A DNA stretch of 64,000 nt. It comes from Pseudomonas sp. B21-028 (lineage in GTDB: Bacteria > Pseudomonadota > Gammaproteobacteria > Pseudomonadales > Pseudomonadaceae). The position numbers and the translations under genes are program-made. This document shows positions 1 through 64,000 of this stretch, piece after piece. The notes under the pieces are model-generated. The model did not search any database, had not been told where the DNA came from, and saw nothing but the letters and a program-made list of their open reading frames with translations. Positions within the stretch are counted from its first letter, which is position 1; each line of letters opens with the position of its first letter. The stretch lies in the NCBI RefSeq assembly GCF_024749045.1, contig NZ_CP087184.1, positions 3,286,001 through 3,350,000 on the forward strand, written 5' to 3'.

Positions 1-1895
1 TCACGCGCACGTCGGATTGTCGGATTTTCCAGAACAAGACGGTGCCGGACATCATCAAGCAAGTGTTCCGCGACCTCGGTTTCTCCGACTTCGAGGACAG
101 CCTGAGCGGCAGCTATCGCGAGTGGGAATACTGCGTGCAGTACCGGGAAACCAGCTTCGACTTTGTCAGTCGGCTGATGGAGCAGGAAGGCATCTACTAT
201 TACTTCCGCCATGAAAAGGCCCGCCATGTACTGGTGCTGGCCGATGCCTATGGCGCCCATTCCACGGTGCCGGACTACGCCTCCGTCCCCTTCTATCCAC
301 CTGATCGACAGATGCGTGAACGGGATCATTTCTACGATTGGCAACTGGCACGGGAAGTCCAACCCGGTTCCCTGGCGTTGAACGACTATGACTTCCAGCG
401 CCCTCGCGCCAGTCTTGAGGTGCGCTCCAGTGTCATGCGCGACCATAGCAACGGCGACTACCCGCTTTATGACTATCCCGGGGAATACCTGCAAAGCAAT
501 GACGGCGAGCACTACGCGCGTACCCGCATAGAAGCCATTCACAGTCAATTCGAGCGGGTGCAGTTGCGCGGTCTCGCCCGAGGGCTGGGCTGCGGTCATC
601 TGTTCAGCCTCACAGGCTACGATCGGGCGGACCAGAATCGCGAGTACCTGGTGGTGGCCGCACGCTATCAGATTCGCCAGGATCCCTATGAAAGCGGGCA
701 GTCTGACCTGACCGAACAGTTCGTCAGCGAGCTGGACTGCATGGACGCTCATCAGGCCTTCCGCCCTCTTCCGCTGACCCCCATGCCGATTGTGCGCGGG
801 CCGCAGACCGCGGTAGTTGTGGGCCCCGGTGGCGAAGAAATCTGGACCGACCAATATGGCCGGGTCAAAGTGCATTTCCACTGGGACCGTCATGACCAAT
901 CCAACGAGAACAGCTCCTGCTGGATTCGGGTATCCCAGGCCTGGGCCGGCAAGAATTGGGGTTCGGTGCAGATCCCACGGATCGGCCAGGAAGTGATCGT
1001 CAGTTTCCTCGAAGGCGACCCGGACCGGCCGATCATCACCGGCCGCGTCTACAACGCCGAACAGACCGTGCCCTACGGGCTGCCCGCCAACGCCACCCAA
1101 AGTGGAGTGAAAAGCCGTTCCAGCAAGGGCGGTTCTCCGGCCAACTTCAATGAAATCCGCATGGAGGACAAGAAAGGTTCGGAGCAACTGTTCATCCACG
1201 CCGAGAAGAACCAGGACATCGAGGTCGAGAACGACGAAACCCACTGGGTCGGTCATGACCGCAGCAAGACCATCGACAACGACGAGACCGTGCATGTCAA
1301 ACACGACCGCACCGAAACGGTGGACAACAACGAAACCATCACCATCGGCGTGAACCGTACCGAGGATGTGGGCAACAACGAAAAAATCACCATTGGCGTC
1401 AATCGCACCGAGAAAGTCGGCAGCAACGAGACCATCACCATCGGTGCCGACCGCACGGAAAAGGTCGGTGCGAATGAAACCATCAACATCGTTGGCAACC
1501 GCAGCGAGGATGTGGGCGGCAACGAGACGATCGGCATTTCCGGCAACCGCAATGAATCGGTCAAAGGCAATGAAGGCATCGAAATCAGCGGCAACCAGAG
1601 CACCGATATCAATGGCAATCACAGCACTCAGATCGGCCAGAACGAATCCCGTGACGTCGCCCAGAACCGCAACACCGACATCAAGCAGAACGACAGCCTG
1701 GATGTCGGCAAGCATTTCTCCCTCATCGCCGGCGATTCGATCACGCTGACCACGGGGGCGGCCAGCATCACCATGAAGAAAGACGGCACCATCGTGATCA
1801 GCGGCAAGAACATCACCCTCGACGGCTCCGGCGCCATCAACATCAAGGCCAACAGGAACGTCGTCGTCAAAGGCCAGAAGATCCTGCAGAACTAG
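1..1895 (+). CDS. vgrG: Type VI secretion tip protein VgrG (5' end off window)
   Basis: Spike-tip protein of the type VI secretion system; it trimerises on top of the Hcp tube and carries effectors. The frame is open from base 3 (residues SDCRIFQNKTVPDIIKQVF), so the GTG at 42 is internal and the true N-terminus lies upstream. In order: the rest of the gp27-like base, an OB-fold gp5-like segment near window residues 270-330 (WTDQYGRVKVHFHWD, then GSVQIPRIGQEVIVSFLEGD), a linker, a repetitive segment near residues 400-580, and a terminal stretch typical of the VgrG needle (SITMKKDG, VVVKGQKI). No extra C-terminal toxin domain is present, so the cargo is probably encoded downstream. It heads a same-strand T6SS accessory cluster. 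Confidence 0.95.
   Translation, partial: TRTSDCRIFQNKTVPDIIKQVFRDLGFSDFEDSLSGSYREWEYCVQYRETSFDFVSRLMEQEGIYYYFRHEKARHVLVLADAYGAHSTVPDYASVPFYPPDRQMRERDHFYDWQLAREVQPGSLALNDYDFQRPRASLEVRSSVMRDHSNGDYPLYDYPGEYLQSNDGEHYARTRIEAIHSQFERVQLRGLARGLGCGHLFSLTGYDRADQNREYLVVAARYQIRQDPYESGQSDLTEQFVSELDCMDAHQAFRPLPLTPMPIVRGPQTAVVVGPGGEEIWTDQYGRVKVHFHWDRHDQSNENSSCWIRVSQAWAGKNWGSVQIPRIGQEVIVSFLEGDPDRPIITGRVYNAEQTVPYGLPANATQSGVKSRSSKGGSPANFNEIRMEDKKGSEQLFIHAEKNQDIEVENDETHWVGHDRSKTIDNDETVHVKHDRTETVDNNETITIGVNRTEDVGNNEKITIGVNRTEKVGSNETITIGADRTEKVGANETINIVGNRSEDVGGNETIGISGNRNESVKGNEGIEISGNQSTDINGNHSTQIGQNESRDVAQNRNTDIKQNDSLDVGKHFSLIAGDSITLTTGAASITMKKDGTIVISGKNITLDGSGAINIKANRNVVVKGQKILQN
1210..1745 (+). repeat. In-frame tandem repeats of the VgrG needle
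   Basis: About ten imperfect repeats of 14-16 codons encode units such as GVNRTEDVGNNEKITI and GADRTEKVGANETINI. The shared pattern is N-R-(T/S)-E-x-V-x-x-N-E. This is the triple-stranded beta-helix that extends the VgrG spike. The repeats drift in DNA and protein sequence, so they are old rather than freshly duplicated. Confidence 0.85.
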
Positions 1896-1912
1896 CCCAT
1901 GGAGTGGCCGCT

Positions 1913-2371
1913 ATGACCGTTGAATACCAGCTCCCCGTAACCCCCACCTCCGCTCCGACGCGCGTGGACGGCGTGGTGATTGGCGTATTGCTGGACGTCC
2001 CCAAGGCGGACGCCCCAGTGGTGGCTTTTCCCGGCTGTCCCGGTGAAACAGGCCTCGCCGCGCGCACCACCACCCCACTGACCCGCGAAGACATCGGCGT
2101 CCAGGTCGCGTTGATGTTCGAGGCGGGCGATCCGGCACGGCCGCTGGTGATCGGCCGCATCCAGCGTCTGGAGGAACCGGCAACGCCAGCCCTCGCCCAC
2201 CTGGACGGCGAACGCCTGGAATTCTCCGCCGAACGGGAAATCGTCCTGCGTTGCGGCAAGGCCAGCATCACCCTGACCCGCGCCGGCAAGGTAATCATCC
2301 GAGGCGCCTACCTCTCCAGCCGCTCCAGCGGGGTCAACCGCATCAAGGGCGGGTCGGTGCAGATCAACTAA
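1913..2371 (+). CDS. DUF6484 domain protein, T6SS-associated
   Basis: A 152-residue protein of the kind found directly after vgrG. It has an N-terminal small beta-barrel (DGVVIGVLLDVPKADAPVVAFPG), a middle part resembling the VgrG OB fold (GVQVALMFEAGDPARPLVIGRIQ) and a C-terminal strand segment like the VgrG tail (ITLTRAGKVIIRGAYL). I chose the ATG at 1913 because GGAG lies 8 bases upstream; a GTG at 1904 would overlap that site. It starts 17 bases after the vgrG stop. Its role is probably as an adaptor or tip accessory; no catalytic motif is visible. Confidence 0.75.
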   Translation: MTVEYQLPVTPTSAPTRVDGVVIGVLLDVPKADAPVVAFPGCPGETGLAARTTTPLTREDIGVQVALMFEAGDPARPLVIGRIQRLEEPATPALAHLDGERLEFSAEREIVLRCGKASITLTRAGKVIIRGAYLSSRSSGVNRIKGGSVQIN

Positions 2372-2385
2372 AAGGTAGTCGGCCC

Positions 2386-3498
2386 ATGGAGCTGCTCAAC
2401 GCCAGCAAATTGCTTGCTGCCTATACCCTGGGCATGGCCAGTGATGGCCGTGAATCCCTGGTCGTGGTGGTCAAGGGCACATTCAATCTGCCCCTGGACG
2501 GCCGCGTTGCGACCCTCGCCGACGTCCAGCAACCGCTACTGATGGCCGACACCTTTTTCGGCGAGCCGGGACTCAGCGCGCCGCAGCGGGAGATGGACTT
2601 CGCGCCGTTCAAGCCATGCTGCGATGTGCTGGTGTGCGGCCAAGCCCATGCACCCGGCGGAAGGCCCGTGACACAATTGACCGCAGGCATTCGCGTCGGT
2701 CGTGTCAGCAAGGCCTTTTCCGTCTTCGGCCCACGGCAATGGCAGCAGGGAGTGTTGGGCGTCTCTCCCGGCTCACCGCAGCCATTCACCGAACAGAACA
2801 TTTCGTATGCCCAGGCCTTCGGCGGCACTCACTCCAGGGCGAACGCCCCCGAAATGCAGCAGTGCTACCCGGACAACCCGAGCGGTCGCGGCTGGTTTCC
2901 TGGCGGCATCGACAGTACTGTCATCATTGGCAGGCCCATGCCGAACACGGAGGAGCCGGGCAAGCCAGTCGACAGCCCTTGCGGTAACTTCCGCCCCATG
3001 GCCCTCGGTCCCATTGGCCGTAGCTGGCCGCAGCGCGCCCGTTTCGCCGGCACTTACGACGATGCCTGGTTGGCGGACTGCTTTCCGTTTTTGCCGGGTG
3101 ATTTCGACAATCGCTACTTCCAGGCCGCACCTGCTGATCAACAAACCGATTACCTGCGCGGCGGCGAGGATGTGCTGCTGTTGAACCTCACCCCTCAGGA
3201 GCGCGCCGGCTTTCGCATCCCCAAAATGGAGGTGCCGGTGACCTTTTGCCTGAAAAAAGGCGGCCATGAAACGGTGCAAGCGGTGATCGATACCCTGCTG
3301 ATCGACACGGATGCGGGTCAGCTACAACTGACTTGGCGTGTTTCCCGGCCGCTGCGGCGCAACCTGTTCGAAATCGCTCAAGTGCTGGTCGGGAGCATGT
3401 CCCCCGGTTGGTGGCGAGCCCGTGAATTGGGCAAGAACTACTACCCGTCGCTCTCCTCCCTGGTAAAAGCCAGGCAGGCGCCCGAGGAGACGGACTGA
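2386..3498 (+). CDS. DUF2169 domain protein, T6SS accessory
   Basis: A 370-residue DUF2169 protein, a family that accompanies vgrG and DUF4150 genes and is thought to help load PAAR-like effectors. Visible family features are the opening KGTFNLP strand, PFKPCCDVLVCGQAHAPGG near residues 70-85, and the YAQAFGG segment. The open frame extends upstream to 2251, but that stretch overlaps the preceding gene, so the ATG at 2386 is the start. Its stop overlaps the next start (TGATG), which implies translational coupling. Confidence 0.8.
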   Translation: MELLNASKLLAAYTLGMASDGRESLVVVVKGTFNLPLDGRVATLADVQQPLLMADTFFGEPGLSAPQREMDFAPFKPCCDVLVCGQAHAPGGRPVTQLTAGIRVGRVSKAFSVFGPRQWQQGVLGVSPGSPQPFTEQNISYAQAFGGTHSRANAPEMQQCYPDNPSGRGWFPGGIDSTVIIGRPMPNTEEPGKPVDSPCGNFRPMALGPIGRSWPQRARFAGTYDDAWLADCFPFLPGDFDNRYFQAAPADQQTDYLRGGEDVLLLNLTPQERAGFRIPKMEVPVTFCLKKGGHETVQAVIDTLLIDTDAGQLQLTWRVSRPLRRNLFEIAQVLVGSMSPGWWRARELGKNYYPSLSSLVKARQAPEETD

Positions 3499-4535
3499 TG
3501 AGCGCGCTTTGCATCGTCGGCTCCGGCATGGTCAGCGCGGTCGGTCTCAGCGCGCCGGCGAGCTGCGCGGCGATCCGCTGCGCCATCGATAACTTCCAGG
3601 AGACCCGCTTTATCGACCGCGGCGGTGAATGGCTGATTGCTGCCAGCGTGACCTTGGAGCAACCCTGGCGCGGGCGCGTCAAGCTGATCAAGATGGCGGC
3701 CCGCGCCATCGCCGAGGCCTTGCAGAACACCCCGGGCGTTGACCCACAAAACATCCCGCTGCTGCTGGGGTTGGCGGAAGCCGAGCGCCCCGGCCGCCTC
3801 GAAGGTCTCGACAAGGGGTTGTTGCACGCCATCGAAGCCGAGCTGGGCCTGCGCTTTCACCCCAGTTCCAACGTCATCGTCCGTGGTCGGGTCAGTGCCG
3901 CGGTGGCGCTCCTCAATGCGCGCACGCTGATCTACCAGGGCGGCCACCGCCATGTGCTGGTCGCTGGCGTCGACTCCTTCCTCAGCGCCCCGACATTGGA
4001 CGCCTTCGAAGCGCGCCAACGCTTGCTCACCAGTCAGAATTCCAACGGCTTCATCCCGGGCGAAGGCGCCGGCGCCGTGATGCTGGCCGCCCCCGTCGCC
4101 AGCGCAGATCCGCAACTGACTTGCGTCGGCTTGGGCTTCGGCATGGAGACGGCCACGGTGGAGGCCGAAGACATTCCGCTGCGCGCCGAAGGCCTGACTC
4201 AAGCGGTCCGCGCTGCCTTGAGCGAAGCCAGCTGTGGCCTGGAACAGATGGATTATCGGCTCACCGACCTGTCCGGCGAACAGTACTACTTCAAGGAAGC
4301 CGCTCTGGCCCTGGGCCGCAGCCTGCGGGTACGCAAGGAGTTCTTCCACCTCTGGCATCCTGCCGACTGCATCGGTGAAGTCGGCGCCGCCATCGGTCCG
4401 GTGATGCTTGCCGTGGCCCTGGCCGCCAGTCGCAAGGGCTACGGCGAAGGCCCGAATATCTTCTGCCATCTCGGCAACGACGCCGGCGAACGCGCCGTGG
4501 CGCTGCTCAGCTACCAGAACATGAGGGCTGCGTGA
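3498..4535 (+). CDS. Ketosynthase-like protein without catalytic triad, T6SS cluster
   Basis: A 345-residue thiolase-fold protein related to 3-oxoacyl-ACP synthases. Family marks remain: the opening IVGSGMVSAVGLSAP, an FIPGEGAGAV segment near residue 187, and a closing IGEVGAAIGP. The nucleophile cysteine expected in the ACSS-type motif is absent (the equivalent reads RGRVSAAVAL), no HGTGT histidine segment is seen, and the second active-site histidine (normally GH before xxGAAG) is glutamate. It is therefore probably not a condensing enzyme but a scaffold or chaperone. It overlaps DUF2169 upstream and DUF4150 downstream by a few bases. Such genes recur in vgrG islands; their role is unknown to me. 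Confidence 0.75.
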   Translation: MSALCIVGSGMVSAVGLSAPASCAAIRCAIDNFQETRFIDRGGEWLIAASVTLEQPWRGRVKLIKMAARAIAEALQNTPGVDPQNIPLLLGLAEAERPGRLEGLDKGLLHAIEAELGLRFHPSSNVIVRGRVSAAVALLNARTLIYQGGHRHVLVAGVDSFLSAPTLDAFEARQRLLTSQNSNGFIPGEGAGAVMLAAPVASADPQLTCVGLGFGMETATVEAEDIPLRAEGLTQAVRAALSEASCGLEQMDYRLTDLSGEQYYFKEAALALGRSLRVRKEFFHLWHPADCIGEVGAAIGPVMLAVALAASRKGYGEGPNIFCHLGNDAGERAVALLSYQNMRAA

Positions 4536-5617
4536 TGGGGAACGAGGTCTACGCCAACAACATGGAAGTGTCCTGCAAGGCGGCGAATGGCAAATCCGTG
4601 GCCTGCTTTCCGGACGTGTGTTTCACCCCGCCGCAAACCGCGGCCACTCCGCTGGGCGTGCCCATCCCCTACCCCAATACCGGCATGGCCAAGGACACCA
4701 CCCGGGGCACGCGAACAGTGAAGATCAGTGGCAAGGAAGCCATGCTCAAGGATAAGAGCTACTTCAAGACCAGCTATGGGGATGAGGCTGGCAACGCGCC
4801 GAAAAAGGGCATCATCACCAATAAGATCAAAGGGAAGGTCTACTTCACGGCCTGGTCGATGAATGTGAAGTTCGAAGGCGAGAACGTCGTGCGAAACATG
4901 GACCTGACCACCCATAACCATGGTTCGACGGCCAATACACTGACATGGCCCTACCTGGATGCGGTGGCCATGGCGGATCCCGAAAATCCCTGCGTCAAGT
5001 CAGGAAACGTGAAGAAGGTAAAGGCCGCCTGTCCTCCGCCGGCCAAGTCGTTGTCCCGCGGAGCCATACCTGGCCCGGCCGACAATACCAGCCCCGAGTG
5101 TTGTGAAGCACGCAAGTGCATGCTGGTACCAAACTCGCCAAAGAGCCGCTGCTCCAAATGCGGAGGAAAGACGCCGCACCACCCGGTGCCGGTGGCCGAT
5201 CTGTCGACCCCACGCCCCATCAACCCGAAGACCGGGAAGCTGAAAGTCCGGGGCGATCCTTTCGTTCCCACCTATGACCACAACAAGGCACCCTGCATAT
5301 GCGTCGAGGGCGCCGACCATAATTCCCGTGAAGGGCCAACAGATAAGCTCATGCAGCATGGACGTATCGGCCGCGGCTACGTGGTCAAGCGAGACGCGAT
5401 GCTGAATGGTCGCGATGACTTCACCTACGCCGAAATCAGTGATCTCTCGGCACAAGCGGTCGCCGATGAGACGGGCTGCGACAAGGACTGCGTCAAGGCC
5501 CAGATCGACAAGGGTCACCAGGACATGGGAGTTGGTCCGGAATCAGGGATGCGCAGGGGAGAAGTTCGCGCACCCGCCCTTGAAAAAAAGCCGAAGAACC
5601 CGGCCCCATTGATATAG
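4535..5617 (+). CDS. DUF4150 PAAR-like T6SS effector with probable HNH/EndoVII-type nuclease tail
   Basis: A 360-residue protein. Residues 1-130 form a DUF4150 (PAAR-like) domain that would cap the VgrG tip (VYANNMEVSCKAANGKS, CFTPPQTAATPLGVPIPYPN). A Cys-rich linker follows. The C-terminal 150 residues carry PHHPVPVAD near residue 215, then APCICVEGADHN near 255 and a later His in KLMQHGRIG. Paired histidines followed by N-x-A-P and V-E-G-x-x-H resemble the GHH family of HNH/endonuclease VII toxins. That assignment is my inference. The ATG at 4535 overlaps the previous stop (ATGA); a GTG at 4532 is less likely. The next gene is the candidate immunity partner. Confidence 0.75.
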   Translation: MGNEVYANNMEVSCKAANGKSVACFPDVCFTPPQTAATPLGVPIPYPNTGMAKDTTRGTRTVKISGKEAMLKDKSYFKTSYGDEAGNAPKKGIITNKIKGKVYFTAWSMNVKFEGENVVRNMDLTTHNHGSTANTLTWPYLDAVAMADPENPCVKSGNVKKVKAACPPPAKSLSRGAIPGPADNTSPECCEARKCMLVPNSPKSRCSKCGGKTPHHPVPVADLSTPRPINPKTGKLKVRGDPFVPTYDHNKAPCICVEGADHNSREGPTDKLMQHGRIGRGYVVKRDAMLNGRDDFTYAEISDLSAQAVADETGCDKDCVKAQIDKGHQDMGVGPESGMRRGEVRAPALEKKPKNPAPLI

Positions 5618-5627
5618 AGAAACCATC

Positions 5628-6536
5628 ATGGACAATGAAGACTCGCTGTTTTTCACCTGCGGCCTGGTTGTGAAGGCCGGCACAATCGTAGTGCCTGCAC
5701 AATACAACTCCCTGCCGGACGAGCGAATGTCCAGGGTCGCCTTTTGCTTCGATGACAACTGGGTCTACAACGACGTCGACAACGATGTCATCGGCGCCGT
5801 CTGCTTCAGGCGCAGCGACAACAGCCTCTGGATGCTTGGACGCTATGGCAACCTTCGCCACGTGACGTCTGGCTCGGCGAACTTCACCCTCGCCAATATC
5901 CGAGGCAAGTTCGAAGACGATCGCATTGAAACGGGCCGGCTTGGCGAGCTGCTGTGCATACGGGAAATCGCCAACGAGTTGTACATCTGCGGCCAGTCAT
6001 CCCAGGTCTATCGACATTCGAACGGAGCCTGGGCAAGCATGAGCCCAGCCGGGGCGAAGATGGGCTCCCCTACCCTGGAAAGCCTGGATGGGCTGTCCCG
6101 CGACAACATTTATGCCGTGGGAGAGAAAGGCCTCATCCTGCACTACGACGGGTCACGCTGGAACACGCTGGACTCCCCCACCAACCGTCCTCTGTCCCGC
6201 GTGCTGTGCAAGCGCGAAGACGAGGTTTACATCTGCGGTAATGACGGTCTGTTGCTGGTTGGCAATCGCCACCAATGGCATGTTCTCGACACAGAGAGAA
6301 CCCTGAATTTCTGGGATATGGCGCTGTATGACGGACAGCTCTACATTTCCCACGTGCATGGCCTCGTTCGCTATGACGGGCAAGCCTTCTTCGATGTCGA
6401 CACGGGCCTCACCCCTCCTCCCGGGGCCCATAGACTGGATACGGCAGATGGGCTGCTTTACTCCTTTGGTGTCGACGACCTCCTCAAGTTCGACGGCCAT
6501 CAGTGGGAGCGGGTGATATGCCCACACAACACGTGA
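5628..6536 (+). CDS. Beta-propeller-like protein, candidate immunity to the DUF4150 effector
   Basis: A 302-residue soluble protein with no signal peptide or membrane segment. It contains four or five degenerate blade-like repeats with the theme 'Y-I/A-C/V-G-x-x-G-L-L/I' (LYICGQSSQVYRH, IYAVGEKGLILHYDG, VYICGNDGLLLVG, LYISHVHGLVRYDG), each ending near an aromatic-rich strand. This resembles WD40/YVTN-type propellers. It lies 10 bases after the effector gene on the same strand, the usual place for a T6SS immunity gene, so an immunity role is inferred from position only. An adaptor role is the alternative. Confidence 0.6.
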   Translation: MDNEDSLFFTCGLVVKAGTIVVPAQYNSLPDERMSRVAFCFDDNWVYNDVDNDVIGAVCFRRSDNSLWMLGRYGNLRHVTSGSANFTLANIRGKFEDDRIETGRLGELLCIREIANELYICGQSSQVYRHSNGAWASMSPAGAKMGSPTLESLDGLSRDNIYAVGEKGLILHYDGSRWNTLDSPTNRPLSRVLCKREDEVYICGNDGLLLVGNRHQWHVLDTERTLNFWDMALYDGQLYISHVHGLVRYDGQAFFDVDTGLTPPPGAHRLDTADGLLYSFGVDDLLKFDGHQWERVICPHNT

Positions 6537-6573
6537 GTTTGCGCACAGTCTTTATCATTGCGATGCCTTTCCC

Positions 6574-7836
6574 ATGAGCGATTCGCTGTCCCTGGTGATT
6601 GAACAGCATGCCGAAGAAGCCAGCTTCCTCGCCAACCTGCGGGACCATGCCCTGCGCGCGCCCCACTACGACATCGAACACCTCGGCACACTCGATAACC
6701 GTCTTGACGCTCACCTCGACGGGTTGCGTATCGCAGCCCATGACGGCGTGGAAACGCTCCTGGCGCAACTTGGCCCTCATGCCATCGGCGAGATGTTCGC
6801 CTGTGTGGTGCTGGCCTTCGAGTCGGCCAATGGCAAGGTATTGTCGCGGCTGAGCGAACACCTGCGAAGTGCCCCAGAAACGGAACGCGGTTATCTGATG
6901 GCCTTGGGCTGGCTCGACTGGGAGCGGCTAGCGCCCTGGATCGAGCGCATGCTCGTCGCGCCTGAGCCGATGTTTCGCCGCCTCGGTCTCGCAGCCTGCG
7001 GCATGCACCGGCACGACCCCGGCCCCGCCCTGCTGACCGGCCTGTGTGACGCTGACCCAAGTGTGCTGGCCCGTGCCGCCCGCACCGCCGGAGAGCTGCG
7101 CCGGTGTGACTTGCTACCCAACCTCCGCGCCCACTGCGGGCACCCGGATGCCGCCAGCCGCTTCTGGGCCAATTGGGCCTCCGTCCAGATGGGCGATCAG
7201 CAGGCTTTGGAGGCCCTGCGCCAATTCGCCGAACAACCGGGCGAATTTCAATACCGCGCTCTCGGCGTGTTACTGGCCTGGCAAGAACGCGAGCTCAGCA
7301 TCGCCTGGATACGCCAGTGGGTGCAGAACCCCAGGCATCTGCGCATCGGCATCCAGGCCCTGGGATTGTTGGGTGATCCGGTCTGCGTGCCCTGGCTGAT
7401 CCAGCAGATGAGCGAGGTGCCTTACGCCCGCGTGGCCGGTGAAGCCTTCAGCCTGATCACCGGTGCCGACCTGGCGCTACTCGACCTGGAATTGCAGGAC
7501 CTGCCGGACTTCGATGCAGGCCCGAACGACAACCCCGAGGACCCGAATGTCGCCATGGACCCCGATGAAAACCTGCCCTGGCCCGACCCGCGTTCCATCG
7601 AAACATGGTGGCAAGCCAACGGCGGGCAGTTGCAGGTGGGCACCCGCTACCTGCTGGGATTGGCACACAGTGAACGCACGTTTCAACAGGCTCTGGTTCG
7701 CGGCCAGCAACGCCAACGCATCGTCGCCGCCTGCGGTCTGGCCCGTTTTCGGCCGAACGAAATGCTGTTTCCCACCAGCGCGCCGACCTGGCGGCAAAAG
7801 CGCTTGCTGGGCATAACGGCGGCGTTCGGGCGTTGA
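6574..7836 (+). CDS. TIGR02270-family HEAT-repeat-like protein
   Basis: A 420-residue, mostly helical cytoplasmic protein matching the TIGR02270 family found in T6SS gene clusters. Repeated helical pairs such as RLGLAACGMHRHDPGPAL, ARAARTAGELRRCDLLPNL and GIQALGLLGDPVCVPWL look like HEAT repeats. An acidic linker (DAGPNDNPEDPN) precedes a final helical block. It is the last gene of the rightward vgrG island. Function is unknown; a protein-binding scaffold is the reasonable guess. Confidence 0.7.
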   Translation: MSDSLSLVIEQHAEEASFLANLRDHALRAPHYDIEHLGTLDNRLDAHLDGLRIAAHDGVETLLAQLGPHAIGEMFACVVLAFESANGKVLSRLSEHLRSAPETERGYLMALGWLDWERLAPWIERMLVAPEPMFRRLGLAACGMHRHDPGPALLTGLCDADPSVLARAARTAGELRRCDLLPNLRAHCGHPDAASRFWANWASVQMGDQQALEALRQFAEQPGEFQYRALGVLLAWQERELSIAWIRQWVQNPRHLRIGIQALGLLGDPVCVPWLIQQMSEVPYARVAGEAFSLITGADLALLDLELQDLPDFDAGPNDNPEDPNVAMDPDENLPWPDPRSIETWWQANGGQLQVGTRYLLGLAHSERTFQQALVRGQQRQRIVAACGLARFRPNEMLFPTSAPTWRQKRLLGITAAFGR

Positions 7837-7839
7837 TCG

Positions 7840-8265
7840 TCAATCACCCAGCAGCAAAAGCGTTTTGGCATCGGGTTCACCCGAATAGAACTGATCGAGC
7901 GCCTGTGGATACAGGGAGGACTCCGGCTGCGCCGTCATGAACAGCGTGAGACAGGAGCGAAACTTCAGATCGTCGGGCGAACCGAATAGCTGCCCGGCGC
8001 TCAGGTCTCGGTGTTGCAGGACAGTGCTCACGCACGCCTCCAGCCGAGGCCCGAGCACTTCGTGCCGCAGATACGCACGGGCTTCGGCCATGCCAGAGAT
8101 GGCGAACCGAGCCGCCATCTCGGTACGACCGAGGCCCTGCAACTGCGGAAAGATGAACCACATCCAGTGGCTCGTTTTCCGGCCCGCCCGCAGCTCGTCC
8201 ATGACACGGCTGAACACCGGGGCCTGGGCTTCGACAAAACGGGACAGGTTGTAAATGTCGCTCAT
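7840..8265 (-). CDS. DUF1810 family protein
   Basis: A 141-residue DUF1810 protein, recognisable from the opening YNLSRFVEAQ, the SHWMWFIFPQLQGLG core near residue 35, LGPRLEACV, and DDLKFRSCLTLF. The family has no established biochemical function that I can name. The start at 8265 has GGAGG 9 bases upstream. It is convergent with the T6SS island (3-base gap) and so lies outside it; the next gene upstream on the same strand is a DJ-1/PfpI protein. Confidence 0.85.
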   Translation of the reverse strand: MSDIYNLSRFVEAQAPVFSRVMDELRAGRKTSHWMWFIFPQLQGLGRTEMAARFAISGMAEARAYLRHEVLGPRLEACVSTVLQHRDLSAGQLFGSPDDLKFRSCLTLFMTAQPESSLYPQALDQFYSGEPDAKTLLLLGD

Positions 8266-8337
8266 GATTCATTTCCTCCTTCCGCCGGCCGCATCCTTCG
8301 CAGCCGGCAGTGTCCGTTTCAGCGAACAACCCATGAC

Positions 8338-9030
8338 TCAGGCCGACTGTTCCTGCTTCAGACGCTTGAGCAGCGCATGGGCGGCGGCTTCGGAAGAGGC
8401 CGGATTCTGGCCAGTGATCAGGTGCCCGTCCTCGACCACATAACTGGCCCAGTCCGCGCCCTTGGAATACTCGCCACCCTTGGCCTTGAGCATGTCTTCC
8501 ACCAGGAACGGCACCACCTGCGTCAGCCCCACCGCCTCTTCTTCGGAGTTAGTGAATCCAGTCACCTTTTTACCTTTCACCACCGGCTGTCCATCCGGGG
8601 CATTGACGTTCTTGAACACCCCGGGCGCGTGACAGACGGCGGCGATGGGTTTGTTCGCCTCGTAGAAAGCTTCGATGAGGACCTTGGAGTCGGTATTCTC
8701 GGCCAGATCCCAGAGGGGCCCATGGCCTCCTGGATAAAACACCGCATCGAAGTCATAAGGGTCGATCTCACCCAGCAGCACCGTGTCGGCCAATGCCATC
8801 TGGGCCTGGGTATCCGAGCCAAAGCGACGGGTCGCATCGGTTTGCGCGTCCGCTTCGTTGCTCTTGGGGTCCAGTGGTGGTTGCCCGCCCTTTGGGGAGG
8901 CGAGCGTGACCGTCGCATTGGCGTCGACGAACACGTAGTAAGGCGCGGCGAATTCTTCCAGCCAGAAACCGGTCTTCTTGCCGGTGTCGCCCAACTGATC
9001 GTGAGAGGTAAGAACCATCAGAATGTTCAT
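8338..9030 (-). CDS. DJ-1/PfpI family type 1 glutamine amidotransferase-like protein
   Basis: A 230-residue class I amidotransferase-fold protein of the Hsp31-like subgroup. The nucleophile elbow AVCHAPG places the reactive cysteine near residue 131. An upstream acidic residue sits in YPGGHGPLWDL, and the opening MNILMVLTSHDQLGDTGKKTGFWLEE is typical of the subgroup that detoxifies methylglyoxal or acts as a chaperone or deglycase. Which of these applies cannot be read from sequence. GGAGG lies 10 bases before the ATG at 9030. Confidence 0.88.
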   Translation of the reverse strand: MNILMVLTSHDQLGDTGKKTGFWLEEFAAPYYVFVDANATVTLASPKGGQPPLDPKSNEADAQTDATRRFGSDTQAQMALADTVLLGEIDPYDFDAVFYPGGHGPLWDLAENTDSKVLIEAFYEANKPIAAVCHAPGVFKNVNAPDGQPVVKGKKVTGFTNSEEEAVGLTQVVPFLVEDMLKAKGGEYSKGADWASYVVEDGHLITGQNPASSEAAAHALLKRLKQEQSA

Positions 9031-9205
9031 GTGTATCCAGCCTCCGAGAGTAAACGGGCGAAGTGGGCTCGCCCTGCTTTACTCTCAGAGGCCGCGTTGA
9101 GGCAGACGTTCAAGCGTTCGTGACACCAAATGGACATTGTTTCCTTTCACGACTCGCGAACCAGTATTTCGACTCGGAGCGGTATCCATTCTGTGTAGTT
9201 GATCC

Positions 9206-10342
9206 TCACCATCCGTTCAGGCGAGACCAATGGTTGATCGTTCCATTTTCCTCCAACGCCTCGTAGGCTGGGTATTGAGCACCCGTGGCGCAGGCATGGT
9301 TGGGCAGAATACGCAGCCGGGTTCCAATCGGAAACCGCTGCTCGACGTCTACCTTTTGGCCCTCCTCGAAAGACGCCACACCGTGCTCTTGGTTGGCTGA
9401 GCGCAGCTGAAGCCCGTCGATGAGCTTGCCCTCAGCATCGCAAACCAGACCGTAACCGAAATCGCACTGTTGGGACTGCGTGCCCCGGTCGCGACTCATC
9501 GCCATCCAGCCGGAGTCGGTGATGATCCAGCCCTTTTCTGGCTGATGGCCAATCACGGTGGTGAGGACGCTCAAGGCGAGTTCGTCCAGCTGGCATACGC
9601 CAACATTGTGCATGACCAGATCGAAGAAAACGTACACGCCGGCACGGAGCTCGGTGACGCCGTTGAGGTGAACGGCGGACAGTGCGGTGGGCGTTGAGCC
9701 TACACTCACTTCTTGGCACGGCAAGCCCGCGGACCGAATGGCCTGCGCAGCCGCCACGCATTCTGAACGTTCAATTTCCGCGATTTCCTGCAGCGCCTCC
9801 AGGGTATTCAGCTTGTAGCTTTCGCCGGCATGAGTCATCACGCCTTTGAGCACGGCACCACCTTCATGGAGGATTCTAGCGATCTCGATCAGCACAGGGT
9901 CGTCACTACGAACTCCCGAGCGGTGATGGTCACTGTCGATTTCGATGAAAACCTCAAACCGCTCGCCATGGGTGCGGCAAAAATCAGTGATCGCTCTCGC
10001 ACCTGCAACGCTATCAGTGACAATCGTCAGGGAACAACCGGCGCGGCGCAGTTCCAGTGCTTGGTTGAGCTTGGTGGGGGCCATCGCTACGGCGTAGAGA
10101 ATGTCGGTGATGCCTTGGGCGAAAAAGGCTTGGGCTTCCTTGAGTGTGGAGACCGTTATGCCTTGGGCTCCAGCTTTCACCTGAGCGGCTACCACCCGCT
10201 CGCATTTGGTGGTTTTTACATGAGGCCGTAGCCGTACTCCCTGGCGATCAGCCTGGTTCTGCATGCGTTGAATGTTGCGCTGCATACGGCTTACATCCAC
10301 CACGGCTACGGGGGTATCGAGGGAATCAATGGGGGAAGTCAT
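9206..10342 (-). CDS. DSD1-family PLP enzyme, probable D-threo-3-hydroxyaspartate dehydratase
   Basis: A 378-residue fold-III (alanine racemase-type) PLP enzyme. Lys43 in PHVKTTK is the Schiff-base lysine. His349 and Cys351 in PNHACAT are the metal ligands that define the D-serine dehydratase / D-threonine aldolase / D-threo-3-hydroxyaspartate dehydratase group. Length and the positions of these residues agree closely with the D-threo-3-hydroxyaspartate enzyme I recall from Delftia (Lys43, His351, Cys353). The threo-hydroxyaspartate ammonia-lyase gene at 15.1 kb supports that substrate; D-threonine or D-serine remains possible. It is divergent from a LysR gene, its probable regulator. Confidence 0.82.
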   Translation of the reverse strand: MTSPIDSLDTPVAVVDVSRMQRNIQRMQNQADRQGVRLRPHVKTTKCERVVAAQVKAGAQGITVSTLKEAQAFFAQGITDILYAVAMAPTKLNQALELRRAGCSLTIVTDSVAGARAITDFCRTHGERFEVFIEIDSDHHRSGVRSDDPVLIEIARILHEGGAVLKGVMTHAGESYKLNTLEALQEIAEIERSECVAAAQAIRSAGLPCQEVSVGSTPTALSAVHLNGVTELRAGVYVFFDLVMHNVGVCQLDELALSVLTTVIGHQPEKGWIITDSGWMAMSRDRGTQSQQCDFGYGLVCDAEGKLIDGLQLRSANQEHGVASFEEGQKVDVEQRFPIGTRLRILPNHACATGAQYPAYEALEENGTINHWSRLNGW

Positions 10343-10424
10343 TAGCTGGATCTCGTAGGTGTCTGTGTGTTTGCAACTCTACGCAGTACGGTATATTTTT
10401 GATTAACGTTCGCTTAAACAAATG

Positions 10425-10439
10425 TTAAGAAAAACTTAA
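10425..10439. promoter_or_regulatory. Inverted repeat overlapping the LysR start codon
   Basis: TTAAG-AAAAA-CTTAA is a perfect inverted repeat whose last base is the A of the LysR ATG. It sits in the 96-base gap between the divergent dehydratase and LysR genes. Its place suggests an autoregulatory operator, though AT-rich sequence makes chance palindromes commoner. Confidence 0.4.
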
Positions 10440-11347
10440 TGATTACGTTCTCCGATCTCGAACTGGTCACGGCAATTTCCGTTTCCGGCTCATTGAGCGA
10501 AGCTGCTCGCAAGCTGAGGGTCACCACGGCAGCCCTTTCGATGAGATTGCGAAAACTCGAAGCGGAATTGGGCATGAAGCTCGCCAGCCGAGACTCCAGG
10601 CGCTTGGTATTGACCGAGGATGGAGAACGCATGGCCGAGGAAGGACGACGGTTACTGCTGGCGTTGGAGGAGCTGTCGGACTCAATGGTGGCTGACGACG
10701 AGCGCCTTCAAGGAGTGATCCGCCTATCCGCACCGTTCGGCTTTGGACGATTGCGTTTAGCTCCCTTGCTGGCAAGGTTTGCAAAGCTGCACCCTAAACT
10801 GAGAATCGAGCTTGACCTGCGAGAAACCCCTTGGCCAGATCGAAGCAATTGCGATGCGGTCATCCATATTGGCTCCATCAGCGACAGCTCATGGACTGCT
10901 CAAGTGCTGGCATCCAATGAGCGATGGTTGTGTGCCAGCCCGTCCTATCTGAAAGAGAATGGAATCCCGATAGCGCCTGAAAACCTCGCGTCTCATCGGT
11001 GTATTTGTATTCGTGAGAATGACGAACACGCGACGTACTGGCACCTTCGCAGGGCAAACGAGAGCAAGTCTCTGCGAGTCTATCCGAGCATGGTCAGCAA
11101 TGATGGTGGCGTGGCGCGCAGATGGGCCGAGCAGGATCTTGGTTTGGTTCTGCGTTCGCAATGGGACGTGGTTGATTCGATTGCCCAGGGAAGACTGATC
11201 CGCGTGCTGGTGGACTGGGAGTTTGAGACTGCGCCGATTCTTTTGCTGATCCCGACCAGAAAAAACAGATCCCGTAAAATACAGGCTCTTGCTTCTTTCC
11301 TGAGTGAATCATTCAAAACGAAAGGCACTGAAAAAAGCCGTTCGTAG
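10439..11347 (+). CDS. LysR family transcriptional regulator
   Basis: A 302-residue LysR protein. The N-terminal winged helix-turn-helix covers about residues 3-60 (SGSLSEAARKLRVTTAALSMRLRKLEAELG) and is followed by the effector-binding domain, with SDGG-type and IPTRKNRS segments near the end. It belongs to the group that regulates a divergent neighbour, here the DSD1-family enzyme 96 bases away. No clear ribosome-binding site precedes the ATG; an inverted repeat ends on it. Confidence 0.93.
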   Translation: MITFSDLELVTAISVSGSLSEAARKLRVTTAALSMRLRKLEAELGMKLASRDSRRLVLTEDGERMAEEGRRLLLALEELSDSMVADDERLQGVIRLSAPFGFGRLRLAPLLARFAKLHPKLRIELDLRETPWPDRSNCDAVIHIGSISDSSWTAQVLASNERWLCASPSYLKENGIPIAPENLASHRCICIRENDEHATYWHLRRANESKSLRVYPSMVSNDGGVARRWAEQDLGLVLRSQWDVVDSIAQGRLIRVLVDWEFETAPILLLIPTRKNRSRKIQALASFLSESFKTKGTEKSRS

Positions 11348-11399
11348 GCTGTTATCGTATTCTCATTGAAACCTTTTATTTTTGCTGGATATCTTCACT

Positions 11400-12026
11400 A
11401 TGAAGAAAACTACACCCGAGCAACAGGCGCTGATCAGTCAACTGGAGCAAATTGCGGAAGGCTTGAGCCAGACCTTCAGCCCATTTTGCGAAGTGGTACT
11501 GCACGATCTGCGAGATCCCGAGCACGCAATACTGGCCATTCATAATAATCTTTCTGGCCGGGAGACCGGACACCCCGCTACGGAGTTGGGACTTGCCCGG
11601 ATCGCCGATCCAGCCTACCCCCAGATCATTGCCAACTATCCCAATCAATTTAAGGATGGTCGCCAGGCCAAAAGCACCTCGATTGGAATCAAGGATTCCA
11701 CCGGACGGTATGTGGCCGCGCTCTGCATGAACATTGATCTCACCCTGTTTAGAGGCCTACAGGGCATGCTGGATCAGTTCGGATCCTTCAGCGGCGATCG
11801 TCCGCATGAGTCGCTCGAGTCGAGCGGTGCAGAAACGATTCGGGCGCGCATTGATCAGTTTGCTGCACGGCTATCCACTTCTCCACGTGCCCTGAAGGCT
11901 GGCGACCGGCGAGTATTGCTTCAGGAATTGAAGGAGTCTGGCCTCCTGGATATCAGAAAGGCCATGGAAACGGTGGCTTCACACCTCGGCGTATCTCGCG
12001 CAACGGTGTATAGCGATACGAGGTGA
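11400..12026 (+). CDS. YheO/DauR-like PAS and HTH transcriptional regulator
   Basis: A 208-residue regulator with an N-terminal YheO-like PAS domain (residues 5-115: FSPFCEVVLHDLRDPEHAI, ARIADP, KSTSIGIKDSTGRYVAALCMN) and a C-terminal helix-turn-helix (KAMETVASHLGVSRATVYS). DauR-type members control D-arginine and related amino-acid catabolism. The ATG at 11400 is preferred over a TTG at 11382. It follows the LysR gene by 52 bases on the same strand and converges on the leftward hydroxyaspartate operon, which it may regulate. Confidence 0.85.
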   Translation: MKKTTPEQQALISQLEQIAEGLSQTFSPFCEVVLHDLRDPEHAILAIHNNLSGRETGHPATELGLARIADPAYPQIIANYPNQFKDGRQAKSTSIGIKDSTGRYVAALCMNIDLTLFRGLQGMLDQFGSFSGDRPHESLESSGAETIRARIDQFAARLSTSPRALKAGDRRVLLQELKESGLLDIRKAMETVASHLGVSRATVYSDTR

Positions 12027-12090
12027 TCCTGAGCGATGGCAGCATCATCGATCGTCTCAAAATGCTCGCACTGGACGTGACCTCAGCGCT

Positions 12091-12477
12091 TCAAGCTGTA
12101 TTGGTCACCCGTGCGACAGCCTCGATTTCAACCAGATAGCCATGGTGCAGCTCTGGCACCGGTACAACCGCACGAGCTGGGCGGTGGCTGCCCAACATTT
12201 CAGAGTAGATCCGGTCAAAGGCCGGCCAGTGTTTCACGCCTGCTACGTACACGGTGACTTTGACCAGATCGGAGGCCTCGCAGCCTGCGGCATGCAGAAT
12301 GGCCAGTAGGTTGTTGAGTGCAACTTGTGCCTGTTCGGTGAATGACGCCTCAATGTTGTGAGTACCGTCCGGACTAACGGGAAGCTGGCCGGAGATGTAG
12401 AGCGAGCCTTGGTGAACAACCGCTTGCGAGTAGTGACCGGCCGGTTGCGAAGCCGCATGGGTGCTAATAATTTTCAT
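12091..12477 (-). CDS. RidA/YjgF family enamine/imine deaminase
   Basis: A 128-residue RidA-superfamily protein. The key arginine is in the RPARAVVPV segment near residue 100, and a family glutamate follows in VEIEAVA. These proteins hydrolyse reactive enamines and imines released by PLP-dependent lyases. Its place as last gene of an operon with a hydroxyaspartate ammonia-lyase fits well, since that reaction passes through an enamine/iminosuccinate before oxaloacetate. The exact Rid subgroup cannot be set by eye. Confidence 0.88.
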   Translation of the reverse strand: MKIISTHAASQPAGHYSQAVVHQGSLYISGQLPVSPDGTHNIEASFTEQAQVALNNLLAILHAAGCEASDLVKVTVYVAGVKHWPAFDRIYSEMLGSHRPARAVVPVPELHHGYLVEIEAVARVTNTA

Positions 12478-12543
12478 AAGTGACCTTGTATAGAGTGGAG
12501 CCGACGCTGCAGGCGATGCCCACGGCGTCAGCTCTTGGATGTA

Positions 12544-13686
12544 TCAATGAGCGTTTGTGAAAGCCGCTTGAACCTTGCCAGGCTCGGTGACGCCACTGGC
12601 GATAAGCAGTTGAGCGAGGATTCGCGACTTCTGTGGGTTTAGATCCATGGAGGCCACAAAGCCGCTTTTGGTGTCATCCACTTCGACGTTGCGGTTGACA
12701 TAACCTTTGCTCACCCGAGTCGAGCGGACAACGACAATTCCCTGCGCTGCGGCTTTTTCGAGGGCCGCGAGGGCCTGCTTCGAAGTGTTGCCATCGCCCT
12801 TGCCAGCCAGAACGATGCCCTTGGCTTTGTCTTCAATGGCGTGCTCAATTTGCTTGGCATCCATGTTGGCGTGGCTGTAAATGATGTCGACACGTGGCAG
12901 AGCCGCGCCCTGAGGCAGTGCCAGCGGAGGAGTGCGACGCGTATCAAGCGGCTGGACATAGCGCACCTGCCCCATGTCCACATAGCCCAGAGAGCCCAGG
13001 TTGGGAGACTGCATCGTTTGAACGCTGGTGCTGTTGGTTTTGGTAACGCCACGCGCTCCGTCGATTTGGTCGTTCATCACAACCAGGACGCCGCGGCCTT
13101 TCGATTGTTTGTCCGTTGCCACCTGAACCGCTTCATAGATATTGGCCGGGCCGTCGGCGCTCAAACCGGTGGCCGGCCGCATCGAGCCGACCAAAACGAC
13201 GGGCTTGTCGGTCTTCAGCACCAGATCCAGGAAAAAGGCGGTCTCCTCCATGGTGTCCGTCCCATGGGTAATCACCACGGCGTCTGCTTCGTTCTTATCG
13301 AAGGCCTGCTGAATACGGTTAGCAAGCTTGAACCAGATTTCATCGTTCATGTCCTGCGAGCCGATTGAGGCGATCTGCTCTGCGGAGATAGAAGCCAAAT
13401 CCCCCAGTCCGGAAACAGCGGCCACCAATTGCTGAGGGCCAATAGCACCGGCATTGTAGGCACCGGTGCCACGATTATCGGCGGAGCCTGCGATAGTTCC
13501 ACCCGTTGCAAGTAACAGAACACGTGGCAATGCCACTTGTTGATGATTCGAACTCATGGTTTTTTCCTGGGCGAGCGCAGACGGAACACCAACGGTTAAG
13601 CCTGCCAGAATCGAGAGCATAAACCCCGCCAAAAGCTTACGACTGAAATTATGGCGGCTATTGAAGCTCAGGGAGTTAATAGTCAT
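12544..13686 (-). CDS. ansB: Periplasmic type II L-asparaginase/glutaminase
   Basis: A 380-residue enzyme hydrolysing asparagine (and often glutamine) to the acid and ammonia. Residues 1-39 are a signal peptide ending in SALA. The first catalytic threonine is Thr61 in ATGGTIAG and the second motif is THGTDTMEE. The family segment GSMRPATGLSADGPANIYEA is intact and length is normal for Pseudomonas periplasmic glutaminase-asparaginases. It lies between the dicarboxylate symporter and ridA on the same strand (39-base gap to the symporter), so periplasmic deamidation can feed uptake of the resulting dicarboxylic amino acid. Confidence 0.94.
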   Translation of the reverse strand: MTINSLSFNSRHNFSRKLLAGFMLSILAGLTVGVPSALAQEKTMSSNHQQVALPRVLLLATGGTIAGSADNRGTGAYNAGAIGPQQLVAAVSGLGDLASISAEQIASIGSQDMNDEIWFKLANRIQQAFDKNEADAVVITHGTDTMEETAFFLDLVLKTDKPVVLVGSMRPATGLSADGPANIYEAVQVATDKQSKGRGVLVVMNDQIDGARGVTKTNSTSVQTMQSPNLGSLGYVDMGQVRYVQPLDTRRTPPLALPQGAALPRVDIIYSHANMDAKQIEHAIEDKAKGIVLAGKGDGNTSKQALAALEKAAAQGIVVVRSTRVSKGYVNRNVEVDDTKSGFVASMDLNPQKSRILAQLLIASGVTEPGKVQAAFTNAH

Positions 13687-13725
13687 TTTCTCGCGTCTCT
13701 TATTGTTGTCAGAACTCTGTATTAA

Positions 13726-14997
13726 TTAAACAGCTTGAGGACTTTGTTCAGCATTGATTGCTGTTTCAACGTCCTCAATTTCATTACCGTGTCGTCCGAT
13801 GACAGCTGTTGCGACACCGCAGCCGAAAACGTTGGTGGCAGTGCGTCCCATGTCCAGGATGGGGTCAACGGCGAGGATGAGAAGCAGGCCTGCTTCCGGA
13901 AGGCCGATCATCGGCAGTCCCGCGGCCAGCACGACCAGAGAGCCTCGCGCAACACCCGCAGTACCTTTGCTGATAACCAGCAGGGTCAACAGCACCATGA
14001 TCTGGTGGAAGAATGTCATTTCGATGTTGTACGCCTGGGCGATGAACATCACGATGAAGGCTTGGTACATCATCGAGCCGTCCAGGTTGAATGAGTAACC
14101 CAACGGCAGGACGAAGCTGCTTACGCGTTTGTTGGCGCCGAACTTGTCCATGGCGGCAATGGTTTTCGGATACGCGGCTTCGCTGCTCGCCGTGGAGAAA
14201 GCGATCAGGACTGGCTCACGCATATGCTTGAACAGGTCTTTGATGCGTGGGCCGAGGGCCAGGTAGCCGGCAAGCGTGATCAACGACCAAAGCAGTGCCA
14301 GGCCCAGGAAATACTGCCCCACCATCTTGCCAAAGGTCACAACCATTTCCAGACCATGCACGGTGATGGTCGCAGCGATGGCTGCAAATACAGCCAGTGG
14401 GGCCACATACATCACGTAGTCGGTGACCCTGAACATGACATTGGCCAGTTCTTCGAGCATGTCCACGATGATGGACTTGCCTTTGCCCTTGACGAACGCC
14501 AATGCGGAGCCGAAGAACAGTGAGAACACAACGATCTGCAGCACTTCGTTCGTACCCATTGCCTCAATAATGCTTCGAGGGAAGACATGGGTGAGGAAGA
14601 TCGGCAGGCTGAAGCCGGAAGTGTTCAAGCCCGTGTTCACGGCTTCACCGCTCACAGCCAGATTCAGACCGACCCCTGGCTGAAAGATATTGGCGAACAG
14701 CAAACCGATGGACAGGGACACCAGAGAGGCGATCAGGAACCAGGTGATGGCTTTAAAGCCGACACGCCCCATCGAACCGTTCCCTGACATGCTGGCGACG
14801 CCGGTCACCAGGGTGGCAAGCACCAAGGGTGCGATAACCATTTTGATCAGACGTAAAAACACGTCAGTGACCAGATTCAGGTATCCGGAAATTTCTTTTG
14901 CGGCCGCAGCATCCAGCTGACTGTGGAGCGTGCCTCCCAGGACTACGCCGAAAATCATCGCGATAACTATCGCTTTAACGAGAAGGCGGCTTTTCAT
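13726..14997 (-). CDS. DctA-like dicarboxylate/amino acid:cation symporter
   Basis: A 423-residue inner-membrane symporter of the DAACS family. It shows hydrophobic segments throughout, the re-entrant loop serines (AFSTASSEAAYPKT near residue 270), the SFNLDGSMMYQ motif and the RTATNVFG segment that contact dicarboxylate and cation. Aspartate, C4-dicarboxylates or hydroxyaspartate are plausible substrates. The ATG at 14997 is chosen because GAGG lies 5 bases upstream; the GTG at 15003 overlaps that site. Confidence 0.92.
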   Translation of the reverse strand: MKSRLLVKAIVIAMIFGVVLGGTLHSQLDAAAAKEISGYLNLVTDVFLRLIKMVIAPLVLATLVTGVASMSGNGSMGRVGFKAITWFLIASLVSLSIGLLFANIFQPGVGLNLAVSGEAVNTGLNTSGFSLPIFLTHVFPRSIIEAMGTNEVLQIVVFSLFFGSALAFVKGKGKSIIVDMLEELANVMFRVTDYVMYVAPLAVFAAIAATITVHGLEMVVTFGKMVGQYFLGLALLWSLITLAGYLALGPRIKDLFKHMREPVLIAFSTASSEAAYPKTIAAMDKFGANKRVSSFVLPLGYSFNLDGSMMYQAFIVMFIAQAYNIEMTFFHQIMVLLTLLVISKGTAGVARGSLVVLAAGLPMIGLPEAGLLLILAVDPILDMGRTATNVFGCGVATAVIGRHGNEIEDVETAINAEQSPQAV

Positions 14998-15083
14998 GTG
15001 CACCTCTTTTTATAGTGGCCTGATTTTTGGCCATATTGTCTGGGCTAAATGTATGTTCATTGGATTTCGGCAAGACGCTGCCG

Positions 15084-15111
15084 TCAGGCGCTGTTGAGCG
15101 CCTGATTTTTT
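15084..15111 (+). terminator. Rightward intrinsic-terminator-like hairpin between leftward genes
   Basis: TCAGGCGCT-GTTG-AGCGCCTGA forms a perfect 9-bp stem followed by six T on the plus strand. It reads as a factor-independent terminator for rightward transcription, yet both flanking genes run leftward. It may block antisense transcription. On the leftward mRNA it is a hairpin without a U tract that could affect stability between the lyase and symporter cistrons. Confidence 0.6.
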
Positions 15112-15133
15112 CAGTAACTAAGCTGGCTATTTC

Positions 15134-16099
15134 TTAGAGCTGGAGAAACGTTCCAAGCTTGTCGATATCAATGTTACCGCCGGTAATAATGACGCCGACT
15201 CGTTTGCCCTGGAGCTCATCCTTGAGTTTTCTTACTGCGGCAAGGCCAAGGCATCCAGTGGGCTCGACCACAATTTTCATACGCTGAACAAAGAACTTCA
15301 TTGCGGCAATCAATTCTTCGTCAGTGACCGTTACAATTCGGTTCACACCGTTCAAAATAATTGGAAAAGTGTAGTGACCAAGATGCTGGGTTTGAGCGCC
15401 ATCGGCGATGGTGTCCGGGGTGTCGATGTGAACAATCTCGCCTGAATTGAAAGATCGTTGTCCGTCGTTACCTGCTTCAGGTTCAACGCCGATCAGAGTG
15501 CATTCAGGTGCCAGTGCGCGCGTCGACAAGGTGGTTCCCGACAGCATGCCGCCGCCGCCCAGGCCTACGAACAAGACGTCCAGTTGACCGACGCTTTCAA
15601 ACAGTTCCTTGGCGGCAGTACCCTGGCCGGACAGAACGTCTGGATGATCGTAGGACGGGATCAGCGTCATGCCATGCTTGGCGGCCAGCGCCCGCCCGAT
15701 AGCCTCGCGGTCTTCGGTGTAACGGTCGTAGAACACTATTTCGGCTCCATAGCCTCTGGTAGCCGCGACCTTGGCTGCAGGAGCATCTGTTGGCATAACG
15801 ATGGTGGCCGGGATCTGCAACAGTTTGGCCGCCAAAGCGATGCCTTGCGCGTGGTTCCCCGAAGAGAACGCTACAACACCACCGCGACGTTGCTCTTCGC
15901 TGAATTTAGCGAGCGAGTTGTATGCCCCCCGGAATTTGAAAGAGCCAGTACGTTGATAGTTTTCACATTTGAAAAATACCTTCGCACCCACTTCCTCATC
16001 GATCGTACGCGAGGTCAGAACAGGCGTGACGTTGGCTGCTCCCTCAAGCCGGATAGCCGCGTCGACTACGTCTTGATAAGTTGGCAGAGTGATTTGCAT
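15134..16099 (-). CDS. threo-3-hydroxy-L-aspartate ammonia-lyase (fold II PLP)
   Basis: A 321-residue serine/threonine dehydratase-fold enzyme. Lys55 in TGSFKFRGAYN binds PLP, SSGNHAQG is the substrate loop and GLGGGGML the phosphate-binding glycine loop. The length, lack of a C-terminal ACT domain and overall sequence match threo-3-hydroxyaspartate ammonia-lyases (Pseudomonas sp. T62 type), giving oxaloacetate and ammonia. Serine racemase-like activity is the main alternative. GAGGA lies about 9 bases before the ATG. It is the first large gene of the leftward operon with symporter, asparaginase and ridA. Confidence 0.88.
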   Translation of the reverse strand: MQITLPTYQDVVDAAIRLEGAANVTPVLTSRTIDEEVGAKVFFKCENYQRTGSFKFRGAYNSLAKFSEEQRRGGVVAFSSGNHAQGIALAAKLLQIPATIVMPTDAPAAKVAATRGYGAEIVFYDRYTEDREAIGRALAAKHGMTLIPSYDHPDVLSGQGTAAKELFESVGQLDVLFVGLGGGGMLSGTTLSTRALAPECTLIGVEPEAGNDGQRSFNSGEIVHIDTPDTIADGAQTQHLGHYTFPIILNGVNRIVTVTDEELIAAMKFFVQRMKIVVEPTGCLGLAAVRKLKDELQGKRVGVIITGGNIDIDKLGTFLQL

Positions 16100-16119
16100 A
16101 GCAAAATGTCCTCAAAGAA

Positions 16120-16284
16120 TTACCACGGCCAGAAACCGGCCGTTTTGGACCCGGGCACGCCCTGTTTCGCGATACCACCGGATTTGATTCCAAAGATGCC
16201 ACCCGTGCTAGGCGCTTCGCGTACGGCAAAGAGGATCTGCTCGGGGTCCCTGTCCAGCAGTTTCAGCATTTCGATCTTGGACAT
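16120..16284 (-). CDS. Small ORF (54 aa) upstream of hydroxyaspartate ammonia-lyase
   Basis: An open frame of 54 codons from an ATG at 16284, ending 20 bases before the lyase start. It begins MSKIEMLKLLDRDPEQILF and ends AGFWPW, with a glycine-rich middle (STGGIFGIKSGGIAK). Codon choice is Pseudomonas-like. The ribosome-binding site is weak. I do not recognise a family. It may be a genuine small protein or a translated leader. A palindromic LysR-type box lies about 65 bases upstream of its start. Confidence 0.45.
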   Translation of the reverse strand: MSKIEMLKLLDRDPEQILFAVREAPSTGGIFGIKSGGIAKQGVPGSKTAGFWPW

Positions 16285-16346
16285 TTTTATGCGCCTGGCA
16301 CGACAGCTTTCTCAGACACAATATCCAGAACTGGACAATCTGTAAA

Positions 16347-16359
16347 GTTGCGATGCAAC
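16347..16359. promoter_or_regulatory. LysR-type palindrome upstream of the hydroxyaspartate operon
   Basis: GTTGC-GAT-GCAAC is a perfect inverted repeat of the TTGC/GCAA class bound by many LysR regulators. It lies 63 bases upstream of the small ORF that starts the leftward operon and 80 bases upstream of the divergent dmeR gene. The former is the likelier target; this is inference from position and pattern. Confidence 0.4.
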
Positions 16360-16384
16360 CGTTTGTCAAATTAGAACAGGCTTG

Positions 16385-16410
16385 TATAGGTATAGGGGGT
16401 ATTCCTATCA
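16385..16410. promoter_or_regulatory. Probable DmeR/RcnR-type operator with G tract
   Basis: A symmetrical ATA-GGGGG-TAT core at 16392-16402 is enclosed by a wider ATAGG...CCTAT inverted repeat. RcnR/CsoR-family repressors are known to bind a G tract flanked by AT-rich inverted repeats. It lies about 37 bases before dmeR, consistent with metal-relieved autorepression of dmeRF. Confidence 0.6.
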
Positions 16411-16438
16411 TGCGCATCACCTGGACAGGAGATATCCA

Positions 16439-16714
16439 ATGGGTCATGTCGCAGCAAACAAAGACGATCTTCTCAAACGTGTAAAACGGATCGCCGGACA
16501 AATCCAGGCCATTGAGCGGGCGTTGGTATCGGATCTTGACTGCGCCAAAACCCTGCATCTCGTTGCCGCCACTCGCGGAGCCATCAACGGTTTGATGGAG
16601 GAAATCATCGAGGATCACGCGCGGGCGCATGTCGCCAACCCTGCACTCAGCGAAGAAGAGCGCAGCCAGGGCGTCGAAGAGCTGCTTGAAGCCATCCGTC
16701 GTTACGCCAAGTGA
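16439..16714 (+). CDS. dmeR: RcnR/CsoR-family metal-sensing repressor (DmeR-like)
   Basis: A 91-residue all-helical repressor of the RcnR/FrmR/CsoR family. MGHVAANKDDLLKRVKRIAGQIQAIERAL matches the subgroup sensing Ni/Co: an N-terminal His-3, Cys in SDLDCAKTL near residue 35, and His in LHLVAATRG. AGGAG lies 8 bases upstream of the ATG at 16439; the frame is open further upstream without a start signal. It precedes a cation diffusion facilitator gene by 20 bases, the dmeRF arrangement. The G-tract palindrome just upstream is the likely operator. Confidence 0.88.
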   Translation: MGHVAANKDDLLKRVKRIAGQIQAIERALVSDLDCAKTLHLVAATRGAINGLMEEIIEDHARAHVANPALSEEERSQGVEELLEAIRRYAK

Positions 16715-16734
16715 ACGTATCCAGGTACACGCAC

Positions 16735-17658
16735 ATGAGCAACACCACTACCTACGCACACGATCACCTGTTCCTGGGCCCGGACCACGACGAGAATGCC
16801 AGGCGTACGCTTTGGGTGGTGGCACTGACCGTTGTGATGATGGTCGGCGAGATCACCGCCGGGTATATCACAGGCTCGATGGCATTGCTGGCCGATGGTT
16901 TCCACATGGCAACTCACGCCGGCGCATTGGGCATCGCGGCAATCGCGTACGGATACGCCAAACGCCACGCCTCCAGCCAGCGCTACAGTTTCGGTACCGG
17001 AAAGGTTGGCGATCTGGGCGGGTTCGCTTCGGCACTGATTCTCGGCATGGTTTCCCTGGGCATTGGCGTCGAGTCCGTCATCCGCCTCTTGCAGCCTACG
17101 GAAGTCCAGTTCGGCACCGCTACGCTCATCGCGGTGGCGGGTTTGATCGTCAACATCGTCAGTGCCCTGCTGCTGGGGCACGGGCACAGCCATGATCACG
17201 ACCACGACCACCATCATGATCATGGTCATGCTCACCATGGAAACGACAACAATCTGAGATCGGCCTACGTCCACGTCATCGCCGACGCGCTGACTTCAGT
17301 TCTGGCGATCGCTGCGCTGCTCGCCGGTCGCTATCTGGGTTGGGTATGGCTGGACCCGCTCATGGGCATCGTCGGCGCCATCGTAATCGCGCGTTGGGCC
17401 TGGACCTTGATGGGCGTCACCGCAGGTGTATTGCTGGATCAAACAGATATGCACATTGCCGAGGAAATCCGCGAACTGGTTGAAAAACCCGGGGATGCCA
17501 GCATCACGGACTTGCACGTCTGGCGGGTTGGACCGCAAGCCCATGCGGCCATCGTCAGCGTACTCGGGGAAGCCACTGCGAACACCGACAGCATCCGTGA
17601 ACGTCTCAAACCGGTTCACGAAATCAGCCATCTGACGGTCGAGTTTCGACCTGTCTGA
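16735..17658 (+). CDS. dmeF: DmeF-like cation diffusion facilitator (Co/Ni/Zn efflux)
   Basis: A 307-residue inner-membrane metal/proton antiporter. Helix-II metal site residues are in LLADGFHMATHA (near residue 50) and the helix-V counterpart in YVHVIADALTSV. Between them a cytoplasmic His-rich loop (HGHSHDHDHDHHHDHGHAHH in part) spans residues about 150-172. The C-terminal domain ends in the LHVWRVGP and HLTVEF strands. Coupling to an RcnR-type repressor points to cobalt or nickel; zinc cannot be excluded. Confidence 0.92.
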   Translation: MSNTTTYAHDHLFLGPDHDENARRTLWVVALTVVMMVGEITAGYITGSMALLADGFHMATHAGALGIAAIAYGYAKRHASSQRYSFGTGKVGDLGGFASALILGMVSLGIGVESVIRLLQPTEVQFGTATLIAVAGLIVNIVSALLLGHGHSHDHDHDHHHDHGHAHHGNDNNLRSAYVHVIADALTSVLAIAALLAGRYLGWVWLDPLMGIVGAIVIARWAWTLMGVTAGVLLDQTDMHIAEEIRELVEKPGDASITDLHVWRVGPQAHAAIVSVLGEATANTDSIRERLKPVHEISHLTVEFRPV

Positions 17659-17699
17659 TATTCAGGCCCCCTCCTCCATCAACTCCAAAGGAACTTGCA

Positions 17700-18056
17700 A
17701 TGCCTCCAGGGCAACGGGAAATGGCGCGGATCGAACGCCGGTTGATTACCACGCTGACTGAAGCGTGCGAAACAGCAAAAAGTGAAATCCAAGGCTTTAC
17801 CTGGCTCACCCACACTGCCGACTTGAACGCGTTGACCAAAACCCTGAAGGTGACCTGGGTGTTCGAAACCCTCGCTGACAGACAGCAGGCCCAGGTTGAT
17901 GCGAAGGCTCGCATCCTTGAGCTGACGGCCATCGCGTTGAAAGAGGCCGGCATTGATCTGAGCTTGTCAGATCGCAATGTCCGTCTTGACTCCGAGGAAG
18001 AATGCCAGCGCAGTCATGACGGCGATTGGCAAAAGCGTCTGGCTAGAGGTGATTGA
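17700..18056 (+). CDS. Conserved hypothetical protein (118 aa)
   Basis: A soluble 118-residue protein, helical and charged, with no signal peptide, membrane segment or metal-binding motif. I do not recognise a named domain. AAGGAA lies 6 bases before the ATG at 17700; a second in-frame ATG is at 17721. It follows dmeF by 41 bases and precedes the DUF1289 gene by 2 bases, so it is probably co-transcribed with both. Confidence 0.65.
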   Translation: MPPGQREMARIERRLITTLTEACETAKSEIQGFTWLTHTADLNALTKTLKVTWVFETLADRQQAQVDAKARILELTAIALKEAGIDLSLSDRNVRLDSEEECQRSHDGDWQKRLARGD

Positions 18057-18058
18057 CG

Positions 18059-18232
18059 ATGGCCAAGGAAATCGAAAATCCGTGCATCTCGTTATGCCAA
18101 CTGAAGGGTGATTTGTGTGTCAGTTGTGGACGGAGCAAGGAAGACATCAGAAAGTGGAAACGCATGAAGCGGCCTGAAAAAATGGCTGCGGTGCAAAGGG
18201 CGAATATGCGGTTGAAGGGGCTGAAATTTTGA
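18059..18232 (+). CDS. DUF1289 small Cys-rich protein (57 aa)
   Basis: A 57-residue protein with the DUF1289 signature: NPCISLCQLKGDLCVSCGRS, giving a C-x3-C-x6-C-x2-C pattern, followed by an EDIRKWKRM helix. The four cysteines probably bind zinc or an Fe-S cluster. It starts 2 bases after the preceding stop and ends the rightward dmeRF run. Its function is not established. Confidence 0.85.
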   Translation: MAKEIENPCISLCQLKGDLCVSCGRSKEDIRKWKRMKRPEKMAAVQRANMRLKGLKF

Positions 18233-18292
18233 AGAAGCGCCATCCTATAACCCGCTACCCACAAACCAGCCACGCTCCTACCTCTCCACGCA

Positions 18293-19711
18293 CTACCCCA
18301 ACACAATACTCTTCGCCTCCAGAAACCCCTCCAACCCAAACACTCCAAACTCCCGCCCAACCCCGGACTGCTTGACTCCGCCAAACGGCGCCAGCAGCTC
18401 CGGTGTGATTCTGTTGATCAGCACCGAGCCCGCCTGCAGCCGGCTCGTCAGGCTTCGGGCGCGGTCCGCTTGGCGGGAAAACACGTAGGCCTGCAGACCG
18501 TAGGGAGTGGCATTGGCGATGTCGATCATCTGCTCCTCCGAGTCATACGCGATGATCGACAGCACCGGGCCGAAAATTTCCTCTTGTGCGATGGCCATGT
18601 CATTGCTGACATCGGCAAACACGGTGGGCCTGACGAAATAGCCTTGCTCGAAGCCAGCCGGTCTGCCCTCCCCGCCAATGACCAGCGTTGCACCTTGGGC
18701 CTGTCCGCGGCGGATGTAGCCCTGCACGCGGTCGAACTGGGCCTGGTTGACCAGCGGTCCGATGACGGTGGACGGGTCCTGCGGATGGCCGACGACCATG
18801 GCCTCGACCAGTTTCTTTATCCGTTCGATGATGCCTTTGGCGTGCGCGCGCGATACGAGCAGGCGCGTGCCGGCGACGCAGGCCTGGCCGTTGTTCATGA
18901 ACGCCGCGTTCAGGGCCAGGGGGATGGCCGTGTCGAGGTCGGCATCATCGAGGACGATAGACGCCGACTTCCCGGTGAGCGACAGACTCACGCGTTTCAT
19001 GGTCTCGATACCGGCGCGAGCGATCAGCTTCCCGGTGGCGGTGGATCCGGTGAATGAAATCTTGGCGACCTGCGGGTTGGTGCTGATTTCATCACCGACG
19101 TCACTGCCGCGTCCCAGCAGGATGTTGAACACGCCATTCGGCAAACCGGCGCCATGCAATGCGCGGGCAAGCACGTCGGTCTGCAAGGGGCTCAACTCGC
19201 TCGGCTTGATGACCGATGCGCAACCGGCGGCGATGGCCGATGCCAGTTTGCTGCAGATCGTCCCGGCGGTGCTGTTCCAGGGGGCGATCAGTGCCGACAC
19301 GCCGACCGGTTCCATCATCACGGTGGCGTCGCCGATCGAGCGAACCAGGTCGTACTCCTCCAATACCTGCGCCGCGTTGGCAAATGATTGCGAAGCATAA
19401 CGACTGACCCATTGGGCACGGGCAAGCGGCGCGCCGTACTCCTCGATGGCGGTATCGCGGATCTCGTTCGTGCTCGCCAGCACAGCGGCCTGCAGGCGTT
19501 TGAGCATTTCGATACGCTCAGCCTTGGAAGTACGATTCATCGCGGCTTGCGCACGGGCCGCCGCGGCGATGGCGCGGCGGGCGTCATCGCGATCAGCCAG
19601 GGTGACCGTTCCGATGACCGTCTCGGTCGCCGGGTTGATGCATTCCACCGTTTCATTTCCATGGACGGGAACGAAGGCTCCATCAATGTAACTGTGATCG
19701 ATTTTCCACAT
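18293..19711 (-). CDS. Aldehyde dehydrogenase family protein lacking the usual general-base Glu
   Basis: A 472-residue NAD(P)-dependent aldehyde dehydrogenase-fold protein. Present are the oxyanion Asn in APWNST (residue 146), the nucleophile Cys278 in NNGQACVAG, and the FTGSTATG cofactor loop. The LELGGKS motif that supplies the general-base glutamate reads LSLTGKS, placing Ser244 where Glu is expected. It may have altered activity or use another base. The ATG at 19711 is preferred over one further upstream. It is the last gene of the leftward MFS, creatininase-like, ALDH operon. Confidence 0.88.
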   Translation of the reverse strand: MWKIDHSYIDGAFVPVHGNETVECINPATETVIGTVTLADRDDARRAIAAAARAQAAMNRTSKAERIEMLKRLQAAVLASTNEIRDTAIEEYGAPLARAQWVSRYASQSFANAAQVLEEYDLVRSIGDATVMMEPVGVSALIAPWNSTAGTICSKLASAIAAGCASVIKPSELSPLQTDVLARALHGAGLPNGVFNILLGRGSDVGDEISTNPQVAKISFTGSTATGKLIARAGIETMKRVSLSLTGKSASIVLDDADLDTAIPLALNAAFMNNGQACVAGTRLLVSRAHAKGIIERIKKLVEAMVVGHPQDPSTVIGPLVNQAQFDRVQGYIRRGQAQGATLVIGGEGRPAGFEQGYFVRPTVFADVSNDMAIAQEEIFGPVLSIIAYDSEEQMIDIANATPYGLQAYVFSRQADRARSLTSRLQAGSVLINRITPELLAPFGGVKQSGVGREFGVFGLEGFLEAKSIVLG

Positions 19712-19798
19712 CGCGGCGTACCTGATTGATTGCGGTTTTTGCGAGATGAAGCGCCAACGCCCGGGATGCCCAGGCGTGTGCAATGGCAGCGCTGCGGT

Positions 19799-20548
19799 TC
19801 AACCCGGCATGGACTCACGGCTGAAGGCCTGCACCTCTTGCACCAGGCCTTGTGCGGCCAGCATCACCAGTTGCCGGCCTTTTTCCGCAGAGGCTTGCGC
19901 CGGGTCCGAACCCATGCGGCCATCCGGATGACGGGCGCGGAAATCGGCGGCCTCCCGGATCGGGCCCCAGTTGGCGATCTGTGGCGAGTAGTCAGCGGAT
20001 TTGATGGCGTGGGGATAGGCCCACTGGGTGACGGCAATTTCCGAAGGCGTTGCATGAATACCGTGACCGGTGGGGAACTGCTCCCGCGCCAGCTCATTGA
20101 CCCCCTCCAGATCCCACCAATTGCACAGCTTCAAGGCGAAACCCGCCGGGCGACGGGCGAAACTCGCCTCGGCGTACAGTTCCGAGAACGCCGCTTCAAT
20201 CGAGGCGATATTGCCGCCATGGCCATTGAGGAACAGTATCTTTTCAAACCCATGGGCAGCCAGCGAGCGTACCCAGTCACCGATGGCGGCGATGAACGTC
20301 GAAGGCCTGAGCGAGATCGTTCCGGGAAACCCAAGGTGATGCTGCGCCATGCCGATGTTGAAGGTCGGGGCAATCAGAATGTCCGCGGCCTGCTGCGCCT
20401 GGTGGGCGATGATTTCAGGGCACATCCAGTCCGTCCCCAGCAATCCGGTAGGCCCATGCTGCTCGTTGGAACCGATCGGGATGACCACGGTACGGCTGCG
20501 CTGGAGAAATGTTTCGATTTCGGCCCAGGTCGATAGATGTAAAAGCAT
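19799..20548 (-). CDS. Creatininase-family amidohydrolase
   Basis: A 249-residue creatininase-fold hydrolase. Metal ligands Glu29 and His31 lie in SNEQHGP, Asp40 in LLGTDW, and a further His in FLNGHGGN. The family opens cyclic amides or cleaves formamides, but members act on diverse substrates. It is distinct from the closer creatininase homologue at 23.0 kb (no [12 protein letters not shown] segment). It lies between an ACS-family MFS gene and an aldehyde dehydrogenase gene on the same strand. Substrate unknown. Confidence 0.85.
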   Translation of the reverse strand: MLLHLSTWAEIETFLQRSRTVVIPIGSNEQHGPTGLLGTDWMCPEIIAHQAQQAADILIAPTFNIGMAQHHLGFPGTISLRPSTFIAAIGDWVRSLAAHGFEKILFLNGHGGNIASIEAAFSELYAEASFARRPAGFALKLCNWWDLEGVNELAREQFPTGHGIHATPSEIAVTQWAYPHAIKSADYSPQIANWGPIREAADFRARHPDGRMGSDPAQASAEKGRQLVMLAAQGLVQEVQAFSRESMPG

Positions 20549-20599
20549 CTGCGTTCTCTCTTTGGAAAGGTTCCTTGCGGAACACGATGGGTGTGACGT

Positions 20600-21925
20600 T
20601 CAAAGCACCTGTTCAACTTGCACGGGATTCAAGACCCGGTCGCGACGCGCCAGCGGTTTGCTTGCGATGATCACCAACGCGGCGCAGAGAAACACGCAAC
20701 CGACCGCGACGATGCCAGGGTTCATGCTCGCCGTTGATGTCTTCGCCCAGCCGATCACCGCTGGCCCCCAGAATCCGCCGCACAGGCCGATGGTGTTGAT
20801 CAGGGCGATACCTCCCGCTGCTGCTTCGCCTTTGATCAATTCGGAGGGCATCGCCCACAAGACTGTGTAGGCCATGAACATCATGGCGATCGCCAGCGTC
20901 AGCAGAACCATTGATAGCACCAGGTTCCCATCGGCAGAAGGATACAAAAGTATCAGTACCGCCCCGACGGCTGCCGGGACCGCGCAGTGGTAGCGACGTT
21001 CGCCAAAGCGGTCGGAGCGGCGTCCGATCCAGTACATGCCGGCGCCCGCTGCGACGTAGGGGATGGCGGCGTACCAGCCCAACTGCATCATGTCGTGGAC
21101 ACCTTGGGCCTTGAGGATTGCCGGCAGCCAGAAGCTCATGGCATAGATAGAAAAGATGATGCAGAAGTAGGCGCTCGCCAGGATGTAGATCCTGCGATCG
21201 CGCAACACCGCCCGGAACGAATGCGCGCCGCCTGGGGCAGTTCCCAGCTCGCGCTGGAGCATTTGCTTTTCCTCGCTGCTCAGCCAGCGAGCTTCCGCCG
21301 GGTGGTTGCACAGGTAGAAATAGGCAAACACACCGAGCAGGACGCAGGGCAAGCCCTCAATCAGGAACATCCATTGCCACCCGGCAAGCCCACCCATGCC
21401 TTCGAAGGTGGTGATCAGCCAGGCCGAAAGCGGCCCACCGATAATGCCGCCAGCGGGACCGGCGATGAATACGATCGCGATGGCCCGGGCCATGCGCTTG
21501 GGGCCGTACCAGCAGGACAGGTAATAGATCATCCCCGGGGCGAAACCGGCTTCGAAGACCCCCAGCAGAAAGCGCATGGCGTAAAACATCGGCACGTTGC
21601 GCACGAACAGCATGCACGCCGAGGTGATGCCCCATAGCACCAGGATGCGACTGAAGGTCTTTCGCGCCCCCACGCGGGGCAGCATCAGGTTGCTGGGCAG
21701 TTCGAACAGGACATAGCCCAGGAAGAACACCCCTGCCCCGACACCATAAGCCGCATCGGACAGCCCGAGGTCGTTTTGCATCTGCAACTTGGCGAAGCCG
21801 ACATTGATTCGGTCCAGGTAGGCGAAAACGTAGCAAACGAACAGAAGTGGCAACAGGCGCCAATTGAGCTTGCGGTACAACGTTGAAAGGGCTGAGCTGG
21901 GTACCGGATTCACGATGGTCGACAT
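20600..21925 (-). CDS. MFS transporter, anion:cation symporter (ACS) family
   Basis: A 441-residue inner-membrane transporter with the ACS opening [24 protein letters not shown] and the [15 protein letters not shown] loop. Twelve hydrophobic segments are expected. ACS members import organic anions such as tartrate, phthalate or hexuronates. The ATG at 21925 has GGAG 5 bases upstream. It heads a leftward operon and diverges from a LysR gene across 131 bases carrying an operator array. Confidence 0.9.
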
Positions 21926-21945
21926 GGGAGTCTCCAATTTTTCTT

Positions 21946-22033
21946 GTTGCTCTGACGTGTCGGAGATGTTGCGCCGACGGCATGAATAGCAGCAAGAGCA
22001 ACTATGTTCGTGTAACGTTGCTCCATGAGCAAC
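21946..22033. promoter_or_regulatory. Four-half-site LysR operator array
   Basis: Four copies of one heptamer occur in alternating orientation: GTTGCTC at 21946-21952, GAGCAAC at 21996-22002, GTTGCTC at 22017-22023 and GAGCAAC at 22027-22033. The last two form GTTGCTC-CAT-GAGCAAC, a palindrome containing the 15-base TTGC-N7-GCAA type of LysR box. The array fills the MFS/LysR divergent promoter region, the expected place for recognition and activation sites of that regulator. Confidence 0.7.
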
Positions 22034-22056
22034 GCAAAATCGGAAGGACACCAGCC

Positions 22057-23001
22057 ATGCGCGAGATCAACCAGCAACGCCTGCGGTATTTTCATGAGGT
22101 GCTGACCCACGGCTCGATCCGTGGCGCGGCGGACAGCATCAACACCTCCCCCTCGGTGATTACCCGCCAGATCAAGTTGCTGGAAGAGGAATTGGGTACC
22201 CGGTTGTTCGAACGCCAGGCCCGGGGCGTCCAGCCCACCGAGGCTGCCGCGCACCTGCTGGAGTTCTGGCGCGGCTATCGATCACATCAGGAGAAGCTCG
22301 AAGACCAGCTCCAGGCCATCAAGGGGCTGCAGCAGGGACACGTGCGGGTCGTCATCAGCGAAGGCTACGTCGATACCCTGGTGGACCATGTGCTCGCGCC
22401 GTTCTGCAAACAGTATCCCAAGCTCGATGTCAGACTGGACATACTGCCCGTGGACGATGTCCTGAACGAAATCGCGGAAAATCGCGCGCACATCGGCCTG
22501 GCCTATAACCCGCCGCCCCACGCTCACATCGATTACCGAGCGACGTCCCGGCAGCCCGTCATGCTGCTGGTTCGCCCGGACCATCCGCTGGCCTTGCAAG
22601 GGACAATGGCAACCGTCGCCGACTTGCTCGACTGCCAACTAGTGCTGACGCCGCCGACCTTCGGTATCGGTCACGCGCTGAAGATGCTCGAGTACGCCGA
22701 GAAGATCGAAATCCGTCCGGCGCTGGTCAGCAACTCCTTGGCGGCCCTCAAGCGCCTGGTCGCGAGCGGCGAGTTTGCCTCGCTGTTGGGCGAAGTGGCG
22801 GCCTATCGGGAAATTGCCCAAGGCAGTCTCGCGGCAGTGGCCGTCGACCATCCACTGTTCCTGGGAGTCGAGGCGAAACTGCTGGTGAAGTCCGGACGCC
22901 CGCTGGCGGCCCCTGCCCAGGAATTGCTGAACTGGATGTTGCAACGGTTGCCGATGTTCGCTTCCGGCAACCCTGCACAAGCACTCGGTTCAGCCGTATG
23001 A
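22057..23001 (+). CDS. LysR family transcriptional regulator
   Basis: A 314-residue LysR protein: DNA-binding domain residues 1-65 ([37 protein letters not shown]) and effector domain after about 90. The ATG at 22057 has GGAAGGA upstream. It is divergent from the MFS/creatininase-like/ALDH operon and ends 12 bases inside the convergent creatininase gene. It may control both flanking operons; the operator array next to its promoter supports at least the divergent one. Confidence 0.93.
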
Positions 23002-23784
23002 AACCTGCGACTCGGCCCCAGCGAGCCTGAACTCCGACCGCACCGCCTGGACGACACCGCTGATGACATCCGCCACCAGCAACCGTCCCTTCTCTGCGCT
23101 CGACCCCAGCGCGGAGGACAGCACGCCGCTGGCCGGCACCCATTCGGTTCGGGTCGGGTACATGTCGTAGACCGGGAACTCGGCCGGTCCGTGGTCAGGG
23201 ATCTGGTCCAGGCACACCAGTTGCGGGTGGTAATGCAGCATCATCGACGTCTCGATGACCGCTGCGTGCTCCAGTGCGATGCCCGGAAAACCGTTCGGAA
23301 AGATCTTGTCGAGGGTCTGTGCTTTGACGAACTCCCAGTGCTCCAGGCGCATGACCTCCAGTCCGGCCTCGGGCCCGATATCGCGCATCGCCAGCTCGAT
23401 ACCTTCGGTCACGAACCATTGGTTTTCATAGTGACCGATCACCAGGACCAGGCGCTTTACGCCATGGCGATGAAACTCGCGCACAGCATCGCGGACCATG
23501 GCGATCAGCGTCGCGCCATCCACGCTGGTGGTGCCGCAGAAGTGCTGCCCGCCTCCACACTTGGGCTGGGATTTATAGCCGTAGGACAAGGCCGGGGCGA
23601 CCACGCCGTCGATCTCGCGAGCCACGTCTTCACTGATTGCACTGGCGAGCAAGGCGTCGGTACCCAAGGGCAGATGGGGGCCGTGCTGCTCCGTGGCGCC
23701 GATGGGCAGCAAGACCACTGCACCTGATTGCACCCGGCGCTCATAGTCCACCCAACTGATGTTATCCATCCGGACAGGGTTCAT
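22990..23784 (-). CDS. Creatininase (creatinine amidohydrolase) homologue
   Basis: A 264-residue protein close to the characterised Pseudomonas putida creatininase as I recall it. Aligning residues: Glu32 and His34 in ATEQHGP, Asp43, [20 protein letters not shown] (residues 68-87), His118 and Glu120 in GHYEN, Trp150 in HWEFVK, and Glu172/His173. One active-site Trp (174 in P. putida numbering, in GWDIEH) is Ile here. It may open creatinine or another cyclic urea/amide. AGGAG lies 7 bases before the ATG at 23784. Last gene of the NCS1, VOC, creatininase operon. Confidence 0.86.
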
Positions 23785-23882
23785 GGTTTTTCTCCTGTGT
23801 CGTTGCAAAGCGGCCAAGCCTGGACGCTAGGCTCTGTACGAACCTAGTGGCGCCCAGGCGAAACCGGTGATGCCGTGCGGAT

Positions 23883-24434
23883 TTATGCCCGTGGCGGATA
23901 CCAGGACTCCGGCTCCGGATAGTCCCAGTCGGCAGGAAAGGCGTAGGTTTCGAAGACCGTGGTGGTGTTGGTCTCGGTGCCGAAGAACGCGAAGTGATTC
24001 ACGCCCATCCAGGAACCGGACTGCACGCATTTGAAACCACGTCGCTGCAGTTCAGTGATGCGTTCCTCGAACGGGATGTTGTTGCAGTCATAGGCAACGT
24101 GCTGGATCCCTTCGCCGTGCGCCTCCAGGAAGTCGGCGAAAATCGTTGGCCCGGATACCGGCTCCATCAACTCCCAGACCATGTTTCCGGACTGGGCGAA
24201 GCAGACTTTCAGCACAAAGTCGGCCGGTTCACCGTGGTACGTCTGGTTCCGGGTGTTCTCCGGGCTGAAGGTGTACACCCGCCATGGGCCGATCCCCAGC
24301 TTGAGCAAGCCGTCCATGGTGCGTTTATGGTCCCGGGTCACGATCGCGATCTCCACGACATTACCCAGGAAGGCATCGATCTCGGCACCGCCGTTCAATG
24401 CCGCCAGCACATTGGTTTGTTCAAGATGAGACAT
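23883..24434 (-). CDS. VOC superfamily (glyoxalase-fold) protein
   Basis: A 183-residue protein with two beta-alpha-beta-beta-beta halves of the vicinal oxygen chelate fold (VVEIAIVTRDHKRTMDGLLKLGIGPW, then GEGIQHVAYDCNNI with a metal-ligand-type His). It resembles methylmalonyl-CoA epimerase or dioxygenase-like members, so isomerase or lyase chemistry on a carboxylate is possible. The start at 24434 has AGAGG 8 bases upstream. It is encoded between the NCS1 permease and creatininase genes on the same strand. Confidence 0.8.
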   Translation of the reverse strand: MSHLEQTNVLAALNGGAEIDAFLGNVVEIAIVTRDHKRTMDGLLKLGIGPWRVYTFSPENTRNQTYHGEPADFVLKVCFAQSGNMVWELMEPVSGPTIFADFLEAHGEGIQHVAYDCNNIPFEERITELQRRGFKCVQSGSWMGVNHFAFFGTETNTTTVFETYAFPADWDYPEPESWYPPRA

Positions 24435-24472
24435 TTGCAATAACCTCTTTAATGATAAATCGTTGTACAGCA

Positions 24473-25903
24473 CTACTTAGCCATCACTGACGCATTAATA
24501 ACTTCGCTGGAGCGCGAGCGATGCAATACGTAATAAATACCGCCGCCTACGCAAAACCCCGCCAACCAGGACAAATCGATTCCACCCAATGCCATCGCAA
24601 GAGGACCTTGCAGCGATTGGATGGTGCCTACCTGGAATAACCAGGCCGCCAACACACCCACGGCCAGTGCAAATAAGCCTCTCCAGTTCACGTCGGTGCA
24701 GGTACTTTCCAAGTGATGGCAATAAAGCGACTTCACATCGATCCGACCCCGGCGAATCAGGAAGAAATCGACCAGGGTGATACCCGCCCACGGACTGATC
24801 CACACCACGAAAAACACCATAAGGTTTTCAAAGGCGTGCACGAACTCGCCGGATTGAAGGAACAGATAGAGGATGAACAGCGCCACCAGGCCCGAGACCG
24901 TTGAAACCACCCAGCGTGGGACGCGCAGATCCAGGGACAAGGTGGCCAGGGCCGCCGAGTAGATGACCACGATGTTGGTGGCTACCGGCCCATGAAGCAG
25001 CACCAGCAGGACCGGCAACGCCATGGTGCCGAAGACGGCAATGATCAGTTGCGCGGGGTCCGAGCCGGCCCCCGCGGAGGCAATCGCCGCGCCCAGGAAC
25101 GCCAGCCAGACGGTGGGCAGGAACATGCCGAGGAACGTCGAGCGGAACACCTGCCCATCGGACAATTTGCTCTGAGTGAAACGGGTGTAGTCCGAGGCGT
25201 ATACCAGCCACGAAATGCCCCAGCCGATCCCGATCGCCGTCATCAGACTGCTCATGGCCGAGAGCTTGCCGATGCCCTCGACGGTCGAGCGCTGCCACTG
25301 GATATCCACGTGTGTGAAGGCCAGGCCGGTCATCACCACCATGATCAGCAGGATCACCGGCATGGTGTAGCGCTCGAAGCACTTGATGGCGTTGAAACCC
25401 CAGGCGGCGATCCCGACCTGCGCGATCATGACGACCAGGGCGATGCCGTACTTGAGCTCCATGCCGCCACTGATGCCGACTCTGTCCAGGGCGGCCACCG
25501 CAAGGTCCAGCACGATCCATGTGTTGGTCGCCACCCAGCCCATCGGCATCAGCACTTGCATGAGGGTGGGAAGGTAGGCACCTCGCCGGCCGAACGCCAG
25601 CCGGGACAGCACCATCTGCGGCACTCCCGTGCGGTGCCCCATGATGCAGATGCCGCCGAACAAGGCGGCGCCCAACAGATTGCCGACAACGATGACCAGC
25701 AGGGTTTCGATCAGGCTCAGGCCCAGCTGGATACCGATGGCACCCAATACCCAGTTGATCGGCGCCACGTTCGCCCCCGCCCAGATCCAGAACTGGTCCA
25801 GGGGCGTGGACGTGCGATGGCTATCGGGCACAGGCTCGATACCGAGTGCATCATAGTTGGCCTCGTTGATTAAACTGTTTGCAGATTCGCGACGCGTTGA
25901 CAT
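24473..25903 (-). CDS. NCS1 family nucleobase/hydantoin-type permease
   Basis: A 476-residue inner-membrane permease of nucleobase:cation symporter family 1. Marks are DQFWIWAGANVAPINWVLGA near residue 38, the VPQMVLSRLAFGRRGAYLP segment, SDYTRFTQ mid-protein and PWAGITLVDFFLIRRG late. Known substrates include allantoin, hydantoins, cytosine and thiamine precursors; a cyclic ureide would fit the co-encoded creatininase. It heads the leftward operon and its upstream 322 bases are shared with divergent azoR. Confidence 0.9.
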   Translation of the reverse strand: MSTRRESANSLINEANYDALGIEPVPDSHRTSTPLDQFWIWAGANVAPINWVLGAIGIQLGLSLIETLLVIVVGNLLGAALFGGICIMGHRTGVPQMVLSRLAFGRRGAYLPTLMQVLMPMGWVATNTWIVLDLAVAALDRVGISGGMELKYGIALVVMIAQVGIAAWGFNAIKCFERYTMPVILLIMVVMTGLAFTHVDIQWQRSTVEGIGKLSAMSSLMTAIGIGWGISWLVYASDYTRFTQSKLSDGQVFRSTFLGMFLPTVWLAFLGAAIASAGAGSDPAQLIIAVFGTMALPVLLVLLHGPVATNIVVIYSAALATLSLDLRVPRWVVSTVSGLVALFILYLFLQSGEFVHAFENLMVFFVVWISPWAGITLVDFFLIRRGRIDVKSLYCHHLESTCTDVNWRGLFALAVGVLAAWLFQVGTIQSLQGPLAMALGGIDLSWLAGFCVGGGIYYVLHRSRSSEVINASVMAK

Positions 25904-26225
25904 TATTATTTTCCTCGCTGACCGGCGACCACCTGTATCGCCCGGATTCATTAAAGCGAGGTCTGCAAGTTTAAGTAATTGACGATAACTAAACCGTCTT
26001 TTAGAAAACTTGTCGGGTTGAGTTTTCCTCAAGCGTGCAATGTGAACTATCCATTTCCGGCCTGGAAATAGCGGCTTTTCAAGATGGCGCGAGAAAGAAC
26101 AATCACTTGTTGAGTTTTATTTGATGTCGTTCAAGTAAATATCAATAGTCGGACGACTGAGCGCCGTGGCCAACTTGTTGCCTTCGCTGAGGTAATTCCA
26201 CCTCAGGCTTAACAGGAAACATGAC
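25904..26225. other. Divergent intergenic region, AT-rich
   Basis: This 322-base gap separates the NCS1 permease (left) and azoreductase (right). It is noticeably AT-richer than its neighbours and must hold both promoters, but I could not assign convincing -35/-10 pairs. A short imperfect inverted repeat, TTTCC-GGCCT-GGAAA, lies near 26060-26080. No gene seen. Confidence 0.5.
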
Positions 26226-26894
26226 ATGACCACCCTTCTTCATATTGACGCCAGCGCACGATCCGACCGCTCACTGAGCCGTAAACTGTCCCAGGCCTTT
26301 GTCGAGGCCTGGCGTGAGCGCGATGCCAATACCCAAGTCATCAGCCGTGATGTCGGCCGCAATCCACCCCCCTTCGTGACCGAGGCCTGGATTGCCGCGG
26401 TCTTTACCCCCGAAGAGCAAATGACGCCGCAAAAATGCGAGGAAATCCGCCTCTCGGACGAGCTGATCGATGAGCTCGACCGCGCCGACGTCATCGTCAT
26501 CGGCACGCCGATGTACAACTACGGGATGCCGGCCGCACTGAAGTCCTGGTTTGACAAGGTGATCCGAATCGGCAAAACCTTCACCTTCGACCTGGAGCGC
26601 GGCGACTACCCACTGGAACCGATCATGAGCGGCAAGAAACTGGTCATCCTGTCGTCCCGAGGCGAATTCGGCTTCGGTCCTGGTGGCGTTCGCGAGACCA
26701 TGAATCACCTGGACACGCACATCCAGACTTGCGCGCACTACCTGGGCGTGAATGAAACCCATGTGATTTCCATCGATTACCAGGAGTTTGCCGACGCGCG
26801 CCATGAAGCCTCCATCGCCAACGCCTTCGACGCCGTTCCGGTGCTGGTCCGGCAGATGATCGAGGAAAGACAACGCCAGGTGTCGGTGGCTTGA
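26226..26894 (+). CDS. azoR: FMN-dependent NADH:quinone oxidoreductase / azoreductase
   Basis: A 222-residue flavodoxin-fold enzyme of the AzoR family, reducing quinones and azo dyes by two-electron transfer. FMN phosphate loop SARSDRSLS (residues 10-18), PMYNYGMPAALKSWFD near residue 97 and SSRGEFG near 140 are all present. AGGAAAC lies before the ATG at 26226. The amidase gene follows 38 bases later on the same strand. Physiological substrate unknown. Confidence 0.92.
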   Translation: MTTLLHIDASARSDRSLSRKLSQAFVEAWRERDANTQVISRDVGRNPPPFVTEAWIAAVFTPEEQMTPQKCEEIRLSDELIDELDRADVIVIGTPMYNYGMPAALKSWFDKVIRIGKTFTFDLERGDYPLEPIMSGKKLVILSSRGEFGFGPGGVRETMNHLDTHIQTCAHYLGVNETHVISIDYQEFADARHEASIANAFDAVPVLVRQMIEERQRQVSVA

Positions 26895-26932
26895 GCGCCC
26901 AGCACCGTCGCCTAACCGACAAGGAAGAGAAC

Positions 26933-28288
26933 ATGATCACCATGCTGCAAACCGCCGAGCGATTGAGGCAGGGCCTGACGACACCCGATGAGTTGGTCGC
27001 CTGCGCATTGGCCGCGGCGAGAGAAACGGAGCATGTGTTTATCGCCTTGCTGGAGCAACGCGCTCTCGACGCCGCCAGGGCATCGACCCGGCGCTGGCAA
27101 CAAGGTACTCCGTTGAGCGCCTTCGACGGCATTCCCTACGCGGTCAAAGACCTGTTGGACGTTGCCGGCAGCCGGACGACGGCCGGCTCCATCACGCGGG
27201 TCGACGCTGAGATCGCCCTTGAGGATGCAGCAGTCATCGCCGCCCTCACGGCGCAGGGCATGATCCCGCTGGGGAAAACCAACCTTGCGGAGTTCGCGTA
27301 TTCCGGCCTGGGCCTGAACCCGCATTTCGGGACGCCTACCTCAAATGTCGTGGTCGATGAAGTCCGCATGCCCGGCGGCTCCTCTTCCGGCTCGGCCATC
27401 GCGGTTCAACGAGGTGTCGTCACCAGCGCCATTGGTACGGACACCGCCGGTTCGATTCGCGTCCCGGCGGCGTTCAATGGTCTGGTCGGCTACAAGGCCT
27501 CGACGGGTCGTTACAGCCAGCAAGGCGTGCACCCCCTCGCCGTCACGGTCGACAGCCTGGGCGCCTTCGCCCACTGCGTGGCCGACTGCGCCGCGCTGGA
27601 CAGGGCGATGCGCGGGAGCAACGAAGGGGGCTGCCAGGCTGCGAGGCTTTCGGACCTACGCCTTGTGGTCGACGAAGCTGTGCTATCCGACCCGGCGCTG
27701 CAGCCAGCGGTGCGGCAGAACCTTGTCGCCACGATGGAACGGCTACGCGCCGCCGGTGCCCAGGTTGAGTATCGAGCGGTAGCCGCCGTTGCCCGAACCC
27801 GTGAACTGATTGCCCATTCGGGCTGGTTGGGCGCGATAGAAGCCTGGCGCCTGCTGGGCCCGGTCGTGGAAAGCCCGCAAGGTGCCCGGATGGACAGACG
27901 CGTGTGTGCACGCCTGCGAGCGGCCAAGGGTATCGACTCGGCCACCGAAGCCAGGATCCGACAATCACGGGAAGAGCTGATGGCGGCCATCGAGCATGAG
28001 CTCGACGGCGCCTTCCTGGTCATGCCGACGGTCAAGCATGTCGCCCCGCCCATGGCGCCTCTGGAGCAGGACGACGCGCTGTTCGCGGCCGTCAATCTGG
28101 AGACCTTGTCGCTCACCATGATCGGCAGCCTGCTGGACATGCCGGGCGTCGCCCTCCCATCCGGCCGGGACAGCCTCGGGCTTGCCACTTCAGTGCTGGT
28201 CTCGGCGACGCGAGGTCGCGATGACTCATTGCTCAGTGCGTGTCTGGCCATAGAATCGGCCATGCTCGCGGATGGGCTCAGGTCGTGA
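26933..28288 (+). CDS. Amidase signature family hydrolase
   Basis: A 451-residue amidase-signature enzyme with the Ser-cisSer-Lys triad: Lys near residue 71 in YAVKDLLD, cis-Ser near 149 in GGSSSGSA, and nucleophile Ser near 173 in GTDTAGSIRVPAAFNG. It hydrolyses an amide or carbamate; the family includes allophanate hydrolase, GatA and indoleacetamide hydrolase and the substrate is not readable. AAGGAAGAG lies just before the ATG at 26933. Its 3' end overlaps the convergent LysR gene by 11 bases. Confidence 0.92.
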   Translation: MITMLQTAERLRQGLTTPDELVACALAAARETEHVFIALLEQRALDAARASTRRWQQGTPLSAFDGIPYAVKDLLDVAGSRTTAGSITRVDAEIALEDAAVIAALTAQGMIPLGKTNLAEFAYSGLGLNPHFGTPTSNVVVDEVRMPGGSSSGSAIAVQRGVVTSAIGTDTAGSIRVPAAFNGLVGYKASTGRYSQQGVHPLAVTVDSLGAFAHCVADCAALDRAMRGSNEGGCQAARLSDLRLVVDEAVLSDPALQPAVRQNLVATMERLRAAGAQVEYRAVAAVARTRELIAHSGWLGAIEAWRLLGPVVESPQGARMDRRVCARLRAAKGIDSATEARIRQSREELMAAIEHELDGAFLVMPTVKHVAPPMAPLEQDDALFAAVNLETLSLTMIGSLLDMPGVALPSGRDSLGLATSVLVSATRGRDDSLLSACLAIESAMLADGLRS

Positions 28289-29219
28289 GCAAGCGGTGAT
28301 CTCCTGCCAGGTCATTCAGGGCATTGCCCCTGAATGACCTGGCCTCGTCCAGGAGCCACTCCCTGAACAGCGCCAGGCTGCGCCGCGGGTGGCCATGACT
28401 GCTCTCGATCAGATGATAGGTGAACCCCGCCAAGGCCGGACCTTCCAACCGCCGGATCCGCCCGGAACGCAGCTCATCGTCAATCAGCACATCGCTGCAC
28501 AACAAGGGGCCCAGGCCCCGCTCCAGCGCATGCAGCGCCAGGGTTTCCTCGCTGTACCAGGAAATGCGCAAATCCCCGGCGGCATCGCGCCTGACCCCGG
28601 CGAGCCAGGCTGACCACGACGGGGCTTCAAGGGCCTGGTTCTTCCATTTGAACGCCAGCAGCGGTCGATTCGGGAAATCGTTGATCGTTGCATCGCGCTC
28701 CACCGGGCAAATGCTCTTGTCCGCGACCGCGATGAACCGGTCTTCGAACAACACCGGCCCGCGCACATCTGCATCGACCGGCCCATAACGAATCGCCAGG
28801 TCGACGGTTTCAGCACGCAGATCCACGACTTTTTCCGAGGCGTGGATGGACACCACGATGTTCGGATAGATCTCATTGAATTTCGCCAGGCGCGGCATGA
28901 GCCAGCGTTCGGCGAATGCCCGTGTGGTGGACACGTGGATGGCATCGCCCTCCTTTGCTCCGCCCAACAAGGTAAACGCCTGTGCAATCTGGTCGAAGCC
29001 CTCGCGCAGCAACGGATAGATCGCCTTCCCGGCAGGCGTGAGGGTCACCATTCGGCCTCTTTCCAGGAGCTTTTGCCCCAGGCCTTCCTCCAACTGGCGC
29101 ACTTGATGGCTGACCGCGGCGACCGTCACCGAGAGCTCATTCGCCGCGGCGGAAAAACTCTGGTGCCGTGCGACCGCCTCAAACGCTCGCACAGAATTCA
29201 GAGGGGGTATTTTGCGCAT
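28278..29219 (-). CDS. GcvA-like LysR family regulator
   Basis: A 313-residue LysR regulator of the GcvA subgroup: PLNSVRAFEAVARHQSFSAA at residues 5-24, then the recognition helix VAAVSHQVRQLEEGLG. The effector domain includes IRYGPVDADVRGPVLFEDR. GGAGAAAA precedes the ATG at 29219. The last codons include a long perfect inverted repeat. It is convergent with the amidase; the DUF1989 gene lies upstream on the same strand. Confidence 0.92.
   Translation of the reverse strand: MRKIPPLNSVRAFEAVARHQSFSAAANELSVTVAAVSHQVRQLEEGLGQKLLERGRMVTLTPAGKAIYPLLREGFDQIAQAFTLLGGAKEGDAIHVSTTRAFAERWLMPRLAKFNEIYPNIVVSIHASEKVVDLRAETVDLAIRYGPVDADVRGPVLFEDRFIAVADKSICPVERDATINDFPNRPLLAFKWKNQALEAPSWSAWLAGVRRDAAGDLRISWYSEETLALHALERGLGPLLCSDVLIDDELRSGRIRRLEGPALAGFTYHLIESSHGHPRRSLALFREWLLDEARSFRGNALNDLAGDHRLLTT
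28306..28343. terminator. Perfect 16-bp inverted repeat in the 3' coding end of the LysR gene
   Basis: GCCAGGTCATTCAGGG and its exact complement flank a 6-base loop (CATTGC). The element starts 18 bases after the amidase stop and lies inside the last codons of the convergent LysR gene. No T tract follows on either strand. It could end or protect the amidase transcript while remaining in frame for the LysR protein. Confidence 0.5.
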
Positions 29220-29305
29220 GGTTTTCTCCGGGCACCCGACGGGGTGCTTGCGAGGTATTCGGTGTCCTGCCGGCAAGCAACAAATGCCGGCAGGCTTGCG
29301 GTGCG

Positions 29306-29920
29306 TCAGAGGATGCAGTAATGCACGTCCTGGGGTCGCATGCCGTTTACTGCGGTAACGTCCTGGGGGCAGGCGGACAGGACCACAATAGCGTCCATTT
29401 CCGCTTTGAGGCAGACATATTGTCCTGGCTTGCTGACAGGCTCGGCAAACTCGATGCGTCCATCTTCGTGCACCGGAACGTTCATGAACAGGTTCAAGGG
29501 GCTCGGCGTGTCAGGCGCCACCAGGCCGATGGCCTCCAGGGCCAGGAAGAGATTTTCGTTGCAGCTGGCGTGATGGCCGACGACGCCCAGTTGGACATAG
29601 CGGGTCGGGTCACAAGCGGCGACCAGGGTGTCGTGGATGCCCGGCGTCGTGTCCTCGACCAGCGTCAGGATCCTGCGGCGCTTGTTGGTCAGCAAGCTGT
29701 CCCCTTGCCGTGGGTTGAGTTTCAACCAGAAGGGACGACTGTGCTCCATCGACATGGCCTCCCGCAGGTCGCTCGGGTTGAAGGCCCAGGTATCCACCAC
29801 TTGTTTGCCATGGGTGTTGATCACCTTGAGGGTCTGCCCCTGGTTCAACCGGAGCGCTACACCCTGCCGGGCTGGCAGGAGGACCCGCTCACCGGGGGGC
29901 ATCGAAGTCATCGTGTTCAT
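29306..29920 (-). CDS. DUF1989 (urea carboxylase-associated / carboxyguanidine deiminase-like) protein
   Basis: A 204-residue DUF1989 protein. Marks are QVVDTWAFNPSD near residue 40, MSMEHSRPFWLKLNP, GIHDTLVAACDPTRY and GHHASCNENLF near residue 120. Paired DUF1989 proteins form carboxyguanidine deiminase (CgdAB) beside guanidine or urea carboxylase, but here the gene stands alone, with no carboxylase or partner in the window. Hydrolysis of another N-carboxy or amidine compound is possible. The ATG at 29920 is preferred over the long upstream frame. It diverges from a LysR gene 112 bases away. Confidence 0.85.
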   Translation of the reverse strand: MNTMTSMPPGERVLLPARQGVALRLNQGQTLKVINTHGKQVVDTWAFNPSDLREAMSMEHSRPFWLKLNPRQGDSLLTNKRRRILTLVEDTTPGIHDTLVAACDPTRYVQLGVVGHHASCNENLFLALEAIGLVAPDTPSPLNLFMNVPVHEDGRIEFAEPVSKPGQYVCLKAEMDAIVVLSACPQDVTAVNGMRPQDVHYCIL

Positions 29921-29923
29921 GTC

Positions 29924-29980
29924 GCGGTTTTCCTCTGCGCTGATGGGCTTGCGATAAAGGAAAACACAGGAGAAAACCGC
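29924..29980. promoter_or_regulatory. Inverted repeat GCGGTTTTC / GAAAACCGC in divergent promoter
   Basis: Exact 9-base arms at 29924-29932 and 29972-29980 flank 39 bases between the DUF1989 and LysR genes. Spacing is about four helical turns, as for a looped or two-site operator. A direct role for the adjacent LysR protein is inferred. Confidence 0.4.
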
Positions 29981-30032
29981 AAACCAATAATATAAAGTGG
30001 CTTCAGTATAAGTTGAATCTATAGGTAAACCC

Positions 30033-30902
30033 ATGCGAATCCGTCAGCTCGAATGCTTCAGAACCTTGATGATTCACGGCACGATGACCCGCGCTGCGGA
30101 ACTCTTGAATATTTCCCAGCCGGCGATCAGCAGCACCATTGCCAACCTGGAGCATGAAACCGGTCTCAAGTTGTTCGTGCGCAAGGGCGGTCGCCTGCAA
30201 CCCACTCCCGAGGCCCGCTTGTTCTTCATCGAGGCGGAACGGGCGCTGGAAGCCGTGGAGAAGACCCAGCGCATCGCCAAGGAAATCCGCACGGGCAAAC
30301 GCGGGCACCTGGCAATCGCTGCCTATGCCAGCATCTCGATCAGTTTGCTGCCACGGCTGATGGCTGAGTTCGCCAGGGAGCGCCCGGGCCTGGAGCTGAA
30401 GATCATCACTCGCAATTCCCAGTCCGTTCGCGAGTTGGTCACGACGCAGCAATTCGACCTGGCCATTGCCGAACTGCCCCTCGACTACCCGACGTCCCGC
30501 ATGGAGGTGATTGCCTATGAGTGCCAGTGCATGATGCCTGTCGATCACCCGCTGGCAGCGTTGGATGCGATTACCCCGGCGGACCTGGATGGCGTGCCGT
30601 TCGTTTCACTGTTCAAGGGCGATCCTCTCTACCAGCAATTGGCAATGGCGTTTTCCGCATACGGATCATCCTGGAACGTAGTCGCCGAGACAGAGTTCTT
30701 TGCGACGGCCTGCGAACTGGTCCGCTCCGGAATGGGCATCGGGATGGTCGATCCGGTGGTCAGCCGTCCCTTCGCCCGCGACCTGGTCCTGAAACCCTTC
30801 AAGCCCGCCATCAAGTACGAGATTGCCTTGCTGCTGCCGACCCAGGAGGAACCCTCGCAACTGGCCCTTGAGTTCGTAAGCTTTCTCAAGCAGCACCTGT
30901 GA
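30033..30902 (+). CDS. LysR family transcriptional regulator
   Basis: A 289-residue LysR protein: HTH in MTRAAELLNISQPAISSTIANLEHETGLKLF region (residues 15-45), effector domain from about 90 (GHLAIAAYASISISLLPRL). It diverges from the DUF1989 gene and ends 4 bases before the convergent APC permease gene. Its likely targets are DUF1989 and possibly the permease. Confidence 0.93.
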   Translation: MRIRQLECFRTLMIHGTMTRAAELLNISQPAISSTIANLEHETGLKLFVRKGGRLQPTPEARLFFIEAERALEAVEKTQRIAKEIRTGKRGHLAIAAYASISISLLPRLMAEFARERPGLELKIITRNSQSVRELVTTQQFDLAIAELPLDYPTSRMEVIAYECQCMMPVDHPLAALDAITPADLDGVPFVSLFKGDPLYQQLAMAFSAYGSSWNVVAETEFFATACELVRSGMGIGMVDPVVSRPFARDLVLKPFKPAIKYEIALLLPTQEEPSQLALEFVSFLKQHL

Positions 30903-30906
30903 CGTC

Positions 30907-32355
30907 CTATAGCTTGTGGCTGCCCAGTGCCAGGTACCGCTCCGGCGCCCCTTTGCGCAGTCGGGCCGCCAGAAACACTCCGGCCAGCAACGCTGCGGGA
31001 ATAATCGCGCAGAGGCCATAGGACAAGGCTTGGCTGGCGCCTGTCAGCACATCGAAATGCAGCACCGCAATGATCAGCACCGCCAACAGGATCAGGCAGG
31101 ATAAAGCGGGAAAGATCCGCCCACGCCAGAGTCCTAGCTTCAGCTCGGGGTGGCTGCGGGAAAAGGCAAATACCGCGGCGGACGTGAGCGCCATCAACAA
31201 GATCACGCACAGCGTGGCCAGGTTGGACAGCCAGGCGAACAGTTGCAGGATCGGATCGGCATCCATGGCGGCGAAAATCAGCACCACCACCGCAGAAATC
31301 AAGCTCTGCAGGACAGAGCCCATATGGGGACTCTGGTGGACGCGATGGGTGGTCCCCAATCGGCGCGGCAACAGGCCGTCACGCCCGATGGCGTAGAAGT
31401 AACGGGCAGCGGCGTTGTGGAAGGCCAGCAACCCGGCATAGATACTGACCATGAACAGCACCCGGATAATCTGGGTCAGGTGCGGGCCGACAAAGTGATC
31501 GGACATGCCGTAGATGAAGGTCGTGGGGTCCTGCAGGGCCTGCAACATCGGAACGATCTTGTCCGCGCCCACGCCCACCACCATCGACCAGACCGACAGC
31601 GCGTAGAACCCGCCGATCAGCAAGACCGAGCAGTAGGTGGCAATCGGGATGGTCCGTTGCGGGTTCCTGGCCTCTTCGCCGTAGATGGTCGTGGCTTCGA
31701 AACCGATGAACGCGGCGAAGCAGAACAGCAAGCCGATGGACGGCGTGCCGCTGAACACGTGGCTGCGATTGAACGCGTCGAGATTGACGCCACTGTCGCC
31801 GCCCGTACTGAGGATGGCGAAATCCAGGGTCAGGATCGCCAGGTACTCGGCGATCACAATGACCGACAGCACCCGGGCCGAGAGATCGATCTTGCGATAC
31901 CCCAGGATCGCGACGCTGGCCATTGCCATCAGCGAATAAGCCCACCAGGGCAGTTCCAGGCCAAACACGCTGGCCATGGTGCCGCTGACCACGCCTCCGA
32001 ACATGCCATACAGCCCCACCTGGAGGATGTTGTAGGCAAACATCGCCAACACCCCTGCCGCGCCACCCGCCAGGCCACCCAGCCCACGGGAGGTAAATGC
32101 GTAGAAACCACCGGCATTGGTGACGTGCCGGGACATGGTGGTGTAGCCCACCGAGAACATCAGCAACACCAGCAAGGCCAGGATCAGCAACGCCGGTGTA
32201 CCGGCGCCGTTACCCAGCATGATGCCAATGGGAAAGCCACCGGCGATGACACTCAACGGGCTCGCCGCCGACACCACGAAGAAAATGATGAAGCCGACAC
32301 CCAGGGCACCACGCTTGAGCTCCGTGGAGCTGTTGACCGGGAGAGATACACTCAT
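30907..32355 (-). CDS. APC family amino acid/amine permease
   Basis: A 482-residue inner-membrane permease of the amino acid-polyamine-organocation superfamily. The substrate-loop segment SAASPLSVIAGGFPIGIMLGNGAG lies in the first helix, followed by TNAGGFYAFTSRGLGG and the CFAAFIGFEATTIYGEEARNP motif near residue 230. Twelve helices are expected. Substrate unknown. The nearest partner genes are the DUF1989 protein and its LysR regulator. Confidence 0.9.
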   Translation of the reverse strand: MSVSLPVNSSTELKRGALGVGFIIFFVVSAASPLSVIAGGFPIGIMLGNGAGTPALLILALLVLLMFSVGYTTMSRHVTNAGGFYAFTSRGLGGLAGGAAGVLAMFAYNILQVGLYGMFGGVVSGTMASVFGLELPWWAYSLMAMASVAILGYRKIDLSARVLSVIVIAEYLAILTLDFAILSTGGDSGVNLDAFNRSHVFSGTPSIGLLFCFAAFIGFEATTIYGEEARNPQRTIPIATYCSVLLIGGFYALSVWSMVVGVGADKIVPMLQALQDPTTFIYGMSDHFVGPHLTQIIRVLFMVSIYAGLLAFHNAAARYFYAIGRDGLLPRRLGTTHRVHQSPHMGSVLQSLISAVVVLIFAAMDADPILQLFAWLSNLATLCVILLMALTSAAVFAFSRSHPELKLGLWRGRIFPALSCLILLAVLIIAVLHFDVLTGASQALSYGLCAIIPAALLAGVFLAARLRKGAPERYLALGSHKL

Positions 32356-32523
32356 GTGCTTGACCTTATTGTATGAGGCAGTCGCTGTGGGATCGATGCA
32401 GTCGTCCGTACACCGGCACCGAATGGCTTATTGTTCTTGTTGCACGCCAGGTTCGATCCTATTCCTGCCTATCAACGTCCCAGTAACCCAAATCGGTCAT
32501 CAGACGGTCCTTTCCACAAAAAC

Positions 32524-32654
32524 TGTGGCGAGGGGATTTATCCCCGCTGGGCTGCGCAGCAGCCCCCTTAAGGCTGGTTATAGTTGGCTGATACTTCACA
32601 AAGCAGATTTTGGGGCTGCTTCGCAGCCCAGCGGGGATAAATCCCCTCGCCACA
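32524..32654. repeat. Paired inverted REP-type palindromes (REPIN-like)
   Basis: Two 43-base copies in opposite orientation, 32524-32566 and 32612-32654, differ at one base. Each begins TGTGGCGAGGGGATTTATCC and contains its own small palindrome. They are separated by 45 bases in the 327-base gap between the APC permease and AraC genes. This matches the short palindromic repeats common in P. fluorescens-group genomes, mobilised by RAYT transposases; no RAYT gene is in the window. Nothing else is seen in the gap. Confidence 0.88.
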
Positions 32655-32682
32655 GGGGTTGCTTCGCGACTTGAATCCGCGC

Positions 32683-33645
32683 TCAGGCCAGGGCGCAATC
32701 GGGGATGGTTGCGCGCTTGGTATGGGATGGCAGCTCCGCGAACAGCTCCTGGTACTCCGCCGCGAAGTGGCTCAGGTGATAGAAGCCCCACTGGGCCGCG
32801 GCATCGCCAATCGAGAGATGCGACGCCTGGGTGGACATCAAGGTGCGGCGCACGCCGTTGAGCCTGACGGAGCGCAGGTAGTTCAGCGGCGTCGTCTCGG
32901 CCACCGCGCGGAAGCTGTTCTGCACGGTACGCCGACTCACCTGGAGTCGCTGGCACAACTGGTCCACGCTGGGCACGTTGTTCATTTCGGCGGTGGTCAG
33001 GCGGTGGCATTTCTCGACAATGAAGCTGCGGGTGGAGCTCGTGGTGCGTTGGTACTTGTCGCAGGCCGGATCGGTCATGAGCTGCAGCATCTCGCCGAGC
33101 ATGGCCTGTTCCAATTCCTGTTCCCACACATTGTCGAACTCTTCGTTCGCCAGGGCCTGGGAGAATATAGCCAGCAAACGACGACGCGCCTGCGCGAAGT
33201 GTGGCGTGGAAACCCTGATCACCGGTTGACGCAGCAGCTGGCTGATTTCCTTTGCCGAAGCCGTTTGTGCCAGCGCCTGCTCGAACAATTCCCGTTCGAA
33301 GGTGATGGACAGCAGTTCCATGCCCATCGGCATATGGAACATGAACTCTTCGCCACCGTGAAGAAAGAACAGGCTGCTGTCATCCACCTCGCGCCCTTGC
33401 ATCCGAACCGCGCCCGGGACGTTGATCGGCACCGCGAAGCACATTTTGCCCCGAGGGGCCACGCCGTGCTGCACGACACGTTGGTTGATCTGCTCGCGAA
33501 AGATGTGGCAATGCGCGGTGGTCAGCTGCATGAGCGTACTTTCGGCCGAACCGGCGGTGAGCTGGCTGTAGTCCTGGCTCCACTCCTGGACAGTAGCGGC
33601 ATGGAGGTGGACGTCGCGAAAGTGGTTTATGTGGATATTTCTCAT
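32683..33645 (-). CDS. AraC family transcriptional regulator (FeaR-like)
   Basis: A 320-residue regulator: an N-terminal cupin-like AraC-binding domain (VAPRGKMCFAVPINVPGAV; FFLHGGEEFMFHMP) and a C-terminal double HTH (DQLCQRLQVSRRTVQNSFR; SIGDAAAQWGFYHLSHFAAEY) from about residue 225. Layout resembles FeaR/EutR-type activators of amine catabolism. Starts at 33645 and 33663 are both possible; neither has a strong ribosome-binding site. It diverges from an aminotransferase and aldehyde dehydrogenase pair, its likely targets. Confidence 0.88.
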   Translation of the reverse strand: MRNIHINHFRDVHLHAATVQEWSQDYSQLTAGSAESTLMQLTTAHCHIFREQINQRVVQHGVAPRGKMCFAVPINVPGAVRMQGREVDDSSLFFLHGGEEFMFHMPMGMELLSITFERELFEQALAQTASAKEISQLLRQPVIRVSTPHFAQARRRLLAIFSQALANEEFDNVWEQELEQAMLGEMLQLMTDPACDKYQRTTSSTRSFIVEKCHRLTTAEMNNVPSVDQLCQRLQVSRRTVQNSFRAVAETTPLNYLRSVRLNGVRRTLMSTQASHLSIGDAAAQWGFYHLSHFAAEYQELFAELPSHTKRATIPDCALA

Positions 33646-33747
33646 AATATGCGAAAGCCTCATAAATATTATTGTAGTTATCCTGCCTTCTTTACCGATA
33701 TTCGCACATTAAAGGAATTTTGCAAAATTCCATAACGGAATATCCAC
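33631..33747. promoter_or_regulatory. Palindromes in the AraC/aminotransferase divergent promoter
   Basis: GGAATTTTGCAAAATTCC at 33714-33731 is an 18-base perfect palindrome. Outside it, GTGGATATT at 33631-33639 (within the start of the AraC gene) and AATATCCAC at 33739-33747 form an exact inverted repeat about 100 bases apart. Both are candidates for AraC-regulator binding or looping. The 206-base gap is AT-rich. Confidence 0.55.
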
Positions 33748-33851
33748 CTGCCTCTTCAACGCAATTCATCCATGTGCCGATTCGGGCTACCGGCTGGAGG
33801 CTGACGCTGGAGATGATCGGCACACTACAACCGAGACCCAGAGAGATCGTC

Positions 33852-35228
33852 ATGAGTGAAGCCAAACTTGAGTCCCTCCACTTCGCGGATGCCCCGCGAA
33901 TTATTTCCAGCACCCTCCCCGGCCCCATGACCCGCGAGGCCCTGGCGTTGTCGGCGCGTACCGAGTCCATGGCACGCGGTGGCGGACGGATGCCGGTGGC
34001 CATGGACCGGGCGTTCGGCGCGACCTTCAAGGATCCGGATGGCAACACCTACATCGACCTGTCCGCTGGCGTGGGCGTCAGCAGCGTAGGCCGCTGCCAT
34101 CCGAAAGTGGTGCAGGCCATTCGCGAACAGTCCGAAGTGTTGATGCACGCCCTGGAAGTCAACAGCACCCGACGCACCGAGCTGGCAGCCAAAATATCCG
34201 AGATTGCGCCCGATGGCTTGCGCGGCGACTGCACCACCTTTTTCACCCAAAGCGGCAGCGACGCGCTGGAGGCCGCCGTCAAGTTCGCCAAGCGCATCAC
34301 CGGGCGGCACCAGATCATCGCCTTCCATGGAGGCTACCACGGCGTGTGGAACGCATCGGGCGCGCTGACGACAGGTACTGCCTACCGCAAGGGCTACGGC
34401 GCCATGATGGGCGGTGTCATTCACGCGCCCTACCCTTACGCCTACCGCTTCCCCTTCGACACCACCCACAAAAGCGCCGAGCAGATCGCCGGCGACTACG
34501 TGGACTATTTGCTGAATACCCCCTACACCGCCGCCGATGACGTGGCCGCCGTGATCGTCGAACCGGTGCAGGGCGAAGGCGGCTACGTGCCGCCCTCGCC
34601 TGAGTTCCTGCAACTCCTGCGCAAGGCCTGCGACCGCAGCGGTGCGCTGCTGATCGTCGACGAAGTGCAGTCCGGCGCCGGACGTACCGGCAAGATGTGG
34701 GCGGTCGAGCACTCGGGCGTCAAGCCGGACATGCTCACCTTCGGCAAGGGCATCGGCAGCGACCTGCCCATGGCGGGCCTGATCATGCGTTCGGACCTGG
34801 CTGCCGCGATCCCTGACGGCTCGGTACCCAATACCTTCGCCGCCAACTCGTTGTCCGCCGCCGTGGCCCTGACCAACATCAGCATCCTGCAGGATCCGGA
34901 GCTCGACCTGCTCAACCGCGCACACACCCTGGGGCTGGAAGCACAGGAGCGTATCCGTGGTTTCAAGAGCCCGTTCGTGGGTGAGGTGCGCGGTCGCGGC
35001 CTGATGATCGGCATCGAACTGGTCGAAGACCCGGCCACCAAGGCACCGCTGGAAGGCGCCAAGATCGGCCAACTCATGGGCTACCTGTTGAACCACGGCG
35101 TGCTGATGATCCCCTGCGGTCGCTACAGCAACGTGATGCGTGTCATGCCCTCGCTGACGATCTCACGCTCGCTGTTCTTCAAGGCGCTGGACATCTTCGG
35201 CGACGCCCTGGCCTCCCTCAAGGCATGA
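33852..35228 (+). CDS. Class III PLP aminotransferase
   Basis: A 458-residue fold-I class III aminotransferase (aspartate aminotransferase superfamily; omega-amino acid or diamine type). The PLP lysine is near residue 299 in LTFGKGIGSD, the Asp contacting the ring nitrogen is in LLIVDEVQSGAGRTG, and the phosphate region is TQSGSDALEAAVKFA. The ATG at 33852 has GAGAG upstream. The aldehyde dehydrogenase gene follows after 31 bases, so an amine is probably converted to aldehyde and then acid. Confidence 0.92.
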   Translation: MSEAKLESLHFADAPRIISSTLPGPMTREALALSARTESMARGGGRMPVAMDRAFGATFKDPDGNTYIDLSAGVGVSSVGRCHPKVVQAIREQSEVLMHALEVNSTRRTELAAKISEIAPDGLRGDCTTFFTQSGSDALEAAVKFAKRITGRHQIIAFHGGYHGVWNASGALTTGTAYRKGYGAMMGGVIHAPYPYAYRFPFDTTHKSAEQIAGDYVDYLLNTPYTAADDVAAVIVEPVQGEGGYVPPSPEFLQLLRKACDRSGALLIVDEVQSGAGRTGKMWAVEHSGVKPDMLTFGKGIGSDLPMAGLIMRSDLAAAIPDGSVPNTFAANSLSAAVALTNISILQDPELDLLNRAHTLGLEAQERIRGFKSPFVGEVRGRGLMIGIELVEDPATKAPLEGAKIGQLMGYLLNHGVLMIPCGRYSNVMRVMPSLTISRSLFFKALDIFGDALASLKA

Positions 35229-35259
35229 GGCGGGTCTACTCGCCCACTGCCCATCATTC

Positions 35260-36726
35260 ATGGATCCAAAAATGACTCAGCACCTGAATCACTTCATCGA
35301 AGGCGGCTCCTTCGAGGCCTCCGACGGCCGTCGAACGAACCTTATCAACCCCGTGACGGAACAGATCTACGGCAGCGCCGCGCGCGGCACGGCCGAGGAT
35401 GTAAGCCGTGCCGTGGCGGCCGCCCGCAAGCAGCTTGAAGGTGGCGCCTGGAGTCAGCTCGACGGCGCCCAGCGCGGCCGGCTGCTGCTGAAACTGGCGG
35501 ACCTGGTGGAACGCGACACCGACCTGCTCGCCGACATGGACGCCGACGCCATCGGGCGCTCGCCGATCGAGCCGCGTCGCCTGGACATCCCCAACGTGCT
35601 CGCCAACCTGCGCGCCGCCGCTGGCTGGGCCAATCAGCTCGAAGGTCGCACCATCCCTTCCGGCGGTTACTTTGGCACCAAGACCCTTTCGTACACGGTA
35701 CGTGAACCGGTAGGCGTGGTCGGGGCTATCGTGCCTTGGAATTCACCGCTGATGATCACCGTGTGGAAACTCGCCGCGTTGCTGGCGGCAGGCTGCACCG
35801 TGGTGATCAAGCCGTCGGAAGAAACGCCACAATCCGCCCTGCACCTGGCGGCCCTGGCCCAGGAAGCGGGTTTCCCTGACGGTGTGATCAACGTGGTCAC
35901 CGGTTACGGTGAGGAAGTCGGCCGCGCCCTGTGCGAACACCCGGATGTCGCCAAGATCAGTTTCACCGGCAGCCCCGAGGCCGGACGCGAGATCCAGCGC
36001 ACCGCCGGCGTGCTGTTCAAGCGCGTGGCCCTGGAGCTGGGCGGCAAGAGCCCGCAGATTGTCTTCGACGACGCCCCCTTCGACGATGCGCTGTTTGGTT
36101 GTACCCTCGGCCTGTTCGCCAACCAGGGCCAGGTCTGTGCCGCCGGTTCGCGCATTCTGGTCCAGCGCAGCCTCGCAGAGCGCTTCGCCGCCGCGCTTGC
36201 CAACGCCGCGTGTGCCGTCAAGGTAGGCGACCCTCGGCAGCCCGATGTGCAGATGGGGCCGGTGGCCAAGAAAGCGCAGTTCGATCGGGTCAACCGTTAC
36301 ATCCAACTGGGCATCGATCAAGGCGCGACGCTGCTGGCCGGCGGTGTATCGCACCCTGAGCAGGGCTGGTTCGTGCGGCCGACGATCTTCGCCAACGCCC
36401 GCAATGACATGGCGATCGCCCGGGACGAGATTTTCGGCCCGGTCGGCACGGTGATCGCCTTCGACACTGAAGAAGAAGCTGTCGCACTGGCCAACGATTC
36501 CAGCTACGGCCTTGCGGCCACGGTGTGGACGAACAACCTGGTGCGTGCCCATCGCGTCGCCGCCGCGGTGAAGGCCGGCGCCGTGGGCGTGAACTGCTGG
36601 AGCCCGCTGGATGCCAACCTGCCCTGGGGCGGCGTCAAGGACAGCGGTATTGGCCGTGAAGGAGGGTTCAGCGGCGCACTGGCCTATACCGAGGAGAAGG
36701 TCATCACCGTACTACTACCTGCCTGA
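35260..36726 (+). CDS. NAD(P)-dependent aldehyde dehydrogenase
   Basis: A 488-residue aldehyde dehydrogenase with complete active site: Asn161 in PWNSPL, Glu259 in ALELGGKSP and Cys293 in NQGQVCAAGSR, plus FTGSPEAG for cofactor binding. It probably oxidises the aldehyde made by the preceding aminotransferase. The start may be the ATG at 35260 or that at 35272 (GGA upstream). Cytochrome b561 follows after about 100 bases. Confidence 0.92.
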   Translation: MDPKMTQHLNHFIEGGSFEASDGRRTNLINPVTEQIYGSAARGTAEDVSRAVAAARKQLEGGAWSQLDGAQRGRLLLKLADLVERDTDLLADMDADAIGRSPIEPRRLDIPNVLANLRAAAGWANQLEGRTIPSGGYFGTKTLSYTVREPVGVVGAIVPWNSPLMITVWKLAALLAAGCTVVIKPSEETPQSALHLAALAQEAGFPDGVINVVTGYGEEVGRALCEHPDVAKISFTGSPEAGREIQRTAGVLFKRVALELGGKSPQIVFDDAPFDDALFGCTLGLFANQGQVCAAGSRILVQRSLAERFAAALANAACAVKVGDPRQPDVQMGPVAKKAQFDRVNRYIQLGIDQGATLLAGGVSHPEQGWFVRPTIFANARNDMAIARDEIFGPVGTVIAFDTEEEAVALANDSSYGLAATVWTNNLVRAHRVAAAVKAGAVGVNCWSPLDANLPWGGVKDSGIGREGGFSGALAYTEEKVITVLLPA

Positions 36727-36832
36727 GAACAATAGTGCACTGAGCGAACCACCCTCCAAACCCTGCGAGGCGCCGAGGGTGGTGGTTCAAAGTGCATTCC
36801 CGATGTCTTTGATGATTGATGAGGCGACTGCG

Positions 36833-37396
36833 ATGAACACCACAAATCAAGAGATAATTGATCGGTATCCAACGTCCCTGCTGCTGTTGCACTGGGTGCG
36901 TGCCTTGCTCGTAGCCGGTCTCCTCTGGGCAGGCTGGCACATGACCGGGATGAATGATGAAGTGGCAAGCAAGTACGAGCTCTATTACCCCTGGCACAAA
37001 TCCTTCGGGGTGTTGACGTTCCTGGTGGTGCTGGTCCAGATCGCCCTGCGCTACATGACACCCAGGTTGCCGAAGCCGCTGCACACGCTGACCGGGCCTG
37101 AGCAGGTGATGTCAAACCTGGTGCAACGGGTCATGTATGGGCTTCTGGTGATCGTGCCGTTGATGGGTTACTCCATGTCGAGCACGTACACGATGAGCGA
37201 CGGGGTGTTCTTCTTCGGGGTCAACCTCCCGGAGCTGCTCCCGAAAAATGACGATTGGTTCGTCGTGTTCCAATGGCTGCACAAAGTACTCGCCTATACC
37301 CTGCTCGTCCTGATCCTGCTGCATATCGCCGGCGCCCTCAAGCATCGGTTCCTCGACCGGGATCCGCAAAAAGACGTACTGCGTCGCATGCTGTAA
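36833..37396 (+). CDS. Cytochrome b561
   Basis: A 187-residue four-helix diheme cytochrome b of the inner membrane. Candidate heme histidines are in LLLLHWVRAL, YPWHKSFGV, FQWLHKVLAY and LILLHIAGALKH. It passes electrons between quinol and periplasmic partners. GAGG lies 8 bases before the ATG at 36833; upstream ATGs at 36803 and 36812 are less well placed. Last gene of the aminotransferase run, though the roughly 100-base gap leaves co-transcription open. Confidence 0.9.
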   Translation: MNTTNQEIIDRYPTSLLLLHWVRALLVAGLLWAGWHMTGMNDEVASKYELYYPWHKSFGVLTFLVVLVQIALRYMTPRLPKPLHTLTGPEQVMSNLVQRVMYGLLVIVPLMGYSMSSTYTMSDGVFFFGVNLPELLPKNDDWFVVFQWLHKVLAYTLLVLILLHIAGALKHRFLDRDPQKDVLRRML

Positions 37397-37399
37397 TTG

Positions 37400-37433
37400 A
37401 ATGAAGCGTGGGCGCAAACGCCCACGCTTCATT
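37400..37433. terminator. 15-bp stem hairpin between convergent genes
   Basis: AATGAAGCGTGGGCG and its exact complement flank a CAAA loop, 3 bases after the cytochrome b561 stop and 20 bases beyond the convergent hydrolase stop. A strong GC-rich stem with no long T tract. It probably acts as a bidirectional transcript end. Confidence 0.7.
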
Positions 37434-37453
37434 GCTCGGTGTGGAGGCAGCCG

Positions 37454-38932
37454 TCAAAAGTCCTCCGGCAACGCCACGGCCTTTACCCGTACCGCATCCT
37501 CCGGCAACAGATACCCCTCCTTGATCGCCTGTTGTTTCGCATTGTCGAAACGACTCGCATAGTTTGCATAGCTGCCATAGAGCGCCTTCAACTGCCGCGC
37601 AGAGTACGGCACCTTGGTGTCGAAAGCCGAACCGCAACCAGTCTCCTGGTCGGTCAGGTAGGTGGCACTGGGCACCTTGATCCACGGCGGACGCACACCT
37701 CCCAGCAGATTACCGGTCTGCGGATCGCGGGCAACCGACGCTCCCTCGCGACGCACCCGCGCAGCCTTGGGCATCGGAGTGCCTTCGCGCACCCAGCGAT
37801 CCATCCCGTCCAAAATGGCGGACACGACCGTCTCCACCGGTTCGTCATAGAGGGTCTGGCATTGCGGATCGTTGCGTTTGTCGCCGTCAGCCGGATGCGG
37901 CTCCGCTCCGTCCGTGCCCTGGTCGGCCAGGCGCAGGTGCGGCATGCCGGTGATTTCGTAGTAACGCAGCTTCGGATGATCCGTATCGGCCGGCAGAGCG
38001 ATCGCCTGACGGGCATCGTGCACCACCTCGGTCTGACTGTAGACCGTCACGAAAGGCGCATCCTCGGGCATCTGTCGCGGAACTCTCAGTACCTCGCCGC
38101 CCAGGTCACCATAAACAACGTGCCCCGTCATGTAGGCGTCTATCAAGGGGCGCCCGTCGGGCATGCGCCACTGCTGATGACGGCCCTGATCGAGATAATC
38201 GAGCCAGAGCTGCCCGTTGATTGCCCAGGTATTGACGTAGATGCGCTTGACGTCGAGCCCCGGTGCGGGGCCCTGTTCAAGGTTGGACTTGAGCAGCAAG
38301 GCGAGCTGCGCGGCAATGCCCAGGGACTGCGGCGGATACTGATCGGGGCCGTTGCCGCGCCGGAACCGGTCACTGTCGTAGTAGCTGCCAAGTGGGGCGT
38401 AGCGCTTGTAGTCGTAGTGCCGCATGAAGTCCAGGTTCAGGTTGCGAGGCTCAGGATCCCAATCCAGGGTCTTGGGATCGTTCGCCGGCCTGTTGACGCT
38501 GAGGGTGTAGCCGACGAAGGCATACCCCCTGCGCATCAGGTAGTCGCGGCTGAGAATCCAGCCCGCGCCACGTTCGCCCATCCAACTGAACGGCTCCATC
38601 ACCACCGTGCCGTTGAACCGTCCAGGGTCCCTTGGTTTGCGAATGAGCAAGCGCGTCACGTAGGGAGCGTCGAACAACTGCTCGCCAGCCGCGGTAATCG
38701 CTGGCGCGAGCCCCACCATGTAGTACTCCTCCTCGACGTAGCCGAACCTATCGAGGTCAACATATTCGGTGCCGTGCCTCAACGCGGACCCGAGGGGCAG
38801 CCGGCCGCTGGGAGGCACCGGCGCGATTTGCGGCATGGCGGGCGTTTGCGCCGCGACGGTCCCGACCGTCGTCAGCGCAAGGAAAACCGCCAGGGACAAT
38901 GAGGTCAGCGGTAACTCACCCATGCGCGTCAC
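37454..38932 (-). CDS. Exported long alpha/beta hydrolase-domain protein (copy 1)
   Basis: A 492-residue exported protein with a signal peptide (SLSLAVFLALTTVGTVAAQ). It is of the uncharacterised alpha/beta hydrolase-domain type with RFNGTVVMEPFSWMGERGAGW near residue 105, RRGYAFVGYTLS and YYEITGMPHLRLAD near residue 320, where MPHLR may hold the catalytic His. The nucleophile is not obvious. It is a full-length paralogue of 43004-44512, sharing long blocks such as YLDQGRHQQWRMPD and VRVPRQMP-like runs. A GTG at 38932 overlaps the previous stop; an ATG at 38923 is an alternative. Confidence 0.8.
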   Translation of the reverse strand: MTRMGELPLTSLSLAVFLALTTVGTVAAQTPAMPQIAPVPPSGRLPLGSALRHGTEYVDLDRFGYVEEEYYMVGLAPAITAAGEQLFDAPYVTRLLIRKPRDPGRFNGTVVMEPFSWMGERGAGWILSRDYLMRRGYAFVGYTLSVNRPANDPKTLDWDPEPRNLNLDFMRHYDYKRYAPLGSYYDSDRFRRGNGPDQYPPQSLGIAAQLALLLKSNLEQGPAPGLDVKRIYVNTWAINGQLWLDYLDQGRHQQWRMPDGRPLIDAYMTGHVVYGDLGGEVLRVPRQMPEDAPFVTVYSQTEVVHDARQAIALPADTDHPKLRYYEITGMPHLRLADQGTDGAEPHPADGDKRNDPQCQTLYDEPVETVVSAILDGMDRWVREGTPMPKAARVRREGASVARDPQTGNLLGGVRPPWIKVPSATYLTDQETGCGSAFDTKVPYSARQLKALYGSYANYASRFDNAKQQAIKEGYLLPEDAVRVKAVALPEDF

Positions 38933-39303
38933 TTCCAGGCACCGATGGTTTTACCGCCAGGCAACCGCAGCGCCTGGAGGGCCCCGCCCGTCTTCCTGTC
39001 GTCCTTCATCGGTGCGAGCTGCAGATCGATCTTGTCGCCCGGCTGCAGGGTGTTGGCCATCCAGCCCTGACGCATCAGGATGTTCGGGCCACCGGCCTCG
39101 ATGGCCCAGGTCTGGGTCTTGTCGCCGGTCTGCACATCGACGAACAACCAGACATGAGGGTTCTTGTACTGCACCTCGCTCACCGTACCGTTGATTTCCA
39201 CCAGCTTAGTCATGTCGAAGGCCGAGTAGGAGTGGTGAGCAAAAGCAGCGGGCGCCTGCAGGCCCAGGAACGCCAGGCAAAACAGCATAGGGTTGAGATT
39301 CAC
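38929..39303 (-). CDS. DUF6152 family periplasmic protein (copy 1)
   Basis: A 124-residue exported protein, signal peptide ending FAHHSYSAFD. The family trait is two histidines just after the cleavage site, then a small beta-barrel (VEINGTVSEVQYKNPHVWLFVDV, GDKIDLQLAPMKD). The start is a GTG overlapping the preceding stop, with GGAG 7 bases upstream; its own stop overlaps the next GTG. So three genes are translationally coupled. The HH and NPHVW histidines could bind a metal, which is inference. The function of the family is unknown. Confidence 0.82.
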   Translation of the reverse strand: MNLNPMLFCLAFLGLQAPAAFAHHSYSAFDMTKLVEINGTVSEVQYKNPHVWLFVDVQTGDKTQTWAIEAGGPNILMRQGWMANTLQPGDKIDLQLAPMKDDRKTGGALQALRLPGGKTIGAWK

Positions 39304-40154
39304 TTTGCATCTCCTTGATGGTTGTCGGCCCGGTTCGGGTTGCGTCGTTCGGGAATGGTGGTGATTTCCGCCCCTGTCGCGGGGTCTATCGATTCGTTAT
39401 TGCTGTCTTCGCAGACGAACTCCATGAACTCGACGCCCTTGGGCGCACGGCGGAAAGTCAGCGGTGACCAACGCCATGGCTTGACCAGGGCATCCGGGTC
39501 TTCGACCATGCCGTCCACTTGGAGCAGGCCTTCGTCGTTGATGAAGATCCGCTCCCTGATGACCATGCGCGGGCCATGACCGAGCGCATCCTCGGCATGT
39601 CCATACTCGCCCAAGGTGGTCTCCTGGCGGATGTGGGTGGTTTCGACCACCAACACCTTGCCTTCCCAGCGTGCGGTCGAGTGACCTTCGAATGTCGGCG
39701 GCGCGGCCTCGGGATCCGGATGGGCACGTCCATCGAGGTAGATGCGGCGGGTCTCGCGCAGAAATTCCTGCGCCCAGTTGAGCTGCGTCGGGGTCTGCAT
39801 GATCTCGACGGCGTAGGGCCCGACCATATTTGTCGGCATGCCCAATACCTTGCACGAAGTCTTGAACTCGCTGCCGACCGCGGCGAGGGCTTCAGTCCGC
39901 TTCTTGAAGCTTTCGAGGTAGACGCCCTTCAGTTCCGGCAGGCTGCCGAACGGAGGGCCGATATTGGTATCCGGGTTGTCGGCACCGGTGCTGTTGACGA
40001 GCGGGTCCACGGAGCTTCCCACCGGCATCCACAGCCCGCTGAGATCGGGCACCTTCGGTGCAGGCGTTGCAGCGATGGCGAACAACGGGCAAGCGGATGC
40101 AGCCAGGGCGGCCAGCAGTGCAATGCCAGCGCGGGAAAGAATGATCGTTTTCAT
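39300..40154 (-). CDS. Exported WEGDTLVV-motif protein of unknown function (copy 1)
   Basis: A 284-residue exported protein with a signal peptide (residues 1-28, ending AIAA) followed by PDLSGLWMP. It carries the hallmark segment FEGHSTARWEGKVLVVETTHI near residue 165, seen in a widespread uncharacterised periplasmic family usually reading WEGDTLVVET, then RERIFINDEGLLQVDGMVEDPD. Two cysteines are present. It is a divergent paralogue of 42199-42966. It sits 17 bases after the beta-barrel gene and overlaps DUF6152. Confidence 0.75.
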   Translation of the reverse strand: MKTIILSRAGIALLAALAASACPLFAIAATPAPKVPDLSGLWMPVGSSVDPLVNSTGADNPDTNIGPPFGSLPELKGVYLESFKKRTEALAAVGSEFKTSCKVLGMPTNMVGPYAVEIMQTPTQLNWAQEFLRETRRIYLDGRAHPDPEAAPPTFEGHSTARWEGKVLVVETTHIRQETTLGEYGHAEDALGHGPRMVIRERIFINDEGLLQVDGMVEDPDALVKPWRWSPLTFRRAPKGVEFMEFVCEDSNNESIDPATGAEITTIPERRNPNRADNHQGDAK

Positions 40155-40171
40155 GTGTATATCCTGACGTT

Positions 40172-41509
40172 TCAGAAAGTGACCCAGGCAATGAACTGGA
40201 AGTAGGTGTTGGTCGATGCGCTGCCACTCTGCAGGCCACCGTTTCCAAGCCATTTGTCCGGCTTGTAGAAACCAATGAGCGGCGACAGTGTGAGGTTGTC
40301 CGTCACCATCCAGTCCAGGAACAGATCGACCTCGCGAGCGCTGTAGTCCCGCTCCTGTCGATCGGAGAGCTGGTGGAAGTCGAAGACCATCGCGTTGAGG
40401 GTCAACCTGTCGGTCGGTTTGACGGACAGCAGCACGTCGTGGGTCTGCATGTTCGAGGTGACCGAGCCGGCGTAATTCACCGCCACCTCACCTTGATAAC
40501 GTTTGCGATAGCCGCCCTGGAACAGGAAGTCCCAGCCTTCTGAATAGCGCGCATAGCGGTAGCTCACCGCCGGCTGCCACTTGACGTCGGCGAAGGTGTA
40601 GCCGGCGTCGAAGAACATCGCCCGCTGCGACCCCGAACGCTTTTCCTGACGGGCCACTTCGAAGGCGAAATCGGCGTTCTCGATGCCGGCGTTGCCCTGG
40701 CCACGAATGCTGTAGATGTCCATGCCCTTGCGCTCAAGCCGGTCAGCGAAGGCATAGCGCTTTTCGACGTCCAGGCCGTGCACGTAAGTCGAGCCGATGG
40801 AGCCGATGGGCGTGGTGTAGTCGATGGTGGCGGCGGCCACTTCAGTCTTGGACTGTCCGGGGTTATCCGACTTCAACCACAGCAGGCTGCCGTGAAGCCC
40901 CTCGGTGCCGCCCAGCTTCAAGACAGCGGTATTGCCGAACGCCAACCGCGGACCAAGGTAGTAGGCACCGCCGCGATTGAACCGGCCATCCGCAACGCCC
41001 TCGATGGGGTTGAAGGCCTTGCCGGGGGCGAAACCATCATCGGTAATCAGGAACCCGTCCACCGTGACGAGCTGGCGGCCGAAAGAGAAATCAACGCCAT
41101 CCTGGCCCAACGCCGGAATCAGATCGCCTGACTTCCAGCCCAGGTAGGCGTCTTCCACGGCGGTTCTTCGTTCGGTGCCGTCGGTGAGCGCTCCCGCGTC
41201 CCCATCGCCCCATGATCCGGTACTGATCATGCTTAAACCGCCATACACCGAGCCGGCAGTGATCTTGTCCGTCGTGCCGCTCAGGCCATATTTGGCGAAG
41301 CCTTCCTGCCAGCGCATCCTGCCGGGCTCCTTCTCCGGGTCTGCGATGTAATTCTTCTGGCTGCCGAACCAGCCAAAGCCGGCCCACAGATCGGCGTTCA
41401 GCACGGTGGTGCCATCGCCTTCGTTATAGAGCTCGTAGCCATGGGCCTGTGGCTCGAACGTACAGAGTGCAACCAGTGAAAGCATGGGGGCGTAGAGGGG
41501 GGTGCGCAT
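40172..41509 (-). CDS. Outer-membrane beta-barrel (porin-like) protein
   Basis: A 445-residue protein with a signal peptide and alternating amphipathic strands rich in aromatic girdle residues, ending in Phe (FIAWVTF), the usual signal for outer-membrane insertion. Segments such as VDFSFGRQLVTVDGFL, GGAYYLGPRLAFGN and VDLFLDWMVTDNLTLSPLIGFY are typical of alginate-export-like or substrate-specific porins. GGAGAG precedes the ATG at 41509. First gene of the left-facing arm, so it probably admits the substrate handled by the periplasmic module. Confidence 0.8.
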   Translation of the reverse strand: MRTPLYAPMLSLVALCTFEPQAHGYELYNEGDGTTVLNADLWAGFGWFGSQKNYIADPEKEPGRMRWQEGFAKYGLSGTTDKITAGSVYGGLSMISTGSWGDGDAGALTDGTERRTAVEDAYLGWKSGDLIPALGQDGVDFSFGRQLVTVDGFLITDDGFAPGKAFNPIEGVADGRFNRGGAYYLGPRLAFGNTAVLKLGGTEGLHGSLLWLKSDNPGQSKTEVAAATIDYTTPIGSIGSTYVHGLDVEKRYAFADRLERKGMDIYSIRGQGNAGIENADFAFEVARQEKRSGSQRAMFFDAGYTFADVKWQPAVSYRYARYSEGWDFLFQGGYRKRYQGEVAVNYAGSVTSNMQTHDVLLSVKPTDRLTLNAMVFDFHQLSDRQERDYSAREVDLFLDWMVTDNLTLSPLIGFYKPDKWLGNGGLQSGSASTNTYFQFIAWVTF

Positions 41510-41575
41510 GACGTCTCTCCTGTTTTTATATTTATGAGGCGAGCCGGGAGTGTTTCGGCTTGGGGTGCGCAAGCG

Positions 41576-41731
41576 GTAACCCAAATCAGCAAGTGCCACG
41601 CTTCGCTCGTCCTCAACGTCAGCCACGTTGTTGGGTAGAAACAGCTTTCGAGCTTCGAGAGGTTGCCGTTTTGGGTTACGCCCTCGATCTGTGCCGCCCT
41701 TATGCTGGCCCCATAAGAACGCATAAGAACG
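41576..41731. promoter_or_regulatory. Divergent promoter with repeat elements
   Basis: The 232-base gap between the two arms contains an inverted repeat, GTAACCCAAA at 41576-41585 and TTTGGGTTAC at 41670-41679, and an exact tandem repeat of CATAAGAACG at 41712-41721 and 41722-41731 just before the rightward ribosome-binding site. No regulator gene adjoins. These are candidate sites for a shared regulator of both arms. Confidence 0.5.
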
Positions 41732-41741
41732 AGGCCCCGTC

Positions 41742-42134
41742 ATGACCCCCACGCCACCCTTTCCGTCATTCCGTCAGGGGCTACGCCTGCTGACCATCGT
41801 CGCCTGCGGTGTGCTTCCCGCCATCGCCACAGCCCACCATTCGTTCGCGATTTTCGACCAGACCAAGACGATCACGGTCAAGGGTGTCGTCGAGCGCTTC
41901 GCCTGGACCAACCCTCACATCGCGATCTACCTCGATACGCCCGGTCCGCCACCGCAGAAAATCAAGATCGAGACCGGCAGCGTCAACGCATTGAGCCGCA
42001 CGGGCTGGACGGCGGACTCGATCAAGGCCGGCGAGAGCGCCGAGATCACCTACAAGCCGCTGAAAAACGGTGATCCCGGTGGGTTGCTGGTGGAAATCAA
42101 GATCGGTGACGTCGTGCTCACGGGCGGCGGATGA
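41742..42134 (+). CDS. DUF6152 family periplasmic protein (copy 2)
   Basis: A 130-residue exported protein, signal peptide ending ATAHHSFAIFDQ. As in copy 1, two histidines follow the cleavage site, then KGVVERFAWTNPHIAIYLD and AEITYKPLKNGDPGG strands. Identity to copy 1 is low outside the HHS, NPH and GW blocks, so the duplication is old or each copy was acquired separately. GAGG lies 7 bases before the ATG. First gene of the right-facing arm. Confidence 0.82.
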   Translation: MTPTPPFPSFRQGLRLLTIVACGVLPAIATAHHSFAIFDQTKTITVKGVVERFAWTNPHIAIYLDTPGPPPQKIKIETGSVNALSRTGWTADSIKAGESAEITYKPLKNGDPGGLLVEIKIGDVVLTGGG

Positions 42135-42198
42135 GTCCGCTCGCGCCCCTGCTTCATGGGTACTCGATGGCACAAACCAACAGGGTGGAGACGCTTGA

Positions 42199-42966
42199 AT
42201 GAAACCGACACGAACCTTGAATCCGGCAATGATTTTCCTGGGCATCGCCCTTGTGACATTCGCCGGAACGAGCATGGCGACAACGCCCAAGCAAGGCGCA
42301 GCCAGGGCTCCCGACATCAGCGGCACCTGGGAAAGAACCCCGGACGACTGGTTCGGTGAGAACCCGGACGATCCGGTGCATCCGGGCGGACCAATGGACC
42401 TGAAGGAGCCTTACGCCAGTGAGTACGCCGAGCTGAAGAAGAAGGAAGCCGCGGCAAACGAAGCCGGCACGCCGCTGGCCACCACCAGTGCCAGATGCCT
42501 GCCGGAAGGCATGCCGGTGCTGATGGCGGCGCTCTTCCCGATCCAGATCATCTACGACGATAAGCAAGTGGTGGTCTTGGGCGAGTATCTCCAGCAGGTG
42601 CGCCGGATTCTTCTGAACGAAGCGATGCCGCCGAAGGAGAAGCTGGACCCGACCTATCAAGGCCATTCGCGCGGCCACTGGGAAGGCGACACCCTCGTCG
42701 TGGAAACCTTGGGCGTGCGCACCGACGACGTGGCGTTCTACGGCGTTCCCCACAGCAAGGACATGAAGATCACCGAACGTTTGCGGCTGACCGCGCCGAA
42801 TCACTTGGAGGACCAGGTGCTGATCGAGGATCCGCAGGTGCTCAACACGCCTTATCGCTTCACGTTCGAATACAAGCGGTCCGACTACCGCATCCAAGAG
42901 TACGTCTGTGAAAACAACCAGATCGTGATCGACAGCGAGGGCAAGACGAGCCTGCGCCGTGACTGA
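42199..42966 (+). CDS. Exported WEGDTLVV-motif protein of unknown function (copy 2)
   Basis: A 255-residue exported protein with a signal peptide (ending SMA), then APDISGTWERTP. It has the canonical YQGHSRGHWEGDTLVVETLG near residue 155, ITERLRLTAPNHLEDQVLIEDP and YVCENNQI near the end. It matches the 39.3-40.2 kb protein in order of motifs. GGAG lies 8 bases before the ATG. No enzyme motif is recognised; a binding or chaperone role in the periplasm is possible. Confidence 0.75.
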   Translation: MKPTRTLNPAMIFLGIALVTFAGTSMATTPKQGAARAPDISGTWERTPDDWFGENPDDPVHPGGPMDLKEPYASEYAELKKKEAAANEAGTPLATTSARCLPEGMPVLMAALFPIQIIYDDKQVVVLGEYLQQVRRILLNEAMPPKEKLDPTYQGHSRGHWEGDTLVVETLGVRTDDVAFYGVPHSKDMKITERLRLTAPNHLEDQVLIEDPQVLNTPYRFTFEYKRSDYRIQEYVCENNQIVIDSEGKTSLRRD

Positions 42967-43003
42967 CACCACCTCCCCTTCGACAACCCTTTGGAGTCAC
43001 CGG

Positions 43004-44512
43004 ATGGAACGACTGATGCCCTTCGACATCCTGCGACCAACGTTGCAGGGCGCCCTTGTGTCGCTGCTCCTGCTGTCGAGCGCGTTCGCGGAGGTGCCCC
43101 GGATGCCCACGGTGGTGCCGGTGCCGCCTTCAGGCAAGTCACCGCTCTCGTCGGCCAACGCCCGGGGTACCGAATACAGCGACCTCGACCGGTATGGCTA
43201 CGTCGAGGAGGAGTTTTACCTGCAAGGCGTGGCGCCGGCCATTACCGCTGCGGGTAAAAGCCTCTTCGAGGCGCCCTACACCACGCGCATTCTGGTCCGT
43301 AGACCGGCGGACCCGGCGCGCTTCAATGGCACGGTAGTGATCGAGCCCTTCAGTTGGTTCGGCGAGCGCGGCGCCGGCTGGATCCTGACCCGCGATTACC
43401 TGTTGCGTCGCGGCTATGCCTACGTCGGCTACACGCTGAACATCAACAAGCCGCAGGTGGATCCCAAGTTCATCTCGGAAACCCCGGCCGACGAGGCCGA
43501 GCAGATCGCCCAGTACGGACGGATCGTCAATTTCGAATTCATGCGCCGCTTCGACTACGCGCGCTATGCGCCATTGGGCAGCTATTACGATCCGGAACGC
43601 TTCACCCGTGGCAACGGGCCTGATCCGTTCGTGCCACAGTCCCAGGGCATCGGGGCACAGCTGGCGTTGCTGCTGAAAACCCATTCGGCGCAAAGCCCGC
43701 TGGCGAACCTCGACGTACGCCGGGTCTACGTCAACAGCTGGGCCGTGACGGCGCAAGTCTGGATGGACTACCTCGACCAGGGCCGGCACCAGCAATGGCG
43801 CATGCCCGACGCGACGCCGCTGATCGACGGCTATATGACCGGCCGCATGGCCTATGGCGAGGTTGGCGGCGATGTTATTCGCGTGCCGCGGCAGATGCCT
43901 GCGGGCGTGCCGTTCGTGACCGTCTACAGCCAGTCCGAACTGATGCACGACGTGCTCGAAGGCATCGACCTGCCGCCCGACACCGACAGCCCGCAACTGC
44001 GTTATTACGAAGTGACCGGCATGCCGCACCTGCGCCTGGCCGACCTCGGCACGGAGCATACCGAACACGTCGCGGCGGACATTGGCAAGGGCGACGACCC
44101 ACAGTGCCGGACGCTGTACGACGAGCCGGCAGAATTGGTGGTCTCGGCACTGCTCGATGGCATGGACCGATGGGTGCGCGAGGGCAAGCCGATGCCCAAG
44201 GCCCCCCGCGTGCTGCGCGAGGGCAAGACCGTCGTGCGCGACCCCGCTACCGGCAACCTGCAAGGAGGCGTGCGTCCGCCATGGATCCAGGTACCCGGCG
44301 CGACCTACCTCACTGACCAGGAAACCCACTGCGGCCTGATCTACGACACCAAGGTGCCCTACGCCAAGGACCGGCTCGGGCAGCGCTATGGCAGCTTCAG
44401 CAACTACGAACGGCAGTTCGAAGACGCCAAGGCTCTTTCGATCAAGGAAGGTTATCTCCTCCCCGAAGATGCGCCGGGCCTGCGTCCGATCGCCAACCCC
44501 CAAGACTTCTAA
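43004..44512 (+). CDS. Exported long alpha/beta hydrolase-domain protein (copy 2)
   Basis: A 502-residue exported protein with a signal peptide (ALVSLLLLSSAFA), paralogous along its length to copy 1. Shared blocks include PPSGKSPL, TEYSDLDRYGYVEEEFYLQG, RFNGTVVIEPFSWFGERGAG and MPHLRLADLGTEHTEH. Insertions (FISETPADEAEQIAQYGR) distinguish it. GGAG lies 7 bases before the ATG at 43004; the frame opens at a GTG at 42959 inside the preceding gene. Hydrolysis of an ester or lactone is the family expectation but not shown. Confidence 0.8.
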   Translation: MERLMPFDILRPTLQGALVSLLLLSSAFAEVPRMPTVVPVPPSGKSPLSSANARGTEYSDLDRYGYVEEEFYLQGVAPAITAAGKSLFEAPYTTRILVRRPADPARFNGTVVIEPFSWFGERGAGWILTRDYLLRRGYAYVGYTLNINKPQVDPKFISETPADEAEQIAQYGRIVNFEFMRRFDYARYAPLGSYYDPERFTRGNGPDPFVPQSQGIGAQLALLLKTHSAQSPLANLDVRRVYVNSWAVTAQVWMDYLDQGRHQQWRMPDATPLIDGYMTGRMAYGEVGGDVIRVPRQMPAGVPFVTVYSQSELMHDVLEGIDLPPDTDSPQLRYYEVTGMPHLRLADLGTEHTEHVAADIGKGDDPQCRTLYDEPAELVVSALLDGMDRWVREGKPMPKAPRVLREGKTVVRDPATGNLQGGVRPPWIQVPGATYLTDQETHCGLIYDTKVPYAKDRLGQRYGSFSNYERQFEDAKALSIKEGYLLPEDAPGLRPIANPQDF

Positions 44513-44532
44513 CCCACAGTGGGAGAAAGCAC

Positions 44533-45021
44533 ATGTCATCAGCACCGATCATTGACTGGCTCTACGCCACACCGGTGAGCACCGCCATCAGGGACATGCT
44601 CTGGGTCGTGCCCACGGTCCAGTCCATTCATATCGTGGCCATTGCGGTGATCTTCGGCTCCGCCGTCATCTCCGACCTTCGGCTGGCCGGTGTGTTCGCC
44701 ACCGACGAGCCCGTGCGCGGCGTTGTCCGTCGCTATTACCCGTGGATGCGCAATGCGCTCATTGTCCTGCTCCTGACGGGGTTGGTCATGACCATCGGCG
44801 AGCCGGACCGGGTCCTCGTCAACTCGACGTTCTGGCTGAAGATGGCCTTGGTGGTCAGTGCGTTCACCCTGGCCTGGTGGGTCCGGCGGCCCTTGCTGCG
44901 CCCTGCCGATCCGGCACGCAGCGAAGGCGTGGACAGCTTCGTCAAGACGCTGGCCTGGCTGTCGATCGCCTTGTGGTGCGTCGTGATCTTCTGCGGCCGC
45001 TGGATCGCCTACACGATCTAG
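44533..45021 (+). CDS. DUF6644 family membrane protein (first of tandem pair)
   Basis: A 162-residue inner-membrane protein with four or five hydrophobic segments. Family marks are VQSIHIVAIAVIFGSAVISDLRL near residue 30 (conserved His and Asp in the membrane), a YPWMRNALIVLLLTGLVM helix, FWLKMALV, and the closing WCVVIFCGRWIAY. The His/Asp/Lys/Arg residues in the membrane suggest ion or cofactor handling; function unknown. Starts 20 bases after the hydrolase. Confidence 0.78.
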   Translation: MSSAPIIDWLYATPVSTAIRDMLWVVPTVQSIHIVAIAVIFGSAVISDLRLAGVFATDEPVRGVVRRYYPWMRNALIVLLLTGLVMTIGEPDRVLVNSTFWLKMALVVSAFTLAWWVRRPLLRPADPARSEGVDSFVKTLAWLSIALWCVVIFCGRWIAYTI

Positions 45022-45053
45022 TGACTTTCAATCAAAGCGCTCAGGTACTCGCC

Positions 45054-45542
45054 ATGGATATTCAATCAAACCTGCAAGCCCTCGAGGCCACCCCTATCGC
45101 CTCCCTGATCAGGGAGTCGGGCTTCGCTTTTCCAACCCTGGAATCGGTACACGTGGTCGGCATCGCTCTCGTGTTCGGGACCATCGCCGTGGTGGACTTG
45201 CGACTGCTGGGCATTGCCTCCCATCGCCGCAGCGCGCTACGGCTGATCCAGGAATTACTGCCGTACACCTGGGTCGCCTTCGCGGCATGCGTGATCACCG
45301 GCCTGCTCATGTTCATCTCCAACGCCTCCACCTATGCCCAGAACCCGCTTTTCTGGGGAAAGATGGGGCTGTTGCTGTTGGCGGGCCTCAACATGGGGAT
45401 TTTCCACCTGGGGGTCTTTCGGCGGATCGGTGAATGGGACGCGACGCTGCCGCCTCCTGGCCGTGCCCGTGTCGCCGGCTTTGGTTCGATGGTGCTGTGG
45501 GCAGGCGTGATCTTTCTTGGCCGCTGGATCGCGTTTTTCTGA
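45054..45542 (+). CDS. DUF6644 family membrane protein (second of tandem pair)
   Basis: A 162-residue membrane protein paralogous to the preceding gene, with matching LESVHVVGIALVFGTIAVVDLRL, FWGKMGLLLL and WAGVIFLGRWIAFF ends. The long frame opening at 44742 is not the gene; the ATG at 45054 matches the paralogue start. Its stop overlaps the next start (TGATG). The two proteins may form a heterodimer. Confidence 0.78.
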   Translation: MDIQSNLQALEATPIASLIRESGFAFPTLESVHVVGIALVFGTIAVVDLRLLGIASHRRSALRLIQELLPYTWVAFAACVITGLLMFISNASTYAQNPLFWGKMGLLLLAGLNMGIFHLGVFRRIGEWDATLPPPGRARVAGFGSMVLWAGVIFLGRWIAFF

Positions 45543-46303
45543 TGGCTCGCCTACTGCCACGTTGGCGTCGGCCCGCCACAGGCCTGCCCGGCGACGACTC
45601 AAGCCACGCAATCAACGTGGTACGCCCGGTGTCCGGTCGGTGGGAGTCCCTGGCGATGCTGCTTGCGACCCTGGCGGTCATCGCCGGCGTGGCCGGTTAT
45701 GTGCTGTTGCGCGCCCAGGCAATCGGCCCGCCCACCGCATTGAGCTGGCAGGTGCGTTCCTTCGATGGCCTGGGTGCGGTCGATCAGGCCATTCATAGCG
45801 CGCTGTTACCTGCCGGCGAAGAGATCATCTGGTTCAACAACGATACCGGCGGCTGGATCACCCTGGAGCATGCCCAGGAACTGGTGCTGCCGCCGTTCTA
45901 CCGCGACGCATTCTGGAAGACCAACGGCCAGGTGCACTGGCAATTGATTCTGCCTGGCACCCACCAACCCCACGCCCGCTCCGGCGACCAGCACGTTGAC
46001 GATGCGCCCCCCGCAGACAAGAGCGCCAGCGAAGTCTCGCAAGCCACCCTGGGCCAAGGCGCCACGGTCTACTACGGCTCCGGCGGCAGCGTGCCGGGCC
46101 AGAGCGCCTACCTGCTGGTGATCGGGCACGCCCATGCCGGGGTCATGTGGGCCAACCAGGCGACGATCTGGGTCCACCGGGACCCGAACGCCCCCTACCC
46201 CGGCATCGTCAAGCCCGAATCGCTGGTCAGCAAAGGTTGGCGCCAGGTCATCCCCTATGACGGTACCCGCGAAGTCGAACGCGTAAAAGGAACCCAGCCA
46301 TGA
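45542..46303 (+). CDS. DUF6162 family membrane-anchored protein
   Basis: A 253-residue protein with one N-terminal transmembrane segment (LAMLLATLAVIAGVAGYVLL, residues about 38-57) and a periplasmic domain with FYRDAFWKTNGQVHWQLILP and HAHAGVMWANQATIWVHRD. Several histidines (ITLEHAQ, VHW, THQPHARSGDQHVDD, GHAHAG) could bind metal. I recognise it as DUF6162, which accompanies metal ABC importer genes. Overlaps DUF6644 upstream and the binding-protein gene downstream (4 bases). Confidence 0.75.
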   Translation: MARLLPRWRRPATGLPGDDSSHAINVVRPVSGRWESLAMLLATLAVIAGVAGYVLLRAQAIGPPTALSWQVRSFDGLGAVDQAIHSALLPAGEEIIWFNNDTGGWITLEHAQELVLPPFYRDAFWKTNGQVHWQLILPGTHQPHARSGDQHVDDAPPADKSASEVSQATLGQGATVYYGSGGSVPGQSAYLLVIGHAHAGVMWANQATIWVHRDPNAPYPGIVKPESLVSKGWRQVIPYDGTREVERVKGTQP

Positions 46304-47235
46304 CCGCCTCTGCAAGACACCGCACACCGCTGCGCCGCTGGATCGCGCTGCTGATGCTGATACCCGCCCTCCTGCTCCTCGGCCAGGCACACGCCGAGGG
46401 CAAGAAGCTCAAGGTCGGCGTCACCCTGCATCCCTACTACAGCTTCGTGGCAAACATCGTCGGCGATCGGGCGGAGGTCGTTGCGCTCATTCCGGCGGAG
46501 GCGAACCCGCACAACTACCAGCCGCAACCCGCCGACATCACCCGCGCGATGAGCCTCGATGCCCTGGTCGTCAACGGCATCGGCCACGATCAATGGGCCT
46601 TCCAGATCGTCAAGGCCGCCGGACGCGGCGAGAACCTGCCGATCATCCAGGCCAATGCCACGGTTGCCCTCATTCCCATCGGCGGCGACCAGGGCGGTGC
46701 CAAGGTGGTCAACCCGCATACCTTCGTCTCCACCACCGCGGCGATACAACAGGTGTTCGAGATCGCCCGCCGCTTGGGCGAACTGGACCCGGACAACGCG
46801 GCGATCTATCGACACAACGCCCTGGCGTACGCCGGGCGTATCCGTGCGCTGCGGGCACGCTTCATGACGCGCTTTGCCAACCTCGACTTGTCTTCGTTCC
46901 GGTGCGCCAGCACACACGCCGGCTACGACTACCTGATGCAGGAGTTCGGCCTGTTCGTGAGTGCCGTCATCGAGCCGCGTCACGGCGTTGCGCCGACTGC
47001 GCGGCAGCTGGCCAATACCATCGACGCGATCAAGAAAGCCAACGTGCGTGTGTTGTTTGCCGAGAAGTACTTTTCCATCGACCTGGCCAAACCTATCGAG
47101 GCGGCGACCGGCGTCAGGGTCTTCGCCCTGTCCCATATCACCGGCAGCAGCTACAGCGCCGACGAATTCGAGGTGGCGATGAGCGAGAACCTCGAAACCC
47201 TGGCCGAAGCCGTTGAGTTCACACAACAACAATGA
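46300..47235 (+). CDS. Metal ABC transporter substrate-binding protein (ZnuA/TroA-like)
   Basis: A 311-residue periplasmic binding protein of cluster A-I. Signal peptide residues 1-32. Candidate ligands: His in TLHPYYSF and EANPHNYQP, His in VNPHTFVS (the usual D-P-H-x-W position), His in ASTHAGYDYL and an acidic residue in the last third. There is no His-rich loop as in many zinc-specific ZnuA proteins, so zinc, manganese or another metal (or a chelate) is open. It overlaps DUF6162 and the ATPase gene. Confidence 0.88.
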   Translation: MTASARHRTPLRRWIALLMLIPALLLLGQAHAEGKKLKVGVTLHPYYSFVANIVGDRAEVVALIPAEANPHNYQPQPADITRAMSLDALVVNGIGHDQWAFQIVKAAGRGENLPIIQANATVALIPIGGDQGGAKVVNPHTFVSTTAAIQQVFEIARRLGELDPDNAAIYRHNALAYAGRIRALRARFMTRFANLDLSSFRCASTHAGYDYLMQEFGLFVSAVIEPRHGVAPTARQLANTIDAIKKANVRVLFAEKYFSIDLAKPIEAATGVRVFALSHITGSSYSADEFEVAMSENLETLAEAVEFTQQQ

Positions 47236-47249
47236 AGGAGGAACCAGCG

Positions 47250-47930
47250 ATGCGCGGACCCGCCGTGGTGTTCGATAACGTTTCACTGCAACTGGGCGGT
47301 ACGCGAGTGCTCGACGCCGTGAGCTTCCGGATCGAGGCCGGCGCCCTCCATTGCCTGGTCGGTCCGAACGGCGGTGGCAAGACCTCCCTGGTGCGCGCAC
47401 TGCTGGGACAAATGCCGCACTCGGGGGCCATCCGCTTTGAAGGCGGGCTCACCAAACCGTTGGGGTATGTCCCGCAGTTGCTGGATTTCGACCGCAACGT
47501 GCCGATGACCGTCAACGATGTCATGGCCCTGCTCGGTCAACGCCGACCGGCGTTCCTGGGTTCGGCCCGCTCCACCCGGGCGGCCACTGCCGGAGCCCTG
47601 GAGCGTACCGGCGTCGCCGGAATGGGCGACAAGCCCTTTGGCAGCCTGTCCGGTGGCGAACGCCAGCGTGTGCTGCTGGCCCAGGCGATCACCCCGGTGC
47701 CGTGGCTGCTGATCCTCGACGAACCGACCGCCGGCATCGACGAAGCGGGCATTCTGCTGGTGGAAGCGCTGGTGGCCGAGCTGCACAAGAGCGGCGTCAC
47801 CATCCTCTGGATCAACCATGACCTGGGCCAAGTCAGGCGCATTGCGCAATCGGTCACCGGCATCAACCAGCGGGTGATATTCGATGGCCCGCCCCATCAG
47901 GTCGCCCAGCATCTGGAGAGCAGCCGATGA
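47250..47930 (+). CDS. Metal ABC transporter ATPase
   Basis: A 226-residue ABC ATPase with Walker A GPNGGGKTS near residue 34, Q-loop in GYVPQ, signature LSGGERQRV, Walker B LLILDEPTAG and switch His in WINHDLG. AAGGAGG ends 8 bases before the ATG at 47250, which makes it a better start than the ATG at 47232 that overlaps the previous stop. It pairs with the next permease. Confidence 0.93.
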   Translation: MRGPAVVFDNVSLQLGGTRVLDAVSFRIEAGALHCLVGPNGGGKTSLVRALLGQMPHSGAIRFEGGLTKPLGYVPQLLDFDRNVPMTVNDVMALLGQRRPAFLGSARSTRAATAGALERTGVAGMGDKPFGSLSGGERQRVLLAQAITPVPWLLILDEPTAGIDEAGILLVEALVAELHKSGVTILWINHDLGQVRRIAQSVTGINQRVIFDGPPHQVAQHLESSR

Positions 47931-48832
47931 ACACCTTCTACACGTTCATCCGCGACCAACTCCAGGCGCTCGCCGCGAGTCACCTGCTGCCGCAGCCGTT
48001 CGAATACGAGTTCGTGATCAATGCGCTGCTCTGCGCGCTACTTATCGGGCCGTTGCTGGGTGTGTTGGGTTCCATGGTGATGATCAAGCGCATGGCCTTC
48101 TTCAGCCAGGCGGTGGGCAATGCAGCGATGACCGGCGTGGCCATTGGCGTGCTGATCGGTGAATCCTACACCTCCCCCTACCTGTCGATGTTCGGCTTCT
48201 GCGTGTTGTTCGCCCTGACGCTGAAGTACACCCAGCACCGCACCACCCTGTCCAACGACACGCTGATCGGCGTGTTCCTGTCGATCTCGCTGGCGGTCGG
48301 CGCCTCGTTGCTGTTGTTCGTGTCGGCGAAAATCAACACCCATGTGATGGAAAGCGTGTTGTTCGGCTCCATCCTGGCGGTGGACCACACCGACATGAAC
48401 GTGCTGCTGGTCGTGACGGCGACCTGTGCCCTGGTCGGGTTGCCGCTGTACAACAGCATTCTACTGGCCAGCCTCAATCCGAGCCTGGCGCATGCCCGCG
48501 GCGTGCCGGTGCGTGTCGTCGAATACCTGTTCGTCGTGCTGGTTACTCTGGTGACGGTCGCGTGCCTGAAGATCATCGGCGCCGTGCTGGTCGAAGCCCT
48601 TTTGCTGATACCGGCGGCCGCCGCGCGCAATGTCAGTCGTTCTCTCCCGGGGCTGGTCACCCTTGCCATCCTGATTGCAACGTTTGCCTGCGTGGTTGGC
48701 ATCCTGGCACCGATGCAATACCAGATCCCCGTGCCCACCGGCGGCGCCATCGTGATCGTCGCCGCCCTGGTGTTCGTCGCGACCGCCGTCATCCGCGCCT
48801 CCACGTCCCGATTCAGGGGTGCCAGCGTATGA
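47927..48832 (+). CDS. Metal ABC transporter permease (ZnuB-like)
   Basis: A 301-residue inner-membrane permease of the ABC-3 family with eight or nine helices; GPLLGVLGSMVMIKRMAFFSQAVGNAAMTG near residue 40 and LKIIGAVLVEALLLIPAAAARN near residue 220 are family blocks. It overlaps the ATPase gene by 4 bases (ATGA) and the following binding-protein gene likewise. Confidence 0.92.
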   Translation: MNTFYTFIRDQLQALAASHLLPQPFEYEFVINALLCALLIGPLLGVLGSMVMIKRMAFFSQAVGNAAMTGVAIGVLIGESYTSPYLSMFGFCVLFALTLKYTQHRTTLSNDTLIGVFLSISLAVGASLLLFVSAKINTHVMESVLFGSILAVDHTDMNVLLVVTATCALVGLPLYNSILLASLNPSLAHARGVPVRVVEYLFVVLVTLVTVACLKIIGAVLVEALLLIPAAAARNVSRSLPGLVTLAILIATFACVVGILAPMQYQIPVPTGGAIVIVAALVFVATAVIRASTSRFRGASV

Positions 48833-49818
48833 AGCGGCTCAGCCTGTCACGTCGATCCTGGCTTGGGGTGCTGGCACTGCTGCTGGGCAGCCAGCTCAAT
48901 GCCCTCGCCGGCCCTCGGGTGCTGGTCGCGCTGCCGGGTGTGCATGCGCTCACCGCGGCGCTCAGCGAGGGTACGAGCATCGAGGTGGTGCGTATTCCAC
49001 CAGACGCTGCCGTGCCCATGGAAAGCCAGGCCAATGCGCTGTCGCGCCTGGACGCCAAGGTGTTCCAGCAAGCCGACGCGGTGGTCACCCTGAGCAGCCT
49101 CTGGCATGCAGATCCACTGTTTGCGGCGGCCCGTCGCCACAACCTGCGGATTATCGAGATCGATGCCTCGCGCTCCTGGGACCCGATCAAACCCGGCGTG
49201 GCGGTGGTCCGTGCGCCAGCGAACGACGTGCCCTGGGTCGGCCCGCGTGATGTCGGTGTCGGCCCGTCGCCCTATGCCTGGCTCGGTCCCATCAACGCCA
49301 TGCGCATGTCAGCGCTGATCACCGCCGACCTGGTGCGCCTGGCCCCCGCCGATGCGCCTCGGATCACCCGCAACCTCGCCGCGCTGGAGGGCCGATTGCG
49401 CCAGCTCAAGGCGGCATACGGTGCCCGGCTGATGGAGCTGCCGGATCCGCGGGTGCTGTCGCTGGCCAACGAATTCATCTACCTGTTCGGCGAGTTCGAC
49501 ATCTTTGTCGATGGCTGGTTTGTCCGGCAGGACGTCGACTGGAGCGACGCCGACCGTGCCGCGCTGACCCGATACCTGCGCGAGCGTGACATCCACGTGG
49601 TCGTCCACAAATGGGCACCGGACGCCAGGATCGCCAAGGCCATCGAAGACGGCGGCGCTCGGTTGCTGATACTGGACGCGGGCAACCCGGGCCTGTTCGC
49701 CGACGCGGCCAACGGGTACGAGGCGCTCCTGCGCTCGAACCTGGATGCACTGCTGGCGGCCTTCACCGGGGCCGGCAACGACAACAAGCACGGCGACGAG
49801 CGTTCGCCTCCCCAATGA
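48829..49818 (+). CDS. Second TroA/ZnuA-fold binding protein with altered metal site
   Basis: A 329-residue exported protein with the cluster A-I fold (signal peptide to about residue 27). At the position of the conserved D-P-H-x-W-L it reads SPYAWLGPINAMRM, so the metal-ligand His is Tyr. A His remains in SSLWHADPLF and another in VHKWAPDAR. It may bind a chelate, hand metal to the first binding protein or act as chaperone. Translationally coupled to the permease (ATGA). The longer frame opening at 48562 is not the gene. Confidence 0.82.
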   Translation: MKRLSLSRRSWLGVLALLLGSQLNALAGPRVLVALPGVHALTAALSEGTSIEVVRIPPDAAVPMESQANALSRLDAKVFQQADAVVTLSSLWHADPLFAAARRHNLRIIEIDASRSWDPIKPGVAVVRAPANDVPWVGPRDVGVGPSPYAWLGPINAMRMSALITADLVRLAPADAPRITRNLAALEGRLRQLKAAYGARLMELPDPRVLSLANEFIYLFGEFDIFVDGWFVRQDVDWSDADRAALTRYLRERDIHVVVHKWAPDARIAKAIEDGGARLLILDAGNPGLFADAANGYEALLRSNLDALLAAFTGAGNDNKHGDERSPPQ

Positions 49819-49840
49819 TCAAGCCGACCGTGGAGACCTT

Positions 49841-50164
49841 ATGAAACTGCCCTGTTCAGTGCTTCGGCTATCGATGGCCGCTGCCGTTCTGTTCTGTCAG
49901 GCGGCCTTCGCCCATGCGCCCGTTTTCGACTGTTACATCGACAGCGACGACTGGGTGAAGTGCGAGGCGGGATTCACCGACGGCAGCACGGCCGCCGGCC
50001 GGAAAATCCATGTCCGGGACATGAGCGACAAGGTGCTACTAGAAGGCACCGTAGGCCAGGACAACACCTACCGGTTCCAACCTCCGAGCGGAAGCTACTC
50101 GGTGCTGTTCCTCGGCGGCGACGGCCATGACGTCACGATCCAGTCCTCCGACATTTCAAAGTGA
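49841..50164 (+). CDS. Small exported protein of unknown function
   Basis: A 107-residue protein with a signal peptide (residues 1-25, ending AFAHAP) and a single beta-sandwich-like domain (VHVRDMSDKVLLEGTVG-type strands; YRFQPPSGSYSVLFLGGDGHDV). Two cysteines are close together (FDCYIDSDDWVKCEAG). It resembles carboxypeptidase-regulatory-like or transthyretin-like folds. It lies 22 bases after the second binding protein and abuts DUF4198. Confidence 0.65.
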   Translation: MKLPCSVLRLSMAAAVLFCQAAFAHAPVFDCYIDSDDWVKCEAGFTDGSTAAGRKIHVRDMSDKVLLEGTVGQDNTYRFQPPSGSYSVLFLGGDGHDVTIQSSDISK

Positions 50165-50172
50165 AACCGACC

Positions 50173-50994
50173 ATGACGAATAAGAAAACACTGCTCCAGA
50201 CCCTTGCTGCTGCTTCCATCTGCATGACCGGCGTTGCACAGGCGCATTTCCAGATGCTCTATGTCGAGGAAGCGGCATTGCAGCGCGGGGAACAACTGGA
50301 GTTCGCGGTCGTCTTCACCCACCCCTTCGCCGGCGGCCCCACCATGGCCATGGGTGAGCCGCGCATTTTCAGCCACACCAGTTCGCTGGGCGGGGAGAAA
50401 GCCGACCTGCTCAAGTACCTGCGCCCCATCGAATGGCACACCCGCGATAACCGCGCGGCCGCCTACCGCGCGACGATTCCACGGGAGCTGATGCGTTCGA
50501 TGGGCGACCATGTCTTCGTGCTCGAACCCGAGCCCTACCTGGAAGCCGAGGAAGACCTGTACATCCAGCAGTTCACCAAGCTGATCGTCAACGTCGGCGG
50601 CGTGCCCGGCCAATGGGCAGAGCCCCAGGGCTTGTCGGTGGAGATCCAGCCCTTGAGCAAGCCTTATGCGAACTGGACGGGCGGCGTGTTCCGCGCCCGA
50701 GTGCTGGCCGATGGCAAGCCCGTCCCGCAAGCCAGGGTCGAAATCGAATACCTCAACCACGCCATCGACTTCGAGAACAACGCCTTTGGCCAACAAGCCT
50801 ATGTCACCGCCCCGCAACCGTCCTTCAACGTGCTGAGCACCTACGCCGATGCCGAAGGTGTCGTGACCATCGGCCTGCCCCGCGCCGGCTGGTGGGGCAT
50901 CGCGGCACTCGACATCGGCGCAACGAAAACCCACAAGGGTAAACCCCTGTCCCAGGACGCCGTGTTGTGGGTGCAGGCCAGGGACATGAAATGA
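50173..50994 (+). CDS. DUF4198 domain periplasmic protein (metal-uptake associated)
   Basis: A 273-residue exported protein; signal peptide ends AQAHFQML, exposing an N-terminal His-Phe as in DUF4198/NikK-like proteins. Further marks: FTHPFAGGPTM near residue 50, GDHVFVLEPEPYLEAEEDLYIQQFTK and GWWGIAAL near the end. DUF4198 proteins assist nickel or cobalt uptake systems, so it suggests a transition metal. The ATG at 50173 is used; a GTG at 50161 overlaps the previous stop. Last gene of the right arm. Confidence 0.8.
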   Translation: MTNKKTLLQTLAAASICMTGVAQAHFQMLYVEEAALQRGEQLEFAVVFTHPFAGGPTMAMGEPRIFSHTSSLGGEKADLLKYLRPIEWHTRDNRAAAYRATIPRELMRSMGDHVFVLEPEPYLEAEEDLYIQQFTKLIVNVGGVPGQWAEPQGLSVEIQPLSKPYANWTGGVFRARVLADGKPVPQARVEIEYLNHAIDFENNAFGQQAYVTAPQPSFNVLSTYADAEGVVTIGLPRAGWWGIAALDIGATKTHKGKPLSQDAVLWVQARDMK

Positions 50995-51169
50995 CGACAG
51001 CCGGTTTCATGGCATCGATCTTAGTTCGACCGGAAAAAAGTCGCCCCTGACGGCTGAAGGCTTCTCACGTCCCTGTAATCCCGGGCAAAGAGCGGGCAGG
51101 AATTCATCGCGAAAGGGCTGGGAGCTGACACAATGCCCCAGGTCTTCCTGCCCTATCGAGACTGCGCAC

Positions 51170-52435
51170 TTGGATACTTCCGTCAAGAACCGTCGCAACG
51201 AGCTGTCGCTGGATAGCCTTAATTTCTTCCTCGCCGACGTGCGTGACGGCCTGGGTCCCTATCTGGCGATCTATCTGCTGGCGGTGCACAAGTGGGACCC
51301 GGCCAGTATCGGCCTGGTGATGACCCTGGCCGGTGTCGCTGCGCTGCTGGCCCAGGCCCCGGCGGGCGCGCTGATCGACCGCACACAGGCGAAACGGACA
51401 CTGGTCATTGTCGCGGCATTGCTGGTGACCGGCAGTTGCCTGCTGCTGCCATGGCTGAGCTCTTTCACCCTGGTCGCTCTGACCCAGACCGTCGGCGCCA
51501 TCGCCGGCTCCGTGTTCGCCCCGGCCATCGCCGCCATTTCCCTGGGCATCACCGGTCCACAAGCCTTCACCCGCCGCACCGGGCGCAACGAGACCTTCAA
51601 CCACGCCGGCAATGCTTGCTCGGCGTTGCTGGCCGGCGGTTTCGCTTATCTGTTCGGGCCGGTGGCGGTGTTCTTTCTGATGGCGGTGATGACGGTGGGC
51701 AGCATTGTTGCCGCCAGCTTGGTCTCGGCCAACGCCATCGATCATGACGTGGCCCGCGGCTTTACCCCGGCGTCGGCCGGCGGCCATGGGCATCCATCCG
51801 GGCTAAGCGTGTTGTTGAGCAACCGGCCCCTGCGCTTGTTCGCGGTGTGCTGCGCACTGTTTCACCTGGCAAACGCCGCCATGCTGCCGCTGGTCAGCCA
51901 GAAGCTGGCGCTGGTCAATTTGCAGATGGCCACGCCGCTTACCTCCGCTTGTATCGTCGCCGCCCAGTTGGTGATGGTACCGATGGCGATCCTGGTCGGC
52001 GCCAAGGCCGACCAATGGGGACGCAAGCCGCTGCTGCTGGCCGGCTTCCTGATCCTGCCCCTGCGCGGGCTCCTGTACGTGGTCTCCAACGACCCCTACT
52101 GGCTGGTGGCAGTGCAGTTACTCGACGGCGTCGGCGCGGGTATCTTCGGCGCGCTGTTTCCGGTGGTGGTCAAGGACCTGACCCAAGGCACCGGGCGTTT
52201 CAATGTCAGCTTGGGGGCCTTGTCCGCCGTATTCGGCTTGGGTGCGGCACTCAGCCCTGGCCTGGCGGGACTGGTGGTCCACAGCGCCGGTTACGATGCG
52301 GCCTTCGTAACCCTGGCGGCGGTCGCCGGGGCGGCGTTCTTGCTGCTGTTGCTGGCGATGCCGGAGACCCGGCATTACTCGACGGTCATGAAGGGTTTTC
52401 CGGCGACAAAAACCTCTCCTGCTGCCGCCAACTGA
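51170..52435 (+). CDS. MFS transporter
   Basis: A 421-residue major facilitator protein. LNFFLADVRDGLGPYLAIYLL opens it, IDRTQAKRTL is the A-like motif after helix 2, and ADQWGRKPLLLAGF the second-half counterpart. The only start is a TTG at 51170; an upstream ATG at 51133 is in another frame. Drug or metabolite export is possible. The 175 bases before it hold no visible gene and may carry its promoter. It does not overlap the metal operon. Confidence 0.85.
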   Translation: MDTSVKNRRNELSLDSLNFFLADVRDGLGPYLAIYLLAVHKWDPASIGLVMTLAGVAALLAQAPAGALIDRTQAKRTLVIVAALLVTGSCLLLPWLSSFTLVALTQTVGAIAGSVFAPAIAAISLGITGPQAFTRRTGRNETFNHAGNACSALLAGGFAYLFGPVAVFFLMAVMTVGSIVAASLVSANAIDHDVARGFTPASAGGHGHPSGLSVLLSNRPLRLFAVCCALFHLANAAMLPLVSQKLALVNLQMATPLTSACIVAAQLVMVPMAILVGAKADQWGRKPLLLAGFLILPLRGLLYVVSNDPYWLVAVQLLDGVGAGIFGALFPVVVKDLTQGTGRFNVSLGALSAVFGLGAALSPGLAGLVVHSAGYDAAFVTLAAVAGAAFLLLLLAMPETRHYSTVMKGFPATKTSPAAAN

Positions 52436-52566
52436 ATCCAGGTGGTATCGTTGCGCGCTCTTCGGTGACAGGGATGAATCGGGGAGGCGGCTCAAGAAAC
52501 CAGCGCTCCCCTCCTCCGTTGATACACAGGGCAGCACCGTTCGGTGAAGAACTGGAGCGGCCCTTG

Positions 52567-53604
52567 CTACTTGGCCGCCCAGGCGTTGAAACGTTGCTCC
52601 AGCTGATCGCCATGGTCGGCCCAGAACGTCGCATCCATTGCCACTTGCCTGGCCAGGTTGGTCTCGTCGGTGGGCATGTTGCTACGGCGGGCGGCATCCA
52701 CCAGCGGCACGGCGGCGCGGTTCACCGGCCCGTAGGCGATCTGTTGGGCGTAGGCTTTTTGCGCGTCGGTCTGCAAGATGAACTGGATAAAGCGCAGGCC
52801 CTCCTGGGCGTTGGTCGCGCCTTTGGGAATGGCAAAGGCATCCATGTCGTAGATACCGCCATTCCAGACCACGCGCAGACTGCTCTCGTTCTGCACCGCT
52901 GCGATGCGACCATTGTAGGCCGAGCTCATCACGACATCGCCGGATGCCAGGTATTGCGGCGGCTGAGCGCCTGCTTCCCACCATTGAATGTTCGGCTTCA
53001 ACTGGTCGAGTTTATGGAAGGCGCGATCCTGCCCTTCTCGGGTGCCGAGCACTTTGTAGACATCCTGGGGGGCGACACCGTCAGCCATCAAGGCGAACTC
53101 CAGGGTGTACATGGCGCCCTTGCGCAAGCCACGCTTGCCGGGAAATTTTTCGGTATCCCAGAAATCCACCCAGCCGGTCGGTGCTGTCTTGAGCTTGTCG
53201 GCGTTATAGGCGAGCACTGTCGACCACACGAAGAAGCCCACCCCACACGGTTGCACAGCACCTTCCAGAAGGTCGGGGACGAGTTTGGCGATCTCCGGCT
53301 GAGTGCCGATTTCCTCCAGCATGCCCTGGTCACAAGCGCGAGCCAGCTCGGGCATTTCCATCTCGACAACATCCCAGGAGACGCTGCCGGTATCGACCTG
53401 CACCTTTATTTTCGCCATTTCACCGTTGAATTCATCGACGACGATACGGCTGCCGGTCTTCTGCATGTAAGGCTCGTAGAACGCCTTGACCTGCGCGACC
53501 TTGTTGGCACCACCGTGGGACACAACGGTCAGGTCGGCATGCGCTTGTATGGCGGCAGCACAGCCCAGGGCAAGTATGAGTGTGGTACTCAGGATTTTCT
53601 GCAT
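52567..53604 (-). CDS. Polyamine-type (PotD-like) ABC substrate-binding protein, no transporter nearby
   Basis: A 345-residue periplasmic binding protein: signal peptide residues 1-23 (ending AHA), LTVVSHGGANKVAQVKAFYEPY, DVVEMEMPELARACDQGMLEEI, and GVGFFVWSTVLAYNADKLK, all typical of the spermidine/putrescine family. No cognate ATPase or permease is in the window. The ATG at 53604 follows a 210-base gap in which I see no gene. It is the last gene of the leftward catabolic run. Confidence 0.9.
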   Translation of the reverse strand: MQKILSTTLILALGCAAAIQAHADLTVVSHGGANKVAQVKAFYEPYMQKTGSRIVVDEFNGEMAKIKVQVDTGSVSWDVVEMEMPELARACDQGMLEEIGTQPEIAKLVPDLLEGAVQPCGVGFFVWSTVLAYNADKLKTAPTGWVDFWDTEKFPGKRGLRKGAMYTLEFALMADGVAPQDVYKVLGTREGQDRAFHKLDQLKPNIQWWEAGAQPPQYLASGDVVMSSAYNGRIAAVQNESSLRVVWNGGIYDMDAFAIPKGATNAQEGLRFIQFILQTDAQKAYAQQIAYGPVNRAAVPLVDAARRSNMPTDETNLARQVAMDATFWADHGDQLEQRFNAWAAK

Positions 53605-53813
53605 TGTTATTGTCTCCGATGAGCCTGGAAAGCCTCCCACGCAAGGAGGCAGCGCCGGGTGCGAGCCTGGTCGCTGACCCGGTACGCCGATGTCCAGTTT
53701 TGAAGACCTGGGCAGTGCCCGACAATTAGGCTGAACAATGATTTGAACGCCAACGCTCATACGTCCGTACAAGAGCCTCCACCAAACGGATGAAGGCATC
53801 CCAGTTGCCGGCC

Positions 53814-54158
53814 TCACGGCATGATCAGGAAACTCTTGCGCACGGTTTCGCGGATGTCCCATACGCCGTGACAGTTCGCCGGAAACAACACCGCATCGCC
53901 GGCCCGCAGCTCGATGGGCTCGCCTTCGTCCGGAATGAAAACACAGTGACCGGCAACGAAATGACTGAACTCACGCGCCAGCACCTGGCGGCGCCAGCGT
54001 CCCGGTGAACACTCCCAGACACCGGTCAGCAGGGCGTCCGGTCCCTCCACGGCATGGGTGGCGGTGCTCGCCACGGGGCTGTCGATGGGTTCGCGTACCG
54101 GGACAGCGGCAGGCAGGGCAAGATCGGCGATACTCGCCAACACAATCGGTTGCGGCAT
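53814..54158 (-). CDS. Cupin domain protein
   Basis: A 114-residue single-cupin protein (Cupin_3-like): EFSHFVAGHCVFIPDEGEPIELRAGDAVLFPANCHGVWDI covers both cupin motifs, of which HFVAGHC and NCHGVWD hold possible metal ligands. Such proteins often accompany FAD-dependent amine oxidases. AAGGAGA precedes the ATG. It lies 15 bases after the FAD oxidoreductase gene. Confidence 0.85.
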   Translation of the reverse strand: MPQPIVLASIADLALPAAVPVREPIDSPVASTATHAVEGPDALLTGVWECSPGRWRRQVLAREFSHFVAGHCVFIPDEGEPIELRAGDAVLFPANCHGVWDIRETVRKSFLIMP

Positions 54159-54173
54159 AACGGTCTCCTTGGT

Positions 54174-55559
54174 TTATAGGTTCTTGTCTTCCAATCCCGC
54201 CGGCGCCAGGCCGGCGAGTGCACGGTCCAGCCAGGCAGGGCTGCGATTGTCCGCTTCGGCCGCTTCCTTGCGCTGCACCGCACCGCGCACCATCAACCCA
54301 CCGACATATCGAAATGGCTCCGGCGGAAACAGCTTCGGCTTGCGCCCGACCAACCCGCAATGGCTCCATTCGTCATCCAGCCCCAGCGCCAGGCTGGCGA
54401 GAATACGGCCGCCCAGACGGCTCGGCCCAACGCCATTGCCGCTCCAGCCAATGCCGTACACGATGTTCGGTGCGCCCTCCAAGTGACCAAACACCGGAAG
54501 GCTATCGAACGTCCGGTCGATGGGACCGCACCACGCATGCGTAACCGGTACGTCACTGAGGTGCGGATAAGTGCGCCGGAAATCCTGCTCGGTGTCCTGG
54601 CTGAGTTGCGGATTGTCGTCGTAACTGGCATCCACCCGGCTCCCATAGCTGATCATCCCGGTGCCCTTGCCGAACGCGATTCGCCCGTCCTGGGTGGTGC
54701 GGTAGTAGTCGACCATCAGTTGCGAATCGGTGATGGCCTCGCCGCCTGTCCAGCCAATCGACTCCAGGCGATCGGGAATCGGCGCGGTAGCGACAATTGT
54801 GCTGGTCACCGGCAAGACCGTGCGCCGCAGCTCCGGGATCGCCGCCGCCCACGCGTTGTTGGCCAGCACGACACTCTGCGCAGCAATCCGCCCCTTCGGC
54901 ACCTGCAACACGGCAGGCTTGCCACGCTCCAGGCCAATCATGGGGGTGTTCTCGAAGATCTTGATGCCCTTCTCCAACGCCACACGGCGCAGGCCGCGCA
55001 CCAAGCGCGCCGGTTGCACGGTGGCGTTGCTGATCTCCAGCACACCTTCCAGATGCATCGGTGAGCCGGTTCGACGGGCGACTTCGCGATTGGACAACGG
55101 CATGTACACCGCTTCGCCAAGTCGTTGGCAGGTCTGCAGGACATCGTTCCACGCCCCCCGCTGAGCATCGCTGGTGGCCGTCCACAACCAACCGGCGCGA
55201 CGAAAATGAGCGTCGATCCCATGGGCCGCGCAGAACGCCTCGATCTCACCGATGGCCGCCGCCGAGGCGCGCGCCAGGCGCACCGCCTCATCCTTGCCAC
55301 ACTGGGCCGACAGCGAACTGATCTTTGGCCACCAGGACATGACGAAACCGCCATTGCGACCAGAAGCGCCACCACCACAGATATCCTGTTCGATGATCGC
55401 AATCCGGCAGGCCGAATCTTTTTCCAGCAACTGCAAGGCTGTCCATAGTCCAACGAAGCCACCGCCGACGATGGCTACATCCACGGACAGATTGCCCTCC
55501 AAGGCAGTCAGCGGAGTCAGCTCGGAGGCAATTTCCTCCAACCATAAGGAACGTTTCAT
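54174..55559 (-). CDS. FAD-dependent amine oxidoreductase (DAO family)
   Basis: A 461-residue flavoprotein of the DAO family, like gamma-glutamylputrescine oxidase. The FAD motif VAIVGGGFVGLWTALQL is near residue 30, GASGRNGGFVMSWW near 65, and the C-terminal FAD strand is IVYGIGWSGNGVGPSRLGG. It oxidises a secondary or primary amine to an imine or aldehyde with release of peroxide. It is encoded with cupin and binding-protein genes and, upstream, SDR and aldehyde dehydrogenase genes. Confidence 0.9.
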   Translation of the reverse strand: MKRSLWLEEIASELTPLTALEGNLSVDVAIVGGGFVGLWTALQLLEKDSACRIAIIEQDICGGGASGRNGGFVMSWWPKISSLSAQCGKDEAVRLARASAAAIGEIEAFCAAHGIDAHFRRAGWLWTATSDAQRGAWNDVLQTCQRLGEAVYMPLSNREVARRTGSPMHLEGVLEISNATVQPARLVRGLRRVALEKGIKIFENTPMIGLERGKPAVLQVPKGRIAAQSVVLANNAWAAAIPELRRTVLPVTSTIVATAPIPDRLESIGWTGGEAITDSQLMVDYYRTTQDGRIAFGKGTGMISYGSRVDASYDDNPQLSQDTEQDFRRTYPHLSDVPVTHAWCGPIDRTFDSLPVFGHLEGAPNIVYGIGWSGNGVGPSRLGGRILASLALGLDDEWSHCGLVGRKPKLFPPEPFRYVGGLMVRGAVQRKEAAEADNRSPAWLDRALAGLAPAGLEDKNL

Positions 55560-55639
55560 TTACGAATTCCATTAACAGCGATTGATACAACTACATTCAG
55601 CCCTCGAACAGGCGGAAACAATCGTCTATTCAATTCAAA

Positions 55640-55659
55640 TGTATGAGCTGGCTCATACA
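55640..55659. promoter_or_regulatory. Palindrome between SDR and FAD oxidoreductase genes
   Basis: TGTATGAGC-TG-GCTCATACA is an exact 9-2-9 inverted repeat, 81 bases upstream of the FAD oxidoreductase start and 11 bases beyond the SDR stop. It is AT-balanced and not followed by a long T tract, so an operator for an internal promoter is likelier than a terminator. Confidence 0.5.
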
Positions 55660-55669
55660 AAGATATGAC

Positions 55670-56434
55670 TCACCCCAAATGCCCCGCTGTGGCGCCACCA
55701 TCAATGGCGTAAAGCGCACCATTGGTGTACGACGCCTCGTCCGAAGCCAAGTGGAAAATTGCCTTTGCCACTTCCGACGGCAGCGCAAAGCGGCCCAACG
55801 GCACCTCTTTCGCATAAGCCTGCATCTCGGCCACCGGGTCTTCAGCCTCGGCAAATAAACTGCCCATCATCGGTGTCTGGACGAACCCCGGGCACACCAG
55901 GTTCGAACGAATGCCGTATGAGCCGTAGTCCAGGGCCAGACACCGCACCAGGCCCAGCACGCCATGTTTGGAGGCACAGTAAGCCGCATACCCGGAAGCC
56001 CCCCGCACCGAAGCATCCGAGCCGACCGCAACAAAGGCGCCCTTTCGCTGTTCAAGGAAAATCGGCATCGCGTACTTCGCCGTCAGCCAGACTCCAGTGA
56101 GATTGATGCCAAGGGTGAAGTCCCATCCTTCCTGCTCCAGGTCATGCACCAACCCCGTGCGCGCAACACCTGCGCAGGCGGCGACTGCATGCAAGGGAAT
56201 GCCGTGCTTTGCGACGAGTTCGAACGCGCTGCGTACCTGCGCTTCATCGCGTACATCCACAACCTGGCCCTGGATTTTTTCAGCCCCTATCAGCGCTGCC
56301 GTGCCAGCCAGACCTGCCTCGGAAATATCACAACCCACCACGTAATAACCTTGGCGCGCGAACTCGGCAGCGGTGGCTTGGCCGATTCCTGAACCAGCGC
56401 CGGTGACCAGAACAGCTGCAATAAAATTGTTCAT
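55670..56434 (-). CDS. Short-chain dehydrogenase/reductase
   Basis: A 254-residue classical SDR: TGAGSGIGQATA cofactor motif at residues 11-22, AACAGVARTG, catalytic Ser in VGSDASVRG, and Tyr near 152 / Lys near 156 in YAAYCASKHG. It oxidises or reduces an alcohol/ketone with NAD(P). The ATG at 56434 has GAGGAG six bases upstream; the ATG at 56440 is too close to that site. Confidence 0.92.
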   Translation of the reverse strand: MNNFIAAVLVTGAGSGIGQATAAEFARQGYYVVGCDISEAGLAGTAALIGAEKIQGQVVDVRDEAQVRSAFELVAKHGIPLHAVAACAGVARTGLVHDLEQEGWDFTLGINLTGVWLTAKYAMPIFLEQRKGAFVAVGSDASVRGASGYAAYCASKHGVLGLVRCLALDYGSYGIRSNLVCPGFVQTPMMGSLFAEAEDPVAEMQAYAKEVPLGRFALPSEVAKAIFHLASDEASYTNGALYAIDGGATAGHLG

Positions 56435-56500
56435 CGTCATCTCCTCGAAACCAACAGCGGCTCCAGGCGTTACGTGAGAGACCTCACCGGCGCTGCAGAC

Positions 56501-57901
56501 CTACTTTCTGACGGCGTCCACCACGGTGAAGCCGAGAAAGGCCATGACGGTCAACAGCACCATGATGTAAGGCAGTGCGCCAAACACGCCGCCGGGATTG
56601 GCCGCGAAGTTGTAGATCAGCAATGCGATGAACACCGCGACACCCAGCCCGATGGCAACGACCGTACCTGGCCTGGATTGACCGTCGATCCTGATTTCCC
56701 TGATGGCGCCAAAGCCGAGCAGCACGTAGGGCGCAATCCAGAACAGCGAATAGAGGGTCGACAAATAGGCGGTCGATTGCAGCGGCGGCGTTGCAGCCAG
56801 AAGCTGCAAGGCGACAGGAATGCAGGCAGCTGCCAGCGTCATCAGCACCGTTGAACCGGTAGGTGAACCGAACCGGGGATGGATCCTGGAGAAAATCTGC
56901 GGGATGAAGCGGTCGACCGATGCCGTCGCGAACACCCGGCTGCCGTAGTTCATGAAGGCCACGAGGCTTGCGAACGTAGCGGCGCCCAACAGGAAATCGA
57001 TGGGCAGTTGCAGGAACTCTATGCCGGCGGCCGTGGCCAGGATCTGCGTGGGTGACTGACCGTTACCCAACGCTTCAAGGTTTTGCCCCATCAAGGGCGC
57101 ACTCAGAACCAGGATGGCGACGAATGCCAGCCCGGTGATCAGCAACACGTTGCGCAGCAGCAGCGGTACATTCTTTTTCGGGTTGTCCGTTTCGGCCGCG
57201 AGCGCTGACAGCGCATCGCAGCCCACGAAATAGGCCAATGCAACAATGGTTCCCTCGGCCAGGCTCGACAGGGATGTTCCCTGCAAAGTCAGCTGCGCTT
57301 GCAGGTCTATTCCGGTTTTCGACGCAGCCATGACGGTCACGATGGCGAGCAGCGGCACCGGGAGAAACGACAACCAGGCCGTGATCGAAATCGAAGCGTC
57401 CAGCCCCCGCCAGGTCAAGATGCCGGCCAGGATGGAAATGAGGATGGCCGTCGCGGCCTGGAACCAGCCTGACAGCGCAAACGTCACGCCGACGCTATGC
57501 AGGAAACTGCTGCTGAACGTCACGAAGCAAGCGGACAGCGCCGCACAGACCATCAGGAATCCCACCAGATAGGATGCCGCAACCACGCGTTGGGGTAACC
57601 GTCCCAGAGAGATCCCCACATAAGACAACAGCGAGCCGGTCACTACGTATTTGCGGGCGAACACGTTCACCGCTGCCGTCATGCAAAGTGCGGCCAGCAA
57701 CGCGAGCGCCATCGCCAGCCATGAGGCGTTGCCCGCATACAACGGCATCGATCCCGCCGCGATAGCGGCGCTTGGTCCCAGCTGTTGTCCGGAGAGTCCC
57801 AGGAGGGTCACGCGGGTTAACGATACCTTCTGTTCAGCGCCGGGCAGGCTCTCCCCGATGACGGGGTCGCCAGTGCCGAATGAAGTATCTGCCTGAGTCA
57901 T
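56501..57901 (-). CDS. APC family amino acid permease
   Basis: A 466-residue inner-membrane permease of the APC superfamily: LGLSGQQLGPSAAIAAGSMPLY near residue 35, TVLMTLAAACIPVAL late, and YFVGCDALSALAAETDNPKKNVP, the APC segment before helix 7. It would import an amino acid or amine. It lies between the NCS1 permease and SDR genes, 48 bases after the former. Confidence 0.88.
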   Translation of the reverse strand: MTQADTSFGTGDPVIGESLPGAEQKVSLTRVTLLGLSGQQLGPSAAIAAGSMPLYAGNASWLAMALALLAALCMTAAVNVFARKYVVTGSLLSYVGISLGRLPQRVVAASYLVGFLMVCAALSACFVTFSSSFLHSVGVTFALSGWFQAATAILISILAGILTWRGLDASISITAWLSFLPVPLLAIVTVMAASKTGIDLQAQLTLQGTSLSSLAEGTIVALAYFVGCDALSALAAETDNPKKNVPLLLRNVLLITGLAFVAILVLSAPLMGQNLEALGNGQSPTQILATAAGIEFLQLPIDFLLGAATFASLVAFMNYGSRVFATASVDRFIPQIFSRIHPRFGSPTGSTVLMTLAAACIPVALQLLAATPPLQSTAYLSTLYSLFWIAPYVLLGFGAIREIRIDGQSRPGTVVAIGLGVAVFIALLIYNFAANPGGVFGALPYIMVLLTVMAFLGFTVVDAVRK

Positions 57902-57949
57902 TATTATTGTCCCGTCAGGTGAACGCCTGGGCTGATGCCCGCTGTGTGG

Positions 57950-59419
57950 CTAAACGATCGGAGCGGCATCGCGGTCAAGGTTGTCGTCGGCGGTGCTGAT
58001 CACTTCAAACTCTGTCTTCAGGTCTAGGTTCAAACAGAACAGCCAATAGAGCATCGCGCCGACAGGAATGCCGACGAAAAAGGCGTAGTCGACACCACCG
58101 AAATATCGGGCGATGGGGCCTTGGTAGAACGACAGATACATGAACGGAATCATCGCCAGGAAGGACAGGACATAAGCGGCGATGCCCCGCCAGTTCCACT
58201 TTCCGTAGATGCCCCGCACGTTGAAGATTTCCCTGACCGAGTAGCGGCCTTTCCGGACGATGAAATAGTCCACCAGGTTGATCGCCGTCCAGGGCGCCAT
58301 CAGATAGGCCAACACCGCCAGGACCGTATAGAAGGTGGTATTCAGGAAGTCTGCGGGCAGCAGGACCCCGACTAATGTCGCAGTCACCCCGATCAGCGCA
58401 ATGGCCTTGATTCTCAGCGCTCTGCTGGGAGACGTCGGCAGCACACTGTCCAATGCAGTGATCAACGTCAGCGCCCCTCCGTAGGCGCACATGCCATTGA
58501 AGATCAGCAGTGCAATACCACCGACCGTCAGCACGACGGCACCAAAGCCGGGATAGACCAGATCGCCCGATAGCTGCAAACCCAAGGTAATGGCTTCTTT
58601 CGGATACAACGCGGCGCTCATGGCACCGACCGCTTCCATGCCGAACACACCCAGCCCGGCGCCCAGGCCGGTGTAGGCAATAATGGATCGATGACTGGTG
58701 GTGGGCGGCATGTAGCGCGAATAGTCAGAGACAAAGAACGCCCATGACAGTTGATAGGCCAACGCGGCAGAGGTGACCATCAGAAAGGGAGTGAACTGGA
58801 AGCTGCCGGCCAGGCTGAACAAGCCATCTGGAAGATGACCACCGTACAAAAGCCCCGCAACGTAGATCAGCAACACCACGACCAGGACAAAGGTCGTGTA
58901 GCGTTGCCCCACGTGCAGCAGGTTGTAGCCGAAGATCGCTACTGCAATCGATACCAGACCCAATACAACGCCGCCGGTAGTCGCTGAGCTCAAACTCAAT
59001 TGTTCCGCCGTGGCGCCCATCAGGTTCACGTTCAAGACGATGTAGCCCCAATAGACCAACACCGCCACGAGCCATATGAACAATGCGCCATAGCGACCGA
59101 ATTGAGGTCGGGTCTGCACCATCTGCGGCAGCCCCAGGTGCGGACCCTGGCTCGCATGCGCGGCGACAGGCAGCGTGCCAAGGAAGGTCCCCAGGGCCAG
59201 GCCGATCAAGGTCCAGGCCAGGTTGAGTCCAAGGGCAATTCCGATGGCGCCGGTTGCCAGGCTGAGTAGCTGGGCACTGCCGGCGAACCAGATGGTGGCC
59301 TGATCTCCCAGGCGACCGTGCCGCTCACTCAAGGGTACATAATCGATGGATCTTGACTCCACCAGCGTCGCGCGGCTTTCAAGGCCGGTCGCACGCTCAG
59401 TCCCGATATTCTTGTTCAT
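57950..59419 (-). CDS. NCS1/purine-cytosine-permease-like transporter
   Basis: A 489-residue permease: DQATIWFAGSAQLLSLATGAIG near residue 38, GLPQMVQTRPQFGRYGALF, WAFFVSDYSRYMPP mid-protein and APWTAINLVDYFIVRKGRYS late, all matching NCS1-type cytosine or hydantoin permeases. A second such gene at 24.5 kb is only distantly similar. The ATG at 59419 is used. A 169-base gap upstream carries a 12-bp imperfect hairpin at 59486-59522. Confidence 0.88.
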   Translation of the reverse strand: MNKNIGTERATGLESRATLVESRSIDYVPLSERHGRLGDQATIWFAGSAQLLSLATGAIGIALGLNLAWTLIGLALGTFLGTLPVAAHASQGPHLGLPQMVQTRPQFGRYGALFIWLVAVLVYWGYIVLNVNLMGATAEQLSLSSATTGGVVLGLVSIAVAIFGYNLLHVGQRYTTFVLVVVLLIYVAGLLYGGHLPDGLFSLAGSFQFTPFLMVTSAALAYQLSWAFFVSDYSRYMPPTTSHRSIIAYTGLGAGLGVFGMEAVGAMSAALYPKEAITLGLQLSGDLVYPGFGAVVLTVGGIALLIFNGMCAYGGALTLITALDSVLPTSPSRALRIKAIALIGVTATLVGVLLPADFLNTTFYTVLAVLAYLMAPWTAINLVDYFIVRKGRYSVREIFNVRGIYGKWNWRGIAAYVLSFLAMIPFMYLSFYQGPIARYFGGVDYAFFVGIPVGAMLYWLFCLNLDLKTEFEVISTADDNLDRDAAPIV

Positions 59420-59588
59420 GATGCCAACGCTCCACGATTTGCTTGCGCATAAAGTTCTTGTTGTTCGTGTGAGTTCACGCGGGAAGGGAGTTGCGCTAGA
59501 CGTCAGGAACAGCGCAGCTCCCGTGCGCAGGGAAGGAAGGCTTCGATACCCTCCTCTCACCGCACAGCACTAATGAAACGTGGCTGAC

Positions 59589-61043
59589 TCAGATGTCCGG
59601 GCGGGTGTACGGAAACCACCAACCCTGCACGCTTGGCTTGAACTGCATATGCACGTGTTTCACGTCCGTGAAGGCATTGATGCCATCCAGGCCAAGCTCT
59701 CGGCCCAACCCCGACATTTTCTTGCCGCCGAATGGCGCGGCAACGTTGTCCTTCAACGGATCGTTGATCCATACGTGGCCGCTGTCGATTTCGGTGGCAG
59801 CACGCATCGCCGACTCCAGGCTGGACGTGAAGATGCTCGAACCCAGACCAAAATCGCTGTTGTTGGCGTGCTCGATGGCGTCATCCAGCGAACGGATCCT
59901 GCAGAACGTCGCCTGCGGCCCGAACAGTTCATGGCGCGGCTGCTGCTTGTTCGGGTCGGTGATTTCAACAATCGTTGGCTGGAAGAAATGGCCCCGTGGG
60001 AAATCGACGCGCTTGCCGCCATGGCGAATTCTCGCGCCCAGACTCTGGAGATGAGCCAGACCGCCTTCGACGCCATTGAGCGCGGCCTTGTTGATCAGCG
60101 GACCAATGTCCACATCACCCAGTGGATCACCAATGCGCAGCCTGGAAACCGACTGGACGAGTGCCTCCATGAAGTCATCGTAGATTTTTTCATGGATGAA
60201 GAAGCGCTCGGAGCCCGTGCACACCTGGCCGCAGTTCAGGAACGCCGCAAACGTAGCGGCCTGCACGGCCATATCGAAATCGGCATCATCCAGGACGATG
60301 AACGGATCGGAGCTGCCCAACTCCAGCAGCAGTGGCTTCATCCGCTCGGTAGCGCCCTGCATGATTTTCTGACCGGTTGGCACCGAACCGGTGAATGCGA
60401 TCATGTGCGTGTCAGGGTGGGAAACCAGGTAGGCAGAGCCCTTGGCGCCGCAGGTCACGACGTTGAAAATGCCGGGTGGCAAATGGTCGAAGATCTTCGC
60501 CAACAGCAACGCAGTCATCGGCGTGACTTCGGAAGGCTTGATAATGCAGGTGTTGCCTGCCGCCAACGCCGCCGCCACCTGCCACGTCATCAGCAGAACC
60601 GGGAAGTTGAATGGCAGGATGCTGACGATGACGCCCAGCGGCTCACGCAATACCAGGTTCATCTGGCCCGCCATGTTCGGCTGGACAACCTGCCCACCTT
60701 GGGTACGGGCAACCTCGGCCAGATGACGGTAGGCATCGACACTCCACTCGACCTCATCGAGGCTTTCACGCAAGGGCTTGCCACTTTCCTGGGTGAGCAG
60801 GCGCGCCAGCTCCGGTGCATGTTCCCTGAGGCGAATCGCGCAGGTGTGCAGCAGTTCGGCGCGTTCGCCCGCCCCTATGCGAGCCCATTTGCGTTGTGCA
60901 GACTTGGCAGAAGCAACGACGGCATCCAGTTCGCCGGTGGTTGCCTCGGCGACTTCGGCAAATATCTCCTCCGTCGCCGGATTCTCTACTTGAATGGCGG
61001 CGCCTTGGCTTTTTACAAATTTGCCATCGTAATAAATGTTCAT
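59589..61043 (-). CDS. Aldehyde dehydrogenase, succinate-semialdehyde dehydrogenase-like
   Basis: A 484-residue aldehyde dehydrogenase of the Sad/SSADH type. Active-site Glu241 in LLLELGSSDPF (usually ELGGSDPF) and Cys275 in NCGQVCTGSERFF are present, and the APFGGKKMSGLGRELG end is normal. GGAG lies 7 bases before the ATG at 61043, so the TTG at 61049 is rejected. It probably oxidises the aldehyde released by the amine oxidase. Confidence 0.92.
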   Translation of the reverse strand: MNIYYDGKFVKSQGAAIQVENPATEEIFAEVAEATTGELDAVVASAKSAQRKWARIGAGERAELLHTCAIRLREHAPELARLLTQESGKPLRESLDEVEWSVDAYRHLAEVARTQGGQVVQPNMAGQMNLVLREPLGVIVSILPFNFPVLLMTWQVAAALAAGNTCIIKPSEVTPMTALLLAKIFDHLPPGIFNVVTCGAKGSAYLVSHPDTHMIAFTGSVPTGQKIMQGATERMKPLLLELGSSDPFIVLDDADFDMAVQAATFAAFLNCGQVCTGSERFFIHEKIYDDFMEALVQSVSRLRIGDPLGDVDIGPLINKAALNGVEGGLAHLQSLGARIRHGGKRVDFPRGHFFQPTIVEITDPNKQQPRHELFGPQATFCRIRSLDDAIEHANNSDFGLGSSIFTSSLESAMRAATEIDSGHVWINDPLKDNVAAPFGGKKMSGLGRELGLDGINAFTDVKHVHMQFKPSVQGWWFPYTRPDI

Positions 61044-61091
61044 CTTCAACTCCTGCTTCTTTTCTAAGTTTTATTGCACTTGAATGTCGAT

Positions 61092-62339
61092 TTACGAATA
61101 CGCGGGGCGCGCAGTGGCCACATGTTCACGGGCGAACAGGATGGTCATGATGTTCAATACGACCAGCGACACGGATGCGGCGATGAAGCCGTCGGTGTAT
61201 TGCCCCGTTACGTCCTTGATCACCCCCAGGGCCATCGGGTACACGACGCCACCGAGCAAAAAGCCCAGGCTCATGATGATGCCGTTGGCGGTGGCAGCCA
61301 GCTTGATGCCCACCGAGTCGGCGGCAAGGCAGTAGGCCAACGGGATACCGCCATAAGCGAACAAGCCGGAGATGGGCAGCATGGCGGCGAGCAAGGGGTA
61401 ATTTTTCATCGACAGCGCCGCAGCGCAGCCGAAGAAGGCTACGGTCATGCCCACGCCGGAAATCAGCATCAGGGGTTTGCGCCGACCCAGCCGGTCGGAC
61501 ATCAAGCCGAACGTCACCGCGCAAATCATGCCCACCAGTGGATACAGGGCACCGATCAGGCCGGCATCGCTCTCGCTCCAGCCGTTTTCTTCCATGAGGA
61601 TGGTGGGGACCCAATAGATGGCCACCGCGTAGGAACCCCAGACGCCCACCAGAAATACCGCGGCAACCAGCACGTTGCGGTGAGTCAGGGCCGCCATGAA
61701 GTCTCGGATGACAGATGACTTGCCGACCTCGGCCTGAGTCGCAGGTGTCGCGAAATGCCTGGGTTCTTTCAGGAAGAACAGGCTGACGAGCATTGTCACC
61801 ACCAGCGCAATGGCCCCCAGGGCAGAACCGTCACGCCATCCATAGGCATTCAGCACATGGGAATAGGCATAGAGAGCGAGCAGTGTGCCTATCCCGTCCG
61901 TTGCCAGCATGGCGCCCATGGCCACGCCGGTTTTGCCGGACTGCTCGAACCAGCGCAGCGCGAGGGTGTAAGGCCCGATGAACAAGAGTGGAATGCCGGC
62001 ACCGAGAAAGATGCGGGACATCAACATCGCTTCGAATGAAGGAACGTAGGCGAAGGCGACTTGCCCGATTGCGGAAATGAACAGACCCAGAACGGTGATC
62101 TTCTTGGCACCCCAGCGGTCGACCAGAATGCCGGCAAATGGAAGGATGATCCCGCCGGCCACTGCAGAAGCCGAAGCCAGCGTCCCCACCATCGTATAAG
62201 TCATGTTCAGATCGGTCATCATGGTGACGATCTGGGTTGAATAACCGACATAAGGTATGAAAATGGCAACGGTGGCCAGGAAGCACAAGCACAGTGCCAG
62301 CCATTTTCCCTGATCATTAACGGGACTGTAGCGGGACAT
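61092..62339 (-). CDS. MFS transporter
   Basis: A 415-residue major facilitator protein: ILVDRWGAKKITVLGLF after helix 2 and LMSDRLGRRKPLMLISG in the second half are the paired A-motifs, and FIPYVGYSTQIVTMMTDLNM opens it. The ATG at 62339 has GGAGA upstream. Probably an uptake system for the compound catabolised by the operon; substrate unknown. Confidence 0.88.
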   Translation of the reverse strand: MSRYSPVNDQGKWLALCLCFLATVAIFIPYVGYSTQIVTMMTDLNMTYTMVGTLASASAVAGGIILPFAGILVDRWGAKKITVLGLFISAIGQVAFAYVPSFEAMLMSRIFLGAGIPLLFIGPYTLALRWFEQSGKTGVAMGAMLATDGIGTLLALYAYSHVLNAYGWRDGSALGAIALVVTMLVSLFFLKEPRHFATPATQAEVGKSSVIRDFMAALTHRNVLVAAVFLVGVWGSYAVAIYWVPTILMEENGWSESDAGLIGALYPLVGMICAVTFGLMSDRLGRRKPLMLISGVGMTVAFFGCAAALSMKNYPLLAAMLPISGLFAYGGIPLAYCLAADSVGIKLAATANGIIMSLGFLLGGVVYPMALGVIKDVTGQYTDGFIAASVSLVVLNIMTILFAREHVATARPAYS

Positions 62340-62466
62340 GGTTTTCTCCATTATCTGAAGGGGCTGCAGGCACTCAAACTCCAATCCCTTGGGACACAGC
62401 CCCAAAGGATCACTTGAGCGTCTTGCTGTCCTTCGCTTTTTATTATGAGAAGCGCTGAATAACGTC

Positions 62467-63252
62467 TTACTCAGCGAACCGTTTTGGCTTTGCAAAGAAA
62501 CGGAAATCGTCGTACTTCTGGCCGTAGATGTACGGCACGTACGCATCACGGTTTGGCAATTCATCAAACCAGGGCACGGTCCAGGAAGAGGCGCCTTCGG
62601 CATAGAATGCTTCACCGACGGAAATCACCGGGATGGTGTCCAGAGGGTCCATGGTGGAGCCTGTCAGTTTGAGCGTGCCTTTGCCGACACGGGTAACCCG
62701 ATAGGATTCTTCGGTCTTCATGCAGTTGAGAACGACGTCGTTCTGCAAGCCGATACCGGTGACGTGAGGTTGAGCCTTGATTTCAAAGTCGTAGTTGCTG
62801 GTATCGAGTGGCCCCAGGTCCGGGCCGAACTCAGCACTGATTTCAATCAGCCGCACACCGTTGCGCTCGGTATAACCGTAGGCATCCTTGCCATCGAAAT
62901 ACAATTGCGACGAGGCCAGCTTTTTACCCTCGCCCCACATCTCGCGCCCGATCGTGACCGGCATGTCACCGCTGACGAAGAGGGTCAGCATGGTGGTGCC
63001 GGTGAATTCCTTGTAACGGCAATTCAGGTAGATGACGCCACAATCGAACTCGCCGCACAGGGCGCTCTGCCAGCGAGAGACGTTGGCAATTGCAATCGGT
63101 TTTTCCGGGAGTTCGAAGCATGGCGGGAGCACTGAGCGCAAGAATTCAAACGTGGTTTCGAATTCGATAGAAACGGATTCTACTGTAAAGCGGCCCTTGG
63201 ACAGCAAAGCCTGGATTTCCTTTACTTCTTCAGGAGTTTTAACAAAGCCCAT
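62467..63252 (-). CDS. Acetoacetate decarboxylase family protein
   Basis: A 261-residue protein with the acetoacetate decarboxylase fold. The paired lysines Lys110-Lys111 in GREMWGEGKKLAS align with the Schiff-base Lys115 and its neighbour in the clostridial enzyme, so decarboxylase or lyase chemistry is retained; the usual C4 keto acid is not assured. An acidic partner lies in GVIYLNCRYKEF. AAGGAT precedes the ATG. It is the first gene of the leftward nine-gene run. Confidence 0.88.
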   Translation of the reverse strand: MGFVKTPEEVKEIQALLSKGRFTVESVSIEFETTFEFLRSVLPPCFELPEKPIAIANVSRWQSALCGEFDCGVIYLNCRYKEFTGTTMLTLFVSGDMPVTIGREMWGEGKKLASSQLYFDGKDAYGYTERNGVRLIEISAEFGPDLGPLDTSNYDFEIKAQPHVTGIGLQNDVVLNCMKTEESYRVTRVGKGTLKLTGSTMDPLDTIPVISVGEAFYAEGASSWTVPWFDELPNRDAYVPYIYGQKYDDFRFFAKPKRFAE

Positions 63253-63560
63253 GATTATTATCCTTGTGCAATGGTCTGGTTATAGCGTCCGGGACTCACG
63301 ACCCAAGCCCGAACCCTGTAACTAGAATTGCTCAGCGATCAGCGCGCCAACAATGGTGCGAACATAATAAAATGCAAAAAGCAGCTGTATGATCGTATAG
63401 GCTTCAACGTTGGCGCGAGCGCACCCATGTCATTTGTTACGAACAGCGATATATCCGCCGATTAAAGCGCAGGAATTATTATTCAGGGACTGGCATTACA
63501 ACAAGTACGCGACAGCCTACCCGCTGCCGGCATAAAGATATCTGCAAGACAAACACTCAC
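63253..63560. promoter_or_regulatory. Promoter region between PucR-type regulator and ADC operon
   Basis: This AT-rich gap of 308 bases carries an exact inverted repeat, CGCGCCAAC at 63343-63351 and GTTGGCGCG at 63409-63417, separated by 57 bases, a plausible two-site operator. A stretch at 63436-63463 repeats, with one 2-base gap and three substitutions, the bases at 63644-63669 inside the regulator gene. No intact gene is seen. Confidence 0.5.
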
Positions 63561-64000
63561 TCATCTTGGGCCAGTCACTTCCGAGGGTAACTTGCGGACA
63601 TGGGCTTCCTTCTCGGTACTCGCGGCGCATGGATTTGAAATGCCAGCGATATCCGCCGACTTGAGCGCAAACCATAATATGGCGACGTCATCGGTCGAAT
63701 CCAAAGACCTGGCGGTAATCTCCTCGATCCTGCGCACTCGATAGACCAATGTTTGTTTATGTATATGCAGCTTGTTAGCGGTATTTATCCAGGATCGGTT
63801 GTTTTCCAGAAACGTACGCAGGGTGTGCAACAGTTGGGCGCCTTGAGCGGCGTCATAATCCGTCAACGGCCCCAGGACCCGGCGAAACGCCTCGGTTGCA
63901 TCATGCAGGCTTTGTGGCAGCCAAGGAGAATTCACCCCAGTGTCCGAGTAGAAACTGAGCGGGCTATTCTTGGTGGTATGGGCCAACGCCAGGCGCGCTT
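63561..64000 (-). CDS. PucR/CdaR-type transcriptional regulator, C-terminal part (5' end off window)
   Basis: The frame is open to the right window edge (residues ...ARLALAHTTKNSPLSFYSD), so the N-terminal part lies outside. The visible end carries a PucR-type C-terminal HTH: LLHTLRTFLENNRSWINTANKLHIHKQTLVYRVRRIEEITA. PucR regulators activate purine, amino-acid or diamine catabolism. It lies 308 bases upstream of the leftward operon and is its likely activator. Confidence 0.85.
   Translation of the reverse strand, partial: ARLALAHTTKNSPLSFYSDTGVNSPWLPQSLHDATEAFRRVLGPLTDYDAAQGAQLLHTLRTFLENNRSWINTANKLHIHKQTLVYRVRRIEEITARSLDSTDDVAILWFALKSADIAGISNPCAASTEKEAHVRKLPSEVTGPR

Follow-up and report, generated by a model that had tools for sequence, protein, structure and literature searches.

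What joins two divergent gene arms, each with a protein of the Abhydrolase_10 family, to a metal-type ABC importer? The question is raised by positions 37454-50994 of the window, the whole 64,000-nucleotide stretch of the Pseudomonas sp. B21-028 genome that was analysed. A preliminary description had named the genes of this locus, and all of them are found where it placed them:

37454..38932, minus strand: left-arm Abhydrolase_10 protein, TWAING, nucleophile Ser absent (Pfam)
38929..39303, minus strand: DUF6152 protein of the left arm, mature form predicted to begin HHSY (Pfam)
39300..40154, minus strand: left-arm WEGD protein, motif here WEGKVLVV (no Pfam family)
40172..41509, minus strand: outer-membrane beta-barrel, Alginate_exp-like (weak match, 27.1 bits, cut-off 25.2)
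41742..42134, plus strand: DUF6152 protein of the right arm, mature form predicted to begin HHSF (Pfam)
42199..42966, plus strand: right-arm WEGD protein, predicted small beta-barrel (no Pfam family; model)
43004..44512, plus strand: Abhydrolase_10 pseudo-hydrolase of the right arm, with Ala247 in the nucleophile elbow (Pfam, model; alternative start 42959)
44533..45021, plus strand: DUF6644 membrane protein, also matching CopD (Pfam)
45054..45542, plus strand: second DUF6644 membrane protein (Pfam)
45542..46303, plus strand: DUF6162 protein, resembling FpvK in profile and position (Pfam DUF6162)
46300..47235, plus strand: FpvC-like metal-binding protein, ZnuA-like, five conserved His (Pfam, structure matches)
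47232..47930, plus strand: FpvD-like ABC ATPase (Pfam, locus comparison)
47927..48832, plus strand: FpvE-like ABC-3 permease (Pfam, locus comparison)
48829..49818, plus strand: FpvF-like second ZnuA-like binding protein, lacking the FpvC-type His ligands (Pfam, alignment)
49841..50164, plus strand: small exported protein, FpvJ-like, mature form predicted to begin with His (no Pfam family)
50161..50994, plus strand: DUF4198 protein, predicted mature N-terminus His (Pfam, N-terminus prediction)

Gene overlaps had been claimed, and at 8 of the 14 junctions within the two arms neighbouring genes do share 1-4 bases. The barrel gene is kept, divergent to that of DUF6152, in the named relatives except L044. 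Both arms do hold all three genes of what had been called two versions of one module; the order differs, however, being barrel-WEGD-DUF6152-hydrolase on the left and DUF6152-WEGD-hydrolase on the right. With identities of 64% between the hydrolases and 31% between the WEGD proteins, the two versions are old relatives and no recent duplication. The left-arm hydrolase lies on a separate branch of the tree and the left arm is found in 2 of 20 named related loci (those with the hydrolase at 77-95% identity), which marks this arm as a separate acquisition. The idea that each arm serves its own substrate or stage is therefore not supported.

The proteins of both arms match the Abhydrolase_10 (PF20091) profile with 321-344 bits, and the model of the right-arm protein (pLDDT 86) finds dienelactone hydrolase- and PETase-like structures in Foldseek. 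This fold, together with catalytic His and acid positions that are retained in the alignment of the Ser-less hydrolases, favours the earlier suggestion that the hydrolases cleave a metallophore-like ester and that ZnuABC-like proteins import the metal, each arm serving one substrate or stage. Of 183 aligned rows, however, 161 have Ala at the nucleophile position in GxSQS, among them every one of the 120 listed relatives and both copies in the window; the 22 distant rows have Ser in 21 cases and Thr in one. Judged by alignment, the 'hydrolase' of both arms has lost its nucleophile Ser, and with a left arm that is in addition rare and phylogenetically separate we consider this suggestion very improbable.

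The connection between the hydrolase and the importer fares much better. Abhydrolase_10 occurs in 6 of 48 genomes of the genus, and precisely these 6 have a divergent DUF6162, at a distance of about 1.1 kb. The whole right arm is present in 19 of the 20 named related loci; the finding that was to refute the preliminary description, hydrolase modules and ABC genes that never adjoin, is thus not what the genomes show. The two belong together, their linkage being beyond chance. In alphaproteobacterial relatives the hydrolase is present and the importer is found in 0 of 12 loci. What stands of the preliminary description is that the system is coordinated, that its arms go with the ABC genes and that a metal may be bound to an organic compound, as Fpv homology and a CrtA-like receptor (see below) suggest.

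Pfam assigns ZnuA and ABC-3 to the importer and sources name its relatives zinc ABC transporters, as would be expected for an ordinary Zn/Mn importer downstream of an unrelated catabolic module. Yet the best solved structures for the FpvC-like protein are 6ru4, 6r3z and 6r6k (E 7e-84), at 285 bits for the best, as against at most 38 for ZnuA-named entries and at most 94 for other zinc-type ones, and the NCBIfam cut-offs for named Zn/Mn binding proteins are not reached (AztC 114.5 bits, cut-off 350; ZnuA 47.1, cut-off 268). The counterpart in L009, a canonical Pseudomonas locus, matches the same three structures at E 5.7e-157, and the gene order of that locus, G-H-J-K-C-D-E-F with PepSY_TM first, is that in the available text of PMC6954188. 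Two different binding proteins, one ABC-3 transporter, K and J are all present in the window, and the 'zinc' importer is by homology a paralogue of the set fpvJ-K-C-D-E-F that takes iron from pyoverdine; a plain ZnuABC-type system is not supported. All 25 cluster sequences, which include a few genomes twice, have His at the five conserved positions of the FpvC-like protein, as have the 3 canonical ones and L012; the deposited variant 6r6k has Gly at four of the five. The PepSY_TM reductase FpvG and FpvH are absent from the window cluster; four PepSY_TM genes lie elsewhere in the same genome. Since, in addition, the right-arm linkage is intact across Pseudomonas and Variovorax and reading frames overlap from the second DUF6644 gene to the second binding protein, a Zn/Mn importer placed next to unrelated genes is extremely improbable.

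The likely unit exceeds the interval considered so far and extends upstream to about 30.9 kb, adding a permease, a regulator, two enzymes and a cytochrome b561-like protein. The additional genes and the promoter motif discussed below are

30907..32355, minus strand: APC-type amino acid/amine permease (NCBIfam APC families, all below cut-off)
32483..32498, plus strand: motif copy, 2 mismatches, before the permease (motif search)
32683..33663, minus strand: AraC-family regulator, probable regulon activator (HTH_18, ortholog distribution)
33775..33790, minus strand: motif copy, 1 mismatch, before the aminotransferase (motif search)
33852..35228, plus strand: class III PLP aminotransferase (NCBIfam; start 33852 fits relatives)
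35260..36726, plus strand: aldehyde dehydrogenase nearest StyD, phenylacetaldehyde dehydrogenase (640 bits, below the cut-off of 800)
36833..37396, plus strand: cytochrome b561-like membrane protein (39 bits, cut-off 170; conserved place)
41576..41591, plus strand: motif GTANCCCAAAWCNGCA, exact, barrel side (motif search)
41664..41679, minus strand: second exact copy of the 16-base motif, on the DUF6152 side and in the opposite orientation to the barrel-side one (motif search)

Operons with a class III aminotransferase and an aldehyde dehydrogenase under AraC control are familiar from histamine, phenylethylamine and putrescine pathways, and the upstream enzymes probably degrade an amine as well; because both score below the curated cut-offs for named functions, an amine as the substrate is an inference. 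The permease is kept beside the AraC regulator in relatives. The aminotransferase ORF has its first start at 33720, and some relatives start at MSEAK.

Exact copies of the motif number just two in the 6.49 Mb genome, both in the promoter between the arms. Allowing at most 1 mismatch gives 5 copies genome-wide for the motif and likewise 5 for the reversed pattern, and at most 2 mismatches gives 85 as against 1 in 834 kb of loci and window; since the 1-mismatch counts are equal, the case for a regulon is built on the position and conservation of the motif. A copy precedes DUF6152 in 20 of 20 named beta/gamma loci, the aminotransferase in all 15 named loci whose stretch includes that gene and the permease in 4 of 6 that include it, with none in L013 and L015. 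Where the enzymes are unlinked the motif is still found at the aminotransferase (L072, L074), the permease (L072) and the dehydrogenase (L075), the L075 aminotransferase and permease having no copy; outside these gaps in L075, L013 and L015 the operator-like motif is common to these promoters. No sigma-70 consensus promoter is found between 33.0 and 51.4 kb, where 3.2 are expected, and terminator-like matches there number 21 against 11.6 expected, five of them lying within genes of the right arm on the plus strand (45104, 45927, 48298 twice, 49873), so that we infer the shared promoter from the conserved motif pair. Each of the 6 cluster genomes has an ortholog of the AraC regulator, 69-84% identical to it, and none of 3 genomes without the cluster has one; in this control of three the best matches are 27%, 27% and 24%. 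Paralogues at 34-38% are present in 4 of the 6 cluster genomes. The neighbouring regulator thus tracks the motif and is its probable partner.

These data bear on whether the locus serves the use of a xenosiderophore or chalkophore with no catabolism of the ligand, the amine genes sensing or detoxifying. Order and homology to fpvJKCDEF would fit, as would the TonB receptor and PepSY_TM genes of some relatives. The motif is shared with aminotransferase and permease, however, no Fur box with at most 3 mismatches is found in the window, and all 6 cluster genomes, the genomes searched, retain the aminotransferase with 82-94% identity, some of them at an unlinked site. Such use is therefore unlikely.

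The receptor genes come from Burkholderiales. Variovorax L044 has the gene of a TonB receptor behind its dehydrogenase gene, which carries the motif, and a PepSY_TM gene behind DUF4198; in Paracidovorax L028 a receptor 68% identical to that of L044, together with PepSY_TM pieces, follows the second DUF6644 gene. The best structure for both receptors is 9rvq, deposited for CrtA, which the available text of PMC12914433 describes as a copper-chelate importer, and by sequence both appear CrtA-like. In the Pseudomonas cluster loci, searched for relatives of these two receptors and of the L044 and L009 PepSY_TM proteins, none is found at E 1e-8. In locus L026 a TonB receptor lies 1.3 kb past DUF4198, from which one other gene separates it.

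Could the importer, together with the CopD-like and His-starting proteins, simply bring in iron or copper for an enzyme of the same catabolic pathway, the substrate being no chelator? The regulon data are the same, a cytochrome b561 lies in the unit (that branch, or a periplasmic oxidase, are examples of what might be served), and the first DUF6644 protein matches CopD. A mature N-terminal His is predicted for DUF6152 of the right arm, the FpvJ-like protein and DUF4198 in 33 of 33, 28 of 28 and 25 of 25 sequences, respectively, although 69 of the 685 called ORFs, and 49 of the 174 crudely classed as exported, show this simple pattern too, a comparison set that includes the clusters' own proteins and offers no clean control. 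On the other side, the known relative of the F-like protein binds a siderophore, a CrtA-like chelate receptor is present in the two Burkholderiales loci, and no candidate metalloenzyme is seen among the named genes. Metal supply of this kind seems to us rather unlikely.

We favour, tentatively and at somewhat less than an even chance, a single AraC-controlled regulon by which a metal-chelating amine would be taken up, freed of its metal and catabolised, one regulator driving several transcription units. The outer-membrane barrel would admit the chelate to the periplasm, the Variovorax and Paracidovorax loci adding the CrtA-like TonB receptor, and DUF6152, the WEGD beta-barrel and the Ser-less alpha/beta-hydrolase would be binding or handling proteins; the right-arm WEGD model (pLDDT 85, Foldseek best E 6.3e-4) is weakly like lipid/retinoid-binding proteins. 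The Fpv-like set J, K, C, D, E, F would take the metal from the chelate, the C-like protein catching the reduced ion, the F-like protein holding the organic ligand and the D/E transporter importing the ion. By FpvC homology the metal would be Fe(II), with Cu possible; Caulobacter DUF4198 genes are Fur-regulated and respond to iron limitation with strong induction, according to the available text of PMC3751524. The metal-free amine would enter via the APC permease and be degraded by aminotransferase and dehydrogenase. Against this reading count the Pseudomonas cluster loci in which the receptor and PepSY_TM relatives are not found, the window in which no Fur box is found, the motif gaps, the alphaproteobacterial loci with a hydrolase and no importer, and the unmodified ligand of the canonical Fpv system. 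The more specific claim, of an Fpv-type paralogue under a catabolic AraC regulator that strips an iron- or copper-bound amine, keeps the metal and uses the ligand as N/C source, is possible though somewhat unlikely.

Fpv-type metal release is known from siderophore uptake, after which the siderophore is recycled; here such machinery appears wired to catabolic genes. If the proposal is true, bacteria retain the metal and feed on the chelator, and the Ser-less hydrolase and lipocalin-like protein are new ligand-handling parts. The annotations 'hydrolase', for an Abhydrolase_10 clade without its nucleophile, and 'zinc ABC transporter' both mislead, five uncharacterised families, DUF6152, DUF6644, DUF6162, DUF4198 and the WEGD proteins, gain one testable context, and the motif predicts which genes belong to the regulon.

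Among known systems, Abhydrolase_10 serine hydrolases share the fold and the catalytic His and acid positions, whereas the clade examined has Ala for the nucleophile Ser throughout. Amine-degradation operons share aminotransferase, aldehyde dehydrogenase, permease and AraC regulator; here the motif is common to a periplasmic metal-handling operon and the substrate is unnamed. CrtA-CrpH of Bordetella pertussis, as far as the available texts of PMC12914433 and PMC13038864 describe it, has its likeness in L044 and L028, which have a receptor with CrtA as best structure and also PepSY_TM sequence; it differs in its kind of regulator and in a receptor not found in the Pseudomonas clusters. The closest likeness is to fpvGHJKCDEF, with homologues of J, K, C, D, E and F, an identical K-C-D-E-F order and two binding proteins, one with five conserved His and one without (PMC6954188, available text, according to which the canonical system leaves its ligand unmodified). 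The window J, C, D, E and F are 32-55% identical to the canonical copies in L009-L011, and K is matched only by the DUF6162 profile. In contrast to the canonical arrangement a Fur box is not found in the window, G and H are not beside the set, J stands at the end, DUF4198 is added and the whole lies in an operon with DUF6152, WEGD, pseudo-hydrolase and DUF6644 genes.

The genes on which the analysis rests are the following, in window coordinates.

30907-32355: permease
32683-33663: AraC-type regulator
33852-35228: aminotransferase
35260-36726: aldehyde dehydrogenase
36833-37396: cytochrome b561
41509-40172, minus strand: barrel of the left arm, which also holds WEGD, DUF6152 and Abhydrolase_10 genes
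41742-50994, plus strand: right arm, with DUF6152, WEGD, Abhydrolase_10, two DUF6644, DUF6162, ABC importer, small exported protein and DUF4198 genes

When the intergenic region shared by the arms is aligned across the window and 16 loci, two conserved inverted blocks emerge. The corresponding pattern, GTANCCCAAAWCNGCA, has two exact copies in the genome, both between the arms, while copies with one mismatch precede the aminotransferase gene and occur at two other places, and a copy with two mismatches precedes the permease gene. The two other places, 145491 and 3377027 of the genome, are outside the window, one of them 27 kb past its end, and may be further regulon members or chance matches. 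Because the reversed pattern is equally frequent genome-wide (5 matches with up to one mismatch, equal to the motif's 5), single weak copies mean little alone, and the motif evidence is that of copy position and conservation. Over 834 kb of window and loci, with up to two mismatches, there are 85 motif copies versus 1 reversed; some genomes enter this sum twice (apparently L001/L024, L004/L032 and L005/L016, doubly counted for the motif and for both histidine tallies below). A copy precedes DUF6152 in all 20 named beta- and gammaproteobacterial loci (L013-L029, L031, L032 and L044, found with exact peptide patterns from a single protein, hence biased to close relatives), the aminotransferase gene in 15 of the 15 loci whose stretch includes it, and the permease gene in 4 of 6, being missing in L013 and L015.

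The motif also recurs at the enzymes where they lie apart from the arms, with copies before the aminotransferase and permease genes in locus L072, before the aminotransferase gene in L074, and before the dehydrogenase gene, with none before the other two, in L075. In L073 and L076 the enzymes adjoin the arms after all, past the first stretch examined. Positions 1-4199 of L072, ∼5 kb from the unlinked regulator, hold another barrel (52% identical) and an aldehyde dehydrogenase-like gene, together with a permease that has a motif copy, and the regulon may thus have further members. An ortholog of the AraC-type regulator at 69-84% identity is present in each of six cluster genomes, four of which also have paralogues at 34-38%; the best matches in three genomes lacking the cluster, one of which has a distant Abhydrolase_10, reach 27%, 27% and 24%. 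The aminotransferase is found at 82-94% in the same 6/6 cluster genomes, the only ones searched for it. Between 33.0 and 51.4 kb no sigma-70 promoters were found (3.2 expected), and the window contains no Fur box with up to 3 mismatches, no Rfam element at gathering scores and no tRNA. The best-supported reading is that of an AraC-type regulon that co-expresses enzymes of an amine-type catabolism with machinery for metal release in the periplasm. Tentatively, and with somewhat less than even probability, we infer that this machinery strips the metal from the same compound that the enzymes break down.

Beside the cluster, positions 19799-28288 form another catabolic stretch for nitrogen compounds, with creatininase-family genes at 19799 and 22990, a cytosine/purine-type permease gene at 24473 and an amidase gene at 26891. 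Relatives of the genes at 19799, 20600 and 21883 are located shortly past DUF4198 in locus L031. In Nitrospirillum (L034, 4842-17230) the hydrolase module surrounds CoA ligase, thiolase-like and cyclase-family genes, with apparent indolepyruvate oxidoreductase genes, recognized by eye, inside it; the same module there has another catabolic partner. Positions 42-5617 of the window probably form an effector island of type VI secretion, in which a VgrG-type spike gene (Gp5_trimer_C, Phage_GPD) is followed three genes later by that of a PAAR-like protein bearing a GHH2 nuclease-toxin domain.

The genes, families and couplings named in the preliminary description are all present, and the window is part of one 6.49 Mb contig. 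Only 2 of 148 genomes drawn evenly across the family, this one included, have a close hydrolase (E 1e-100), so that the cluster is rare. Of 48 genomes from the genus, counting this one, 6 have Abhydrolase_10, and in exactly those six a divergent DUF6162 (E 4.8e-6 to 2.9e-10) lies ∼1.1 kb away. Canonical DUF6162 (E < 1e-39) is found in 35 of these genomes, among them five of the six cluster genomes, which therefore carry both forms; the sixth, the window genome, has the divergent one only. Relatives place the contig in Pseudomonas: P. mediterranea and two other members of the genus (L013-L015) have right-arm hydrolases 94-95% identical to that of the window. The proposed tie between hydrolase module and ABC genes holds in 19 of the 20 named loci (hydrolase 77-95% identical), where they adjoin in a complete right arm through DUF4198; the exception, Paracidovorax L028, has DUF6152, WEGD, hydrolase and both DUF6644 genes and lacks the ABC genes. 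None of 12 alphaproteobacterial loci (L030, L033-L043; flanks up to 10 kb; hydrolase at 63-70%) has the ABC genes, while eight have DUF6152 and WEGD homologues and eight the DUF6644 pair. Two modules have therefore been joined in beta- and gammaproteobacteria. Our literature search returned no paper naming DUF6162, DUF6152, DUF6644, PF20091, Abhydrolase_10 or PF19649.

Besides the window, only L014 and L020 (2/20 relatives) have the left arm, its absence in L016 being judged from L073, an adjoining contig of the same genome. In a tree of 57 hydrolases (16 from the best 120 of 873 relatives) left-arm sequences group together (81/100) outside the Pseudomonas/Burkholderiales clade (100/100), a position that rules out a recent tandem duplication as the origin of the arm. 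The left arm lies between barrel and cytochrome b561 and, since these adjoin in most relatives, is a later addition; the earlier idea of one arm per stage is thus not general.

The nucleophile elbow reads GxSQS in most distant Abhydrolase_10 proteins, SWAVTA in the window clade and TWAING in the left arm. Among 183 aligned rows (loci rows limited to ORFs > 380 residues), 161 have Ala at the nucleophile position, comprising all of the best 120 of the 873 relatives found, the two window proteins and 39 rows from loci. Ser stands there in 21 rows and Thr in 1. The catalytic His is kept in 181 rows, and 182 keep the acid, as Glu or Asp. A predicted structure of the right-arm protein (pLDDT 85.8; alignment of 24 of the 120 relatives, 2 window and 18 loci rows) has a hydrolase fold, residue 247 being placed between strand 240-245 and helix 247-258. 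Given Ala in place of Ser across the clade and the fold model, proteins of the window clade are very probably no serine hydrolases of the classical kind. Activity by way of another residue is conceivable; at position 245 the right-arm Ser is replaced by Thr in the left arm and by Ala in one relative. A sequence search of solved structures with the right-arm hydrolase gave 0 matches.

The predicted WEGD structure (pLDDT 85.0; 28 of the best 120 of 891 relatives, 2 window and 6 loci rows) is weakly like beta-barrel proteins that bind lipids and retinoids inside the cell (best E 6.3e-4; TM-score 0.60 by target length, 0.35 by query length). By a simple pattern, a mature N-terminal His is predicted for right-arm DUF6152 (33/33), FpvJ-like (28/28) and DUF4198 (25/25) proteins. 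The same pattern is found in 69/685 called and 49/174 crudely exported ORFs, the clusters' own among them; as this is no clean control, we keep metal (Cu) binding by this His as a hint only. Caulobacter DUF4198 genes are under Fur control and respond to iron limitation with strong induction (PMC3751524). Against solved structures the barrel has two matches, E 0.14-0.15, both an epimerase, and the aldehyde dehydrogenase none at E 1e-130, a limit strict enough to make that result uninformative.

Some relatives of the cluster carry putative metal-chelate receptors. In Variovorax L044 the dehydrogenase gene that bears the motif is followed on its own strand by a TonB receptor, and DUF4198 by a PepSY_TM gene; in L028 a receptor 68% identical to the L044 one and fragments of PepSY_TM lie downstream of the second DUF6644 gene. 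The L028 PepSY_TM similarity (14651-16160), in three pieces and more than one frame, reflects gene decay or an error in the sequence. For both receptors the closest solved structure is 9rvq (E 3.7e-100 for L028, 1.8e-101 for L044), and FoxA/CntO entries give E 1.5e-35 and 1.3e-39. The 9rvq entry was deposited for CrtA of Bordetella pertussis, an importer of chelated copper with PepSY_TM genes after its gene in >75% of loci (PMC12914433). Alphaproteobacterial locus L030 has two TonB receptors and PepSY_TM, and L041 a TonB receptor and a FecR-like gene (by eye). With such receptors and neighbours, Fe and Cu are both possible as the metal. The Variovorax PepSY_TM protein has no match in the window genome, an uninformative result; a receptor 33-35% identical to that of L044 lies away from the cluster (L068, 2639944-2642040 of the same genome) and is possibly CrtA-type. 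A literature search on CrtA, AraC and aldehyde dehydrogenase together returned nothing relevant.

The first binding protein of the importer is closest to structures 6ru4 (E 7e-84), 6r3z and 6r6k, which we take to be FpvC of Pseudomonas aeruginosa; the next different structure is YfeA (E 5.6e-26), and a literature search on the FpvC codes gave nothing relevant. All five His of this C-like protein are kept in 25/25 cluster sequences, in 3/3 canonical ones and in L012, whereas the window's other binding protein has 0/5 (places set by eye, the alignment spanning four). Positions 5800-12000 of L012, from a genome of the same order, hold J, two DUF4198, K, C, D, E and F genes side by side and no hydrolase gene, so that the association of DUF4198 with this kind of transporter may be old. 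The J, C, D, E and F proteins of the window share 32-55% identity with their counterparts in the canonical DUF6162 loci L009-L011, the K link being through the DUF6162 profile only. The L009 order is PepSY_TM, 180-aa protein, small exported protein, DUF6162, binding protein (E 5.7e-157 to 6ru4), ATPase, permease and second binding protein, and L010 and L011 have the same genes, starting with a relative of the PepSY_TM gene and ending with the second binding protein. This order matches the published fpvGHJKCDEF, a system in which FpvC binds iron, FpvF binds pyoverdine, FpvG is the iron reducer and FpvDE the predicted importer (PMC6954188).
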